DNA of 46,374 nucleotides from a virus, in the IMG/VR virus record IMGVR_UViG_3300028025_001311, positions 1 through 46,374 of that record; one strand, written 5' to 3'. This document shows, piece by piece, positions 1-46,374 of the stretch (its first letter is position 1; each line of letters opens with the position of its first letter). The position numbers and the translations under genes were made by a program. The notes under the pieces were generated by a model. That model did no database searches, was not told the DNA's origin, and worked only from the letters and a program-made list of their open reading frames with translations.

Positions 1-53
1 GACAACACTAACATCTTACACAAAGCAATTGATTATTTAAAGAGGGAGCTTAT

Positions 54-344
54 ATGAGATACAGATGTTCTAAATGTAAGCAGGTGTATGAGAGGGACAG
101 TGACAAGGCTTGGATAAAAAGCTATTGTACTAAGACAGATCAATATGCTAGATTGATGAAGGAGAAAAGAGTTATGACATTAAATCAAATGGAACAAGAG
201 GCAGTTGTTGTTGAACAACTTGAATGGCTTCTTCAGTATGAACTTAAGCATGATGCTGAAGACCAAGACTGGGAACTTATCAATGCATTAACAAGAGTGT
301 TGAAAGAATTTAAACCAATAAACTTTGTGGAGGAAAAGTCATGA
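54..344 (+). CDS. Small hypothetical early protein with CxxC
   Basis: 96-aa protein, first gene of the rightward operon. It is preceded by a good ribosome site (agagggag, about 6 nt before the ATG at 54). The N-terminus has a CSKC zinc-knuckle-like pair (C5, C8), with one later Cys (C25). The rest is helical and charged (EQEAVVVEQLEWLLQYEL). It overlaps the next ATG by four bases. I do not recognise a family, and function is unknown. Its position as the first gene behind the control region suggests very early expression, possibly host takeover. Confidence 0.7.
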   Translation: MRYRCSKCKQVYERDSDKAWIKSYCTKTDQYARLMKEKRVMTLNQMEQEAVVVEQLEWLLQYELKHDAEDQDWELINALTRVLKEFKPINFVEEKS

Positions 345-487
345 GTGCTTGGCTGATTGCAATTGTTGGTGTTGTCTATGCAGTGGTGGCAGTGGAGCTG
401 CTACTCAAGGGTAACACTGGACTAGGCATAGCCTTTGTTGGTTATGCACTGGGCAATGTGGGACTGTATATGGAGGCAGCAAAATGA
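341..487 (+). CDS. Small membrane protein (48 aa)
   Basis: Short gene, ATGA-overlapped at both ends (341 with the upstream stop, 484-487 with the downstream ATG), which is the main argument that it is real. It encodes about 48 residues. A hydrophobic helix spans residues 4-21 (WLIAIVGVVYAVVAVELLL). A second, weaker Gly-rich hydrophobic stretch lies at about 26-44 (GLGIAFVGYALGNVGLYM). It looks like a one- or two-pass inner-membrane protein. No family is recognised and no function can be assigned. Confidence 0.6.
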   Translation: MSAWLIAIVGVVYAVVAVELLLKGNTGLGIAFVGYALGNVGLYMEAAK

Positions 488-975
488 AAGAAGCCTTACG
501 CCTTGCATTGGAGGCGTTGGAATGGCAACAGGAGATGTTGTACACAGCGATGCAGTATTCAGCCGCAAAAGGTATGACATTTTTAGGTCATCCACCAAAC
601 CCAAACGAAGCCATCACCGCCATTAAAGCCGCACTAGAAGCGAAGGATGAGCCATATGCTTTTGAAGCGTCTATGTATTCCAATGACAGAGTAAAAATTG
701 ACCCTGTAACTGGAAATGTAAGCATTGGTACACCAGAGCGCATATTGGTAGGTCTGACGGATGAGGAAGTGTGGGAGAAAGTTGACATGCGTGAACATGC
801 AGAAGGAAATCTTGGTATTGGTACAGCGCCCCCACCACAGCGCACATGGGCAGGGCTGACGGATGAGGAAATTGACAAGGCGTGGCGTAGTGTTGACTAC
901 ACAGTTCCTTGGGATCAGCATCGTATTGACATTGCCCGAGCCATTGAAGCCAAACTCAAGGATAAAAACATATGA
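484..975 (+). CDS. Hypothetical early protein with internal GLTDEE repeats
   Basis: 163-aa protein. It has an N-terminal helical segment (MKEALRLALEALEW) and then two related modules of the type IGT-P-R--GLTDEE(V/I). The DNA behind them repeats: ctgacggatgaggaa occurs at 754-768 and 856-870, and attggtaca at 724-732 and 816-824. The GLTDEE(I/V)-W modules resemble short mosaic modules seen in small early proteins of many phages. It probably grew by duplication. Function is unknown. It sits in the ATGA-coupled early operon and overlaps the next gene by 4 bp. Confidence 0.7.
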   Translation: MKEALRLALEALEWQQEMLYTAMQYSAAKGMTFLGHPPNPNEAITAIKAALEAKDEPYAFEASMYSNDRVKIDPVTGNVSIGTPERILVGLTDEEVWEKVDMREHAEGNLGIGTAPPPQRTWAGLTDEEIDKAWRSVDYTVPWDQHRIDIARAIEAKLKDKNI

Positions 976-1205
976 CTATTTACACAGACGAAGACGATGA
1001 GTTTGAACGCATTGCTAGGGAAAACAAAATGAAGAGCAGTGGTATGAGTTGTTGTACATACGATTGCATTCAAGGCCGTGATTGCCCTGTGCGTACCCGA
1101 GCATTAGAAGAAGCTGCACAGGTGGCTGATGACTGGGATAAGAAGAACACACTCAGTAACTATGGGCGTTGCATTGCTCAATTAATTAGGGACTTAAAGA
1201 AATGA
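972..1205 (+). CDS. Cys-rich small phage protein
   Basis: 77-aa protein with a C-C-x3-C-x4-DCPVR cluster (SCCTYDCIQGRDCPVR, about residues 25-40) followed by a helical tail. The CxxGRDCPxR pattern is common in tiny proteins of many phages with no known function. The cysteines could bind a metal. The start at 972 overlaps the upstream stop by 4 bp, and its own stop overlaps the ATG at 1202. Function is unknown. Confidence 0.65.
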   Translation: MTIYTDEDDEFERIARENKMKSSGMSCCTYDCIQGRDCPVRTRALEEAAQVADDWDKKNTLSNYGRCIAQLIRDLKK

Positions 1206-1381
1206 AAAACTGGTTCATCAGCACATACATCATGACTGTGTGTTATTTACTTGGGGCATTCATTAACTGGGACTACAACGCAGGTAACTGGTCAGAGTTT
1301 GCTAGGTTTTCTGTAGTGCTTTTGTGGGCTTTTATCTGCGGTTCTTGGATTACTTATGAGGTGAAGAATGAAACTGCATGA
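1202..1381 (+). CDS. Small two-helix membrane protein (59 aa)
   Basis: ATG at 1202 overlaps the upstream TGA (ATGA). The protein is about 59 residues with two hydrophobic segments, at about residues 8-22 (TYIMTVCYLLGAFIN) and 37-52 (SVVLLWAFICGSWITY). They are joined by a polar loop. It resembles small inner-membrane proteins of early phage operons and has no recognisable family. It overlaps the next gene by 14 bp, so it probably belongs to the same polycistronic message. Confidence 0.6.
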   Translation: MKNWFISTYIMTVCYLLGAFINWDYNAGNWSEFARFSVVLLWAFICGSWITYEVKNETA

Positions 1382-1622
1382 ACTAGAAGACCTCATCATG
1401 GCAGCATGGATAACTAAAGAGGACATCGACTCCATCCTGTGGGTGTTAATGGACAGAGAGAAGCAACCCGATGAAGACGAACTTGCCAATTTATTAATTG
1501 GACTGCACACCCTTCACGATGCTAGAATGACTAAGCTGTTTCATGGATATGAGCAAGTGATTAAGACAAACAAAATAACTTACAAGGGCTATGACATTTC
1601 TAAAAACCCATCTACCTTGTGA
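1368..1622 (+). CDS. Hypothetical protein upstream of primase-helicase
   Basis: 84-aa acidic, helical protein (MKLHELEDLIMAAWITKEDIDSIL). It overlaps the upstream membrane-protein gene by 14 bp and the primase-helicase start by 32 bp. The reading frame is intact, and the composition is normal for a soluble protein. No motif is recognised. The overlap with the helicase suggests translational coupling, but a replication role is only inferred from position. Confidence 0.6.
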   Translation: MKLHELEDLIMAAWITKEDIDSILWVLMDREKQPDEDELANLLIGLHTLHDARMTKLFHGYEQVIKTNKITYKGYDISKNPSTL

Positions 1623-3204
1623 GACATGTGGTAGCAGTGATGGTTTGTCCATCAATGAAGACATGTCCACCAAATGTTTTGTATGTGATAAATATACACC
1701 CGCAACTAACAATGAAAGACTTGAAGTGATTGATGTAGATATAGACATGAAAGACACAAGCTCTTTCCTGAAGGAATACAACGAAGGCTACAGTGTTAGC
1801 GTAGCTGATAGACGCATTAACAAAACCACAATGGAACGATATGGTGTGGTGAGAAGCAATGGCTTCTATTACTTCCCCTATTACGACAGCAACTCACAAC
1901 TGGTGGCAGCTAAGCGTAGGGAAGTGAAGGACAAGAAATTCACAACAGTGGGGGGATGGAGCAAGGGTACATTGTTTGGACAAAATCTATACCCATCCAA
2001 TGGAAAATATCTCACCATCACTGAAGGTGAGTTTGATGCACTGGCTGCATACCAATTGACAGGTAGTAAATACCCTGTGGTGTCTATTCGCACAGGTGCA
2101 GGTAGTGCATTGAAGGATGCCAAAGCAAACTACGAATACATCAACAGCTTTGAAAACATTGTGCTGTGCTTCGATGGTGATGAAGCAGGGCAGAAGGCAG
2201 CAAAGGAAGTTGCTGAATTGTTTGGTAGCAAGTGCAAGATATTTAAACCAGACCCTGCATACAAGGATGCATGCGAGTGGCTAGCAGATAACAAAGAGGC
2301 GGCATTCGTAGCCCGTTGGTGGGCAGCAGAGCCATTCGTTCCTGATGGTATTGTTAGTGGCACTGGGTTGTGGGAGCTAGTGTCTACACCAATGGAAGCA
2401 GCAGATTGTTTCTACCCTTGGAAGGGACTCAATGACATCACCTATGGCATCAGAGCAGGTGAGCTTGTTACATTCACAGCAGGTAGTGGTTTAGGTAAGA
2501 GTCAAACTCTTAGAGAAATTGTTTGGCACTTGCTACAGAATAGTAGTGACAACATTGGCTTGATGTTTCTTGAAGAGAGTGTGCGTAAGACTAGCCTGTC
2601 AATGATGAGCCTAGCTGCTGATGTACCTATGCACCTACCAACTACAGTGGTGTCTGATGCCTTACGCAAGGATGCCTTTGATAAAACACTAGGCACTGGT
2701 AGGCTTTACTTCTTTGATCACTTCGGCAGTACAGCCATTGAGAACATTGTCAATCGTGTGAAGTATATGGCTAAGGGACTGGGATGTAAGTATGTATTCC
2801 TAGATCACTTAAGCATCATCGTATCCAGTCAGGACAATGGTGATGAGCGTAAAGCCATTGATGAAATTATGACCAAGCTTCGCATGCTTGTGCAAGAAAC
2901 TAGTATTGCTCTCATCATTGTTAGCCACCTCAAGCGTCCCTCAGATAAGGGACATGAGGAAGGTGCAACCACTAGCCTAGCTCAGCTTCGTGGCAGTGCT
3001 GCCATTGCACAGCTTAGTGACATGGTGATATCGCTAGAGCGTAATGGACAAGCTGACGATCCTGTTGAACGCAACACCACCAAGGTGAGGGTGTTAAAGA
3101 ATAGATACAGTGGACAAACTGGTCCTGCTTGCAGCTTGCTTTACAACAAAGACACTGGCAGAATGTTCGAGATTGATGAATCAATGGAAGGACTTATGCT
3201 ATGA
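1591..3204 (+). CDS. Primase-helicase (T7 gp4-like)
   Basis: 537-aa bifunctional replication protein that would make RNA primers and unwind the fork as a hexamer. Visible domains: an N-terminal four-Cys zinc ribbon (C10, C13, C29, C32); a TOPRIM primase core with TITEGEFDAL and CFDGDEAG; and a RecA-like DnaB/gp4 helicase core with Walker A GSGLGKS (residues 298-304) and Walker B-like YVFLDHLSII. There follows a SHLKRP...LRGSAAIAQLSD segment typical of DnaB/gp4 proteins. Length is close to T7 gp4A (566 aa). It is followed directly by small genes and the DNA polymerase, the usual T7-like replication order. Confidence 0.95.
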   Translation: MTFLKTHLPCETCGSSDGLSINEDMSTKCFVCDKYTPATNNERLEVIDVDIDMKDTSSFLKEYNEGYSVSVADRRINKTTMERYGVVRSNGFYYFPYYDSNSQLVAAKRREVKDKKFTTVGGWSKGTLFGQNLYPSNGKYLTITEGEFDALAAYQLTGSKYPVVSIRTGAGSALKDAKANYEYINSFENIVLCFDGDEAGQKAAKEVAELFGSKCKIFKPDPAYKDACEWLADNKEAAFVARWWAAEPFVPDGIVSGTGLWELVSTPMEAADCFYPWKGLNDITYGIRAGELVTFTAGSGLGKSQTLREIVWHLLQNSSDNIGLMFLEESVRKTSLSMMSLAADVPMHLPTTVVSDALRKDAFDKTLGTGRLYFFDHFGSTAIENIVNRVKYMAKGLGCKYVFLDHLSIIVSSQDNGDERKAIDEIMTKLRMLVQETSIALIIVSHLKRPSDKGHEEGATTSLAQLRGSAAIAQLSDMVISLERNGQADDPVERNTTKVRVLKNRYSGQTGPACSLLYNKDTGRMFEIDESMEGLML

Positions 3205-3431
3205 AGAAGTGGGATGGATTTGATATTGCCATCATAGGTACAGCATCTGTATGGAATGGTAATGAGCGTGTTGAAGTGTTGGTGTATGACATCTTTGTAA
3301 TGGTGCAACAACTCATCGTTAGAGATGGTATGACTGAAGAGGAAGCACTTGAATACATTGAGTTTAATATTGAGAGTGCTTACATAGGAAAGGACACACC
3401 AATCATAGTGTGGGAATATAACGATGAGTGA
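3201..3431 (+). CDS. Hypothetical protein between helicase and polymerase
   Basis: 76-aa acidic protein with an ATGA overlap with the helicase stop and an 8-bp overlap with the next gene. The middle (MTEEEALEYIEFNIESAYIG) reads as a helix-rich segment, and the ends look like beta strands (FDIAIIGTAS, TPIIVWEY). It has no recognised family. The tight coupling to helicase and polymerase implies co-expression; its role is unknown. Confidence 0.65.
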   Translation: MKKWDGFDIAIIGTASVWNGNERVEVLVYDIFVMVQQLIVRDGMTEEEALEYIEFNIESAYIGKDTPIIVWEYNDE

Positions 3432-3621
3432 CGGAGGAAAGGGACATACTCAGCGTCCCAAATCAATAGCTGATGAAGAATGGGCTACTAGATGGAATGC
3501 CATCTTTGGTAAAGACTCAGTAGAAGATTACAAACAGTCGGTAGATGTTGACAACCTCCGACAAAATGATAAGGACAATGACAATGATCTTCTTAGACAT
3601 AGAGACAAACCTGAAACATGA
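3424..3621 (+). CDS. Small hydrophilic protein overlapping polymerase start
   Basis: 65-aa protein that begins MSDGGKGHTQRPKSIADEEWATRWNAIFG in essence: a polar N-terminus, then an Arg/Trp helix. Small proteins with this 'SDGGKG-RP-S-EEW--RW-AIFG' plan recur in T7-like phages just before the polymerase; that comparison is from memory, not a search. The 3' end overlaps the polymerase start by about 38 bp in another frame. Function is unknown. Confidence 0.65.
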   Translation: MSDGGKGHTQRPKSIADEEWATRWNAIFGKDSVEDYKQSVDVDNLRQNDKDNDNDLLRHRDKPET

Positions 3622-5299
3622 CACCATTTGGTTATGTGTTACTAAGCACAACACCACTGGTGAGGTAAGGCACTGGCGGGAAGCCGACACCTTGCAACAA
3701 TACTTAGATGGTGAGCAAGTGGTAGGCCATAATGTGATTAATTTTGACGCACCAGTGCTGAAGAAGGTGTGGGGCGTTGTCATTCCAGACAACATGTTGG
3801 TGGATACATTGGTTATGTCACGCCTGTACAAGCCCGACATTGATATTGTCGTGCCTGAGCAGGGCAAAGCCCCTAGTCCACACAGCCTAGAGGCATGGGG
3901 CTATCGCTTAGGCAACCACAAGATTGGTTACACTGCCTTTGATGGTGGCTACACTGAGAGCATGGCTATCTACTGTGAGCAGGATGTTATGCTGTTAGAG
4001 AACCTATACAACTTCCTAACAACAACCATGACCAAGGAAGGGTTTTCCCTACAAAGCATTCAGCTTGAGCATGATGTTGCCATCATCTGCCGTGACATGG
4101 AAGACAACGGCTTCATGTTAGACATTGAAAAAGCTATGGTGTTGAATGCAACATTGAGTGGACGCATGTCTGATATTGAAGAGGATATGCAGAAGGTGTT
4201 TCCTCCCATCGTAGAGCAACGCTTCTCTGAGAAGACAGGCAAGCAGCTCAAGGATAAAGTCACCGTCTTTAATCCCGGAAGTAGGCAGCAAATTGCTGAG
4301 CGATTGGCAGGGCTTGGTGTTGTCTTTACAAAGAAGACAGAAAAAGGCAATGTCATTGTGGACGAAGCTGTGCTTGAGAAGATTGACTTGCCAGAGGCTA
4401 AGCTTGTAGCTGAATACTTAATGATACAAAAAAGAGTAGCACAGATTAGCAGTTGGTTGGAACTGGTAGGCGATGACGGTAGGGTGCATGGTAGGGTTAC
4501 TACCAATGGGGCTGTCACTGGTAGGGCTACACATAGCAGTCCTAACATGGCACAAGTTCCTGCCGTAGGTAGTCCATTCGGTGCTGAGTGTAGAGAGATG
4601 TGGCGTGTGCCTAAGGGATACAAGCAGGTGGGTGTTGACCTATCAGGCATTGAGCTGCGTTGTCTAGGTCACTACCTGAATGACCAAGAGTGGATGGATG
4701 AGCTATTAAAAGGTGATATACATTGGTTTAACACACAGAGCTTTGGCTTAGTTGAACGAGGCACAGTGAAGGATGATAACAATCCAGACCACAAGAAAGC
4801 CCGTAACACAGCGAAGACACTTGTGTACGCCACATTGTACGGAGCAGGAGCAGCCAAGGCAGGAAGCATTGTTGGTGGAAATAGCAGCAAAGGTAAGAAA
4901 CTTATTGACAGTTTTATTAACAACACGCCCGGCCTTTCTTCTTTGAAGAAAAAGATATCTAGGCTGATGGCTAAGGGTCATCTCCCTGCACTGGATGGAC
5001 GCAGGGTGTGGGTTAGATCTGAGCATGCTGCATTGAACACCTTGCTGCAAAGTGCAGGTGCTATCATAGCTAAGCAATGGCTTATTGAATCAACAAAGCT
5101 GTTGCAAGAGAATGCAATAGATGCTAAACTATTAGCGTTTGTTCATGACGAAACACAATGGGAAGTGAGAGAAGATCAGGCAGAGGAAGCAGCTAGGCTC
5201 ATCGAGCAAGCAGCAACCAAAGCAGGGGAAGCTCTTAAGTTTAGATGTCCTGTTAATGCTGAGGGTAAGGTTGGTGATAACTGGAAACAAACACACTAA
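3584..5299 (+). CDS. DNA polymerase I-like (family A) replicative polymerase
   Basis: About 571 aa. The ATG at 3584 is chosen because AAGGA (3571-3575) lies 8 nt upstream and the protein then starts right at exonuclease motif I; in-frame ATGs also exist at 3545, 3566 and 3578. The 3'-5' exonuclease is complete: Exo I FLDIETN, Exo II HNVINFDAP, Exo III YCEQDVMLLENLY. Polymerase motif A is GVDLSGIELRCL, motif B is KTLVYATLYG and motif C is VHDE. Motif B has Tyr at the position of E. coli Phe762, as in T7 gp5. It is shorter than T7 gp5 (704 aa). It would be the phage replicase working with the primase-helicase upstream. Confidence 0.95.
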   Translation: MIFLDIETNLKHDTIWLCVTKHNTTGEVRHWREADTLQQYLDGEQVVGHNVINFDAPVLKKVWGVVIPDNMLVDTLVMSRLYKPDIDIVVPEQGKAPSPHSLEAWGYRLGNHKIGYTAFDGGYTESMAIYCEQDVMLLENLYNFLTTTMTKEGFSLQSIQLEHDVAIICRDMEDNGFMLDIEKAMVLNATLSGRMSDIEEDMQKVFPPIVEQRFSEKTGKQLKDKVTVFNPGSRQQIAERLAGLGVVFTKKTEKGNVIVDEAVLEKIDLPEAKLVAEYLMIQKRVAQISSWLELVGDDGRVHGRVTTNGAVTGRATHSSPNMAQVPAVGSPFGAECREMWRVPKGYKQVGVDLSGIELRCLGHYLNDQEWMDELLKGDIHWFNTQSFGLVERGTVKDDNNPDHKKARNTAKTLVYATLYGAGAAKAGSIVGGNSSKGKKLIDSFINNTPGLSSLKKKISRLMAKGHLPALDGRRVWVRSEHAALNTLLQSAGAIIAKQWLIESTKLLQENAIDAKLLAFVHDETQWEVREDQAEEAARLIEQAATKAGEALKFRCPVNAEGKVGDNWKQTH

Positions 5300-5309
5300 G
5301 GAGATAGAA

Positions 5310-5534
5310 ATGTATGAGACTAAAGCTGCTGTCAATCCTGATCCTTGGAAACATAGATCAGATGGTATGAGATGTAAAACTTGTATTTGGTTTGTTCCTA
5401 AAACAACCCAACTACTCGGAGATGTAAGTGAGATTGGACGCTGCCGTAGGCATGCTCCAACAATGGGAGGTTATCCAGTTGTCTACATGACAGACTGGTG
5501 TGGTGATCATCGATTAGACGAAAACAAAGTTTAA
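5310..5534 (+). CDS. Small Cys-rich (zinc-binding-like) protein
   Basis: 74-aa protein. The ATG at 5310 follows a strong ribosome site (taaggag, 5297-5303), while upstream in-frame codons lie inside the polymerase gene. It contains CKTC, then GRCRRHAP and DWCGDH, which gives four Cys plus two His able to form one metal site. Similar small CxxC...CRRxxP...WCG proteins are frequent in phages of environmental bacteria, function unknown. It sits between polymerase and the SSB-like protein and is followed by a hairpin/T-run. Confidence 0.7.
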   Translation: MYETKAAVNPDPWKHRSDGMRCKTCIWFVPKTTQLLGDVSEIGRCRRHAPTMGGYPVVYMTDWCGDHRLDENKV

Positions 5535-5548
5535 TTGGTGCGGTTGTG

Positions 5549-5570
5549 GGTCTGCCGTTCAGACCATTTT
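5549..5570 (+). terminator. Short hairpin with T-run (weak terminator or attenuator)
   Basis: Perfect 6-bp stem GGTCTG (5549-5554) / CAGACC (5560-5565) with loop ccgtt, followed by a-tttt (5567-5570). It lies in the 52-bp gap before the SSB-like gene. The stem is short and the T-run only four long, so partial termination or RNA stabilisation is more likely than full termination. Confidence 0.45.
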
Positions 5571-5586
5571 CATATTGGAGAAAATT

Positions 5587-6006
5587 ATGAGTGAAGAAAA
5601 GAAAGCCATCAAGATTAAAGCTGATGTGTTTTGGTGTCAACACAATAAGGTGAATGACATGTCTGGTAAGTTTCAGCTTAACCTGTGTAACCTGTCTGAC
5701 GCTGCTGTTGAAGCATTGGAAGACATGGGCATCAGTGTTCAAACTGGTGAAGACAAGAAGGCTGACATGGGCAAGTACATCACTTGCAAATCAGAGAAGC
5801 CTATCCGTGTCTTTGACACAGACAATGATGAAATTACTGAAGCCATTGGCAACGGTAGTAAAGGCAAGGCGTTGGTATCTACATACTCTTGGACTTACAA
5901 GAATAAAAAAGGTATTAGCCCTTCATTGAAGAAGCTGGTCATTACAGACTTGGTAGAGTATTCCGCTTCTAGCGGTATTGATGCAAACGATGAGGACGTA
6001 TTATGA
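5587..6006 (+). CDS. ssDNA-binding protein (T7 gp2.5-like)
   Basis: About 139 aa from the ATG at 5587, which has ttggag 7 nt upstream; an ATG-like start 12 nt earlier is inside that site. The fold reads as all-beta (an OB-fold is plausible). The pattern E-IGNGSKGKALVSTYSW-YKNKKGISPSLKKLVI resembles the gp2.5 segment 'VGSGSK...P' and is followed by a short acidic C-terminus (DANDEDVL), the usual protein-interaction tail of SSBs. Placement between polymerase and exonuclease fits. It would coat ssDNA at the fork and recruit polymerase and helicase. Confidence 0.75.
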   Translation: MSEEKKAIKIKADVFWCQHNKVNDMSGKFQLNLCNLSDAAVEALEDMGISVQTGEDKKADMGKYITCKSEKPIRVFDTDNDEITEAIGNGSKGKALVSTYSWTYKNKKGISPSLKKLVITDLVEYSASSGIDANDEDVL

Positions 6007-6209
6007 ATTTGAACATCACACTTACATTGGACCAACTGAACTTGGTCTTGGCAGCACTGTCTAAGCTTCCCTTTGAAGCTGTTACAGACACCATTGCTGT
6101 TATCCGACAGCAAGGAATGGAACAGCTTCAAGCAGCCGAAGCAGCAGCAAAGAACGCTGAAGCGCAGCGTGATTTGTTTGAAGAAGCAGAAGTAACAGAA
6201 GCTTCCTAA
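6003..6209 (+). CDS. Small helical hypothetical protein
   Basis: 68-aa protein, ATGA-type overlap with the SSB-like gene; its last base is shared with the exonuclease ATG. The first half (LTLDQLNLVLAALSKLPFEAV) looks like a helical hairpin. The second half (QQGMEQLQAAEAAAKNAEAQ) is a strong single-helix or coiled-coil segment with an acidic end. Similar short proteins with 'L-LnlvL-aL-klPf-' occur in many phages with no assigned function. Confidence 0.65.
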   Translation: MNLNITLTLDQLNLVLAALSKLPFEAVTDTIAVIRQQGMEQLQAAEAAAKNAEAQRDLFEEAEVTEAS

Positions 6210-6910
6210 TGAAAGCACTATTCGATAGCGATATATTCGCCTATCGTGCAGCATCCGCATGTGAGGACGAAGACGAGACAACGGCACAGCGAACACTGGA
6301 TCGTTTAATTGTTGATGTCCTCATGTGTGGTGTTGATAGCATCTACCCTGATTGCTTTGTAGATGAGTGGCACATGTTCTTAACAGGTAAGAACAACTTC
6401 AGATATCAGATAGCCACCACTGTTCCTTACAAAGGGAATAGAGTGGACAAGCCTAAGCCAAAGCATCTAGCTTTCCTTAGAAACTATTTGGTTAAAGAGT
6501 GGGGAGCTACCATCTCTGAAGGACAGGAAGCTGATGATGCCATTGCTATTGAAGCAACAAGACTTGGTGACAACTGTGTCATTGTGTCTTTAGACAAAGA
6601 CTTAGATCAGATTGTTGGTTGGCATTACAACTTTGTAAAGCATAGTGGTTATTACATCAAGCCAGAGGAAGCTCTAGTTAAGTTGTACACGCAGATGCTC
6701 ACTGGTGATGCTGCTGATAACATCAAAGGATTGTTCCGTGTTGGTCCAGTGAAAGCAGCCAAGATAATTGGGGACACAACAGATGAACTTGAGCTATACA
6801 ACAAAGTGTTGGAAGCTTATGAAGGTAATGCTGAGAGAGTGTTAGAGAATGCTCAGCTTCTTTTCTTACGAAGATATGAAGGACAGATATGGACTCCTCC
6901 ACAAACTTAA
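6209..6910 (+). CDS. 5'-3' exonuclease (FEN/T7 gp6-like)
   Basis: 233-aa protein. It begins MKALFDSDIFAYRAA, the first acidic patch of PIN/FEN-type 5' nucleases. Then come GQEADDAIAIEA and VSLDKDLDQI, the conserved acidic metal-binding clusters, and TGDAADNIKGLFRVGPVKAAKII, the helix-hairpin-helix-like 3' segment that holds duplex DNA. In T7-like phages this enzyme removes RNA primers and degrades host DNA for nucleotide supply. It overlaps the next gene by 22 bp. Confidence 0.88.
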   Translation: MKALFDSDIFAYRAASACEDEDETTAQRTLDRLIVDVLMCGVDSIYPDCFVDEWHMFLTGKNNFRYQIATTVPYKGNRVDKPKPKHLAFLRNYLVKEWGATISEGQEADDAIAIEATRLGDNCVIVSLDKDLDQIVGWHYNFVKHSGYYIKPEEALVKLYTQMLTGDAADNIKGLFRVGPVKAAKIIGDTTDELELYNKVLEAYEGNAERVLENAQLLFLRRYEGQIWTPPQT

Positions 6911-7227
6911 AACCTAATGACATTGCCCTCATCCTACGCCCTAACATTGAAGGTGGTAAATATACCAATAGCTTTCAGGTGTTAGTCAGTGGCTTCGGTC
7001 CTGTTACGATTAGTAAAGACGATGTAGACAATCTCTTGGGCATGGCTATGATATTAGCCTCAGTGATTCCACACATGGAAGAGAATGAAAAGCTAGCTTA
7101 TGAGCTTGTTGAATACTGTGGCAAATACTTTGCTGATGTAGGCGACTTTGAATACAACCCAGATCATGACAGCTTTGGTGATGGTGGCTTCACCATTAAC
7201 ACCAGAACAATGGGAGGTATGCAATGA
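6889..7227 (+). CDS. Hypothetical protein (112 aa)
   Basis: 112-aa acidic protein with a beta-rich first half (NDIALILRPNIEGGKYTNSFQVLVSGFGPVTI) and a helical middle (DNLLGMAMILASVIPHMEE). Overlaps are 22 bp with the exonuclease and 4 bp with the next gene. No motif is recognised. The unbroken frame and operon coupling support a real gene. Confidence 0.65.
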   Translation: MDSSTNLKPNDIALILRPNIEGGKYTNSFQVLVSGFGPVTISKDDVDNLLGMAMILASVIPHMEENEKLAYELVEYCGKYFADVGDFEYNPDHDSFGDGGFTINTRTMGGMQ

Positions 7228-7487
7228 ATGTAGATGACACACTGGCAGTAAGAGCCACTAGATATGGCAACTACAAAGAAGATGTCTCTAGAGTTTCTCA
7301 AGCATTGAAAGATGTCTTAAGATCTGGTGATGTATGGAAAGAGATGGATGATGATATGAAGGAAAGCCTCGATCTCATCTGTAATAAAATGTCTCGCATT
7401 GTTAATGGTGATCCTTGGTATCATGACTCATGGCATGACATCATTGGCTACGCTAGACTGGTTGAAGAAAGAATTGAAAAGCTATGA
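7224..7487 (+). CDS. DUF6378-like protein
   Basis: 87-aa helical protein with the pattern R-T-YGNYKED, a central KESLDLICNKMSRIVNGDP and a DSW-DIIGYARLVE end. This matches, from memory, the phage DUF6378 family (R-YG-f...aLd-I--KiaRilnGdp---DsW-DiaGYa-L). The arrangement of acidic residues is reminiscent of all-alpha nucleotide pyrophosphohydrolases, but no catalytic claim can be made from the sequence alone. ATGA overlaps on both sides. Confidence 0.75.
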   Translation: MNVDDTLAVRATRYGNYKEDVSRVSQALKDVLRSGDVWKEMDDDMKESLDLICNKMSRIVNGDPWYHDSWHDIIGYARLVEERIEKL

Positions 7488-7660
7488 TCACAGTAGACAT
7501 TAGTTTAAAAGTATTCTTTAAACCAGAAGACCTACCTAATGTCTATCTGAATGAAGAAGTGTTGAGCGAGGTGATTATTGAAAACCTCACAGCCTCATTG
7601 GAAAGAATGGATTCATATGAAGTGGTGTTCAAGCATGTGGATGTGGAAGGACTAGAATGA
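7484..7660 (+). CDS. Small acidic hypothetical protein (58 aa)
   Basis: ATG at 7484 overlaps the upstream TGA, and its own TGA (7658-7660) overlaps the next ATG at 7657. About 58 residues, beta strands at both ends (ITVDISLKVFF, YEVVFKHVDV) with a helix between (EEVLSEVIIENLTASLERM). The perfect ATGA coupling on both sides argues for a real gene. No family is recognised. Confidence 0.6.
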   Translation: MITVDISLKVFFKPEDLPNVYLNEEVLSEVIIENLTASLERMDSYEVVFKHVDVEGLE

Positions 7661-7857
7661 AAGTTAACTCTGTAACTATTAGGGAGGCAAGTAATGGCTA
7701 TGTTGTTGAGCATATTGCTGAGTCCGAGTACGATAAATTTCTATCTGAGTTTATTGCTATGGACATTGACGAAGCTTTGGCGATAGCTAGAGATTTATTT
7801 GTGCATTACGATGCTGCTGACATGTCGCATTTAGTAGATACTCCAGTTGGCAGATAA
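7657..7857 (+). CDS. Small hypothetical protein (66 aa)
   Basis: 66-aa acidic protein (KVNSVTIREASNGYVVEHI, then SEFIAMDIDEALAIARDLF). The beta-hairpin then helix plan, with 'SNGYVV...a..DEALaia', is common in small phage proteins of unknown role. It is coupled upstream by ATGA and its 3' end overlaps the TTG start of the HNH gene by 11 bp. Confidence 0.6.
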   Translation: MKVNSVTIREASNGYVVEHIAESEYDKFLSEFIAMDIDEALAIARDLFVHYDAADMSHLVDTPVGR

Positions 7858-8305
7858 CAAAAAAAGAAATGGTGGTGAGTGGACTGACTCTAGGTTCAGA
7901 AGCTTTGTCACCTCTGCATTGAGAGCAGCCTCTAGGCGTTGGCCTCCTAAATATAAAGCACTCAAAGAAGCTTTCGTAGGTAGGAAGGAAAACAAAAAGA
8001 CGGGTAAGCTAGCGATGCATTACAAATGTGCCAAATGTAAGAAGCATTTTGTTGCTGCTGATGTACAGGTAGATCATATACTCCCAGTAGTATCACCAAC
8101 AGAAGGCTTTGTTAGTTGGGACTTATTCATTGATCGTATCTTTTGTGAGATAGAAAATCTTCAGGTTTTATGTCGCAGTTGTCACGGTTTAAAAACACAA
8201 GCTGAGAAACAGGAGAGAGTAATTGCTAAAATGCACAAAGTGTCAGATGGAGAAGCAGCCGGATCAAATGTCAAAAGACGCAAGAAGGCAACAGGGTCTG
8301 AGTAG
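7847..8305 (+). CDS. HNH endonuclease
   Basis: 152 aa. Start is taken as TTG at 7847 because no ATG or GTG lies in frame before the conserved N-terminus (GGEWTDSRFRSFVTSALR). It contains CAKC, VDHILPV and LCRSCHGLKT, which make up the two-CxxC zinc-stabilised HNH (beta-beta-alpha metal) nuclease. This version, with an N-terminal 'W-DsRF-sFV-saLR-a--RWPPK' arm, is widespread in phages beside replication genes and may be a resident nuclease instead of a recent homing element. Its last about 80 bp overlap the next endonuclease gene. Confidence 0.85.
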   Translation: MADNKKRNGGEWTDSRFRSFVTSALRAASRRWPPKYKALKEAFVGRKENKKTGKLAMHYKCAKCKKHFVAADVQVDHILPVVSPTEGFVSWDLFIDRIFCEIENLQVLCRSCHGLKTQAEKQERVIAKMHKVSDGEAAGSNVKRRKKATGSE

Positions 8306-8681
8306 TTGGTGTAAAGATTGTCGTAAACAATCTTCACGAGCATGGGCAAAAGTAAACCCTGAAAAGACTAAAGAAACTAAACGTAATGCTCGAAAGAAAG
8401 AAGGGTATCAATCGTTGTCAAGAGGGTACATCTTGAATCACAGGTATGGGATTACTTTAGATGGTTATGATACATTACTTAAAGAACAAGACGGGTGCTG
8501 TGCTGTGTGTAATGTTAAGCAATCTGACAAATCTTATCACTTTCATGTGGACCATTGCCACACTACGGGGGTAGTACGAGGTCTTCTTTGTTCACCTTGT
8601 AATGTATTTCTTGGTGTCATTAAGGACGACATTGATTCTCTTAAAAGGGCGATAATATATCTAGAAAGGAAAAAGAAATGA
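8223..8681 (+). CDS. Endonuclease VII-type homing nuclease
   Basis: 152 aa read from TTG at 8223; an ATG 24 nt later (8247) is an alternative. The N-terminus has a CxxC pair plus SSWCKDCRK, which makes a zinc finger. The C-terminal half has VDHCHTTGVVRGLLCSPCN, the catalytic His-Me finger of phage endonuclease VII (recombination endonuclease VII) proteins, followed by a helical end. It overlaps the upstream HNH gene by 83 bp in another frame and ends 4 bp inside the next gene, typical of a selfish gene slotted into an operon. It is related to the gene at 11270. Confidence 0.85.
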   Translation: MLKCTKCQMEKQPDQMSKDARRQQGLSSWCKDCRKQSSRAWAKVNPEKTKETKRNARKKEGYQSLSRGYILNHRYGITLDGYDTLLKEQDGCCAVCNVKQSDKSYHFHVDHCHTTGVVRGLLCSPCNVFLGVIKDDIDSLKRAIIYLERKKK

Positions 8682-8893
8682 GAGTTGAGTTGTTAGAAGA
8701 GCATGATGATGGCAGCGCAACCTTTACATTTGAATTGAATTGGGAAGAGCGTAACATCCTACTTAACTTGGGTATAATTACAGCCATCAAGAATGGCATT
8801 GAAGAAGGAGCTAAATATGTGGGTAACACTAATATGGGCAACACCGGAAGCGGAGAACCTGATAGCGTACATGGCGAGGGTGAGCAACCCTGA
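8678..8893 (+). CDS. Small hypothetical protein upstream of thyX
   Basis: 71 aa. The N-terminal 48 residues (VELLEEHDDGSATFTFELN and EERNILLNLGIITAIKNGIE) look like a conserved small phage protein: strands, then a helix. The last about 23 residues overlap the thyX start and are Gly/Glu-rich (GNTNMGNTGSGEPDSVHGEG), which fits overprinting. It is ATGA-coupled to the endonuclease upstream. Function is unknown. Confidence 0.65.
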   Translation: MRVELLEEHDDGSATFTFELNWEERNILLNLGIITAIKNGIEEGAKYVGNTNMGNTGSGEPDSVHGEGEQP

Positions 8894-9443
8894 GAATCAA
8901 AACAATACTGAGACAGCCCCTAAGCTGCTGAAGTATTTAATTGATAACAAACATTGGAGTCCATTTGAGATGGTCAATGTCTGTATGGAAATTGAAACTA
9001 CCCGTGACATTGCCCGTCAAATCTTGCGTCACCGTAGCTTTAGCTTCCAAGAATTCTCCCAACGCTATGCCATTTCATCACGCTATGAAACCAGTGAGGC
9101 ACGGCTACAGGATGAGAAGAACAGACAGAACTCAATCCCTGTACAAGACCGTGAATTGATGAAGGTATGGCAGGAGCTACAGACAGATGTTTTAATCGCT
9201 TCTAAGAGGTCCTATGAGGCTGCACTGGGCATGGGCATTGCCAAGGAAGTGGCTAGGAAAGTTTTGCCTGAAGGTATGACAACCAGTAGGATGTACATGA
9301 ATGGTACATTGAGAAGCTGGCTGCATTACATTGACATTCGTTGCGACAAAGCAACACAGAAAGAACATCGTGAAATAGCAGAGGAATGTAAGTTAATACT
9401 AACCAACTTATTCCCTTCTCTATTTACAGATAGCAAGCAGTAG
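8817..9443 (+). CDS. thyX: Flavin-dependent thymidylate synthase ThyX
   Basis: About 208 aa. ATG at 8817 is preferred over the in-frame ATG at 8793 because gaaggag (8804-8810) is spaced correctly and the product then begins like other ThyX (MWVTLIWATPEAENLIAYMARVS). The hallmark RHR-x7-S motif is present as RHRSFSFQEFSQRYA (R71-R73, S81), the flavin and dUMP site. ThyX makes dTMP from dUMP with FAD, NADPH and methylene-tetrahydrofolate. With the two ribonucleotide reductase genes downstream it supplies dNTPs for replication. Confidence 0.95.
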   Translation: MWVTLIWATPEAENLIAYMARVSNPENQNNTETAPKLLKYLIDNKHWSPFEMVNVCMEIETTRDIARQILRHRSFSFQEFSQRYAISSRYETSEARLQDEKNRQNSIPVQDRELMKVWQELQTDVLIASKRSYEAALGMGIAKEVARKVLPEGMTTSRMYMNGTLRSWLHYIDIRCDKATQKEHREIAEECKLILTNLFPSLFTDSKQ

Positions 9444-9474
9444 CCAACTGAGGTATAACTACCTTTCTTTTCAC

Positions 9475-9496
9475 GGGAGCTTCGGCTCCCTTTTTT
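9475..9496 (+). terminator. Strong rho-independent terminator after thyX
   Basis: Perfect GC-rich stem GGGAGC (9475-9480) / GCTCCC (9485-9490) closed by the extra-stable TTCG tetraloop and followed by six T (9491-9496). It lies in the 76-bp gap between thyX and nrdA, so it should cut early transcription before the reductase genes unless antitermination or read-through operates. Confidence 0.9.
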
Positions 9497-9519
9497 CCCA
9501 CCATAACAGGAGTATTTCT

Positions 9520-11301
9520 ATGGCAAAGTATAAGGTCAACATTGACCTGTCTCGGGACGCATTGTTCGATGAGCTAGGCATCCAGAGATTGAGAGAGAGT
9601 TACATGAAGGAGGAAGAGGTTAGTCCTCAAGAAAGATTTGCATATGTTTCGGAATCGTTTGCTTCAAACCAAGACCATGCTCAGCGACTTTATGAATATA
9701 GCAGTAAGCACTGGCTTAGCTACTCTACTCCTATCCTATCTTTTGGTCGCTCTAAGCGTGGCCTCCCTATTAGCTGTTTCCTTAATTACATGGATGATAG
9801 TGCAGAAGGTTTGGTTGATAACCTATCAGAAACTAACTGGCTATCCATGTTTGGTGGTGGTGTCGGTGTGCATGTGGGTATCCGCAATAGTGATGATAAG
9901 TCTACTGGTGTTATGCCCCACCTTAAGATCTATGATGCTAGCTCATTGGCCTACCGTCAAGGACGCACAAGACGGGGCAGCTATGCTGCCTATCTAGACA
10001 TCCATCACCCTGACATCATCCAGTTCTTGGAGATGCGTAAGCCCACTGGTGATCAGAATGTACGCACACTAAACCTACATCATGGCATCAACATCACTGA
10101 TGAATTCATGACCATCATTGAGAAGTCCATGAAAGACCCAGACTTTGATGACAGCTTTCAATTGAAGAACCCTGCCACTGGTTTAGTTGTTGAGACAGTG
10201 TCTGCTAAATATCTGTGGCAGAAAATATTGGACCTGCGTATGCAGACTGGTGAGCCATATCTAGTCTTCATTGACACAGCTAACAAAGCTATGCCTCAGT
10301 GGTTGAGCAAAAAAGGTTTGAAGATTAATGGCAGCAATCTGTGTACAGAAATCTTTTTACCCACTAACGAGAAGCGAACAGCAGTGTGCTGCTTGTCCTC
10401 TTTGAATTTGGAATACTATGATGAGTGGAAGAATGACAAACAGTTCATCGTAGATGTTATGGAAATGCTAGACAATGTGTTGCAATACTTTATTGATAGA
10501 GCACCGTCAACAATTGCTAGAGCTAAATATAGTGCAATGATGGAGCGTAGCATTGGTATTGGTGCGCTAGGCTTCCATGCTTTTTTACAGAAGAAAGGTA
10601 TTGCCATCGATGGTGTGATGGCTAAGAGTTATAACAATGAAATATTTAAGCATATACATGCTTCGTGTTTACGGGCTGATGCTGTCTTGGAGCAACAGCG
10701 TGGCAGTTGCATCGATGCTGGTCACAGTCTTATTCGTAGAAGGTTTAGTCATCATACTGCTATTGCTCCTAATGCCAGTAGCAGTCTTATTATGGGGAAT
10801 ACTAGCCCTTCAGTCGAGCCGTACAGAGCGAATGTTTTTAGGCAGGACACACTTAGTGGAGCGTTCGTATATAAGAATAGGTTCTTGAAGGCAGAACTTG
10901 CTGCACTGGACATGGACAATGACGATGTGTGGGCATCCATCATTAGCAATGAAGGATCTATACAGCATCTAGATGTTCCTGAACAAGTGAAGGAAGTGTT
11001 TAAGACTGCTATGGAAATTGATCAGCGTTGGTTGGTTGAGCTTGCAGCAGATCGTCAACAATACATTGACCAAGGTCAGAGCATTAACCTGTTCTTCCCT
11101 GCAAATGTATCCATTAAATATTTACACAGTATTCATTTTTTAGCATGGCGTAGTGGTTTAAAGTCTTTATATTATTTGCGGTCTGAAAAGGTTAGGAAAG
11201 CAGATAAAGTTGGCGCACAAATTAAGCGTCAAAGAATTGAAGACGATATTGACTTAAAGGAAATAGCTGATGGAAACACTTGCTTGGCTTGCGAAGGTTA
11301 A
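9520..11301 (+). CDS. nrdA: Ribonucleotide reductase large (alpha) subunit
   Basis: 593 aa, shorter than E. coli NrdA (761) because the N-terminal ATP cone is missing, which is usual for phage forms. Ribosome site is ggag before the ATG at 9520. Key residues are visible: active-site Cys pair C86 (ISCF) and C290/C291 (AVCCLSS); radical Cys C275 with N273 and E277 (SNLCTEI); radical-relay Tyr pair Y551-Y552 (SLYYLRS); and the C-terminal redox pair C588/C591 (CLACEG). It reduces NDPs to dNDPs with NrdB. The last 32 bp overlap a homing-type nuclease gene, but the conserved C-terminus is intact. Confidence 0.95.
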   Translation: MAKYKVNIDLSRDALFDELGIQRLRESYMKEEEVSPQERFAYVSESFASNQDHAQRLYEYSSKHWLSYSTPILSFGRSKRGLPISCFLNYMDDSAEGLVDNLSETNWLSMFGGGVGVHVGIRNSDDKSTGVMPHLKIYDASSLAYRQGRTRRGSYAAYLDIHHPDIIQFLEMRKPTGDQNVRTLNLHHGINITDEFMTIIEKSMKDPDFDDSFQLKNPATGLVVETVSAKYLWQKILDLRMQTGEPYLVFIDTANKAMPQWLSKKGLKINGSNLCTEIFLPTNEKRTAVCCLSSLNLEYYDEWKNDKQFIVDVMEMLDNVLQYFIDRAPSTIARAKYSAMMERSIGIGALGFHAFLQKKGIAIDGVMAKSYNNEIFKHIHASCLRADAVLEQQRGSCIDAGHSLIRRRFSHHTAIAPNASSSLIMGNTSPSVEPYRANVFRQDTLSGAFVYKNRFLKAELAALDMDNDDVWASIISNEGSIQHLDVPEQVKEVFKTAMEIDQRWLVELAADRQQYIDQGQSINLFFPANVSIKYLHSIHFLAWRSGLKSLYYLRSEKVRKADKVGAQIKRQRIEDDIDLKEIADGNTCLACEG

Positions 11302-11689
11302 GAAGTGTTCTTGTTGTGGGATAGAAAAAGACTTGATCGATTTCTACCCACATAAGAATACAAAAGATAAATTACGAGCTAAATGTAAACAATGTACTAC
11401 CGCAGAAAACAAAGAATGGGGAGAAAATAATAAAGATAAGAAAAAGAATGCACACTATCGTAGAACATATGGTATTTCATATAATGAAGTTATGCACAGA
11501 CACAGTGTTGTCAATAATAAATGTGAAGTATGTGCAGAAGAAAAAGAACTTCTTGCGGTAGATCATTGCCACACAACAGGAAAAGTTAGAGGACTTTTAT
11601 GTATGAGATGTAATTTACTTCTAGGAAAAATTGAAGAAAATAAAGACATAATTTTCAAGTTGTTTAATTATTTAAAAGAAAGAAGTTGA
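11270..11689 (+). CDS. Endonuclease VII-type homing nuclease between nrdA and nrdB
   Basis: 139 aa. The start at 11270 overlaps the last codons of nrdA, so the first residues (METLAWLAKV) are overprinted on the reductase tail. It has zinc-finger pairs (CSCC, CKQC; CEVC and CMRC) and the catalytic VDHCHTTGKVRGLLCMRCN segment, nearly the same as in the gene at 8223. It ends 1 bp before nrdB and is more A-rich than its neighbours (many aaa/gaa/aat codons), which suggests later arrival. nrd genes are well known targets of phage homing endonucleases. Confidence 0.85.
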   Translation: METLAWLAKVKKCSCCGIEKDLIDFYPHKNTKDKLRAKCKQCTTAENKEWGENNKDKKKNAHYRRTYGISYNEVMHRHSVVNNKCEVCAEEKELLAVDHCHTTGKVRGLLCMRCNLLLGKIEENKDIIFKLFNYLKERS

Positions 11690-11690
11690 T

Positions 11691-12650
11691 ATGGTAAAGA
11701 CAAAAGCAGATATTACGCAAGAACGTACAACATTTAAGCCATTCAAATATCCTTGGGCATATGAAGCTTGGCTTCAGCATGAGCAAAGCCATTGGCTTCA
11801 TACTGAAGTGCCTATGTCTGAGGATGTTAAAGACTACAGAAAACTCAGCGCTAATGAGCAAGAGTTTTTAACAAAGATCTTACGCTTCTTTGTACAAGGT
11901 GACTTGGACATTGGCAGTGGTTATCATGACCACTACATCCCAGTGTTCAAGCAGCCTGAAGTAAGAATGATGATGAGTGGCTTTGCAGGTAGAGAAGCCC
12001 TGCATGTGGCTGCCTATGCTCACCTCATTGAAACCTTAGGCTTGCCTGAGTCTACCTACAATGAGTTTCTACAATACAAAGAGATGGTGGAAAAGCACGA
12101 CTACATCAGCAACTTAAACCAAGCACCTATGGCTGAGAAGATTGCAGCCATCTCTGCCTTTGGTGAAGGCATGCAATTGTTTTCTAGCTTTGTGATGTTG
12201 CTAAACTTTGCAAGAAATGGTAAGCTCAAAGGGTTGGGCCAAATCATTGCTTGGTCTATTGTGGATGAAACTCAACATGCTGAAGGCATGATTAAGGTTT
12301 ATCGTGAATATGTTAAACACCATCAAGACGAAACGACTTCGGACCGTATTAAAGAAATTGCGGATCAGATGGTATGTCTTGAAGACCAATTCGTTGATCT
12401 CGCTTTTAGTATGGTTGAAGTTGAGAAACTCACGAAGGAAGAAGTGAAGCAATACATCCGCTACATTGCTGATCGTAGACTCATCTCTATGGGAATGAAG
12501 GGCATCTACAAGATTAAGAAGAATCCTTTGCCTTGGGTAGATGGTATGCTTGGTGTTAGCCACACCAACTTCTTTGAGCAGCGTGTAACAGACTACAGCA
12601 AGGGTGCTACCACTGGTACATGGGATGATGTATGGGGGAAAGCAGCATGA
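11691..12650 (+). CDS. nrdB: Ribonucleotide reductase small (beta) subunit
   Basis: 319 aa, class I R2 protein holding the metal-radical cofactor. All ligands can be found: E39 (HTEVPMSEDV, an Asp in E. coli), E102 and H105 (REALHVAAY), E159 (GEGMQLF), E193 and H196 (DETQHAEG). The radical Tyr is Y109, four residues after H105 as in E. coli Y122, so a tyrosyl-radical enzyme is likely. It would pair with NrdA upstream. It is separated from nrdA by the nuclease gene and coupled to the next gene by ATGA. Confidence 0.95.
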   Translation: MVKTKADITQERTTFKPFKYPWAYEAWLQHEQSHWLHTEVPMSEDVKDYRKLSANEQEFLTKILRFFVQGDLDIGSGYHDHYIPVFKQPEVRMMMSGFAGREALHVAAYAHLIETLGLPESTYNEFLQYKEMVEKHDYISNLNQAPMAEKIAAISAFGEGMQLFSSFVMLLNFARNGKLKGLGQIIAWSIVDETQHAEGMIKVYREYVKHHQDETTSDRIKEIADQMVCLEDQFVDLAFSMVEVEKLTKEEVKQYIRYIADRRLISMGMKGIYKIKKNPLPWVDGMLGVSHTNFFEQRVTDYSKGATTGTWDDVWGKAA

Positions 12651-12853
12651 TTGTTGTCAATCTTAGACAAGGCATAGGACTGGACATTGAATATAATGAA
12701 GACATCTGTCACATTATTAATGATGGTGATGACACTGATAAGCTATTTGCTTATAGTGGTATACTAATTAAGTTGCCTTTCATTAGCGTCTACATTGGCG
12801 AGTTTGATGAAATAGGGGCACTCATTAAAGATAACAAACCTACAGGGGGATAA
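12647..12853 (+). CDS. Small hypothetical protein after nrdB
   Basis: About 68 aa from the ATG at 12647, which overlaps the nrdB TGA; upstream in-frame codons lie inside nrdB. The protein is acidic with a beta character (MIVVNLRQGIGLDIEYNEDI; LIKLPFISVYIGEFDEIG). No family is recognised. Confidence 0.6.
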   Translation: MIVVNLRQGIGLDIEYNEDICHIINDGDDTDKLFAYSGILIKLPFISVYIGEFDEIGALIKDNKPTGG

Positions 12854-12854
12854 C

Positions 12855-13046
12855 ATGCAAGTCAAGTCTGAACGATCTGCACCACTGCGTATTCAATTTG
12901 AACAAGGCTATAAAGCTTTCAGACATGGATGGTTGGTCAATCAATATGACCCACTGTCTGTGGCAGGTAAAGAGTGGCAACGAGGATTTGATCGTGGCTA
13001 CTTTGATAACATTGAAAGACTCAATGGCTACCAAGCGGTTCGATAA
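12855..13046 (+). CDS. Small RMF/CrpP-like protein
   Basis: 63 aa. The core GYKAFRHGWLVNQYDPLS then W-RGFDRGYF follows the 'G--A---G-----P------W--GF--g' plan of ribosome modulation factor/CrpP-like small proteins. This is a pattern resemblance only; no ribosome or drug-modification activity can be claimed. The 3' end overlaps the next gene by 23 bp. Confidence 0.6.
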   Translation: MQVKSERSAPLRIQFEQGYKAFRHGWLVNQYDPLSVAGKEWQRGFDRGYFDNIERLNGYQAVR

Positions 13047-13467
13047 AGAACTCCATGACACCTACGACAAGTTTGGAAGAGATGTAGTTAAAAGCTATGT
13101 CTCTTCTTTTTGGAATATGGAAGCTAGAGATAATCCCGATAGATATGGGATTGATCTGCATCTGTATAAAGATGATTTGTTGGTGGGGTATGCTGAGGTA
13201 GAGGTCAGACTATCGTGGAAAACTGTAGAGTTTCCATACGAAGATTTGAATGTACCTGCTAGGAAGAAGAAGCTTTTAACACAAGAGCTTCCTACACACT
13301 TCTTCTCAATTAACAAAGATGGAACAGCCTTGTTTCATTGCGAAGCTGCTGCTGTATTAGACTCAGAAGTTAAAGAGTCTAGAAATAAATATGTCTACCA
13401 AGGAGAACTCTTTTACAAAGTCTCTCTTGATAGACTATCTTATGTAGTATTACCTACGGCTAGCTAA
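13024..13467 (+). CDS. Hypothetical protein, possible PD-(D/E)XK nuclease fold
   Basis: 147 aa from ATG 13024 (an in-frame ATG at 12898 would lie inside the previous gene in another frame). A strand pattern runs YGIDLHLYKDDLLVGYAEVEVR, with D44, E58 and E60 in about the spacing of a D...E-x-(K/R) active site. A Lys/Arg-rich segment (PARKKKLL) follows, then another strand pair. This could be a PD-(D/E)XK nuclease such as a junction resolvase, which is otherwise missing from this T7-like set. That is an inference. It is the last + gene and overlaps the - strand block by 18 bp. Confidence 0.6.
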   Translation: MATKRFDKELHDTYDKFGRDVVKSYVSSFWNMEARDNPDRYGIDLHLYKDDLLVGYAEVEVRLSWKTVEFPYEDLNVPARKKKLLTQELPTHFFSINKDGTALFHCEAAAVLDSEVKESRNKYVYQGELFYKVSLDRLSYVVLPTAS

Positions 13468-16400
13468 GCCACCCTTAGCTAAGCCAATCTTCTTTTTAGT
13501 TTCTTTATCTTTGTAGGATCCACCTACCAAGTCTCTAATATTATTTACTGCTTCAATTTCTTTTTTAACAGCAGAAGACATTTCAGTATTAGTGCTGTCA
13601 GAATCAACAACATTTTTACGCAACGTACTAAACTGTTTCTCTAACACTTTAAGAGCCTCAGCCTTATCTTTACTGCCCACCTTTTCTAATGAAGCAATAA
13701 CATCAGGTATGAAATTTTCTAATAAGTCAAAGTTTAATGTATGTGAAGGTCTAGAAAGTTTACCAAGCCTAGAGGCTGTTGATTGATTACTCTTTATAAT
13801 TGGTTTTAACCCAGCCTCACTTACAGCTTTACCCCCCGTTTCTCTAAACTCATTTCTAACAATGTTTCGAATAACTCTATAAGCGTTCCATGCTTGAGCT
13901 TCTTCATTGCTACCTATACCACCTTCTTTAATTGGTTTAAAAGAATCTGGAGATAAGAAGTTTCTTTTGTAATGTTGTAAAAGTTTAAGATAATTTTCAG
14001 ACAATCTCTCTTGTTCTTTAAACACAGGAGTTTTCTTTTCTGTCTCATACATGTTTCTAGAGATAGCCAGCTTTTCACTTTCTGTAAAAGCATCTTCAGA
14101 CTCACGCATACCAATAGATCTAGGAAGTCCTAATGGACGAGCCACTGTAGGAGATCCAGTAATAGATCTTGCAATGGTGTTCATATCTCCAAGCCACATG
14201 TCTTGTTGTATTTTTGTTTTCTTATACTGCTCTCTAGACATGTTGATGCGTCTAAACTCATAATCAGCATATGGAATAGATGTTTGAACAATGTTCTCAG
14301 GATCTGTCCCACCAAAACTTGTGTTGGCATAGTTAAAACGAGCATCAGAAGTAAAGGAAGTTGCTCCTACTTTTAATTCTCTTTGTCCAGCTTGATCTTC
14401 TGGTAGTGTTTGAGGATCAAAGAAACCTTTAGCTGCTCTATCTTCTGCATTATATTCCGTCCCATGATAGAGCACCTTAGGTGGTCTGTCTTTATACTTC
14501 TCTCTGAGCTTGTTAAGTTTCTCTTGTAAAGGCATAGAGAAAGAAACAAAATCTTCTACAGACTTTGGATCATTAACATCCACTTCTTTACCTTTGGCTG
14601 CTCTGTATTCGCCCTGAGCTACAGCAATAACATCATCCTCAACCTTACCTGCCACATTAGGCATTTCAATCAGCTTATCAAAAGCATCTGTCCTCATTTG
14701 CTTAATGGCAGTTAGTGTGTTCTGTCTAACTTCAAAATCTGAAATGATGTCTGAGTCTCTGCTAAATCCATATTTGGCTTTATTTAAATCACCCTCAGCT
14801 ATGCCTTTCATGTAAGGAGACAAAGGAGCAGGGGCCTCTATAGGAGTAGGCTTCTCCATAGGAAGGTCTGTTTTAATCTCAGGCAATGCTTCTGCTTCCA
14901 CCTTAGGTGGTGGTGTGAACGAAGCTTCAGCTTCTGATACAAGCTTCTCCATCTCTGCATCAACAGGCTTAGGCTGAACAGCAGGGCTAACCTTACTCTT
15001 AACAATAGGCGCTTTAACTACAGGAGCAGCCAGTGCTTGTGCTGTTTGTTCTGCCGCAGGAGCAATGGAATGTTTAGAAACAATATCACCAAGAGACAAA
15101 GCTGTTTTCTTAACACCAGCTTCAACAACTTCTCCAAGAATATTCTTAGCTACCACACCACCAACAGCATAGCCCGGCAAAGCTCTCATAGCTTCAGCAT
15201 AGGCCAAGGCAGTGGCATAGTCTTTAGTGGTGGCTAAGTCTTTTCCTTGCTGCTGTTGATATGTTTCATTAACAACACGCTTAAGCTCAGCAGGAAGTTT
15301 AGAATATTGAACTTCATACAGGCGAGGTTGCTTACCAACAGCATAAGCTGCTGCTTCATCTTTATTGGTAGCAATTTCTTTGGCTGTCTTCTGTGCCCAT
15401 CCTATCAGATTCTGTAGAGCCACCTTCTGTAGGTCTTGGCTACCTTCTGCATAGAAGCTTGTCTTCTTAAGGTTGTCAAACTGTTCCATCACCAATGGAG
15501 CCATCACCTTACGAGCTTCAGCATCTACAATCTTGTCACCAGTGGTGGTGAAGATTTTATTGAAAGGTACTTTAAGCCTAATAACTTCTTCTTCCAACTC
15601 AGAAGGTACTCCCTTGATAGCAATACCAGACAACATCTTCAATGGACCATTGTCATTAAATGCTGCTGTTTCTCTCAGAGGTGGTTGATATACTGGAAGC
15701 TCTTGTTTCAAGATAGGAGTACGCTTCATCAACTGTTGCTTAGCTGAAGAAGTAAATCCTTCCTCACCTGCTGGAATCTGATAAGCATCTCTAGGTAGAG
15801 TTTCGTTACGATCAATAGCACCAACAATATCGCTGATCTGTTGGAAAGGAACAAGTGCTCTACCTAAGTATTCACCCACCCACTCACCAAAGAAGGTCTT
15901 AACTTTGTTATCTGCTGTGTCTTCACCAGTTCCTGCATTAGTCTGAGCTTCAGCAAACTTATCACCAAGCCATGAGTATGTACCTGCTGGTGCTTTAAAG
16001 CCAGTCATAGCTTCTAAGAATTCCTTAGACTTAAACTCATCTGTTCTTCCTTTGTTAAATTTAACAAGGTAGTCACCTAATGCTAGGAAAGGAGCAGCAG
16101 GGAATAAAGCTCTAGCATCTACAGTAGAGCCATCAGGATTCTTGATGTTGTACCAGTCAGAGTCTTGGTTTTCTTGTCTGTATTTATAAGCAGCATATAA
16201 AGCAGCAGTGCCTACAGCACCTTTAGAGAAGTTCTCAAGTCCCATAGTGACTTGCTTAGTTCCCATGTCAGCTTCGCCCTTAGCCATCTTTGTTAAGCCA
16301 GCAGCAATGTCTGTGCTACCAGATAACACACCAGTAGGCATGTGCTTATATGTCCACTCCATAGCATTAGCCATGAAGCGAGGGAAAGGAATAACTGTTG

Positions 16401-18561
16401 AGCCAATAGGACCAAGCTCTTCAATAAACTTTACCGCATGGAACATTGGTCCTTTGGTAGGCATCTTACTGAATGTACCAGTGAGGGCTTCATTGACAGC
16501 ATTCTGTAACACATCAAATGGCACTTGTTTACCTTGAGCAATAACATCATACATGTTAATGCCAACACGACTTAGTTGCTTCTCCACTGAGGAAGTGAAC
16601 ATAGCCTTACGGAAGAAAGCATCCTGTGCCACGTTGAATGTGTTAGCAATTTGTGCTGCCTTAGACAAATCATTAGGACCAGCTTCACCTGTTGTTTTAA
16701 CCATCCTTCGATATAAAGCAGGTGTTCCATTTAACAAAGCTTCTGTTACATCAGAAGATAAGTCTCTTTGACCTAAGTAGAAAGCAGAGCGTACAGCATC
16801 ATCATAGACACCCTTCAATCCACCAGTGAAGCTACCTGTCACTGGCTTACCAGTAGCAAGCTCACCTGCTGTCTTACCTAGTCTGTATAAAGAAGATTCA
16901 ATGGCTTCTGCTGCTGTACCAAAGGTAATAACAGACATACCAGAGAAGGCATTCCTAAGGGTGGTAGAAAGCTGAGACACCATCAAGGCTTTCAACTCTC
17001 TATCAAGACGCATACCAAAGTCTTTGATGCCAGTGAATGCTGAAGTGACAGCGCTTCTGTCACCATACATCTTGTTAAGTTCTGAAGCAGCGGCAGGATC
17101 AATGTTCTTTAGTTTGTTTTGTAATCTAGCGACTACAGATAAGCTCTGTAAAGAACGAGCAGCATCACCCGCTGAAGTTCTAAACATCTTAGCAAACTCA
17201 TCTGGTGTTACATCGGCAGAGGCCAATGCTCTTTCAAACACAACATCATCAAATGTATCTACAGATTCAAGTGTACGCTTAATAGCATCAGACACTTTCT
17301 CTGTAGCTTTAGGAGCCAGCTCAGGCATCTGCTCCCAAATGTCTTGAGCAATTAATGTAGCTCTTTTGTTAAGATCGTTTCTAACTTCCATCTGTGCTAC
17401 AGATGTAGGTTTGCCTTGAGCATCAAGAAGCTTACGGCCTTCATAGATGTCATAAGCATCTTCCAATGCTTTATCTGTTGGATCTTTTGGTGTTACTTCT
17501 ACCTTAGGTGCAGGTGTTGTTGGTTCTCCTGCTGCAGGTTTCTTTCTAGTTTTTAGGATTTCATCTAGTTGGCTAGCTGCTCCCTTCTTTCCAGCACGAA
17601 GGAATGGAAGCACTTCTGCTGTCTCAGTGACAGCACCAATAGCACCAGCCAAAGCTACCTGCTTACCTCTAACACCTTCTTCCAGTCTCTTCTGCCTATC
17701 TTCTTTATAATTCTTAAGCAGTTCCTGCCCTTCAGCATCAAGTGTATTAGGATCAATCTTATTAGCTTGATCTAGTTCAGCTTGTGTTACATTCAACTCA
17801 ATTTTTTGACTAGTAGTTTCTTGTGCTGCTGTAGTAGCACCACCAACAGCAGGGGTAGCTGCTGCCATACTAATGCCTTTGGCAGAAGTGAGCGCAGCTT
17901 TAGTTCCTTTTTCTGTTGCTAGTTTTGTTAAGCCACTACTAGCAAGCTTACCTGTTCCTAGTGTAAAAGCGGTAGATGGGCTACTAACAATACTAGAGAT
18001 AAAATCCATTACAGGACGGAATCCACGTTGTCCTCTATTCTTTTCATCAAACACGCCAGCAGTGTTCTTAAACAAGTCATAAGCTGCACCAGCTTTTAAC
18101 TTGTCTTCTTGCTTAGCGTTATTTAAATATTGTAGTTCTCCTACACTGCTAATCTCATTGCCAGTGTCGAGCATTCGCATGTGTGTAGCAAAGCGATTGA
18201 CAAAGTCTTCCTTTGTTTCACCTGCTTTAGGCGTTCCCTCTTTACCAAACCTAGCAGCAGCATAATCTTGGATGGTTTTGAAGTTCTTATCATCTTTCCA
18301 CAAAGCATCAAAAGGAATCTTCTGTGCTTCTTCTTCTCTAATCTTTGCTGCTCTTTCTGTCAAAGCTGTAGCTCTTTGACGAGGGGCTAAGAAGGCAGGT
18401 TTAGTTAAGTCTTCTGCTGGCTTCTCAGTAGGGGCTGCGGCTTTCGCAACAACAGTATCACTAACACCAAAAGAAACTGTAGGTGCTTCAACTATTTTAT
18501 CGTTGATACCAAAACTAGTTGGGGGTGTCTCAACTACTTTGTCATTAATACCGAAAGCCAT
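13450..18561 (-). CDS. Giant internal virion (ejection) protein with mART-like segment
   Basis: 1703 aa, last gene of the leftward ejection operon, in the place of T7 gp16. The N-terminus has three tandem 14-residue repeats (FGINDKVVETPPTS type). A long helical, Ala-rich body follows, with hydrophobic Gly/Ala stretches (about residues 215-245 and 300-315). At about 1362-1370 it reads VLYHGTEY and at about 1400 GATSFTSDARFNYA, matching the HGT...SFT..A..YA pattern of ADP-ribosyltransferase-like domains. The C-terminus ends LAKGGLASRR. I see no transglycosylase motif. It is probably packaged in the head and injected with the DNA. Confidence 0.8.
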   Translation of the reverse strand: MAFGINDKVVETPPTSFGINDKIVEAPTVSFGVSDTVVAKAAAPTEKPAEDLTKPAFLAPRQRATALTERAAKIREEEAQKIPFDALWKDDKNFKTIQDYAAARFGKEGTPKAGETKEDFVNRFATHMRMLDTGNEISSVGELQYLNNAKQEDKLKAGAAYDLFKNTAGVFDEKNRGQRGFRPVMDFISSIVSSPSTAFTLGTGKLASSGLTKLATEKGTKAALTSAKGISMAAATPAVGGATTAAQETTSQKIELNVTQAELDQANKIDPNTLDAEGQELLKNYKEDRQKRLEEGVRGKQVALAGAIGAVTETAEVLPFLRAGKKGAASQLDEILKTRKKPAAGEPTTPAPKVEVTPKDPTDKALEDAYDIYEGRKLLDAQGKPTSVAQMEVRNDLNKRATLIAQDIWEQMPELAPKATEKVSDAIKRTLESVDTFDDVVFERALASADVTPDEFAKMFRTSAGDAARSLQSLSVVARLQNKLKNIDPAAASELNKMYGDRSAVTSAFTGIKDFGMRLDRELKALMVSQLSTTLRNAFSGMSVITFGTAAEAIESSLYRLGKTAGELATGKPVTGSFTGGLKGVYDDAVRSAFYLGQRDLSSDVTEALLNGTPALYRRMVKTTGEAGPNDLSKAAQIANTFNVAQDAFFRKAMFTSSVEKQLSRVGINMYDVIAQGKQVPFDVLQNAVNEALTGTFSKMPTKGPMFHAVKFIEELGPIGSTVIPFPRFMANAMEWTYKHMPTGVLSGSTDIAAGLTKMAKGEADMGTKQVTMGLENFSKGAVGTAALYAAYKYRQENQDSDWYNIKNPDGSTVDARALFPAAPFLALGDYLVKFNKGRTDEFKSKEFLEAMTGFKAPAGTYSWLGDKFAEAQTNAGTGEDTADNKVKTFFGEWVGEYLGRALVPFQQISDIVGAIDRNETLPRDAYQIPAGEEGFTSSAKQQLMKRTPILKQELPVYQPPLRETAAFNDNGPLKMLSGIAIKGVPSELEEEVIRLKVPFNKIFTTTGDKIVDAEARKVMAPLVMEQFDNLKKTSFYAEGSQDLQKVALQNLIGWAQKTAKEIATNKDEAAAYAVGKQPRLYEVQYSKLPAELKRVVNETYQQQQGKDLATTKDYATALAYAEAMRALPGYAVGGVVAKNILGEVVEAGVKKTALSLGDIVSKHSIAPAAEQTAQALAAPVVKAPIVKSKVSPAVQPKPVDAEMEKLVSEAEASFTPPPKVEAEALPEIKTDLPMEKPTPIEAPAPLSPYMKGIAEGDLNKAKYGFSRDSDIISDFEVRQNTLTAIKQMRTDAFDKLIEMPNVAGKVEDDVIAVAQGEYRAAKGKEVDVNDPKSVEDFVSFSMPLQEKLNKLREKYKDRPPKVLYHGTEYNAEDRAAKGFFDPQTLPEDQAGQRELKVGATSFTSDARFNYANTSFGGTDPENIVQTSIPYADYEFRRINMSREQYKKTKIQQDMWLGDMNTIARSITGSPTVARPLGLPRSIGMRESEDAFTESEKLAISRNMYETEKKTPVFKEQERLSENYLKLLQHYKRNFLSPDSFKPIKEGGIGSNEEAQAWNAYRVIRNIVRNEFRETGGKAVSEAGLKPIIKSNQSTASRLGKLSRPSHTLNFDLLENFIPDVIASLEKVGSKDKAEALKVLEKQFSTLRKNVVDSDSTNTEMSSAVKKEIEAVNNIRDLVGGSYKDKETKKKIGLAKGGLASRR

Positions 18562-18563
18562 AA

Positions 18564-19964
18564 TTACCCTTTAATCTTTTCTTTACCATCCGTATCGATA
18601 TATCTTGTTCCCTTAGGAATGGCATCATATTCAGCTTGAGTTTTTGGAGCTGGTATAGATGCTGCTGCTGGAGCTGCTGGCTTAGGTTGCGTAGCCATAG
18701 GACCACCACGGGAAGCAGCAGGAGCTGCCGGAGGATTGACAGGCGTAGGTATAGCGCTCATCAATACATTCTCAGGCGTGGCTTTAATGGCTCTACCGTC
18801 TTGATCAAATGTAACACCAATAGATACCAAGGCATTTCTAGAAGTAGCTGATTTAGGCTTACCATCTGGGTTAGTAAACTCAGCAATCATGGCATTACGA
18901 GACTGAGCATAAGCCATCTTCATCTGTGTATCTGCAATGGTCTTAGGAGTGACAGTGATGTTACCCTGCATGTCTGTAGAAGTAACAAACTTACCGGGAG
19001 CCAACGACTCAACTGTGGATGCAAAGCCTCTAGAAGCAACAGTGATGAGGTTGGATTGTGTAATCTTCTCTTCATTGCCTTCTTTAGGATTGGACATAAG
19101 CTTGATACGCTGCTGTAACAATGAAGCAGCAAGTGCTCTTTCCTGAGGAGTCTTAGCAGGATCTTGAGCTTGATTAGCCAAGTCACTTCTAATATCTTCT
19201 TCAGTAGTTTTACGTCCAAGTTCTGTAGCTTGCTTAGTAATTTTAATCTTAGCCAGAATATTTGTAGCTTCCTGTTTCTCTTCTGGTGTTTTAGCATTCA
19301 ATGCTTTAACCTGAGCATCACTTGCAATCTGATCAAATGTTTTGCTCTTAGCAAGTTGGCTATAGTCCATCTCACCCATCATAGTGGGTGCTCTCTTTGT
19401 AGTGATTTCTTGATAACCAATCAACTGCTCCAAGCTCATGCCATATTTAGCAGCAGCTTTCTGAGCTTGAGCATATCCATTACCAGCAACAAGCTGATCA
19501 ACAAGACCACCACCTTTAGAAGCAGTGTTAAACAACTCTTTAGTTTGTGCTGTAGCTGCAGCCTGAACCTTAAATAACTGTTCCATGTAGTCAGCAGCTT
19601 TAACACCAGCAGGAGCACTCTCTGCTGCTTTAAAGAAGTCAGGTGTTAAACGAGTAGACAGCTCTGGATCATCACGCAAACGCTTAACAATATCCTTAGC
19701 TACTTCTGGATTGGTAGCAAGTGTAATGAGCTGTTGATCATTAAACTTAGTACCACCTTTAAATGTAAAAGAACCAAGCTCACTGACAACAGCCCTGTAG
19801 TCTTCCTTCTGTTTATTTAGTTCTTTCTTTTTCTCTTGAACATTGTGGTACATGTTAGCGACACTAGCTGCAGTGGCAGCAGCTTGGTCCTCTTCCTTCT
19901 TAGCGATTTGCTCAGACAATCCTTTAGCAAATCCACCAACAAAACTTCCAAACCAACTAGCCAT
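18564..19964 (-). CDS. Internal virion/structural protein (466 aa)
   Basis: 466 aa, mostly helical with a coiled-coil-like stretch near residues 40-55 (EKKKELNKQKEDYR). The N-terminus is short, Gly/Phe-rich and amphipathic (ASWFGSFVGGFAKGLSEQI), as in proteins that must cross a membrane or a portal. A Pro/Ala-rich linker at about residues 405-445 precedes a small C-terminal patch (YDAIPKGTRYIDTDGKEK). Its place between the 830-aa and 1703-aa proteins matches the T7 gp14-15-16 ejection set. No catalytic motif is seen. Confidence 0.7.
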   Translation of the reverse strand: MASWFGSFVGGFAKGLSEQIAKKEEDQAAATAASVANMYHNVQEKKKELNKQKEDYRAVVSELGSFTFKGGTKFNDQQLITLATNPEVAKDIVKRLRDDPELSTRLTPDFFKAAESAPAGVKAADYMEQLFKVQAAATAQTKELFNTASKGGGLVDQLVAGNGYAQAQKAAAKYGMSLEQLIGYQEITTKRAPTMMGEMDYSQLAKSKTFDQIASDAQVKALNAKTPEEKQEATNILAKIKITKQATELGRKTTEEDIRSDLANQAQDPAKTPQERALAASLLQQRIKLMSNPKEGNEEKITQSNLITVASRGFASTVESLAPGKFVTSTDMQGNITVTPKTIADTQMKMAYAQSRNAMIAEFTNPDGKPKSATSRNALVSIGVTFDQDGRAIKATPENVLMSAIPTPVNPPAAPAASRGGPMATQPKPAAPAAASIPAPKTQAEYDAIPKGTRYIDTDGKEKIKG

Positions 19965-20446
19965 TATTTATCTCCTCTTGCCATCAAGCCTTTAGCAGAA
20001 GGTTTTTCTTCTTCTGGTATTGGCTCTTCTGTATTAGATTTTTTCATGTCATCAATAAGTTCTTTAATAACTCTAGGATCAACTGTATCTCTCTTATTCT
20101 TTTCACTGCTAGAAATTACATAAGGAACATCATTTAGTTCTGCAATGGTTTTAATCATCTCTACAAGAATAGGAGTGACTAAGAAGCCTACATCAACTGT
20201 ATGTATTCCCTGCATAATTGCAGTCTTAGTGATGGTGTTCACCACAGTTAAAATTGGAATGTCTCTCTTAACAACTTCCAAAAGATCCATGATGAGTTCT
20301 GGATCATCAAACTTATTTGTGTAGAAGTTGACAACATCTTCTAGCTTCACATGTTGTGGAGGATTTTCCCAAGGCACATTACCCGGCTCAACTGTTAATG
20401 ATTGACCGGGGATAGGAGCTGATAAAAACATATTAGGATTTGCCAT
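19964..20446 (-). CDS. Hypothetical protein in ejection operon (160 aa)
   Basis: 160 aa, starting with a short hydrophobic patch (MFLSAPIPGQSL). The middle (VVNFYTNKFDDPELIMDLLEVV and KTAIMQGIHTVDVGFLVTPI) is well ordered and looks globular. The last residues, PSAKGLMARGDK, resemble the PSKGLLAKEP segment of the neighbouring 70-aa protein and the AKGG motif of other virion proteins. The start overlaps the upstream gene by 14 bp. Probably a minor virion component; function is unknown. Confidence 0.65.
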   Translation of the reverse strand: MANPNMFLSAPIPGQSLTVEPGNVPWENPPQHVKLEDVVNFYTNKFDDPELIMDLLEVVKRDIPILTVVNTITKTAIMQGIHTVDVGFLVTPILVEMIKTIAELNDVPYVISSSEKNKRDTVDPRVIKELIDDMKKSNTEEPIPEEEKPSAKGLMARGDK

Positions 20447-20645
20447 TCAAGATCTCCATCTTCTGTTTGCGGATGGCTGCAATGTATCCAGCAACTTCTG
20501 TATAAATATCATTATCTTCTTTTGGCTTTTTATCAGACATGGGTTCTTTAGCTAACAATCCTTTAGATGGTTTGGCTTTCTTAGCAGAAAGTTTTTCATC
20601 TGCTATAGCACTAACCTTGCTATAAAACTTATCAAAATTCTTCAT
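20433..20645 (-). CDS. Small Lys-rich protein in ejection operon (70 aa)
   Basis: 70-aa basic protein with a KPSKGLLAKEPMS segment (about residues 26-38) like that at the end of the 160-aa protein. A helical C-terminus follows (YTEVAGYIAAIRKQKMEIL). It sits between the 830-aa and 160-aa proteins, two bases after the former's stop, so it is co-translated with them. Function is unknown. Confidence 0.6.
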   Translation of the reverse strand: MKNFDKFYSKVSAIADEKLSAKKAKPSKGLLAKEPMSDKKPKEDNDIYTEVAGYIAAIRKQKMEILNGKS

Positions 20646-20647
20646 CG

Positions 20648-23140
20648 TCAGTCTCCGAATATCCAGTTAATTGCTCTGGTAATTAAGTTGCCACCAGTCT
20701 CGCTACCAACAACTCTAGAAGCAACATTACCAATAGCAGCAGCATTACCCGCTTCAATTGTAGCATTGGCAATAGCCATTTGACCTTCTCTAGCAATCTC
20801 TGCAGCAGCCAGTGATGTAGATCTGTTAGCATCATTCTCAGAAGACTGCCAAGCGTGAGTAACATCATCACGATACATCTGAACATTGTTGTTATATTCA
20901 GCCAATGTAACTTGCTGTGCTAGCTGAGCATTAGCCATGTTAGCAGCATTGGTAGCTGCTGTGTTAGCAGTAGAAATCTCTCTCATCCACTGAGCATTGG
21001 CTTGGTCAATAACCAATCGTTGCTGTGCATTGAAAGTGTCTCTTTGGTTTTGTGACTCTGTATTAAACTTAGCAATAGAGTTTGATTGATCAGTGTTAAA
21101 CTGACTCACTGCTGTAGTTTGTGCAGCATTAAACTGGCTAACTTGTGTAACCATTGTTGCATTAAACTGCGTAACTTGATTCTCACTGGCAGCATTAAAT
21201 TGCTTAGCAGCATTAGCAGAAGCTGTGTCTGATAACAATGCTTGTGTTGTTGCTTGTGCTTTAAACAATACAGCCTGTTGCTCATTGTCTAAGTTCTTCA
21301 TGTCCATAGCCAAGAACGACTGAGCATTAACAACAGCAGCTTGCTGTCTAGCATTCAGGTTTGCTGTGTCCATAGCTGCATATGTAGCAGCATTAGCAAT
21401 GGTGGCAGACTGAGAAGCAGACAGCTCAGCCAAGCCAATAGACTTTAACAACTCACTGTTGTGTAGCTTAGCTTGTTGTTCTGCTGTGAATGTTAAGTTG
21501 GTAGCTTGAGAAATCTTATCAGCATTCAACACAGCAGCTTGCTGTCTATTGTCCAACACCTTGCCTTGCAAAGCAGCTTCAATTTGTGCATTAGCCAAAG
21601 CAACTTGCTGACGGTTAGAAGTGTTAGCCATATCAACTTGCACCTGCATAGCACTGTTGTGCAAAGCAGCTTGCTGTACATTGTTTAAGTTGATGTTAGC
21701 TTGTTCTGCATATCTAGCAGCATTAACAACAGCAGCCTGTTGTTGGTTGTTTAAGTTTTGTCCTTGTAAGGAGGCTCTGATTTGTGTGTTAGCCAACATT
21801 GTTTGTTGCATGTTGGACAAGTTCTGACTCTGTAGCTGGAAAGAACTAGCAGCATTCTGTAGTCTAGCTTGCTGTTCATTACTAAGATTTTGTAATGATA
21901 AGCCTTGTTGAGCAGCGGCATTTGTCAAAGCCACTTGTTGTCTGTTATTTAAATTCTGCAAACCCATTGTTGCAAAGGTTTGTGCATCCTGTACAGCAAT
22001 AGGAAGAGCAGACTCCATAGCAGCTTGGAACACAGCAGTAGCAGCCATAGAGCTACCACCCAATCCTCTTGATGCCATAGCAGCATTAGCTGCCCTCATA
22101 GCACCAGCAGCCCAAGCAGGAGTGCTACCATCATCAAAGCTCTTCATCAGCTCTGTAAGCTGTCCTTGAACAGTGGATTGAGCAGACACATCACCCTGTG
22201 CTGCAGCAGCTAATGTGCCATCATCTACAGTGAACTTGTTTAGACGAGCAGCAACAACCGTAGCATCTGGAGCAAGACCCTCTGATGTAATTGCTGTGGC
22301 TTGAGCCATATCTTTCTCAGCAATCTGAGCAGCCTTAACAAGTTGATTTTCTTGTACAGCGCCCTGAGCAGCTACAACTGCTGTAGGTGCTGCTGTCTGA
22401 GCAGCCTCTGCCTTCACAGCAGTGGCATCAGTTACAGGCGTAACCATTTCACCAGCAACTACTTGACGCTGTCCTGCCTGTACTGCACCTTTGTATTGTT
22501 CGCCTACTTTTTGAGCAGCAGCTACAGCTTCTTTAGACACTTGTCCTTGTGCGGCTGTAACCTCTGCTTCTTTAGACACTTCACCAGCAGCGCCAGTGAC
22601 ACCTGCCAATGCAGCACCAACAGCAGGAGCAGCCTTAGAAGCTTCATATGCTGCAGCTTCACCAGCTTGAGCAGCAGTGGCTTGACCTGCTGTAGCAGTG
22701 GCAGCGCCAGTAACTTGAGCAGCCTGTTGTGCTGCCCTTGGTGTTGTACTAATAGTTTGTTCTGGTGTTGCTGCAATTTGAGCAGCAGTTACTTGAGAAG
22801 GAGCACCAGCAAGTGGCTTACCAAACTCATCAGTGGTGGTGTCTACTGGAAGAGCAGGAGAAGAAGGAAGCATTTGATTGTCGAGGGGAGCACCAGTGTC
22901 ATCCATGATACGATCACCAATAGAAGGACGGACAGCACCAACAGCTCCACCTTGTGCATATCTCTTCATCTTCACCAGTCCACCCTTAGCCATACGCTCA
23001 GAAAACTTACTGGTGATGGCTGCGTACTTAGCCTCCAAAGAAGGAGAAGACGCAATGAACTCATCAAAGCCCTGCATAGGACCATCATAGCCAAGCTTTC
23101 TAGCTACGACTTCTTTCTGTTGTGATGTAAAATCTTTCAT
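20648..23140 (-). CDS. Ejection/structural protein with 22/11-residue repeats (830 aa)
   Basis: 830 aa. The N-terminal 60 residues are globular-like and include RMAKGGLVKMKRYAQGGAVG (AKGG motif twice). Residues about 60-390 are extremely Ala/Gln/Thr/Val-rich (AAQVTGAATATAGQATAAQ style). Residues 394-635 are 11 tandem 22-mers of the type LQNLNNRQQVALTNAAAQQG; residues 646-755 are ten 11-mers of the type SQFNAAQTTAV. A hendecad pattern predicts a very long, nearly straight helix or bundle. The C-terminus (NLITRAINWIFGD) is amphipathic. In place and size it fits a T7 gp14/15-like ejection protein. Confidence 0.75.
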   Translation of the reverse strand: MKDFTSQQKEVVARKLGYDGPMQGFDEFIASSPSLEAKYAAITSKFSERMAKGGLVKMKRYAQGGAVGAVRPSIGDRIMDDTGAPLDNQMLPSSPALPVDTTTDEFGKPLAGAPSQVTAAQIAATPEQTISTTPRAAQQAAQVTGAATATAGQATAAQAGEAAAYEASKAAPAVGAALAGVTGAAGEVSKEAEVTAAQGQVSKEAVAAAQKVGEQYKGAVQAGQRQVVAGEMVTPVTDATAVKAEAAQTAAPTAVVAAQGAVQENQLVKAAQIAEKDMAQATAITSEGLAPDATVVAARLNKFTVDDGTLAAAAQGDVSAQSTVQGQLTELMKSFDDGSTPAWAAGAMRAANAAMASRGLGGSSMAATAVFQAAMESALPIAVQDAQTFATMGLQNLNNRQQVALTNAAAQQGLSLQNLSNEQQARLQNAASSFQLQSQNLSNMQQTMLANTQIRASLQGQNLNNQQQAAVVNAARYAEQANINLNNVQQAALHNSAMQVQVDMANTSNRQQVALANAQIEAALQGKVLDNRQQAAVLNADKISQATNLTFTAEQQAKLHNSELLKSIGLAELSASQSATIANAATYAAMDTANLNARQQAAVVNAQSFLAMDMKNLDNEQQAVLFKAQATTQALLSDTASANAAKQFNAASENQVTQFNATMVTQVSQFNAAQTTAVSQFNTDQSNSIAKFNTESQNQRDTFNAQQRLVIDQANAQWMREISTANTAATNAANMANAQLAQQVTLAEYNNNVQMYRDDVTHAWQSSENDANRSTSLAAAEIAREGQMAIANATIEAGNAAAIGNVASRVVGSETGGNLITRAINWIFGD
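20876..21961 (-). repeat. 22-mer and 11-mer coding repeats inside the 830-aa protein
   Basis: Eleven consecutive 22-residue units (consensus xxNLNNxQQAAxxNAxxxAxx) are followed after a 10-residue spacer by ten 11-residue units (xQFNAxxxxxV, decaying to ANAQxxxx). The 22-mers are two 11s, so the whole block of about 352 residues keeps one hendecad register. At the DNA level the copies are diverged, so this is an old repeat under selection at protein level. Confidence 0.85.
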
Positions 23141-23448
23141 ACGTTTCTCGGGTTCTCTATTGCTTCAGTCAAACAAGCTAGCATATCTCTGTTATCTCTC
23201 AAGAGTGCTATCACTCCTACAGATAAACAATACACCTGTCTTTCTGACATTTTTAATTGGAAGCAGTCGTCTATAGCGTGAATACATTCATGTAACAATG
23301 TGTCCATCTCCGCTAAGGGGTGCTGACCAGACTTAATTTTAATTAAATATTCTTCGTAACTATACTCACCTAATTGATTAGGAAGTTCGTCCACAACCTG
23401 TACAGGTACTTCTCTGCCGATAATTGTAAGAGAAGTTGGTAATGTCAT
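23137..23448 (-). CDS. HExxH metallopeptidase-like small protein
   Basis: 103 aa. It begins with strands (LTIIGREVPVQVVDEL) and then has the zinc-protease helix LLHECIHAIDD, with H53, E54 and H57 as the possible metal and catalytic residues. This resembles minimal SprT/ImmA-type 'gluzincin' phage proteins. A third ligand is not obvious; E94 in the C-terminal helix (LTEAIEN) is a candidate. It is the first gene after a promoter-like sequence and heads the ejection-protein operon, so it could process a virion or host protein. The overlap with the 830-aa gene start is 4 bp. Confidence 0.7.
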   Translation of the reverse strand: MTLPTSLTIIGREVPVQVVDELPNQLGEYSYEEYLIKIKSGQHPLAEMDTLLHECIHAIDDCFQLKMSERQVYCLSVGVIALLRDNRDMLACLTEAIENPRNV

Positions 23449-23466
23449 TATAACTCTTTATTCATT

Positions 23467-23495
23467 GTCATACCACAAATATCAGACTTAGTCAA
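23467..23495 (-). promoter_or_regulatory. Leftward promoter for ejection-protein operon
   Basis: On the - strand: -35 TTGACT (23490-23495), 17-bp spacer, -10 TATGAC (23467-23472) preceded by TGG (extended -10). It starts one base after the endolysin stop and 19 bp before the peptidase-like gene. It fits the plan of the two other leftward promoters in this window. Confidence 0.55.
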
Positions 23496-24110
23496 TCATC
23501 TAGACAACACATCCACCGCATGGTTGATATGTTTAATACGATCTTCTAGTCCAATTGTTCCACCATTAATCTTCTTAGTCATCATAACAAAGTCTTTGCT
23601 ATTTGCAAATCTATTTAAGTTATGTGTCTGCCAGAACCAGCCAGCAGTCATTGCAGCATACTTAGGTGTACGCACCAGTTCAGGCTGCATAATGAAGTCA
23701 GCGCCTAAGGCTTGGCTTGCATGGTAGAAATTGCTCATGCCAGTTAGCTGTAAAAATCCGGAGCCTCTGAACCGCCACCCATCACCAGAAGCTTCATCTC
23801 GGTTGCCCATACGATTGCCGTAAATGCGATTGGCAATACGCTGTGGCTTCTTCTCATAGGCAGCAGCTTCCTCAGGTGTGAATCCCCAGACACGCTTAGG
23901 TGTCTTAGGGAATAGCTTAAGCAATGTAGCTGCTCTATAGTTTAAGTTCTCTTCCATGATGCGGAAGTTCCCACACTCATGACCACATTGACCTATCCAG
24001 CTAGCCTGTTGAATAGGAGAGCTAATACCAAAGCGTTCAAATGTTTCATTAAAACTATCAGCTAATGAAGGGTCAATATGAAGTTGTTTTAAATGTTCAG
24101 CGGTTACCAT
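23496..24110 (-). CDS. Endolysin, glycoside hydrolase family 19-like
   Basis: 204 aa. GH19 chitinase/lysozyme features are clear: QCGHECGNFRIMEENLNYRA with the catalytic acid E45, then IYGNRMGNRDEASGDGWRF and RGSGFLQLTG, then the C-terminal helix RIKHINHAVDVL. There is no signal peptide or N-terminal membrane anchor, so release through a holin is expected. It would cut the glycan backbone of peptidoglycan. It overlaps the Rz gene by 14 bp, giving the order holin candidates - Rz/Rz1 - endolysin in transcription. Confidence 0.9.
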   Translation of the reverse strand: MVTAEHLKQLHIDPSLADSFNETFERFGISSPIQQASWIGQCGHECGNFRIMEENLNYRAATLLKLFPKTPKRVWGFTPEEAAAYEKKPQRIANRIYGNRMGNRDEASGDGWRFRGSGFLQLTGMSNFYHASQALGADFIMQPELVRTPKYAAMTAGWFWQTHNLNRFANSKDFVMMTKKINGGTIGLEDRIKHINHAVDVLSR

Positions 24111-24567
24111 TGATTAAATTCCTTACTTCGTCATAGGCTGCGATGCATTGGTTGAGCTTGTTGATGGCTTTGTCTCCTTCGGCAACGATGTCGATAAGAG
24201 CATTAATAGCCTGTCGCTCAAGTTCGCTTGCATCGGTGTTGCTATTTCCTGCGGGAGTGGAGGAATCTGTGGTGGTTTGTACACAACTGGAGGTGGGGAA
24301 GCGCAACTCACCAGCCCTAACAAGCTCACGCATAGCAGACTGCTTCTTAGATATTTCATTGTTTGCCTTTCTTAATGCTGCTTCTTTATCACTAAGCTTA
24401 GCAGCCATCTCTTGTTCTTTAACCCTAGACTCTTCATTCTTCTTAGCTATCTCTATCTGCATCTCTTGGTCACGGTCTTCCCAACCAAAGTGGTAGCCAC
24501 CTCTGTATGTGCCAAACAGTGCAACCATTGCACCCACCAATATCCAAGGAAGAGGAATGCCAAACAT
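24097..24567 (-). CDS. Rz: Rz-like inner-membrane spanin
   Basis: 156 aa with one N-terminal membrane helix (residues about 5-22, PLPWILVGAMVALFGTY). A long charged periplasmic coiled coil follows (KNEESRVKEQEMAAKLSDKE onward to about 85), then a looser part with two Cys and a helical end. This is the standard topology of an i-spanin. A complete second gene with a lipobox lies inside it in another frame (24123-24359), the lambda Rz/Rz1 arrangement. Together they fuse inner and outer membranes at lysis. Confidence 0.85.
   Translation of the reverse strand: MFGIPLPWILVGAMVALFGTYRGGYHFGWEDRDQEMQIEIAKKNEESRVKEQEMAAKLSDKEAALRKANNEISKKQSAMRELVRAGELRFPTSSCVQTTTDSSTPAGNSNTDASELERQAINALIDIVAEGDKAINKLNQCIAAYDEVRNLINGNR
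24123..24359 (-). CDS. Rz1: Rz1-like outer-membrane spanin lipoprotein, nested in Rz
   Basis: 78 aa read in a different frame wholly inside the Rz gene. It has a signal peptide (KYLRSSLLCVSLLGLVSC) with a lipobox ending at C19, followed by a Pro-rich stretch (ASPPPVVYKPPQIPPLPQE) typical of Rz1. After processing and lipidation it would sit in the outer membrane and bind the C-terminus of Rz. The nested layout and the proline run make this call firm although the sequence itself is poorly conserved. Confidence 0.85.
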   Translation of the reverse strand: MKYLRSSLLCVSLLGLVSCASPPPVVYKPPQIPPLPQEIATPMQANLSDRLLMLLSTSLPKETKPSTSSTNASQPMTK

Positions 24568-25085
24568 TAGTCAGCTTCTTTCCTAGCTACTGCTATCTCT
24601 TCTCTGTCTTCATCAGGCTCCATGTGTTCTGGAGGAGTTGTTGGTGGAGGACCGGGAGTCCAACTCTCATCAAGCTCTGGATTGTTCCAGACAGGCATAG
24701 CACCAAAGGGCTGAGAAGGAAGGCCATAAGCAGACTGAGCAGGAGCATATGTGTTATTTACACAAGGCTGCTGCATTGTAGGAGCTGTAGGAGTTGTAGG
24801 CTTGAAGGCATTAGTTGCTGTATTAACAGCTCTCTTACCTACGATGCCGCCAATACCACCAACAATCAATAGCACAATGTCATTGAGCATCTTGGTGTAG
24901 GCTTGGTCAATCGGAGCCATACTCTTGATAGGCTGTGTTACAAAGGTAACAGAATATAACAATGCAAACACAATACCAAAGAGGATGATGGTGATGGCTA
25001 CCACCACAAATCCCCATATCCTAACCTCAATCTCTTCAGGGGTTAGGTTTGGTTTTGGTGGCTGTGGCTGGTTGGGTGTCAGCAT
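24567..25085 (-). CDS. Two-helix membrane protein, holin candidate
   Basis: About 172 aa from the ATG at 25085; a TTG at 25106 with GGAG 7 nt upstream would add seven residues, so the start is not settled. It has two membrane helices: WGFVVVAITIILFGIVFALLYS and a Gly-rich one (NDIVLLIVGGIGGIVG). A Pro/Gln/Asn-rich cytoplasmic-looking tail follows, with an acidic end (EPDEDREEIAVARKEAD). Its position directly upstream of Rz/Rz1 and the endolysin makes it a holin candidate. The long tail is unusual for a holin, so a different membrane role is possible. Confidence 0.65.
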   Translation of the reverse strand: MLTPNQPQPPKPNLTPEEIEVRIWGFVVVAITIILFGIVFALLYSVTFVTQPIKSMAPIDQAYTKMLNDIVLLIVGGIGGIVGKRAVNTATNAFKPTTPTAPTMQQPCVNNTYAPAQSAYGLPSQPFGAMPVWNNPELDESWTPGPPPTTPPEHMEPDEDREEIAVARKEAD

Positions 25086-25272
25086 TTTTATCAGCAGTTC
25101 TCTCAATTTGTTTCTCCAAGATGGGTGCTACTAAATACTCAGGACATGTCTGAGTGAATTGACAACGAGGCTTTTGGCATTGCTCAGCATGGAAGTTGTC
25201 TGGGTTTTGACAGAAGTATCTGTAACGATCTTCACAACCAACAAGCAACAATAACAACAATAAATATTTCAT
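25036..25272 (-). CDS. Small Cys-rich lipoprotein
   Basis: 78 aa. The signal peptide is almost pure leucine (KYLLLLLLLVGC) with a lipobox at C13. The mature part starts EDRYRYFCQNP and carries further cysteines (FC, QC, RC, TC) with the segment RCQFTQTCPEYLV. This pattern of small Cys-rich lipoprotein recurs beside lysis genes in phages of environmental Gram-negatives (from memory). It could act in superinfection exclusion or lysis. It overlaps the downstream membrane protein by about 50 bp. Confidence 0.75.
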   Translation of the reverse strand: MKYLLLLLLLVGCEDRYRYFCQNPDNFHAEQCQKPRCQFTQTCPEYLVAPILEKQIERTADKNADTQPATATKTKPNP

Positions 25273-25445
25273 ACCATTACATCCACAGAGTTTGCTCTAA
25301 CCCATTGATTTTTCACTTGCTGCACTTTGCATGCTTGTTCTTTCTGATGGTTCAGTCTCTGAAGTTCTTTTAAATTCTTCTGATGGATAACCTGTTGAAC
25401 TTCTCTCAACATGTTTGCATTGGCTTGGTAAGCAGTGATTTTCAT
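25269..25445 (-). CDS. Small helical protein (58 aa)
   Basis: Start ATG at 25445 overlaps the TGA of the gene before, and the TGA at 25269-25271 overlaps the lipoprotein ATG. The 58 residues form a basic, Gln/Lys-rich helix (LREVQQVIHQKNLKELQRL; QKEQACKVQQVKNQW) likely to be a coiled coil. The double ATGA overlap is strong evidence of a real gene. Function is unknown; it lies in the lysis region. Confidence 0.65.
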   Translation of the reverse strand: MKITAYQANANMLREVQQVIHQKNLKELQRLNHQKEQACKVQQVKNQWVRANSVDVMV

Positions 25446-25591
25446 AACCCAATCTTCCCCAGTAGAAGAGCCACAATTTTGTTTGACAAATCATCAGGTA
25501 AAAACTTTAAGAAACCTAAGAACCACCAAGCAACACATCCATAAATAAACACCTTCAGAAACATATCAAATTGTTTCTGGTATTCATTCAT
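25442..25591 (-). CDS. Small membrane protein (49 aa)
   Basis: ATG at 25591 overlaps the upstream stop, and its TGA (25442-25444) overlaps the next ATG. 49 residues with one hydrophobic helix (MFLKVFIYGCVAWWFLGFL, about 10-28) and a short C-terminal part (DDLSNKIVALLLGKIGL). It is one of several tiny membrane proteins in the lysis region and might be a holin, antiholin or pinholin, but nothing in the sequence decides between them. Confidence 0.65.
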   Translation of the reverse strand: MNEYQKQFDMFLKVFIYGCVAWWFLGFLKFLPDDLSNKIVALLLGKIGL

Positions 25592-26082
25592 CTGCCACAC
25601 CCACCTTTAGGACATAAGCTCATCAACTCATTAATACCAATAAAGACAAGGAGTAGAACAAAAGCAATACCACCAATGATGATTGCCCACTCTTGCATTT
25701 CTTCTTCTTTTTCTCTAGCCTTCTTTTCAGCAGCTCTTAATGCAGCCACTTCTTTGGCATCATCCCTGTCCATCTCGGCTTGACGCTCTTTAATCTTATT
25801 CCAGACATCAATCTTTCCTGTCTGCATAAAGAGCATCTTAAGTTCTTCTTCAAAAGCTCTGGCCTGTTCTAGCGCCATTTCAATTTGAAGAGCTGTTCCC
25901 ATGTTGGAACTTTTACCAGATCTCTTAGCCTCAAGCATAGCTTTAGTAGCTACACTCTTAGCATCAAACATCTTGCCAATCATAGGAGCAAGAGAGCCTA
26001 AATCATTGGCTACCTTGCTGGCCTTCTTGACCATACTGATTGCTGACTGTATGCCAGCTAGGGCTGTCATTGGATCAATCAT
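25588..26082 (-). CDS. Helical protein with C-terminal membrane helix (164 aa)
   Basis: 164 aa. The N-terminus is an amphipathic Ala-rich part (DPMTALAGIQSAISMVKKAS). A long charged helix/coiled coil covers about residues 85-130 (KERQAEMDRDDAKEVAALRA). A single membrane helix sits near the end (WAIIIGGIAFVLLLVFIGI), followed by LCPKGGCGR. The topology suggests a tail-anchored inner-membrane protein. Similar genes are common next to the lysis cassette in podovirus-like phages; role unknown. Confidence 0.7.
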   Translation of the reverse strand: MIDPMTALAGIQSAISMVKKASKVANDLGSLAPMIGKMFDAKSVATKAMLEAKRSGKSSNMGTALQIEMALEQARAFEEELKMLFMQTGKIDVWNKIKERQAEMDRDDAKEVAALRAAEKKAREKEEEMQEWAIIIGGIAFVLLLVFIGINELMSLCPKGGCGR

Positions 26083-26225
26083 CGCTCAACCTTTTTCCAT
26101 TCAATGCATATAACTTTTCTGTTATATACATCTCCAGTCCATGTCCATCGGACACACCTATACTTCTCCTCCTTGGACGAAACAGGGAAAGATATTAATA
26201 AAGATATCAATAAGGCTTTCGCCAC
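26079..26225 (-). CDS. Small secreted protein (48 aa, GTG start)
   Basis: The GTG start at 26225 overlaps the upstream stop (TAGTG), and the product then begins with a plausible signal peptide (AKALLISLLISFPVSS). Longer in-frame starts would have to overlap the upstream gene and give no sensible N-terminus. The mature part, KYRCVRWTWTGDVYNRKVIC, with two Cys and three Trp in all, looks like a conserved exported peptide found near phage lysis genes. Function is unknown. Confidence 0.65.
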   Translation of the reverse strand: MAKALLISLLISFPVSSKEEKYRCVRWTWTGDVYNRKVICIEWKKVER

Positions 26226-26449
26226 TATTGATGCAGTTTGTTTTCTATAGCAAGCCAGATTGCTCCACAGAAAGCACCAATAACTAAGATGGGCTTTACT
26301 GCTCGAGCAATCCATTCAAGCACAATGAAAGCGCCAGAAGCTGCATTGAATGCAGCAACTACAGCTTCTGTGCTCTTGTCTAGCTTGTCTACTTTAGCTT
26401 CGACAGCACACAGACGCTCATAGATTTGGGCGTGTGTTACGTCTTCCAT
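26225..26449 (-). CDS. Small membrane protein, possible holin (74 aa)
   Basis: 74 aa. The N-terminal half is a soluble helix with heptad spacing (QIYERLCAVEAKVDKLDKS). The second half is hydrophobic (AVKPILVIGAFCGAIWLAI). This 'coiled coil plus one membrane helix' plan is seen in several phage holin-like families. It is the first of the lysis-region genes after the tail-fibre accessory protein. Holin activity is an inference. Confidence 0.65.
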   Translation of the reverse strand: MEDVTHAQIYERLCAVEAKVDKLDKSTEAVVAAFNAASGAFIVLEWIARAVKPILVIGAFCGAIWLAIENKLHQ

Positions 26450-26745
26450 TATTCAGACCAAGGAGTACCAGTGGTTTTCACAGGATTCTTGAGCAAAGCA
26501 ATCTGTGCAGCCAAAGACGCTTCAGTGGCTTCTTTGTCTACAGATTCCCACACCCATTCCAATACCGTGGCTTCTGTGAGAGAAGCATAAGGAATTGTAG
26601 GAGTGCCTTCAGCCCATGAGACTGTTGCGTAGGCAGAGGCAGAGTGTTCTCCGTCTACTGCTGTAGCGTTCCAATGAACTACCGAGACATACCCTGTAGC
26701 TACATTTCGTTCCATTGTGTTAATTGACCAGTTATATGTTGTCAT
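26449..26745 (-). CDS. DUF7936-like phage protein
   Basis: 98 aa, beta-rich start (TTYNWSINTMERNVATGYVS) with VHWNATAVDGEHSASAY, then a helical end (WVWESVDKEATEASLAAQIA). The pattern 'W-i--mer----G-V---HW--ta-dg' matches, from memory, a family named DUF7936, which is usually encoded beside phage tail fibres. It may be a small virion or fibre-associated protein. It lies 11 bp after the tail-fibre stop. Confidence 0.7.
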   Translation of the reverse strand: MTTYNWSINTMERNVATGYVSVVHWNATAVDGEHSASAYATVSWAEGTPTIPYASLTEATVLEWVWESVDKEATEASLAAQIALLKNPVKTTGTPWSE

Positions 26746-26756
26746 AATTTTTTCCT

Positions 26757-28988
26757 TTAAAGATTAGCGGCATCCAAACGTGCCTTGAGTGATTCAATGA
26801 TTGCTTGTTGCTCTTGGATGGCTTTGACCAATCTTGCTTCTGTTTTACTCCAACCAGAAACAGTCAACATTCCATCTTCACGCTCACCAACAGCATCTGG
26901 ATAAACGGCTTGCATCTCTTGCGCAATAAAACCCGTCTGATGACCTCCACCTTCAGATTCAATGTAGTCAAATTCAACTGGGTGTAATGCCAAAATGTTT
27001 GAAAGTTGAGAAGGCAAATCAACAATGTTTTCTTTCAAACGTTGGTCAGAATAAGTACCAAAAGCCAATGTATTGGCTCCGTTCATATTGATCTGACCAG
27101 CGCCTGCTCCAGTACTTAAAATTGTCGCTCTAAGAATTACTTGAGAAGTCGTAGTGTTGTTGTCTTGCTTTCCAATTAACAAACCAGCCTGACCAACATC
27201 GCCTGCTGTACTGCTATAAAACGTAACAAGTGACGCAGACGTTGCATCACCATTAACAGCCAATTTACCAGTTTGACTCGTAGTCCCCACCAGCAAGTTA
27301 CCGCTTGAGTCTATACGGGCACGTTCTGTTGAACTTGTACCAAACGCCAATATGCCTGTTGATGGTGTTAGTAAAGAAACACCTGAAGTTAAGTTAATCT
27401 GCAAGTCGGCACTTGTTGTATCTGTAAAACTAGCGACATTACCACCCGCTGAACTAGATACACTAAGTTTGTTACTTGGTGAACTAGTACCAATACCTAC
27501 ATTTTGACCGCCAGTATCGACATAAAGAACAGATGTTCCAATACGATTTCTTACATTGAACGTTGTGTTGTCTGAGCCAGTGCTACTTTGGCGGCCCACA
27601 ATAACAGATGCGGAGGTACTTCCCGTAGTAACAATAAGATCACCAGATGTCACAGAACCAGAAACGCTTCCTACATCAAGTTTTCCAGCAGGCGAACTTG
27701 TACCAATACCCAAATTCCCACTAGCATCCAGAGTCATTGCCTGAGTAAAGGTAATGGCGTTTCCTGCTGTGCCTGATGCTGCTATGTACCAAGAGTGATC
27801 GCCAGAACTACTGTTCTGCACATACATTTGAGCGTAGTTATTTTGCAAGTATCGCCAGTTACCATCGTTATAGGCATTGGTAGTAACTCTTGTTCGCCAA
27901 GTTGTAGCATCGCCAGAAAAAGCAGCCCCATTTATCTGTAGGGCTTTTCCGAAGGTAAAAGCACTAGGAGTAACTCCCAAGCCTAGATTGCCTGAGGAGT
28001 CGAGGATTGCTGTCTGTGTATTATTTGTAAAGAAGCGAAGCCCAAGACCAGTATTTGCTAAGATAACAGGCTCACCACCAGAGTAGGTCAATTTACCTAG
28101 CACAGTCCCTGCTGTTGCTTGCCATTGCGTTACTCCAACAATATCAAGTTTGCTAGTAGGACTACTTGTACCAATACCCAGACCTGTGCTGGTTAGGCGC
28201 ATTTGTTCTGAGCCGCCCGCAGCAAACACCTGCTGATTGCCGTACAAGAACAAAGATGCGGCAGTCGGAGAAGTGACCTGTCCCAAATAGACATTGTTGT
28301 CGTTACCAAGAGTTAAAACCTGTTGCGCTGTCCCGCCAGTGTTCTTGATTTGAAACGCTTTGTTATTGGCAAGCGTAGTGTTACCAGTCGTCTCTAAGTT
28401 AGTCCCATCAAAAGTAAGCGCAGAACCGCTTGTAACAACCTTAGAGCCGTTTAAATACGCTACTCCGTTAGCAGTACCTCCAGAGAGGGTTACAGTACTA
28501 GAGGTAGTTAGTGCTTCAGCACTGATAGTTCCAGTAAGTGTAGGGCTGGCAGACATAACAACATTGCCAGTACCAGTGATGGCATTGCTCACCAAGCCTT
28601 TAGAGCCATCAGTAAACACAGCTCTGCTTGCTGTAAGGCTAGACAGTATAGGCTGTGCTGTCAGCGTAACCACACCAGTGACAGCCAATGTGCCACCAAT
28701 ACTACCATTACCTGCCAAGAACAAGTCTTTAAATTTTAAAGCGCTGCTACCAATGTCTACAGTGTTTGTAGTTTTAGGAGCTAACAAAGTAGCAGAAATA
28801 GTTACATCTTGTGTAGGACCAAGCGCATTAATGGTAGCACCTTCACCAGCAGTACCGTCATGCTTGTGTCCTGTAGACGCATTAAACGCATCTTGTACAC
28901 CATCAAACTCAGCATCTAAGTCTGCAGCATTAATCACATTACCATCGGCAATGTTGTTGGTAGTATCTTTACGAACATATCCCGTCAT
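26757..28988 (-). CDS. Tail fibre with S74 intramolecular chaperone
   Basis: 743 aa. The N-terminus (TGYVRKDTTNNIADGNVINA and DLDAEFDGVQDAFN) is a virion-attachment type. The middle is made of Gly/Ser/Thr-rich beta repeats with the recurring phrase (L)GIGTSSP and SGNLGLG, as in trimeric beta-helical fibres. The C-terminus from S647 (YSDQRLKENI) is a peptidase S74 chaperone: self-cleavage is expected before S647, with D648 beside it, and the domain ends in a coiled-coil helix (ARLVKAIQEQQAIIESLKAR). It would recognise the host surface; the repeats are a likely site of host-range change. Confidence 0.88.
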   Translation of the reverse strand: MTGYVRKDTTNNIADGNVINAADLDAEFDGVQDAFNASTGHKHDGTAGEGATINALGPTQDVTISATLLAPKTTNTVDIGSSALKFKDLFLAGNGSIGGTLAVTGVVTLTAQPILSSLTASRAVFTDGSKGLVSNAITGTGNVVMSASPTLTGTISAEALTTSSTVTLSGGTANGVAYLNGSKVVTSGSALTFDGTNLETTGNTTLANNKAFQIKNTGGTAQQVLTLGNDNNVYLGQVTSPTAASLFLYGNQQVFAAGGSEQMRLTSTGLGIGTSSPTSKLDIVGVTQWQATAGTVLGKLTYSGGEPVILANTGLGLRFFTNNTQTAILDSSGNLGLGVTPSAFTFGKALQINGAAFSGDATTWRTRVTTNAYNDGNWRYLQNNYAQMYVQNSSSGDHSWYIAASGTAGNAITFTQAMTLDASGNLGIGTSSPAGKLDVGSVSGSVTSGDLIVTTGSTSASVIVGRQSSTGSDNTTFNVRNRIGTSVLYVDTGGQNVGIGTSSPSNKLSVSSSAGGNVASFTDTTSADLQINLTSGVSLLTPSTGILAFGTSSTERARIDSSGNLLVGTTSQTGKLAVNGDATSASLVTFYSSTAGDVGQAGLLIGKQDNNTTTSQVILRATILSTGAGAGQINMNGANTLAFGTYSDQRLKENIVDLPSQLSNILALHPVEFDYIESEGGGHQTGFIAQEMQAVYPDAVGEREDGMLTVSGWSKTEARLVKAIQEQQAIIESLKARLDAANL

Positions 28989-28997
28989 AACTATTCC

Positions 28998-30974
28998 TTA
29001 TCTTCTATCATGTGTGGCATACTCTAGCGTTGCAGCGTCCAGAGAAAATGGAGGGTCTTGGCTATCTGATACAAACTGTAACGATACAGAGAATCCAGAG
29101 CCTATCACCTGTGTTTGAAATTGCTTCTTCAACTTATCACCATAAACAGTTGTGCCATACTTAGCACCACTGCTACCATAAAAACCTACACTACCTGCGC
29201 TATTAGATAGCACAATTGTCGATGGCTGAATAGATCCTTGATCATCAAAATCAAGCTTCAAATTCACTGATGTTGTAACAGATCCTTGTGGATCTGTATA
29301 GAGGTAAAGCTTATAAAAAGTCTTTCTCACCCTAAAATCATTAATAGGAACATAGGGGGTGGCAAAGGAAGCTACAATGTTTGAACCATCAAAGCTATTA
29401 CCCTGCTCCATCTCATAAACATATCCATCATTATTAGCAAAAACAATGGTTTCTGTTTGGTTCTGATAATCACCATCAGCAACGTAGCATTTAAATCCCA
29501 CCAGCTCAGCCCATGCTACACCACCAGTTGACTCACCAGTCATCTGTGTTCCAAGCACACCCTTAGCATTAGAGGAAGTAATACTACTATTATATCCAAA
29601 TATTCTATATTGTGACTTCTGTTTAATAACACAACTAGCAAAGGTTGAGTTACTGTTAATCAATGAAGTCATCTCAGCCTGAATAGGTTTAGACACCACA
29701 CCCAAGCTAAAGTCCCCAATACGATCAGTAGCTCCCAATAGTCTTAGTCCTTCAGGACCTAAGAACATAACATCACCACCAACTTCCTGTATGGTGTCAG
29801 AAGCTACACAGCCTACATTCTTAGTGATGGGCTGCAAAGAGAAGTCTTGTATGGTTGTACCAAGGAGTTGACTAATAGTCTTCTCTGTGAAGATGATTAG
29901 TGTTTCTCTAAAAACAATAATACCTGTAATGAGTCCACCAACATTAATGATGCCAGAGCCAGCAGCGGCAGTGAAGTCATCATCGGTGTATGGAGCTGTG
30001 AAGATGATGCTCTCATTCTTAGCAAAGAACAATTGATTCTTATGGCTAATAACAAACTGAGCACCTAAAATATCTGTTGTCTTATCCGACAACACTTTAA
30101 ATGTTGTGCCATCATAGATGAATGGATAATTAGTTCCATCCACACCAACAATCTTCTCAGTGCTGTTAAGTTTATACTTGCTATATCGTGTCTTGAAGTT
30201 GCTTGTTCTATTAGCAGACAACCAAGTGACAGCAGCATTATCAGCAGGACTAGAAGCCAATGCTGGATAGATGGATACAGTGGCAGATGTAGAAGTCACT
30301 GTTGGCACAGCCAACACTGTATATACATACTCAATACCAGCAATACTAAAAGTATCACCAATCTGTGGTGCTTTAGTTAAGCCATCAATAACAACAGTGC
30401 TGCCTGTCTGACTACCGCCATTGACAAGCACTGTGCCATAATAAGGCTTACTTATCTTAGTAAAGCCTGTGCCAGTGGTTGTGTAGATGTCAGCATTCCT
30501 AGAAGCAACAACGAGGTTATTCCATGCTGCAAGCCCTTTTACAAGACCAGCCTGAGATGTGAAGGTAACGGCTGCTTTATCTGCTGGGCTAGAAGCCATT
30601 GAAGCTGTCAATGTAACAGTGGCAATTTTATATGTGGAGTTGTATGAAACACCAGCAGCAGCAATGGTGTATGTACCTGTCACACCAGCAACAGTGAATG
30701 TGCTACCAGCAACAGGAGCAGTGAGGATGTTGGAGATGACTAGGGTAGTACCAGTCTGACCACTACCCTGCACCTTAGGCTCACCATAAGCAGGAACAAA
30801 AGCACTGTCGTATTTGTTATAGCCTTCAATACGCATGTAGCCCCCATCAACAGAAGGCTCAAAATTCTTCATGAGTCTTCCGCTACCGGGAGCTTGTGTG
30901 CCATGCTGAAGCGGTGATAGATTTGAAATCAATCCACCACGGAATTCAAATGGATATGTTTGCCATCCATCCAT
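28998..30974 (-). CDS. Tail nozzle / tail tubular protein B-like
   Basis: 658 aa. It starts GWQTYPFEFRGGLISNLSPL, then FEPSVDGGYMRIEGYNKY, which matches from memory the 'stab/nozzle' proteins encoded after the head-tail adaptor in short-tailed phages. Two copies of a beta module occur near the N-terminus: GQTGTTLVIS...TFTVAGVTGTYTI and GSQTGSTVVID...TFSIAGIEYVYTV. Each is followed by ASSPAD(K/N)AAVT(F/W). The rest is a beta-propeller-like strand-rich body (about 40-residue pieces such as NKSIIFTAPYTDDDF). It would form the tail tip through which DNA leaves. Confidence 0.8.
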   Translation of the reverse strand: MDGWQTYPFEFRGGLISNLSPLQHGTQAPGSGRLMKNFEPSVDGGYMRIEGYNKYDSAFVPAYGEPKVQGSGQTGTTLVISNILTAPVAGSTFTVAGVTGTYTIAAAGVSYNSTYKIATVTLTASMASSPADKAAVTFTSQAGLVKGLAAWNNLVVASRNADIYTTTGTGFTKISKPYYGTVLVNGGSQTGSTVVIDGLTKAPQIGDTFSIAGIEYVYTVLAVPTVTSTSATVSIYPALASSPADNAAVTWLSANRTSNFKTRYSKYKLNSTEKIVGVDGTNYPFIYDGTTFKVLSDKTTDILGAQFVISHKNQLFFAKNESIIFTAPYTDDDFTAAAGSGIINVGGLITGIIVFRETLIIFTEKTISQLLGTTIQDFSLQPITKNVGCVASDTIQEVGGDVMFLGPEGLRLLGATDRIGDFSLGVVSKPIQAEMTSLINSNSTFASCVIKQKSQYRIFGYNSSITSSNAKGVLGTQMTGESTGGVAWAELVGFKCYVADGDYQNQTETIVFANNDGYVYEMEQGNSFDGSNIVASFATPYVPINDFRVRKTFYKLYLYTDPQGSVTTSVNLKLDFDDQGSIQPSTIVLSNSAGSVGFYGSSGAKYGTTVYGDKLKKQFQTQVIGSGFSVSLQFVSDSQDPPFSLDAATLEYATHDRR

Positions 30975-31699
30975 TATTTAACCCTATCACCGAAGCCACC
31001 AAAAGCAGACGTTTGTGTGATGGCAGTAGATTGCATATACACATACTTATTGATAAGAAGAATTCTCATCTTCTTAATGCCTTCATCAAACTTAGCCTTA
31101 GCAAGAGAAGCTGCTTGCTCATTACTTCTAAACATGTAAGCATGGTACATAGCACCATCAAGAATAACTTGTTTAAATCTCTCTGGAATAGATGGAACAT
31201 CTGTAGCACTAGAAAGATCTACAGGAATTCTGTAGTATTCGTAAGCAATTTCATATGCTTGATCAGGAGCAGGAACAACACCCCACTCTAAACTAGGAGC
31301 ATGGAATACATATGAAGGAACATCACGCTTACTAGAATCAGCAGAATATTCTTGATTTACATATCTCTGAAGGTAGTCATCATAAGTGATGATGCTAAGC
31401 CTAACTGTCTCATTGGATAATGTAGCGTCTTCCTTGATACGGAAAGTATCAAAGTCAATGGTGCTAGCATCAGAGGGAAAAGCATATCTAGTTGTGCCTG
31501 CTGTCAAAGTTTCTTCAGCAAGAATATGATTGAAAGGCCACTCATAGTGAGTGTGGTTGATGTCTCTAATAGCAGCATTCACAGCATCTTTGATGTGTGC
31601 ATAAAAACCAGTAGCTGTAGGAAAGTTTGCAGAAGTTAGCTCAACTTCGTTAAGCCTTCTATTAACTTCATTGGTAAGTCCAAGATAGTTGTATGCCAT
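30974..31699 (-). CDS. Head-tail adaptor (T7 gp11/P22 gp4-like)
   Basis: 241 aa. A helical start (MAYNYLGLTNEVNRRLNEVE; KDAVNAAIRDINHTHYEWPFN) is followed by beta strands (GTTRYAFPSDASTIDFDTFRI) and a helical end (LAKAKFDEGIKKMRILLI). This is the usual architecture of the adaptor that binds the portal ring and carries the nozzle. It is coupled to the nozzle gene by a 1-bp overlap and follows the fibre-tail adaptor gene. Confidence 0.82.
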   Translation of the reverse strand: MAYNYLGLTNEVNRRLNEVELTSANFPTATGFYAHIKDAVNAAIRDINHTHYEWPFNHILAEETLTAGTTRYAFPSDASTIDFDTFRIKEDATLSNETVRLSIITYDDYLQRYVNQEYSADSSKRDVPSYVFHAPSLEWGVVPAPDQAYEIAYEYYRIPVDLSSATDVPSIPERFKQVILDGAMYHAYMFRSNEQAASLAKAKFDEGIKKMRILLINKYVYMQSTAITQTSAFGGFGDRVK

Positions 31700-31701
31700 T
31701 C

Positions 31702-32019
31702 TTATTGTTCCTTAACACGCAAACGAGTGACTCGCTCAGCTACATTACCACTATTATCTGTAATTCTACAGTAGAACTTATACTCAGTATTGTTAGTACC
31801 TAAACCAAGATTGATGGTAGTAATACCACCAGAGATAGTTTGTGCTACGTTCTGAATACCATTAACTGTGCTACCTGCTGTAATGGCTGTCTTTGTACCA
31901 GCACTGTCATCAACATACCACACACAGCTACTAATAGTTGCTGTATCTAAAAACCTAGACCAGTCTACACTGTAGTCTAAAATTTCATCAGGATCTTTAT
32001 TGGGCCAACGAAAAGACAT
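31702..32019 (-). CDS. Fibre-tail adaptor-like small structural protein
   Basis: 105 aa with the conserved opening SFRWPNKDPDEILDYSVDWS, then a beta-sandwich (CVWYVDDSAGTK; TTINLGLGTNNTEYKFYCRI). Proteins with 'WP-KDPdE-ldY--DWs' are annotated in phage collections as fibre-tail adaptor proteins. Ig-like fold is probable. It is encoded between the 324-aa repeat protein and the head-tail adaptor. Confidence 0.75.
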   Translation of the reverse strand: MSFRWPNKDPDEILDYSVDWSRFLDTATISSCVWYVDDSAGTKTAITAGSTVNGIQNVAQTISGGITTINLGLGTNNTEYKFYCRITDNSGNVAERVTRLRVKEQ

Positions 32020-32029
32020 TATTAAACTC

Positions 32030-33004
32030 CTACTCCACTAAAGCACTTCTATCAGCAGAAGTGGATTTTCTATATGTATATGCTTGTCTAGGCTCAGTAG
32101 CCACATAAGATGTTCTGTCATACACTGTAGAATGTCTATCCACATACACCCTACGAGACTCCGCTAACACCAACACTGTTCTTTCTTTGCCTGTGCTTTG
32201 TCTCTCAACATACACAGTGCGTTTTCTATCATATAACGAAGCTACAGCAGCATAATCAAATACAGACACTGTAACAGCAACTATACCTACAGCGCCTGTA
32301 GCTTCCACACCATCAAAGGTAGGTCTAGCATTATTAGCTGCTACAACATCACCAAGAGCTGTTGTAACCTCTACACCAGATATTGCTACTAAGGCTTTAG
32401 CTATTGCAACAGCACTGCCTAAACTACCAACACCTTCAACACCAACTAAATCCGTTGTGGCTTTTGCCACTACAACAACACTACCTAGTGATGTTGTTGC
32501 TTCAAGACCATCTACAGGAATTCTGTTGATAGACCTAACATCAACAGTGCCAATAGCTGTTGTAGCTTCTACACCTGTTATTGCTGTAAGTGCTTTAGCA
32601 ATTACAACAACACTACCAACACTTCCCTGTGCTTCTACACCAGTTACATTAGTAACTGCTTGGGCAACTACAGTAACACTACCAACATTTCCTGTGGCAG
32701 ATAAGCTAGTAGGTGTAAGCGTACAACCTAAACTAAACGATACGCCATCATTGACATATCCTGTAGCTTCCACACCAACTAGGCTAGTAACTGCTACACC
32801 AACTACACCTACACTACCTGTTGCACCAGAAGCAACTAAGCTAACAACTACATGGTTAGCATCACCACTAATAACAACACCACTATCGGATGTTGCTGTG
32901 CCTTGCAACCCATCGGGAACATATGCAACATTGCTTACACCATAACGAGATGTCCCGTATATGCCAATGCCATATATTGCACCCGACCGGGTTGTCGTAG
33001 CCAT
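32030..33004 (-). CDS. Repeat-rich virion protein (324 aa)
   Basis: 324 aa made of two repeat arrays. Residues about 55-250 hold about 25-residue units of the form TGVEA-GSVGSVVVIAKALT, repeated roughly seven times, which suggests a stacked beta structure. The last about 65 residues hold R-(V/A)Y-(E/D)R-ST---RT--V units (RTVYVERQSTGKERTVLV; RRVYVDRHSTVYDRTSYV; RQAYTYRKSTSADRSALV). The N-terminus (GAIYGIGIYGTSRYG) looks like an attachment tag. It may be a short fibre or head decoration; identity is unproven. Confidence 0.65.
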   Translation of the reverse strand: MATTTRSGAIYGIGIYGTSRYGVSNVAYVPDGLQGTATSDSGVVISGDANHVVVSLVASGATGSVGVVGVAVTSLVGVEATGYVNDGVSFSLGCTLTPTSLSATGNVGSVTVVAQAVTNVTGVEAQGSVGSVVVIAKALTAITGVEATTAIGTVDVRSINRIPVDGLEATTSLGSVVVVAKATTDLVGVEGVGSLGSAVAIAKALVAISGVEVTTALGDVVAANNARPTFDGVEATGAVGIVAVTVSVFDYAAVASLYDRKRTVYVERQSTGKERTVLVLAESRRVYVDRHSTVYDRTSYVATEPRQAYTYRKSTSADRSALVE

Positions 33005-33017
33005 AACCTACGACTCC

Positions 33018-33461
33018 TTATGCAATACGAACAATAGCGTTGCTTGCGTCTGCTGTGGGGAATTGAATTACAAAGTCACCGTTGGTAGATGTTTTATCAC
33101 CACCAAAAGAAATTACAGCTACAGCATTAGTTGTACCTGTACCACCATCAGTGGTTGTATTATAAATTAAAGCACCAGCAGCGGTGATGGTTGCACTAGA
33201 CCAAGTGGCATCAGCAAAGTCAATGAATGCTGTAGTGCCGCTGCTAGTAGGATCAATGTTTGTTAGAGCAATACCCCCTGCAGTATAACCAGTGCCTACA
33301 ACTTCGTTAGAAGTTGTGTAAGCTGTGGTTGAAGCACCAAGGGTGGCTGAAGATGTGTACAAAGCAATCTTAAATGTATGACCGCTTGTAGCATTAAAGT
33401 CATGTTTACGCTCAAGCAATTCTTTTTTGAAGCTTGTGCAAAGGGCAGATGTAATAGCCAT
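33018..33461 (-). CDS. Structural protein (147 aa), beta-rich
   Basis: 147 aa. A helical start (ALCTSFKKELLERKHDF) is followed by beta strands (HTFKIALYTSSATLGA; GGIALTNIDP; AFIDFADATWSSATITA) and an Ile-Val-rich C-terminus (GDFVIQFPTADASNAIVRIA). This type is frequent in podovirus-like structural clusters as a minor virion protein. It is the first gene after the tandem terminators, so it must be reached by read-through or have its own promoter. Confidence 0.65.
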   Translation of the reverse strand: MAITSALCTSFKKELLERKHDFNATSGHTFKIALYTSSATLGASTTAYTTSNEVVGTGYTAGGIALTNIDPTSSGTTAFIDFADATWSSATITAAGALIYNTTTDGGTGTTNAVAVISFGGDKTSTNGDFVIQFPTADASNAIVRIA

Positions 33462-33481
33462 TAGAGAATCCTCTTAGTTTT

Positions 33482-33502
33482 AAAAACGCTCTCTAATAGA
33501 GC
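33482..33502 (-). terminator. Intrinsic terminator after capsid module (distal)
   Basis: Read leftward: stem GCTCT / AGAGC (33498-33502 with 33488-33492), 5-nt loop, then G and TTTTT (33482-33486 on the complement). It is the second of two hairpins downstream of the putative decoration gene. Confidence 0.65.
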
Positions 33503-33512
33503 ATACAGAAAT

Positions 33513-33536
33513 GGGAGAGGCGATTAAGCCCCTCCC
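33513..33536 (-). terminator. Strong hairpin after capsid module (proximal)
   Basis: Stem gggagaggc (33513-33521) / gcccctccc (33528-33536) with a 6-nt loop and one G-U wobble when transcribed leftward. The following RNA is only moderately U-rich. Together with the hairpin at 33488-33502 it forms a tandem stop or 3'-end-protecting structure for the capsid message. Confidence 0.65.
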
Positions 33537-33550
33537 ACATCAACTAGCTA

Positions 33551-34039
33551 TTAGGCCAGTTGCTCACGGTCAACGGAAGCACGAGCTGGGCGACCATCAA
33601 CATTAATCAACACAGCCCATACACGCACTTCACCAGAGGTGGGAGCAGTAGTGGCAGTAGCGATCAACAAGTCGATAGTGTCAGCAGTAGCAATAACGAC
33701 AGGCTGGAAAGCAGCAGCGTTCTGGGCATAAGCACCAGCAGCGGCAGCGTCAGCATCGAAGCCATCAACGAATACGTCAGCGTCTACACCAGTAACACCC
33801 AAGTCAAAGGTATTGTCGTTAGACTCACCGCCCAAGACGGTGACAACTTCAAAACCAGCATTCAAGATGAGGGTATTGGCGGGAACATTGATACATTCGA
33901 TAACGTCAGCAGCAGCCAAGGCAGAGCCTTTAGCTGTAGCTGCAGCAGCGAAGTCAATAGTAACATCGACCAAGTAAGGGACAGCACCAGCGGTGCGACC
34001 AGCGGAGGCTGAACCAGCCAAAGTTGTAACAGTTGCCAT
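33551..34039 (-). CDS. Putative capsid decoration/head protein
   Basis: 162 aa, Ala/Val/Asp-rich, mostly beta (VPYLVDVTIDFAAAATAKG; NTLILNAGFEVVTVLGG; TIDLLIATATTAPTSGEVRV). It is encoded 11 bp after the major capsid stop and before tandem terminators, so it shares the strong capsid transcript. This suggests a high-copy partner such as a decoration or spike protein. No direct motif proves this. Confidence 0.65.
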   Translation of the reverse strand: MATVTTLAGSASAGRTAGAVPYLVDVTIDFAAAATAKGSALAAADVIECINVPANTLILNAGFEVVTVLGGESNDNTFDLGVTGVDADVFVDGFDADAAAAGAYAQNAAAFQPVVIATADTIDLLIATATTAPTSGEVRVWAVLINVDGRPARASVDREQLA

Positions 34040-34050
34040 TATCGTTCTCC

Positions 34051-35121
34051 TTAAGCAGCGTTGTATTTAGCAGTGACGATGCCTTCAGGACGCAAGATTT
34101 TGCGACCATAAAGATGCATACCACGCACGATGTCAGCGAAGCTGTCGGGATCACGATATGTCTCGGTCTTAGTGATTTGCTGAGCAGTTGCAACAGCAGA
34201 GTCATGACCACCAACAATCACACCATAGTTGCTGTTCTGGTTAGCAGTACCAGAAGTACCGGGACCAGTACCAATCTTTGGCAGGTTGTTAGAAACATAG
34301 ATACGGAAGCCATGCAAGTTGTTAATGACCAAGCCGTTCTGCAAACCAGAACCACCAAAATCACCATTCAACAAACGACTGTCTTCGTCCTTCAACATTT
34401 CGATGAACACAGGATCAACCACCAACCAGCGACCAGCGGAGTCAACAAACTGTTGATCCAACAAGCGGCCCATACGAGCAACCACCATCAATGGAGATGC
34501 CACATCTGTAGGCAGTGCAGTTGCACCGGGCAGACGGGGAGCCAAAGGAATGGAATGGTCACCAGCAGAAGCAGTAGTGATGTTACCGAAGCTACCTTTT
34601 TTCAGCTTCATAGAAGCCAACAACTCATCAGCACCAGCGGCAGTAACTGCCTTAGTACCAGAAGCGGTAGTACGAGCTGTATCAGGATTTACATGCTTGG
34701 CAGACTGATAGAAGCCAGACAAGTAACCCAACACATCTTGGTCATACTGATCACGCAAACGATACGCTGCACGATCAGAAGCCATCTGCATGAAGTTCAC
34801 ATGTGAGTGAGCAGCTTCGATGTCATCAATCTTGAAAGCGTAGTAGTTAGCTTGGTCAACAACCAAGGTGAAGTCTTCGTCATTCAGATCTTGAGCAGTG
34901 ATCTGTGTACCACGAGCATAGCTCTGTACGCTAACCTCAGGCTCTTTAATGATCTTTACACTATCCCCCATATTAGCAATCTCACCGAAGTAGTCATTGT
35001 TTGTAATGTCTTCGACAGTAGAAGCTTTGCGGAATGCAAGTTGTACTTGCTTACTATAAATAACAGGACTGAACGCCCCGTTGGGTAAATTGCCGTGACC
35101 GGCAGCACTTGGAAAGGCCAT
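34051..35121 (-). CDS. Major capsid protein
   Basis: 356 aa, HK97-type layout for this phage group: N-arm (AFPSAAGHGNLPNGAFSPVI), E-loop region (KIIKEPEVSVQSYARGTQI), spine helix (DDIEAAHSHVNFMQMASDRA; YRLRDQYDQDVLGYLSGF) and a beta-rich P/A domain (RWLVVDPVFIEMLKDED; HGFRIYVSNNLPKIG). It follows the scaffold gene in transcription order (with an HNH gene between) and has a strong ribosome site (ggag). I see no protease site or separate maturation protease. Confidence 0.88.
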   Translation of the reverse strand: MAFPSAAGHGNLPNGAFSPVIYSKQVQLAFRKASTVEDITNNDYFGEIANMGDSVKIIKEPEVSVQSYARGTQITAQDLNDEDFTLVVDQANYYAFKIDDIEAAHSHVNFMQMASDRAAYRLRDQYDQDVLGYLSGFYQSAKHVNPDTARTTASGTKAVTAAGADELLASMKLKKGSFGNITTASAGDHSIPLAPRLPGATALPTDVASPLMVVARMGRLLDQQFVDSAGRWLVVDPVFIEMLKDEDSRLLNGDFGGSGLQNGLVINNLHGFRIYVSNNLPKIGTGPGTSGTANQNSNYGVIVGGHDSAVATAQQITKTETYRDPDSFADIVRGMHLYGRKILRPEGIVTAKYNAA

Positions 35122-35223
35122 TGTAATAATCTCCTATAGATAAATGTATGGCATATACTAAAATACGCTCACTCAAGTTCCACAGGGCTGTATCAACTAG
35201 GTGTATGACAAATCTCTTCTAGC

Positions 35224-35236
35224 TAAAGAGCTTGAC
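35224..35236. repeat. Direct repeat flanking the HNH gene (copy 1)
   Basis: taaagagcttgac at 35224-35236 matches taaagagctagac at 35828-35840 at 12 of 13 positions. The two copies lie just outside the two ends of the HNH gene (35247-35810). They could mark the edges of an insertion. Confidence 0.4.
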
Positions 35237-35246
35237 ATAGGCTAGA

Positions 35247-35810
35247 TCAACTAGGTTGTCTGCTTACTTTGTTATGCGTTACTAAATGACAAAGCTCAAT
35301 AAACTGTTTTTCAGTGTAATCAAGCTTCATCCTATTGATAGGAACACAGACAAGTTGAATGTTATCAACTGTGTAGTCTTTGCTACTATCTATCCTGTCT
35401 AGGCTTACTGTATTAAGTTGGTGGCTTTCGCTAGTCAGCGGCAACTTAGTGTAAACACATAGACCCTTTTGTCTCTGCCAAACATCATGAAGATGTTCAA
35501 CAGTGATAAAACACTTTTTATTCTTTCGTTCACCAGCTGTTTTAACTAGCTGGTCAAACTTTTGATCAAGAGTTAGATTTTTATATCTCTTTTGGTTCTT
35601 GATCTTAATTTTATCTTTGTTTCTACTACGAAACACTTTGTCTTGGTCTTTAGCTTTCTCCGGATTAGCTTCCCGCCATTCCTTAAGGTTTTTTGCTAAA
35701 CAAACTTTACACTGAGTTTTATACCCAGTTCCTGTAGTTTTACCAGACTTACCAAACTCACTTAATACCTTAACTTCACCGCACTTGCGGCAGGTCTTAA
35801 CTTCATCCAT
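35247..35810 (-). CDS. HNH homing-type endonuclease before the capsid gene
   Basis: About 187 aa from the ATG at 35810 (gggga upstream); a TTG 12 nt earlier is an unlikely alternative. The N-terminus has CRKC and CKVC zinc-finger pairs (TCRKCGEVKVLSEFG; YKTQCKVCLAKNL). The middle is a Lys/Arg-rich DNA-binding stretch with EANPEKAKDQDKVFRSRNKD. The nuclease part is SLDRIDSSKDYTVDNIQLVC, the D/N-containing end of a His-Me finger. It is A-rich and lies between scaffold and capsid, separate from both, with near-identical 13-bp repeats at its flanks. It is probably a mobile free-standing endonuclease. Confidence 0.82.
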   Translation of the reverse strand: MDEVKTCRKCGEVKVLSEFGKSGKTTGTGYKTQCKVCLAKNLKEWREANPEKAKDQDKVFRSRNKDKIKIKNQKRYKNLTLDQKFDQLVKTAGERKNKKCFITVEHLHDVWQRQKGLCVYTKLPLTSESHQLNTVSLDRIDSSKDYTVDNIQLVCVPINRMKLDYTEKQFIELCHLVTHNKVSRQPS

Positions 35811-35827
35811 AACTATCCCCAATTAGA

Positions 35828-35840
35828 TAAAGAGCTAGAC
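35828..35840. repeat. Direct repeat flanking the HNH gene (copy 2)
   Basis: taaagagctagac, the partner of the copy at 35224-35236. It runs into the inverted repeat gactgtg (35838-35844) / cacagtc (35851-35857), a perfect 7-bp hairpin in the leader of the capsid transcript. Confidence 0.4.
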
Positions 35841-35886
35841 TGTGAATTGGCACAGTCAGGGGAGCTACCCTTTTCGCTCTGTTAAA

Positions 35887-35914
35887 GTTATACCAGTTGT
35901 TTCAGGTTTGTCAA
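35887..35914 (-). promoter_or_regulatory. Leftward promoter for HNH/capsid transcript
   Basis: Read leftward: -35 TTGACA (35909-35914, full match), 16-bp spacer, -10 TATAAC (35887-35892) with TGG just before it (extended -10). It lies four bases after the scaffold stop, 77 bp before the HNH start and about 770 bp before the capsid start. It is the best promoter in the window by eye. Confidence 0.75.
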
Positions 35915-35917
35915 TAC

Positions 35918-36781
35918 TTAACGAGCACTTCCGCTAATATCGTATACAAACTTACCTGATTGTAGTGCTTTAGCAATAGCTTCTTGATTCTTTTCGTACT
36001 CATAGGTAGACATTTTATTTACCTGTGACTCATAAAAGACACCATCTTTGCTTTCGCCTGTAGGCGCAGAACGACTACCACGGGTGTTAACACTTTCTGC
36101 TGCACCTTTATCTGGGGTAGACTTCTTCGTCTTAATATTCTTATCAGCCTTGTAAAGATCAATGGCACGGGCAGCAGCCCTTGCGTCACTGTCGTTATCA
36201 TACAAAGCATCTTGCACCCACTTAGGTTGTTCTTCAACCCAGTTGTGGAAATCATCATCATCACGGATGGAGTCAAAGTCTGGATGCAGACGCATCAACT
36301 CAGCCTCTGCTTTCTCCTTAGCTGTTTGATGCTCACGCTCATCAAGCTGTTTGAACCTCTCATCCAATGCTTGGGTTTGTTCCTTAGCCTTTTTAATTGC
36401 AATTGTTTCTACAATCTTTGCAACATCAGGATAGGTTTTAGCCCACTCATTCAATTCTTCTTCACTCTTAGGAAGCTTAATTTGCTTCTCTGTGCTGCTC
36501 TGTAGCTGTGAACGAAGCTCATCAATCTGCTTCTGCAAAGCTACTTGCTGTTGCTGAGAATGTCTGCGAAGATCACCGTAACGCTTCTTAAAGCTTTTCT
36601 CTTCTCCGCTTAAGTTACTATCATCACCATCTTGTGGGTCTTGTGGTGGATTGTTCTTATCTTCAGCCAATCGTTTCAACTCTGCTTCTTCTTGTTCAAT
36701 CTTATCCTTGTTAGCATTACGCTTACCAAATGGAGAGAACGCCTGAGCCTGTTGGTTCTGATTAATCACCGCTTCTGTCAT
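35918..36781 (-). CDS. Scaffolding protein
   Basis: 287 aa, very hydrophilic and helical. It has an acidic N-terminal half (EQEEAELKRLAEDKNN; DPQDGDDSNLSGEE), a long coiled coil (about residues 65-170, QQQVALQKQIDELRSQLQSS) and a basic linker (NIKTKKSTPDKGA). The C-terminal helix-turn-helix-like end (YEYEKNQEAIAKALQSGKF) is the usual capsid-binding end of scaffolds. It precedes the capsid gene in transcription order. Confidence 0.82.
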   Translation of the reverse strand: MTEAVINQNQQAQAFSPFGKRNANKDKIEQEEAELKRLAEDKNNPPQDPQDGDDSNLSGEEKSFKKRYGDLRRHSQQQQVALQKQIDELRSQLQSSTEKQIKLPKSEEELNEWAKTYPDVAKIVETIAIKKAKEQTQALDERFKQLDEREHQTAKEKAEAELMRLHPDFDSIRDDDDFHNWVEEQPKWVQDALYDNDSDARAAARAIDLYKADKNIKTKKSTPDKGAAESVNTRGSRSAPTGESKDGVFYESQVNKMSTYEYEKNQEAIAKALQSGKFVYDISGSAR

Positions 36782-36857
36782 AACATACCTTTTAAGTTGG
36801 GGCTAGCTGTAGCTGCATACGCAGGGAGATAGGTAGCCATATGGTGGGAAATTGTTG

Positions 36858-36888
36858 ATACTCGCCAGCCCACCTCTGGCTTGAGTAT
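36858..36888. other. Long imperfect hairpin between 714-aa gene and scaffold
   Basis: ATACTC-GCCAG (36858-36868), 7-nt loop, CTGGC-tt-GAGTAT (36876-36888): 11 base pairs with a two-base bulge. It lies in the 122-bp gap before the scaffold gene. No T-run follows on either strand, so an RNA-processing or stability element is more likely than a terminator. Confidence 0.5.
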
Positions 36889-36903
36889 TCTAATTATATA
36901 GTA

Positions 36904-39048
36904 TTATTTCCTAGAAGCAATGCCTCTTTTTTGAGCAGGTGTTGTCTTTTTAACACGCTTAGTAATAAGACCGCCCTTAGCTACAGCAAGAACTTGAGGT
37001 TCCTCTTCCATAGGTCTAGCAGCAAAAGAACCTCCAAAGCCATCTACCGCAGTCATACTAGCACTACTAATCATTTTCACGTTATGAGATAGGAAACCTT
37101 CAGTAATATAGGTATGTGCATCACCAATAGTAATCTTAACAATAGATCCGTGATCAAAATATTTGCTTGATTTAACAATACCAAATCCTTCTTGTTGAAC
37201 AAGCTTATCTCCAGAAGTTAAATTCTGAATTTCAACCCAATCATTTTCAGTGCGTACTCGATGGTTAAATGTACCAACAAATGTTCGACCATCTTCAAGC
37301 ATCACTTCCCAACGATCATCTTCTCCTGTTCCAACATTAGTTACAGGATATACACCCCATTCATTAGTAGTTTCGTGACGAGTGTAAACTTGCATTCCAG
37401 TTTTAACATCACCTGCTTTTACTACACTACCATCTGCTAGTAAGATATTAATCCAAGGAGCGGGACATCCCACATCATCTCCACTGTCTCCCATATCAGT
37501 GTTTCCACCCATATCACCACCAGCTTCACCACCTCCAGCTTCACCACCCCCAGCTTCACCACCTCCGCCACCAGCTTCACCTCCTCCACCGCCAGTTTCA
37601 CCACCACCGCCAGTTTCACCTCCACCACTCTGGCGAGCTTCAGTATCAGCACCACTAGTTAAACTATCAGCGCCAGCACTGCCGCCTTGACCACCAAGAG
37701 CTATGTCAGTTGCAGTTTGCTGTGATGCAGGTTCTGCTGCTTTAGCTTCTGCACCTGCTGTAGCATTTGCAGCATCTCTACCAGCTTGAGCAGCCTCAGA
37801 AGCTGAGCCACCTTTTACAACCACACTGGCAGCAGCCTGACTAGCCGCACCTACAGCAGCATCACTGAAGCCACTACTTGTAGCATCAGCGGCTGCTTGA
37901 GCAGCAGCAGTTGCAGCAGTGCCGCCAGTACCGCCTTTGTCAACAGGACCCGCAGTAGCTGCTGGCTGAGTTGCATTCAGATTAGTGCCCATTGTGTCAC
38001 CAATGGCTGCAGAGAAAGCTTTAGCTGAACTAGTAGCTAAGGCATTATTAATTCTTCCTGCAACGCTAAGCAAAGGATTAACCATACCAGCAACAGTCAT
38101 CACTGTTCTATCTACAGTGTTGGGTGTAACACTACCGTCAGGATTTAAGGTGAATCCACCCATACCTGTACTTACAGCACCTGTATCTGTAGCTGTAATA
38201 GAACCACCATAGGAATTTACTCCCTGTCCTTTATCGCCCATAAAGGCTGCGTTAGGAGGAGGAGTGGTTGTAGTAGTCTGTGGTGTACTAGTAGGAGTAT
38301 CTTCAGTAGGAGAAGTAACATCAACAATTGGTATGTTAGTAGGAATACTTACTGGATTAATAGAAGTTTCTCTTATCTTTCCACCACCACCTGTTGCAAC
38401 AATGTTTGTTGGATTGGCTACACCCGTAGCAGGCGGTGGAGTTGTACCTACCATCCTACTTGCAGGATTGGCATCAACCACTGAGTATCCTTTAGGGATT
38501 CTTCCAGAAGGCTTGCCGTTGAAATAGGTCATGTACAAAGAATCACCAGCAGCATTCTTCAAAAGTCTTACATCATTTGCTGGATTTGTAATGGCTGTTC
38601 TTTGAATGTTGTATTTAGCTAAGATGTCTTTACTAGCTTCTGGAACTTTAACAACACCACCAGCAGCAAACTTCTGTTCACCTATTTGCTCACCATCAAC
38701 TTCAGAGATGATGTCATCAATCTCTGATTCAAATTCTTCATCACCTTCATGCAAAGCTTCTGGGTTTTCAACTTGATCAGCATTACCCATCTGACCAATC
38801 TCTGCCATTCGATTGAGTCCCTGCTTAGCTTCATCACGAAGCTTCATCAATCTTTCAAGACCAATATATCTAACAACATCAGCAGGAATAACAAACTCAC
38901 CTTCGCTGAGCCTTGCAGGAATATCATCTCTCACTTCATTCTGCAAAGAACCCGGAGGTACGTCATTGCCGGACACAGGATCTACTGTGCCGCCTTCATC
39001 TTTCATGCCGCCTTCAGCAAAGAGTTGCTCTGTATCATTGTTGTACAT
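36904..39048 (-). CDS. Virion-associated protein with C-terminal Hint (intein-like) domain
   Basis: 714 aa. The N-terminus (LFAEGGMKDEGGTVDPVSGN; DDIPARLSEGEFVIPADVV) is a conserved part of proteins encoded after the portal in many phages. Then come a Thr/Pro-rich and Ala-rich middle and a Gly-Glu linker (GGGEAGGGEAGG type, coded at about 37500-37630). A 129-aa Hint domain spans C528-N656: block A CPAPWINILLADGS, block B T593-x-x-H596 (GTFNHRV), block G YITEGFLSHN. The residue after N656 is Val, not Cys/Ser/Thr. The last 58 residues include AVAKGGLITKR and a basic end. It is probably self-processing. Confidence 0.8.
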   Translation of the reverse strand: MYNNDTEQLFAEGGMKDEGGTVDPVSGNDVPPGSLQNEVRDDIPARLSEGEFVIPADVVRYIGLERLMKLRDEAKQGLNRMAEIGQMGNADQVENPEALHEGDEEFESEIDDIISEVDGEQIGEQKFAAGGVVKVPEASKDILAKYNIQRTAITNPANDVRLLKNAAGDSLYMTYFNGKPSGRIPKGYSVVDANPASRMVGTTPPPATGVANPTNIVATGGGGKIRETSINPVSIPTNIPIVDVTSPTEDTPTSTPQTTTTTPPPNAAFMGDKGQGVNSYGGSITATDTGAVSTGMGGFTLNPDGSVTPNTVDRTVMTVAGMVNPLLSVAGRINNALATSSAKAFSAAIGDTMGTNLNATQPAATAGPVDKGGTGGTAATAAAQAAADATSSGFSDAAVGAASQAAASVVVKGGSASEAAQAGRDAANATAGAEAKAAEPASQQTATDIALGGQGGSAGADSLTSGADTEARQSGGGETGGGGETGGGGGEAGGGGGEAGGGEAGGGEAGGDMGGNTDMGDSGDDVGCPAPWINILLADGSVVKAGDVKTGMQVYTRHETTNEWGVYPVTNVGTGEDDRWEVMLEDGRTFVGTFNHRVRTENDWVEIQNLTSGDKLVQQEGFGIVKSSKYFDHGSIVKITIGDAHTYITEGFLSHNVKMISSASMTAVDGFGGSFAARPMEEEPQVLAVAKGGLITKRVKKTTPAQKRGIASRK
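37081..37467 (-). other. Hint/BIL-like domain coding segment
   Basis: Codes residues C528 to N656 of the 714-aa protein. It has the N-terminal Cys preceded by Gly, the TxxH of block B, and the terminal His-Asn (H655-N656), with no homing-endonuclease insert (129 residues). Val at the +1 position argues against normal protein splicing and for the A-type bacterial intein-like (BIL) class. Confidence 0.75.
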
Positions 39049-39247
39049 TCACTTCATCCTTTAGATGTTTTAATCTGCGTAAAGCAGCAATGGCTCCTTG
39101 AGCCTTTCCAATCTCACGCACATCAACAGCTTGTTCTAAGTTTTTATGATGCTGAGCAATTTCAGCATCCACCATATCTAAGAACGCTTCCCATGTAGCG
39201 TTAGTGTTTACGAAGCCTTTAAGCTTGGGGAGGTACGGCTTGTACAT
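39035..39247 (-). CDS. Small helical protein after portal (70 aa)
   Basis: The ATG at 39247 is chosen because the product then begins MYKPYLPKLKGFVN, a conserved-looking start; earlier in-frame codons overlap the portal C-terminus. 70 aa, helical, with the segment AEIAQHHKNLEQAV and RLKHLKDEVN at the end. It overlaps the portal gene by 29 bp and the 714-aa gene by 14 bp. Similar short proteins with 'Af-D-v-aeI-----L' follow portals in related phages. Function is unknown. Confidence 0.65.
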   Translation of the reverse strand: MYKPYLPKLKGFVNTNATWEAFLDMVDAEIAQHHKNLEQAVDVREIGKAQGAIAALRRLKHLKDEVNVQQ

Positions 39248-41315
39248 TACCAGCAAATCCTTGTTCACCCGGCACTGGTGCAGCACCAACGCCAATATTT
39301 CCACCACCACCACCAGTCATATCAGACACTGGGGGAGGACCACCTTCAGGACCACCAACAGGAGGAGCACCCTCTGCAGGAGCAGGAGCTGTAGCTTGTT
39401 GCATCAGCAAAGCTTGACGCATAGCTTCTTCCATATTGTTAGTAACCTTGTCTGGATCTAAGTCCATACTCTTTGCAATCTCACGAATGATGTAAGGGAA
39501 CTTAGCAAATGGCATCAATGCAGGAGAGCTAGCAATTTGCAAGAACTGCATCAATCGCTGGCTTCTCACCTCATTAGCCATCAAGCTCTCTGTACCTCTA
39601 GCTGTAACTTCCAAGTCTCCTTTGATTGATTTATCAAAGTCAAACTGCATGTTAAAGCTAAAGAAAGCCTTACCCAACGGAGCTAACAAATAATCATCCA
39701 CATTCTTGATGATGGTTTTAACACTGCCAGACGCAGCATTCATCAACATAGAAATGCCAGAGGCTGTTCTACCAACACCACTCACACCAGTTTGTCCGTG
39801 TGCAAATGATGGCATACCTGTAGATTCATCAGCAAGCTGTCGTGCCTTGTCAAACAGTTGTAAGTTCTCAGCAGCTACGTTAGGAAACTTAGTTCCAAAC
39901 AAGCTTTGACCGGGAGCACCACCCTGTCGCCTAAACACTTTACCGGGGTAGACAGACATGTCTTGTCCGGGAACAAGGTTGGTTTCATCAACCTCAAACA
40001 CAAGGTTGCCCGACAACACCGCATTGTCCACTGCCATACGCATAAAACCATTCATGAGGGTCTGGGTGTCGTCCATGTTTTCAGCGACACCAATGCCAAA
40101 TAGAGAGTAGGGGTTTAATTCGCAAGGAGCAGCATAGTACGGAATGTTGGCGGGCTTAAACGGATTTAATACTAAGCGCATAATCTTGCCATTGCAAAAC
40201 CATACGTTAGCTTGGAGTTCTTTGTAGTCTTCAAGTTCTTCTGGGATAGTAATGTCGTTTTCTTTAAGCAAGTCGATGTCAACATTGCCCCAATATTCCA
40301 ACACTTCAAATCTATCTATACCAAAGTTGGGAGCATAGTCTTTTAAATCATCTTCCCAATATTTCTTAGCATAAGAAGAACCTGCTTCAATCACTTCTTC
40401 AATAACACTAGCCCTGAACAATGGGCGATTTTTTAAAGCTCTAAGTTGTGTAGAGCTAAGCTTGTGACGCTCAATAATGTATTGAGCTTCTTCCATGTTA
40501 GTGGCATCAGGATCAGGATAGAAGTTCCAGATAGAAACATGTGATGTTTCTGGTACTGTCTTCATCTCTGGTGTATAAGTACCTTCTTCATCCCAGTTTG
40601 GATATTCCTTAGTCTTAGCAAAAGGACCTTTCATGATGCCTGTACCAAACAGAGCCATCTCAAAAGCTGTAGAGCGAAGATGTTTATTAGCACCACTCTC
40701 ATCCAACTGGTCATGTATCTTCTTCTCCATCTTCTTAGCTGCAACCATTGCAGGATGGAACGTGATAGATGAGGGAGTTACACCCGGACCTTCTTTAAGT
40801 CCTTTGGTATCTTTAAGTTGATCTGTCAATGGACCAAGACGATCCATTAAAGTCTTTAATGTAGCACCGGGTGGTAGATCTTTACCATCACCTTTATAAC
40901 CAAACGGAGAAGCTATTTCAACTTCTGCACCCTCTGGTGCTTTAGGATCAATATGTACTGTATCAACTACGCCTTCTGGCAATACAGTGGGATCAACACT
41001 AAGAGGAAACTTATTGTTAGCAAATAACACATCAGTGATTTGACCATATGCTGCAAGCACCTTGGTCTTTGTCACTTTAATAAATACACGGCTCTTCTCT
41101 GTCTCAGTGAATTTAACATCTGGTCCATAAATACCACGATAGTTTCTATAAGCTCTCAACCAACGCTGTTCGTCTTGTCTACGGCTTTCTTCACTCTTGG
41201 TATATCTTTCCCTTAGAAAATTTAAGAGAAGATCTCCCGTGAAAGGAGCAGCTTCGCCCTCTTTCTTATCTCCTAAGCTAATAGACTTATCGTCCATAAA
41301 ATTATTTTGCGCCAT
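39219..41315 (-). CDS. Portal protein
   Basis: 698 aa. The N-terminal helix-rich region (LRERYTKSEESRRQDEQRW; YRNYRGIYG), the wing (TAFEMALFGTGIMKGPFAK), the strand-rich region (SIWNFYPDPDATNMEEAQYI), the stem/crown (GRTASGISMLMNAASGSVK; IIKNVDDYLLAPLGKAF) and a Pro/Gly-rich tail are typical of podovirus portals. It forms the dodecameric ring at the capsid vertex for packaging and ejection. It is transcribed after terL (9-bp gap) and is longer than the T7 portal (536 aa). Confidence 0.9.
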   Translation of the reverse strand: MAQNNFMDDKSISLGDKKEGEAAPFTGDLLLNFLRERYTKSEESRRQDEQRWLRAYRNYRGIYGPDVKFTETEKSRVFIKVTKTKVLAAYGQITDVLFANNKFPLSVDPTVLPEGVVDTVHIDPKAPEGAEVEIASPFGYKGDGKDLPPGATLKTLMDRLGPLTDQLKDTKGLKEGPGVTPSSITFHPAMVAAKKMEKKIHDQLDESGANKHLRSTAFEMALFGTGIMKGPFAKTKEYPNWDEEGTYTPEMKTVPETSHVSIWNFYPDPDATNMEEAQYIIERHKLSSTQLRALKNRPLFRASVIEEVIEAGSSYAKKYWEDDLKDYAPNFGIDRFEVLEYWGNVDIDLLKENDITIPEELEDYKELQANVWFCNGKIMRLVLNPFKPANIPYYAAPCELNPYSLFGIGVAENMDDTQTLMNGFMRMAVDNAVLSGNLVFEVDETNLVPGQDMSVYPGKVFRRQGGAPGQSLFGTKFPNVAAENLQLFDKARQLADESTGMPSFAHGQTGVSGVGRTASGISMLMNAASGSVKTIIKNVDDYLLAPLGKAFFSFNMQFDFDKSIKGDLEVTARGTESLMANEVRSQRLMQFLQIASSPALMPFAKFPYIIREIAKSMDLDPDKVTNNMEEAMRQALLMQQATAPAPAEGAPPVGGPEGGPPPVSDMTGGGGGNIGVGAAPVPGEQGFAGNVQAVPPQA

Positions 41316-41324
41316 AAATACCCT

Positions 41325-42923
41325 TTAATACCCAAATGTGGGATCTGCCATCTTCATTCCAGAGCCAGCAGAATTTAATGGATTGTAATCGAACAAACTA
41401 CTTCTAGGTCTGCTCATCACACCATAACGAATAGCATCATATAAGTGATCTTCAGCTTTAGTATCAATATCCTCTGGGTTCTTCTTGTCCAAAGGGATGA
41501 TGGGTAGCTGAGCAATCGTATTTACACAGTTGCTTGTTATAACTAGTCTTGGTTGATCTGTAAAGGGGTCAAGTTGTAGCCTTCTATGCAGCTCATTCTT
41601 ACCAGACACCCTACTTCCAGCACTTCTATCCGCTGGCCTCCACCTACAACCCTCTGCAATCATCTGTTCTGCCAGTGATGGACCTGTATCACCACGCTTA
41701 TGCCAGCAACTACTGTCCAATACACCATATCTTATAGTGCCATCGTTCTCTTCAGCCCTCATTACCATGTGAGCGAGGTCTTTGGCAAGCACCTTGCTAA
41801 CATATAGCTCACGATAGATAACCAATTGCTCACTTGGAGACACAGCAAACCACACCACAGCACTATAACTTCCGTATCCATAGTCACAAGCCCTAAATTT
41901 AGTCCAATTACTTGGGATGTGGAACGGTTCCACCACATGAATCTGCCTATTAAACTCAGGAAACGCTGCACCTTCAGCAATATCCCAGTTACCTTCTAAC
42001 AATTGCTTCCTCTGATGCTCAGGAAGTGACAACAACATGGTTTCATAGTCACCTGTCTGCATCAAGTAGGGGTTATCCGTCAACATAGCAGGGATAAACC
42101 TACGCTTAAACAGTGGTTGTCCCTCTTTACTGTGTCCTTTGGGATACACTAAGGTGGTTCCACTCTCAATATCTGTTGCATCAAACGCTTTTCCTGCTGG
42201 AGAAGGATCAATAAACATCTTCTTCACCCAAGCATGTCCCGGACCACCCGGATTTGTTGTAGCTCTCATGAAGATTGGTAGGTCTGATGCTGCTGTACGC
42301 AGACGAGAACGCATGTAGTTCCACGGAAATGGCGTATGCCACTGCGTCAACTCATCAAAACCAATCCAGCTAAACGCCAAACCCTGATATCTCAATACGT
42401 CTTCATCTCTATCAAGGTAGGACATCCATAGTCTAGCCCCTGATGGTGCTTCCCACTGCATCTTTCTCTCACTCCATTTGATGCCGGGATAAATCTTTGG
42501 ATAAAGCTCTTGGCTTTTCCAGATGAGTTCTCGAAGTTCCTCTGTCGTGTGACGCAGAAGCAACCCAGAAAACTGCGGATGCACCATATACCTAAGAGGA
42601 TCTGCAAGCATGGCATAACTTTTACCACCACCAGCAGCTCCACCATACAACACTTCCCTCTCTGAAGATGCTAAGAAGAATGTTTGAGGACCCGGATTGG
42701 GCTTAAACAACACTTCTCTCTCATCAGCTATTGGGAGTTGTGTCTCCTCCGAGCTTGCTATCGATATATTGGGTGAGCTTGCTGTAGCTTTCTGACTCGA
42801 AGTATCCGGTTTGGTCTTCTTTGCCGAGCCTCTTTTCGTACCTCTGCGCTTGCTCAAGGGCTTTTTGGAGCCTTCGGGCAAGGTTGCGGTAAGTAGTGGA
42901 TTTGTATCCGTGTTTTCGCTCAC
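41325..42923 (-). CDS. terL: Terminase large subunit
   Basis: 532 aa from GTG 42923. ATPase: Walker A GGAAGGGKS (residues 94-102), Walker B WIGFDELTQW, coupling-type RATTNPGG. Nuclease: FRACDYGYGSYSAVVWFAV and later GVLDSSCW and EDHLYDAIRYGV acidic positions. The first about 65 residues (Lys/Ser/Thr-rich, up to LPIADEREVLF) overlap the upstream gene by 200 bp in another frame. No ATG/GTG/TTG closer to the conserved part is in frame, so either this overprinted N-terminus is real or a rare start is used. Confidence 0.9.
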   Translation of the reverse strand: MSENTDTNPLLTATLPEGSKKPLSKRRGTKRGSAKKTKPDTSSQKATASSPNISIASSEETQLPIADEREVLFKPNPGPQTFFLASSEREVLYGGAAGGGKSYAMLADPLRYMVHPQFSGLLLRHTTEELRELIWKSQELYPKIYPGIKWSERKMQWEAPSGARLWMSYLDRDEDVLRYQGLAFSWIGFDELTQWHTPFPWNYMRSRLRTAASDLPIFMRATTNPGGPGHAWVKKMFIDPSPAGKAFDATDIESGTTLVYPKGHSKEGQPLFKRRFIPAMLTDNPYLMQTGDYETMLLSLPEHQRKQLLEGNWDIAEGAAFPEFNRQIHVVEPFHIPSNWTKFRACDYGYGSYSAVVWFAVSPSEQLVIYRELYVSKVLAKDLAHMVMRAEENDGTIRYGVLDSSCWHKRGDTGPSLAEQMIAEGCRWRPADRSAGSRVSGKNELHRRLQLDPFTDQPRLVITSNCVNTIAQLPIIPLDKKNPEDIDTKAEDHLYDAIRYGVMSRPRSSLFDYNPLNSAGSGMKMADPTFGY

Positions 42924-43197
42924 TCTTTATTCTCTTTAAAAGTCCAACATGACTAATCTCTCTGCCACTCACCTTAGTTAACCAAGCAGCCACCTGCCTA
43001 GAAGGATATTGTTTTAAATGCTTCTTAGCTTTTTCTAACGCCTCAAGCTCTGCAGGTATTGGCTGCAAGAGGTCAGGATCTGTTTCATCTTGTCGGTAGC
43101 CAAAAGGTATAGTTCTACCAATCTTTGGTATGGGTACATATGTTTCCTTATCTCTGGGCTGTGGCAATATCCAAGCCCCTAAGTCTCTCTCACTCAC
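42724..43197 (-). CDS. Hypothetical DNA-packaging-region protein (157 aa)
   Basis: 157 aa between the small and large terminase genes. It begins SERDLGAWILPQPRDKETYV and has a helical basic core (YPSRQVAAWLTKVSGREI; SHVGLLKRIKSERKHGYKST). The RQVA-WL---SGR-IS--GL--RI pattern reads as a helix-turn-helix. DNA binding for packaging is a reasonable guess. It overlaps terL by 200 bp and the small-terminase-like gene by 8 bp. Confidence 0.7.
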   Translation of the reverse strand: MSERDLGAWILPQPRDKETYVPIPKIGRTIPFGYRQDETDPDLLQPIPAELEALEKAKKHLKQYPSRQVAAWLTKVSGREISHVGLLKRIKSERKHGYKSTTYRNLARRLQKALEQAQRYEKRLGKEDQTGYFESESYSKLTQYIDSKLGGDTTPNS

Positions 43198-43558
43198 TCT
43201 TATCTTTGGCAGGTAAAATCATAATGCCAGATGGTGCTTCAATCTGAACCTTATCTGTTTTTACCAAGCCAGCCCTGTCTAACAAATCCTTTGCAGCATT
43301 GAGCTTCTCTTTCAAGCCAAGCTCTGTAGGATCGGCAATGCCACTAACAACAGCCATAGCTGCTCTAGGGGCGTTCATAGCGATGTAAAGCTGTGTAGCC
43401 TCAATCACTTCTTCCTTCAAGACATCCATGATTGCTTTAGTGTTGTAGCCTTCGCTATAGCCAGCAAGCTTCCTTGCTGTTACAGGATTGCCTCCAGCTT
43501 CAGCAAATAACACCTCAATGAATTTCTTCTGTTGTTCAGTTAGTTCTCTTTTAGCCAT
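43190..43558 (-). CDS. Terminase small subunit-like
   Basis: 122 aa. The N-terminal LTEQQKKFIEVLFAEAGGNP then TARKLAGYSEGYNTKAIMD is the helix-turn-helix of small terminases (the 'f----ggN---Aar-AGYs' signature). The rest is helical with AVVSGIADPTELGLKEKLNA and a beta tail (KVQIEAPSGIMILP). It would recognise phage DNA and recruit TerL, encoded two genes downstream. Confidence 0.82.
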   Translation of the reverse strand: MAKRELTEQQKKFIEVLFAEAGGNPVTARKLAGYSEGYNTKAIMDVLKEEVIEATQLYIAMNAPRAAMAVVSGIADPTELGLKEKLNAAKDLLDRAGLVKTDKVQIEAPSGIMILPAKDKSE

Positions 43559-43566
43559 ATGTTTCC

Positions 43567-43926
43567 TTATACCCTAGTTGCTGGATCAAAATATTCTTCA
43601 ACAGACACTGTTGCATCCATTGTGCTACCAGCCTCAGGAGTGATGGATAAATAGTCTCCAGCATTTAGAACAAGATAGGCTTGGTCAAACTTTAAGAAAT
43701 TGTAAGCAGACACTGTGTATCCACCCACTATAGAGTAGGATAGTCCTGTAGAAGTGTCATGCCAATCTATCTGTACTGTCTTATTACCACTTGTCTTGTT
43801 ACAAACAAATAACAACTCCACCTTAGAAGTGAAATTGTTAGGGCAAGTATAGACAGTGTTGGCACTACCTGCTGTCAGGTTTAGACCAACACTTCTAAAT
43901 CTAGAAGCTCTTGTATTGTCTATCAT
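43567..43926 (-). CDS. Beta-sandwich structural protein (119 aa)
   Basis: 119 aa, almost all beta strands: RFRSVGLNLTAGSANTVYTC, KVELLFVCNKTSGNKTVQID and GDYLSITPEAGSTMDATVS. This plan (surface strands, 'v-wy--s------- i-------a-----f----v-L--GD-L') is common in small virion-associated proteins of environmental phages. It is encoded upstream of the terminase genes. Its exact role is unknown. Confidence 0.65.
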   Translation of the reverse strand: MIDNTRASRFRSVGLNLTAGSANTVYTCPNNFTSKVELLFVCNKTSGNKTVQIDWHDTSTGLSYSIVGGYTVSAYNFLKFDQAYLVLNAGDYLSITPEAGSTMDATVSVEEYFDPATRV

Positions 43927-44081
43927 TTCTTCTTAGGTTTTATTTTGGCTTCAGACAAAGCAATGGCAATGGCTTGCTTGCGGTCTTTAACAACAGGGCC
44001 ACCTTTGCCTGAGTGTAAAGACTTGTCAGCATACTCACCCATCACCTTAGCAACTTTAGCTGTTTGCTTTTTAGTAGCCAT
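43923..44081 (-). CDS. DUF6496-like small basic protein (52 aa)
   Basis: Start ATG at 44081; stop overlaps the next ATG (ATGA at 43923-43926). 52 residues: MATKKQTAKVAKVMGEY, then LHSGKGGPVVKDRKQAIAIA, then a Lys-rich end. The 'vM-E----L-SGk-g--Vk-rkQAiAIAlSEA' core is the phage DUF6496 family (from memory). Strongly basic, so it may bind DNA inside the virion. One of a run of tiny basic genes. Confidence 0.8.
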   Translation of the reverse strand: MATKKQTAKVAKVMGEYADKSLHSGKGGPVVKDRKQAIAIALSEAKIKPKKK

Positions 44082-44239
44082 TATTTCTTCTTAGCTTTCA
44101 TTGGCTTACCAACACCAATCATGATAGCCACCATAGGCTTACCACCTTTACCCTCTTTAGCCATACACTTACCAGCAGCTTTACACTTGGCTGGTGTGGG
44201 GCATCCCTCACAAGGCTTAAATGCTTTCTTTGTAGCCAT
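44081..44239 (-). CDS. Small Cys-rich basic protein (52 aa)
   Basis: ATG at 44239; its TAA overlaps the next ATG by one base. 52 residues beginning MATKK with CEGCPTPAKCKAAGKC, a four-Cys cluster that could hold zinc, then a Lys/Gly-rich and Met-rich tail (EGKGGKPMVAIMIGVGKPM). No family is recognised. It belongs to the run of tiny basic genes upstream of the terminases. Confidence 0.7.
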   Translation of the reverse strand: MATKKAFKPCEGCPTPAKCKAAGKCMAKEGKGGKPMVAIMIGVGKPMKAKKK

Positions 44240-44550
44240 CATTTACCTTTCTTAGCTGTAGCAGCTTTCTTAACAGCGCCACCCTTAGCCATAGCTTTGA
44301 CAGGAGGCTTCATAGCATAACCACCACCCATCATCTTCTTCTCTTTGTTAGTGGCTGTACGGCTACCTCTTACAGGCATACCACCCTTAGCCATCTTTGT
44401 AGGAGGGGTAGGAGCTTTCTTGGTTTCTTCAAAAGCCTTACGCTCTAGCTCATTAGCCCTGTCCAAATAGGTGTTACGCACCTCTTGAGGAATGGAAGCG
44501 TCCTTAGCCTTCTCACGGTACATCTTAACTTTTTCTGCATCGGTAGCCAT
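44239..44550 (-). CDS. Small basic protein with AKGG motifs (103 aa)
   Basis: 103 aa. The N-terminal half is helical and acidic/basic mixed (DAEKVKMYREKAKDASIPQE; NTYLDRANELERKAFEE). The second half is disordered and basic with TKMAKGGMPVRGSRTATNKE and AMAKGGAVKKAATAKKGK. The AKGG motif occurs twice and is shared with several virion proteins. The charge and composition fit a packaged DNA-binding protein. ATGA coupling to the next gene. Confidence 0.7.
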   Translation of the reverse strand: MATDAEKVKMYREKAKDASIPQEVRNTYLDRANELERKAFEETKKAPTPPTKMAKGGMPVRGSRTATNKEKKMMGGGYAMKPPVKAMAKGGAVKKAATAKKGK

Positions 44551-44565
44551 AGTTTCTCCTTTTAG

Positions 44566-44835
44566 TTACCACTTAACCTTGTCTGCCCAATAAGCAGCAG
44601 ACATCTTACCCTTGTTAATGTTCTCAGCATGACGAGCTTTGAAGCTCTTCTGCCTAGCTTTCTCTTTCGGTGTATCTGGACTAGAGCCAGCACCACTAAC
44701 ACCTTGCTGTCCAAACCTAATTAGCTTCACTGTATCGCCCTCTTTGGCTAACACAGCATGACTCTTCGTAGGATGTTTCGGTGTAGCCTTAGGCTTGTTA
44801 TACCCGCTAAACTCTTCACTGCCTCTTTTAATCAT
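44566..44835 (-). CDS. Small basic phage protein (89 aa)
   Basis: 89 aa: FSGYNKPKATPKHPTKSHAV, then AKEGDTVKLIRFGQQGVSGA and a C-terminal RQKSFKARHAENINKGKMSA plus YWADKVKW. This compact, basic protein is seen in many phages ('ts-kk-vV-akeg-kvk-irFGq-GvsGa'; from memory). It resembles DNA-binding proteins in charge. It overlaps the preceding gene's stop by 4 bp. Confidence 0.75.
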   Translation of the reverse strand: MIKRGSEEFSGYNKPKATPKHPTKSHAVLAKEGDTVKLIRFGQQGVSGAGSSPDTPKEKARQKSFKARHAENINKGKMSAAYWADKVKW

Positions 44836-45062
44836 CTGAATTTGCTCACTTTCTTAGCAATTGTTTTTGGTTGTTTAACAAATTGCTTACCAGCTTTATC
44901 GCCAGCAGCTTTAGCTTTATTGGTTGCAGCCTTCTCAGCAGGAGACAAAGATTTCCAAGCAGCTTCAGGAAGATAACGCTTCTTCCCCTTAGAAGGACCA
45001 CCATCACTGGTAGTCCACTTCTGCTCTGTCCATTCTTTTAAAGACTTCTGAGAAGCTTTCAT
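44832..45062 (-). CDS. DUF5872-like small basic protein (76 aa)
   Basis: 76 aa: SLKEWTEQKWTTSDGGPSKG, then KRYLPEAAWKSLSPAEKAAT, then a KQFVKQPKTIAKKVSKFR tail. This matches the DUF5872 pattern ('SLk-Wt-qkW-tk-Gkps---g-rYLP--a---Ls--e-a-t-rakr-g---gkq---qPk-iA-K-k-yR') as I remember it. Strongly basic and possibly packaged with DNA. Coupled to its neighbours by 4-bp overlaps. Confidence 0.8.
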   Translation of the reverse strand: MKASQKSLKEWTEQKWTTSDGGPSKGKKRYLPEAAWKSLSPAEKAATNKAKAAGDKAGKQFVKQPKTIAKKVSKFR

Positions 45063-45238
45063 TTATAACCACCACCCTTAGCTTTATACAGCTTAGCTAC
45101 AAGCTGAGCCTTCCTAGCAGACCATTCACCAGCATCACCACCTTTGCTACCAGCTTTCACACTAGCAACTAACGCCTTACGCATTGTAGGCTTGGTGTAA
45201 TTGCCAGCTGCATTAACAGTGCTTTTCTTTGTAGCCAT
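45059..45238 (-). CDS. Small basic phage protein (59 aa)
   Basis: ATG at 45238, stop overlapping the next ATG. 59 residues: MATKKSTVNAAGNYTKPTM, then RKALVASVKAGSKGGDAGEW and SARKAQLVAKLYKAKGGGYK. The 'VN-aGNYTKP-mRk-l---ik-G-kGG--G-WSArKAQ-lak-YkakGGGYk' type is widespread in phage and host-associated genomes, function unknown. It overlaps the gene before by 26 bp. Confidence 0.75.
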   Translation of the reverse strand: MATKKSTVNAAGNYTKPTMRKALVASVKAGSKGGDAGEWSARKAQLVAKLYKAKGGGYK

Positions 45239-45494
45239 GTTGTTTCTTTCTTGGTATGTGCCTATGTTCTTTCCATCCTTCAGCTCTCATAGCTTCTTCA
45301 ACCTTGTCTAATGGAAATACATATCCTGTATGTTTCTCTAGCGATGCTCTAACATAATAAACATCACTGTGAAACAAATGCATCTTGTCTACATATCCTC
45401 TGTGTAACGCTAATGAAGCCTGTGTAAATACACTGTAGGGATATGTGTTTGTTAAGCCTCTGTCTTCTAGCTCTTGTCTGGTGTATAAGTTCAT
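45213..45494 (-). CDS. First gene of leftward late block (93 aa)
   Basis: 93 aa: MNLYTRQELEDRGLTNTYPY, then FTQASLALHRGYVDKMHLF, FHSDVYYVRASLEKHTGYVF and a basic C-terminus. It looks globular, with 'R--L--rG' at the start and Tyr/His-rich body. Ribosome site before the ATG is poor, so the start is not certain. It is the first coding sequence behind the long leader of the leftward late promoter. Function is unknown. Confidence 0.6.
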   Translation of the reverse strand: MNLYTRQELEDRGLTNTYPYSVFTQASLALHRGYVDKMHLFHSDVYYVRASLEKHTGYVFPLDKVEEAMRAEGWKEHRHIPRKKQHGYKEKHC

Positions 45495-45744
45495 AATGCT
45501 TTATGCTAACACACATAGCCTAGCTAAGGTGGTATGGTAGCATTTATTGCTACTCATAACAACCTATCCCAATGTATGTCTATAGTGTTGTTGACTGTTT
45601 ATATCACATAGTGAAATACAACCAACTATACCTAATATCTAGAACATACACCTAGAAAGCCCATAAGGGATGTGTTCATCTATGGCTGTTGTTAGCCCAC
45701 CCTTTTAGCAACAGCTTTTAACAAGTACCCACATCAAGTCTAGT

Positions 45745-45774
45745 CTGGTCAGTGTAAGGTGTTACCACTGCCAG
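45745..45774 (-). other. Leader hairpin 1
   Basis: CTGG-t-CAGTG (45745-45754) pairs with CACTG-CCAG (45766-45774): nine base pairs with one bulged base and an 11-nt loop. It lies in the leader between the leftward promoter and the first late gene. Confidence 0.5.
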
Positions 45775-45904
45775 TATCCAGAGCAGAACAACAGAGTGGC
45801 CCCTCTATCGTTCTCTCCGAGTCTTTTCTCTTCAGCAGCCGATTGCAAGCTCATTTCTTTACCTGTAGCCGGAAGGTAGCCTATACTTTTTCTTCGTATC
45901 GCCT

Positions 45905-45921
45905 GTATGCATAGAGCATAC
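45905..45921 (-). other. Leader hairpin 2
   Basis: GTATGC (45905-45910) and GCATAC (45916-45921) form a perfect 6-bp stem with a 5-nt loop, starting about 12 nt after the predicted transcription start of the leftward promoter. It could protect the 5' end of the message or bind a regulator. Confidence 0.45.
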
Positions 45922-45939
45922 ATGGTGCAGGTACGGGTA

Positions 45940-45967
45940 GTTTTACACATATTGAAACCAATGTCAA
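45940..45967 (-). promoter_or_regulatory. Leftward late promoter
   Basis: Read leftward: -35 TTGACA (45962-45967, full match), 16-bp spacer, -10 TAAAAC (45940-45945). It points at the late block, whose first gene starts at 45494, leaving a leader of about 440 nt. The -10 is weaker than at 35887 but the spacing and -35 are the same. Confidence 0.6.
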
Positions 45968-46046
45968 GCTTTTTCTGTAGGAGATAACAAATATGTTAGC
46001 TGTTTAGAAAATGGTCCATATGGGGTGTACTTATAGGTTGCTGTTT

Positions 46047-46076
46047 AAGTATCTAGTTGATACTTTTAACTATCAA
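46047..46076. promoter_or_regulatory. Overlapping inverted repeats, operator-like
   Basis: AAGTATC (46047-46053) / GATACTT (46059-46065) with a 5-nt centre overlaps TTGATA (46057-46062) / TATCAA (46071-46076). The two dyads share bases and also hold the CTAGTTGAT motif (46053-46061). The first dyad is also followed by T residues, so a weak terminator is a possible alternative. Confidence 0.45.
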
Positions 46077-46163
46077 GTTGCATGAAATTTCAATGAGAAC
46101 TATTCTTATTTGTTAACATCTGTGTGTACAGAAGGTAGCAGTTTGTGCAGCTTTATGTGCATA

Positions 46164-46185
46164 GTTGATCTGTCCCTAATTGTTT
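46164..46185. repeat. 22-bp direct repeat, copy 1
   Basis: Exact copy of 46253-46274 with an 89-bp period; the core is ctgtccctaattg. This copy contains the -35 element and spacer of the rightward promoter. Confidence 0.8.
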
Positions 46186-46193
46186 AATATACT
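46165..46193 (+). promoter_or_regulatory. Rightward early promoter
   Basis: -35 TTGATC (46165-46170), 17-bp spacer, -10 TATACT (46188-46193). The -35 and spacer fall inside direct-repeat copy 1. It points to the window end and, if the ends join, to the early operon starting at 54. Confidence 0.6.
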
Positions 46194-46252
46194 GAACATA
46201 ACAGTCCTTCCTAGCACTAGCGTGTACACATCTCTGATGCAACATAATGCAT

Positions 46253-46274
46253 GTTGATCTGTCCCTAATTGTTT
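46253..46274. repeat. 22-bp direct repeat, copy 2
   Basis: Exact second copy. Here the sequence after the repeat gives only a poor -10 (tatggc), so this copy may be a binding site or a weak second promoter. Confidence 0.8.
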
Positions 46275-46374
46275 TTATGGCTGTGTGGGAGCTGCCAAAT
46301 ATGGAGTTTGGTTAACAGGCTCTATTTTCCTGATTTTTGGACGAGGCCATATACAATAGCGCCTACACCCCCAC

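Follow-up and report, generated by a model that had tools for sequence, protein, structure and literature searches.

The analysed window, a 46,374-nucleotide stretch of viral DNA (IMG/VR record IMGVR_UViG_3300028025_001311), encodes a phage protein whose Gly-rich linker contains a HINT domain that is absent from all complete relatives of the same gene. The reading which we consider probable is that this is a recently inserted A-type BIL-like HINT domain belonging to a large phage-borne branch, and that it is self-processing and gives mixed products, with cleavage probably dominant.

The host gene and its genomic setting

The sequence-only reading had described a gene for a protein of 714 aa at 36904-39048. 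Translation bears this out, the ORF being located on the minus strand, as the plus strand across the same positions contains many stops. The gene, its parts and its neighbours are as follows.

36904..39048, minus strand: host gene, 714 aa, HMO-2011-like virion protein (ORF translation, tblastn)
38479..39048, minus strand: conserved N-terminal part, residues 1-190, motif ...DDIPARLSEGEFVIPADVV (216 relatives in viral contigs, alignment)
37468..37629, minus strand: Gly/Glu-rich linker, residues about 474-527 (aligns with the Gly-rich linkers of Hint-less relatives)
36904..37062, minus strand: conserved C-terminal tail ASMTAVDGFGGSF...AKGGLITKRVKKTTPAQKRGIASRK plus stop (also in Hint-less relatives)
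39219-41315, minus strand: portal gene (profile match)
35918-36781, minus strand: scaffold-like gene, phrog_13678 ("scaffold" assigned by position)
35247-35822, minus strand: putative HNH-like nuclease gene (assigned by eye, without a confident family match)

The minus-strand order is terminase large subunit, portal, a small ORF, the 714-aa protein, the scaffold-like protein, the small putative HNH-like protein and the major head protein. The position of the 714-aa gene among the terminase, portal, scaffold-like and major head genes suggests that its product is a structural (virion) protein; a profile search of the window's genes gave no family name to the protein itself. Its N-terminal part is matched by HMO-2011 and related Roseobacter CRP phages (tblastn), which indicates that the window is a fragment of an HMO-2011-like phage. 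Presumably this part (residues 1-190) resembles tape-measure-like tails; its AlphaFold2 model is of low confidence (pLDDT 52).

Elsewhere in the window, a further virion protein is predicted to cleave itself, namely a tail-spike-like protein (26757-28988, minus strand) with a C-terminal Peptidase_S74 intramolecular chaperone (PF13884, E 2e-16). Small nuclease genes are found on the plus strand (8223-8681, 11270-11689 and 7847-8305), two being endonuclease VII-like and one HNH. The motif (F/Y/M)A-x-GG-(L/V/A/M) occurs in four separate predicted proteins, at 20648-23140, 13450-18561, 44239-44550 and 36904-39048 (-).

Identity of the inserted domain

The domain retains the catalytic residues of HINT domains intact, and these are given below with their conservation in the phage-borne family.

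37081..37467, minus strand: HINT / A-type BIL-like domain, C528-N656, 129 aa (Pfam, PDB, AlphaFold2, Foldseek, alignment)
37465..37467, minus strand: C528, at the Hint Cys1 position, predicted to act as nucleophile in the N-S acyl shift (conserved in 63/63 aligned members)
37372..37377, minus strand: H558-E559 of the family T-x-H-E motif (H 59/63, E 62/63)
37261..37272, minus strand: block B, T593-F-N-H596 (H596 63/63; position 593 Ser in 48/63, Thr in 14/63)
37114..37116, minus strand: H645 in the AHTY motif, block F (63/63, a partly biased count as AHTY was a search pattern)
37081..37086, minus strand: H655-N656, block G, predicted Asn cyclisation site (63/63 each)
37075..37080, minus strand: V657 (+1) and K658 (+2), without a canonical +1 nucleophile, candidate amines for ligation (64 of 70 clusters have Lys at one of the two positions)

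Both sequence comparison and structure modelling support well a HINT/BIL-type identity of C528-N656. The best Pfam match is PT-HINT (PF07591, E 3.7e-5), at 24.4 bits and hence under the cut-off of 27.7 bits, and phmmer matched a DnaX mini-intein in the PDB (E 4.9e-4), while a 22-sequence family profile finds its best PDB sequence match in the BIL domain of C. thermocellum (2lwy, E 1.7e-11). An AlphaFold2 model of the domain built from a 9-sequence alignment has a pLDDT of 91.7 and a pTM of 0.81, and with this model Foldseek gives E-values down to 5e-11 and TM-scores of 0.84-0.89 to the top inteins and BIL domains. The top ranks include DnaB inteins, Tetrahymena BIL2 (TMq 0.87-0.89) and 2lwy (TMq 0.86), with Hedgehog 1at0 lower in the ranking (E 3e-7). 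The window genome gave no match to Hint_2 (PF13403), which is the wrong sub-family, and no homing-endonuclease region is present within the 129 Hint residues.

The domain agrees with all three published criteria for A-type BIL domains (PMC4031507). It has the HINT fold with blocks A, B, F and G, Cys1, TxxH and a C-terminal His-Asn and lacks an endonuclease; there is no Cys, Ser or Thr at +1 (V657); and it is seated in the variable Gly-rich linker of a non-conserved protein. Among the features of class 1 inteins, it has intein-free alleles and lacks both Cys/Ser/Thr at +1 and a conserved functional insertion site. On these sequence grounds we read it as a predicted active A-type BIL domain. The sequence-only reading had proposed an A-type BIL-like Hint without endonuclease, with C528, T593-x-x-H596, H655-N656 and V657 as key positions, a Gly/Glu-rich linker upstream of C528 and a C-terminal piece of 58 residues. 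The translation contains all of these, the piece after N656 being the AKGG-bearing tail, and every feature of the proposal that can be tested on sequence holds. Profile search and structure prediction, two of the checks suggested with it, both returned Hint, intein or BIL matches.

Insertion into a Hint-less gene

Eighty viral loci that encode the conserved N-terminal part were compared, and 71 of these reach the natural stop, although some are near-identical contigs and not all are independent. None of the 71 complete relatives has a Hint, and the domain was seen once in the window's host family. The Hint-less relatives keep the Gly-rich linker and the AKGG tail, the closest sharing the tail with the window protein (for example L008, ...GASMTAVDGFGSSFAAKPMEQEAQVLAVAKGGLITKRVKKTTSAQKRGIASRK), and in a global alignment against L008 the Hint appears as an extra block within the Gly-rich linker. 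The 71 complete relatives and the empty-site alignment strongly support the earlier suggestion that a self-processing module has been added to this gene. The fact that the portal, scaffold-like protein and capsid of the Hint-less locus L002 are 97.7-98.3% identical to those of the window points to a recent gain.

The single occurrence in this host family, together with a Hint G+C content of 36.7% in a gene of 44.6%, is what would be expected of an inactive passenger or an assembly artefact. Such an origin is nevertheless highly improbable, as the Hint is in frame with its catalytic residues intact, its family is under purifying selection and independent insertions are found in another host family. 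A chimera, moreover, would scarcely be expected to keep the reading frame across the two junctions within one gene whose flanks match the same relatives. It should be noted that an unprocessed insert could be tolerated in a linker that looks disordered, which counts against the self-processing reading.

The nearest Hint (L081, 77% identity) resides in another phage, in a protein unrelated to that of the window, and is the sister of the window's Hint in the tree (support 0.87). A Hint-less member of that host family, L217, reads TSSLFGG-GFGGSTGGGGKYFDD, and L081 reads TDSLFGG-(Hint plus about 15 residues)-RGGSGGGGKYYDD. In this family 50 complete ORFs are without Hint and six carry one, and of the loci fetched by host sequence only two of 80 have a Hint. 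A different Hint clade (CVDP start) is found in the same host family in L201, L203 and L287, ahead of the same conserved C-terminal region. A stretch of 51-55 bp of tail-coding DNA, with 85-86% nucleotide identity, is common to L217 and to the tails of L013, L032 and L037, thus to the two otherwise unrelated host families, and lies beside the Hint insertion sites, which suggests that recombination in shared tails may be a route for moving an endonuclease-free domain. Linked homing by the HNH-like gene (35247-35822), two genes downstream of the Hint gene, was considered and rejected; the gene, variably present between scaffold and capsid among relatives, also occurs in Hint-less ones (22/80 loci) and is therefore not coupled to the Hint.

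A phage-borne Hint family

Relatives were collected in successive scans of IMG/VR and GTDB and reduced to 70 clusters below 90% identity, a few of which are outgroup Hints. At least 60 distinct relatives are located in phage virion-like proteins. Among the hosts are a tail assembly protein similar to lambda gpI (phrog_32, E 1e-54) and a tail fibre protein similar to gpJ (phrog_5616, E 1e-61); others are tail-fibre-like proteins, a protein judged by eye to be tape-measure-like (L082) and numerous Pro/Gly-rich proteins of unknown family. A first GTDB scan with a narrow alignment gave no relatives and one with a wider alignment gave eight; members occur in the genomes of Sphingomonas melonis (strain AS2.3, locus L208, in a short-tailed gpJ-like protein) and Anaeromyxobacter sp. 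PSR-1, apparently as parts of prophages. Within 50,697 phage records only distant Hints were detected (terminase inteins, Lak-phage Hints and one faecal contig).

Some phages hold more than one Hint. Two of the phage family are encoded by neighbouring ORFs in a 319 kb contig (L127) and two within one long ORF in L199, and upstream ORFs in L183 and L113 carry, in the same phages, a second and different Hint type (CFxPGTLIT start) 8-9 residues before the stop. In Prevotella phage Lak-B5 (L101, locus 2962 onward) an ORF of about 163 aa is almost all Hint and ends in HN-SGSNF.

Cys1, the block-B His, AHTY and His-Asn are invariant in the 63 aligned members, and T-x-H-E is nearly so. For CPxP and AHTY this conservation is partly circular, as both were contained in two search patterns, while His-Asn and the residues that follow were in no wide-scan pattern. 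Low dN relative to dS indicates that the Hint domain is under purifying selection: L090 and L091 differ by a dN of 0.07 and a dS of 0.50, and the window and L081 by a dN of 0.13, their dS being so high that no estimate could be made. The +1 residue is mostly K, I or V, and Lys occupies +1 in 36 clusters and +2 in 28, in contrast to a Lys frequency of 2.7% at +4 to +20. Lys at +1/+2 was rejected as a hallmark of the phage branch. Bacterial Hint controls retrieved with the same profile or with PT-HINT have it as well, in 9 of the 15 with a clear His-Asn end (by eye), which makes it a trait of the wider BIL group and not specific evidence for a phage mechanism.

Proposed processing and its alternatives

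Established HINT chemistry is the source of the steps proposed for C528 and N656. C528 would form a thioester with G527, aided by T593 and H596, and N656 would cyclise, aided by H655, thereby freeing the tail. As position +1 offers no nucleophile, the thioester could either be hydrolysed (cleavage) or be attacked by an amine, the candidates being the alpha-amine of V657 and the epsilon-amine of the K658 side chain. Cleavage would yield a free AKGG tail, and re-joining a protein of about normal length, much like the Hint-less relatives. We infer each of these steps, as well as the proportions of the products and any advantage that the phage would gain. A-type BIL domains end in His-Asn without a +1 nucleophile and mainly cleave, with some splicing via the freed amino group (PMC4031507; PMC7664689); attack of the alpha-amine on the thioester has been proposed for them (PMC4031507), and for Tetrahymena BIL2 the formation of a Lys isopeptide bond has been reported (PMC8616854).

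The predominance of cleavage among known A-type BILs (PMC4031507; PMC7664689) is also consistent with cleavage only, in which the AKGG tail or the whole C-terminus would be released as a maturation or timing step. We judge this possible but rather unlikely, as the Hint-less relatives keep the tail attached and separation is thus unnecessary for the common function of the protein. Efficient intein-like splicing would instead remove the Hint and re-join the AKGG tail by a normal peptide bond, leaving the insertion nearly neutral. Without C528-N656 the linker is indeed about as long as that of L012 (33 versus 34 residues, by eye), and the tail is still conserved and in frame. However, the lack of Cys/Ser/Thr at +1, the tendency of characterised A-type BILs to cleave (PMC4031507; PMC7664689) and the seat in a variable linker, where inteins usually occupy a conserved active site, make such splicing unlikely. 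What speaks against the favoured mixture of products is that re-joining would be without obvious use in about half of the relatives, as the Hint ends at most 18 residues from the stop in 30 of 65 complete ORFs, often leaving 4-18 residues.

This near-C-terminal position on tail proteins, the gpI-like, gpJ-like and tail-fibre hosts and the Lys isopeptide precedent of BIL2 (PMC8616854) may also be seen as signs of a Hedgehog/BIL2-like transfer, by which the N-terminal virion protein would pass from C528 to a Lys on a neighbour, tail or host surface and so link virion parts. We regard this as doubtful, since no sterol-recognition or other acceptor-binding domain is seen after the Hint, the acceptor is only hypothetical and the window protein has a long conserved tail. 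Equally speculative is the idea that a dedicated phage BIL branch makes ATP-free Lys isopeptide joints, the conserved +1/+2 Lys or a partner Lys taking the virion protein from the Cys1 thioester and thereby cross-linking or tagging virion parts.

Novelty and significance

A-type BIL domains, like uncultured phage proteins annotated 'Hint domain', are already known. In the open-access literature, to which the search extended, no earlier description of a phage-virion or phage-tail BIL branch was found. That the same gene exists in nature both with and without the Hint, and that named bacteria have members of the family, allows a direct test of the effect of the domain on the virion. The family thereby makes the purpose of A-type BIL domains easier to test, and it could become a source of small ligation modules that need no ATP.

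Comparison with known systems

The Hedgehog C-terminal autoprocessing domain (1at0) has a similar fold, and many of the phage relatives are near-C-terminal like Hog. In contrast to Hedgehog, the window Hint keeps His-Asn and is followed not by a sterol-recognition region but by the 58-aa AKGG tail common to Hint-less relatives. The pretoxin HINT family (PT-HINT, PF07591) gives the best Pfam match, though below the curated cut-off, and no toxin domain follows the window Hint. Class 1 mini-inteins (DnaB, DnaX, gp41-1, RecA) share the fold and catalytic blocks A, B, F and G, whereas the window Hint lacks the +1 Cys/Ser/Thr and is not placed at the conserved active site of an essential enzyme. BIL2 of Tetrahymena thermophila (BUBL1 locus, PDB 6y75/6tmm) has the fold and Cys1 in common with the phage Hint, but BIL2, which has a zinc switch, sits between ubiquitin-like domains in a eukaryote, while the phage Hint sits in a virion protein. 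A Lys isopeptide is reported for BIL2 (PMC8616854), and in the phage family the conservation of Lys hints at a similar use. The A-type BIL domain of C. thermocellum (2lwy) is alike in fold, Cys1, TxxH, C-terminal His-Asn, lack of a +1 nucleophile and variable host region. What sets the phage family apart from A-type BILs is its virion-protein hosts, its CPxP start, its T-x-H-E and AHTY motifs and, in about half of its members, a very short C-terminal remnant.
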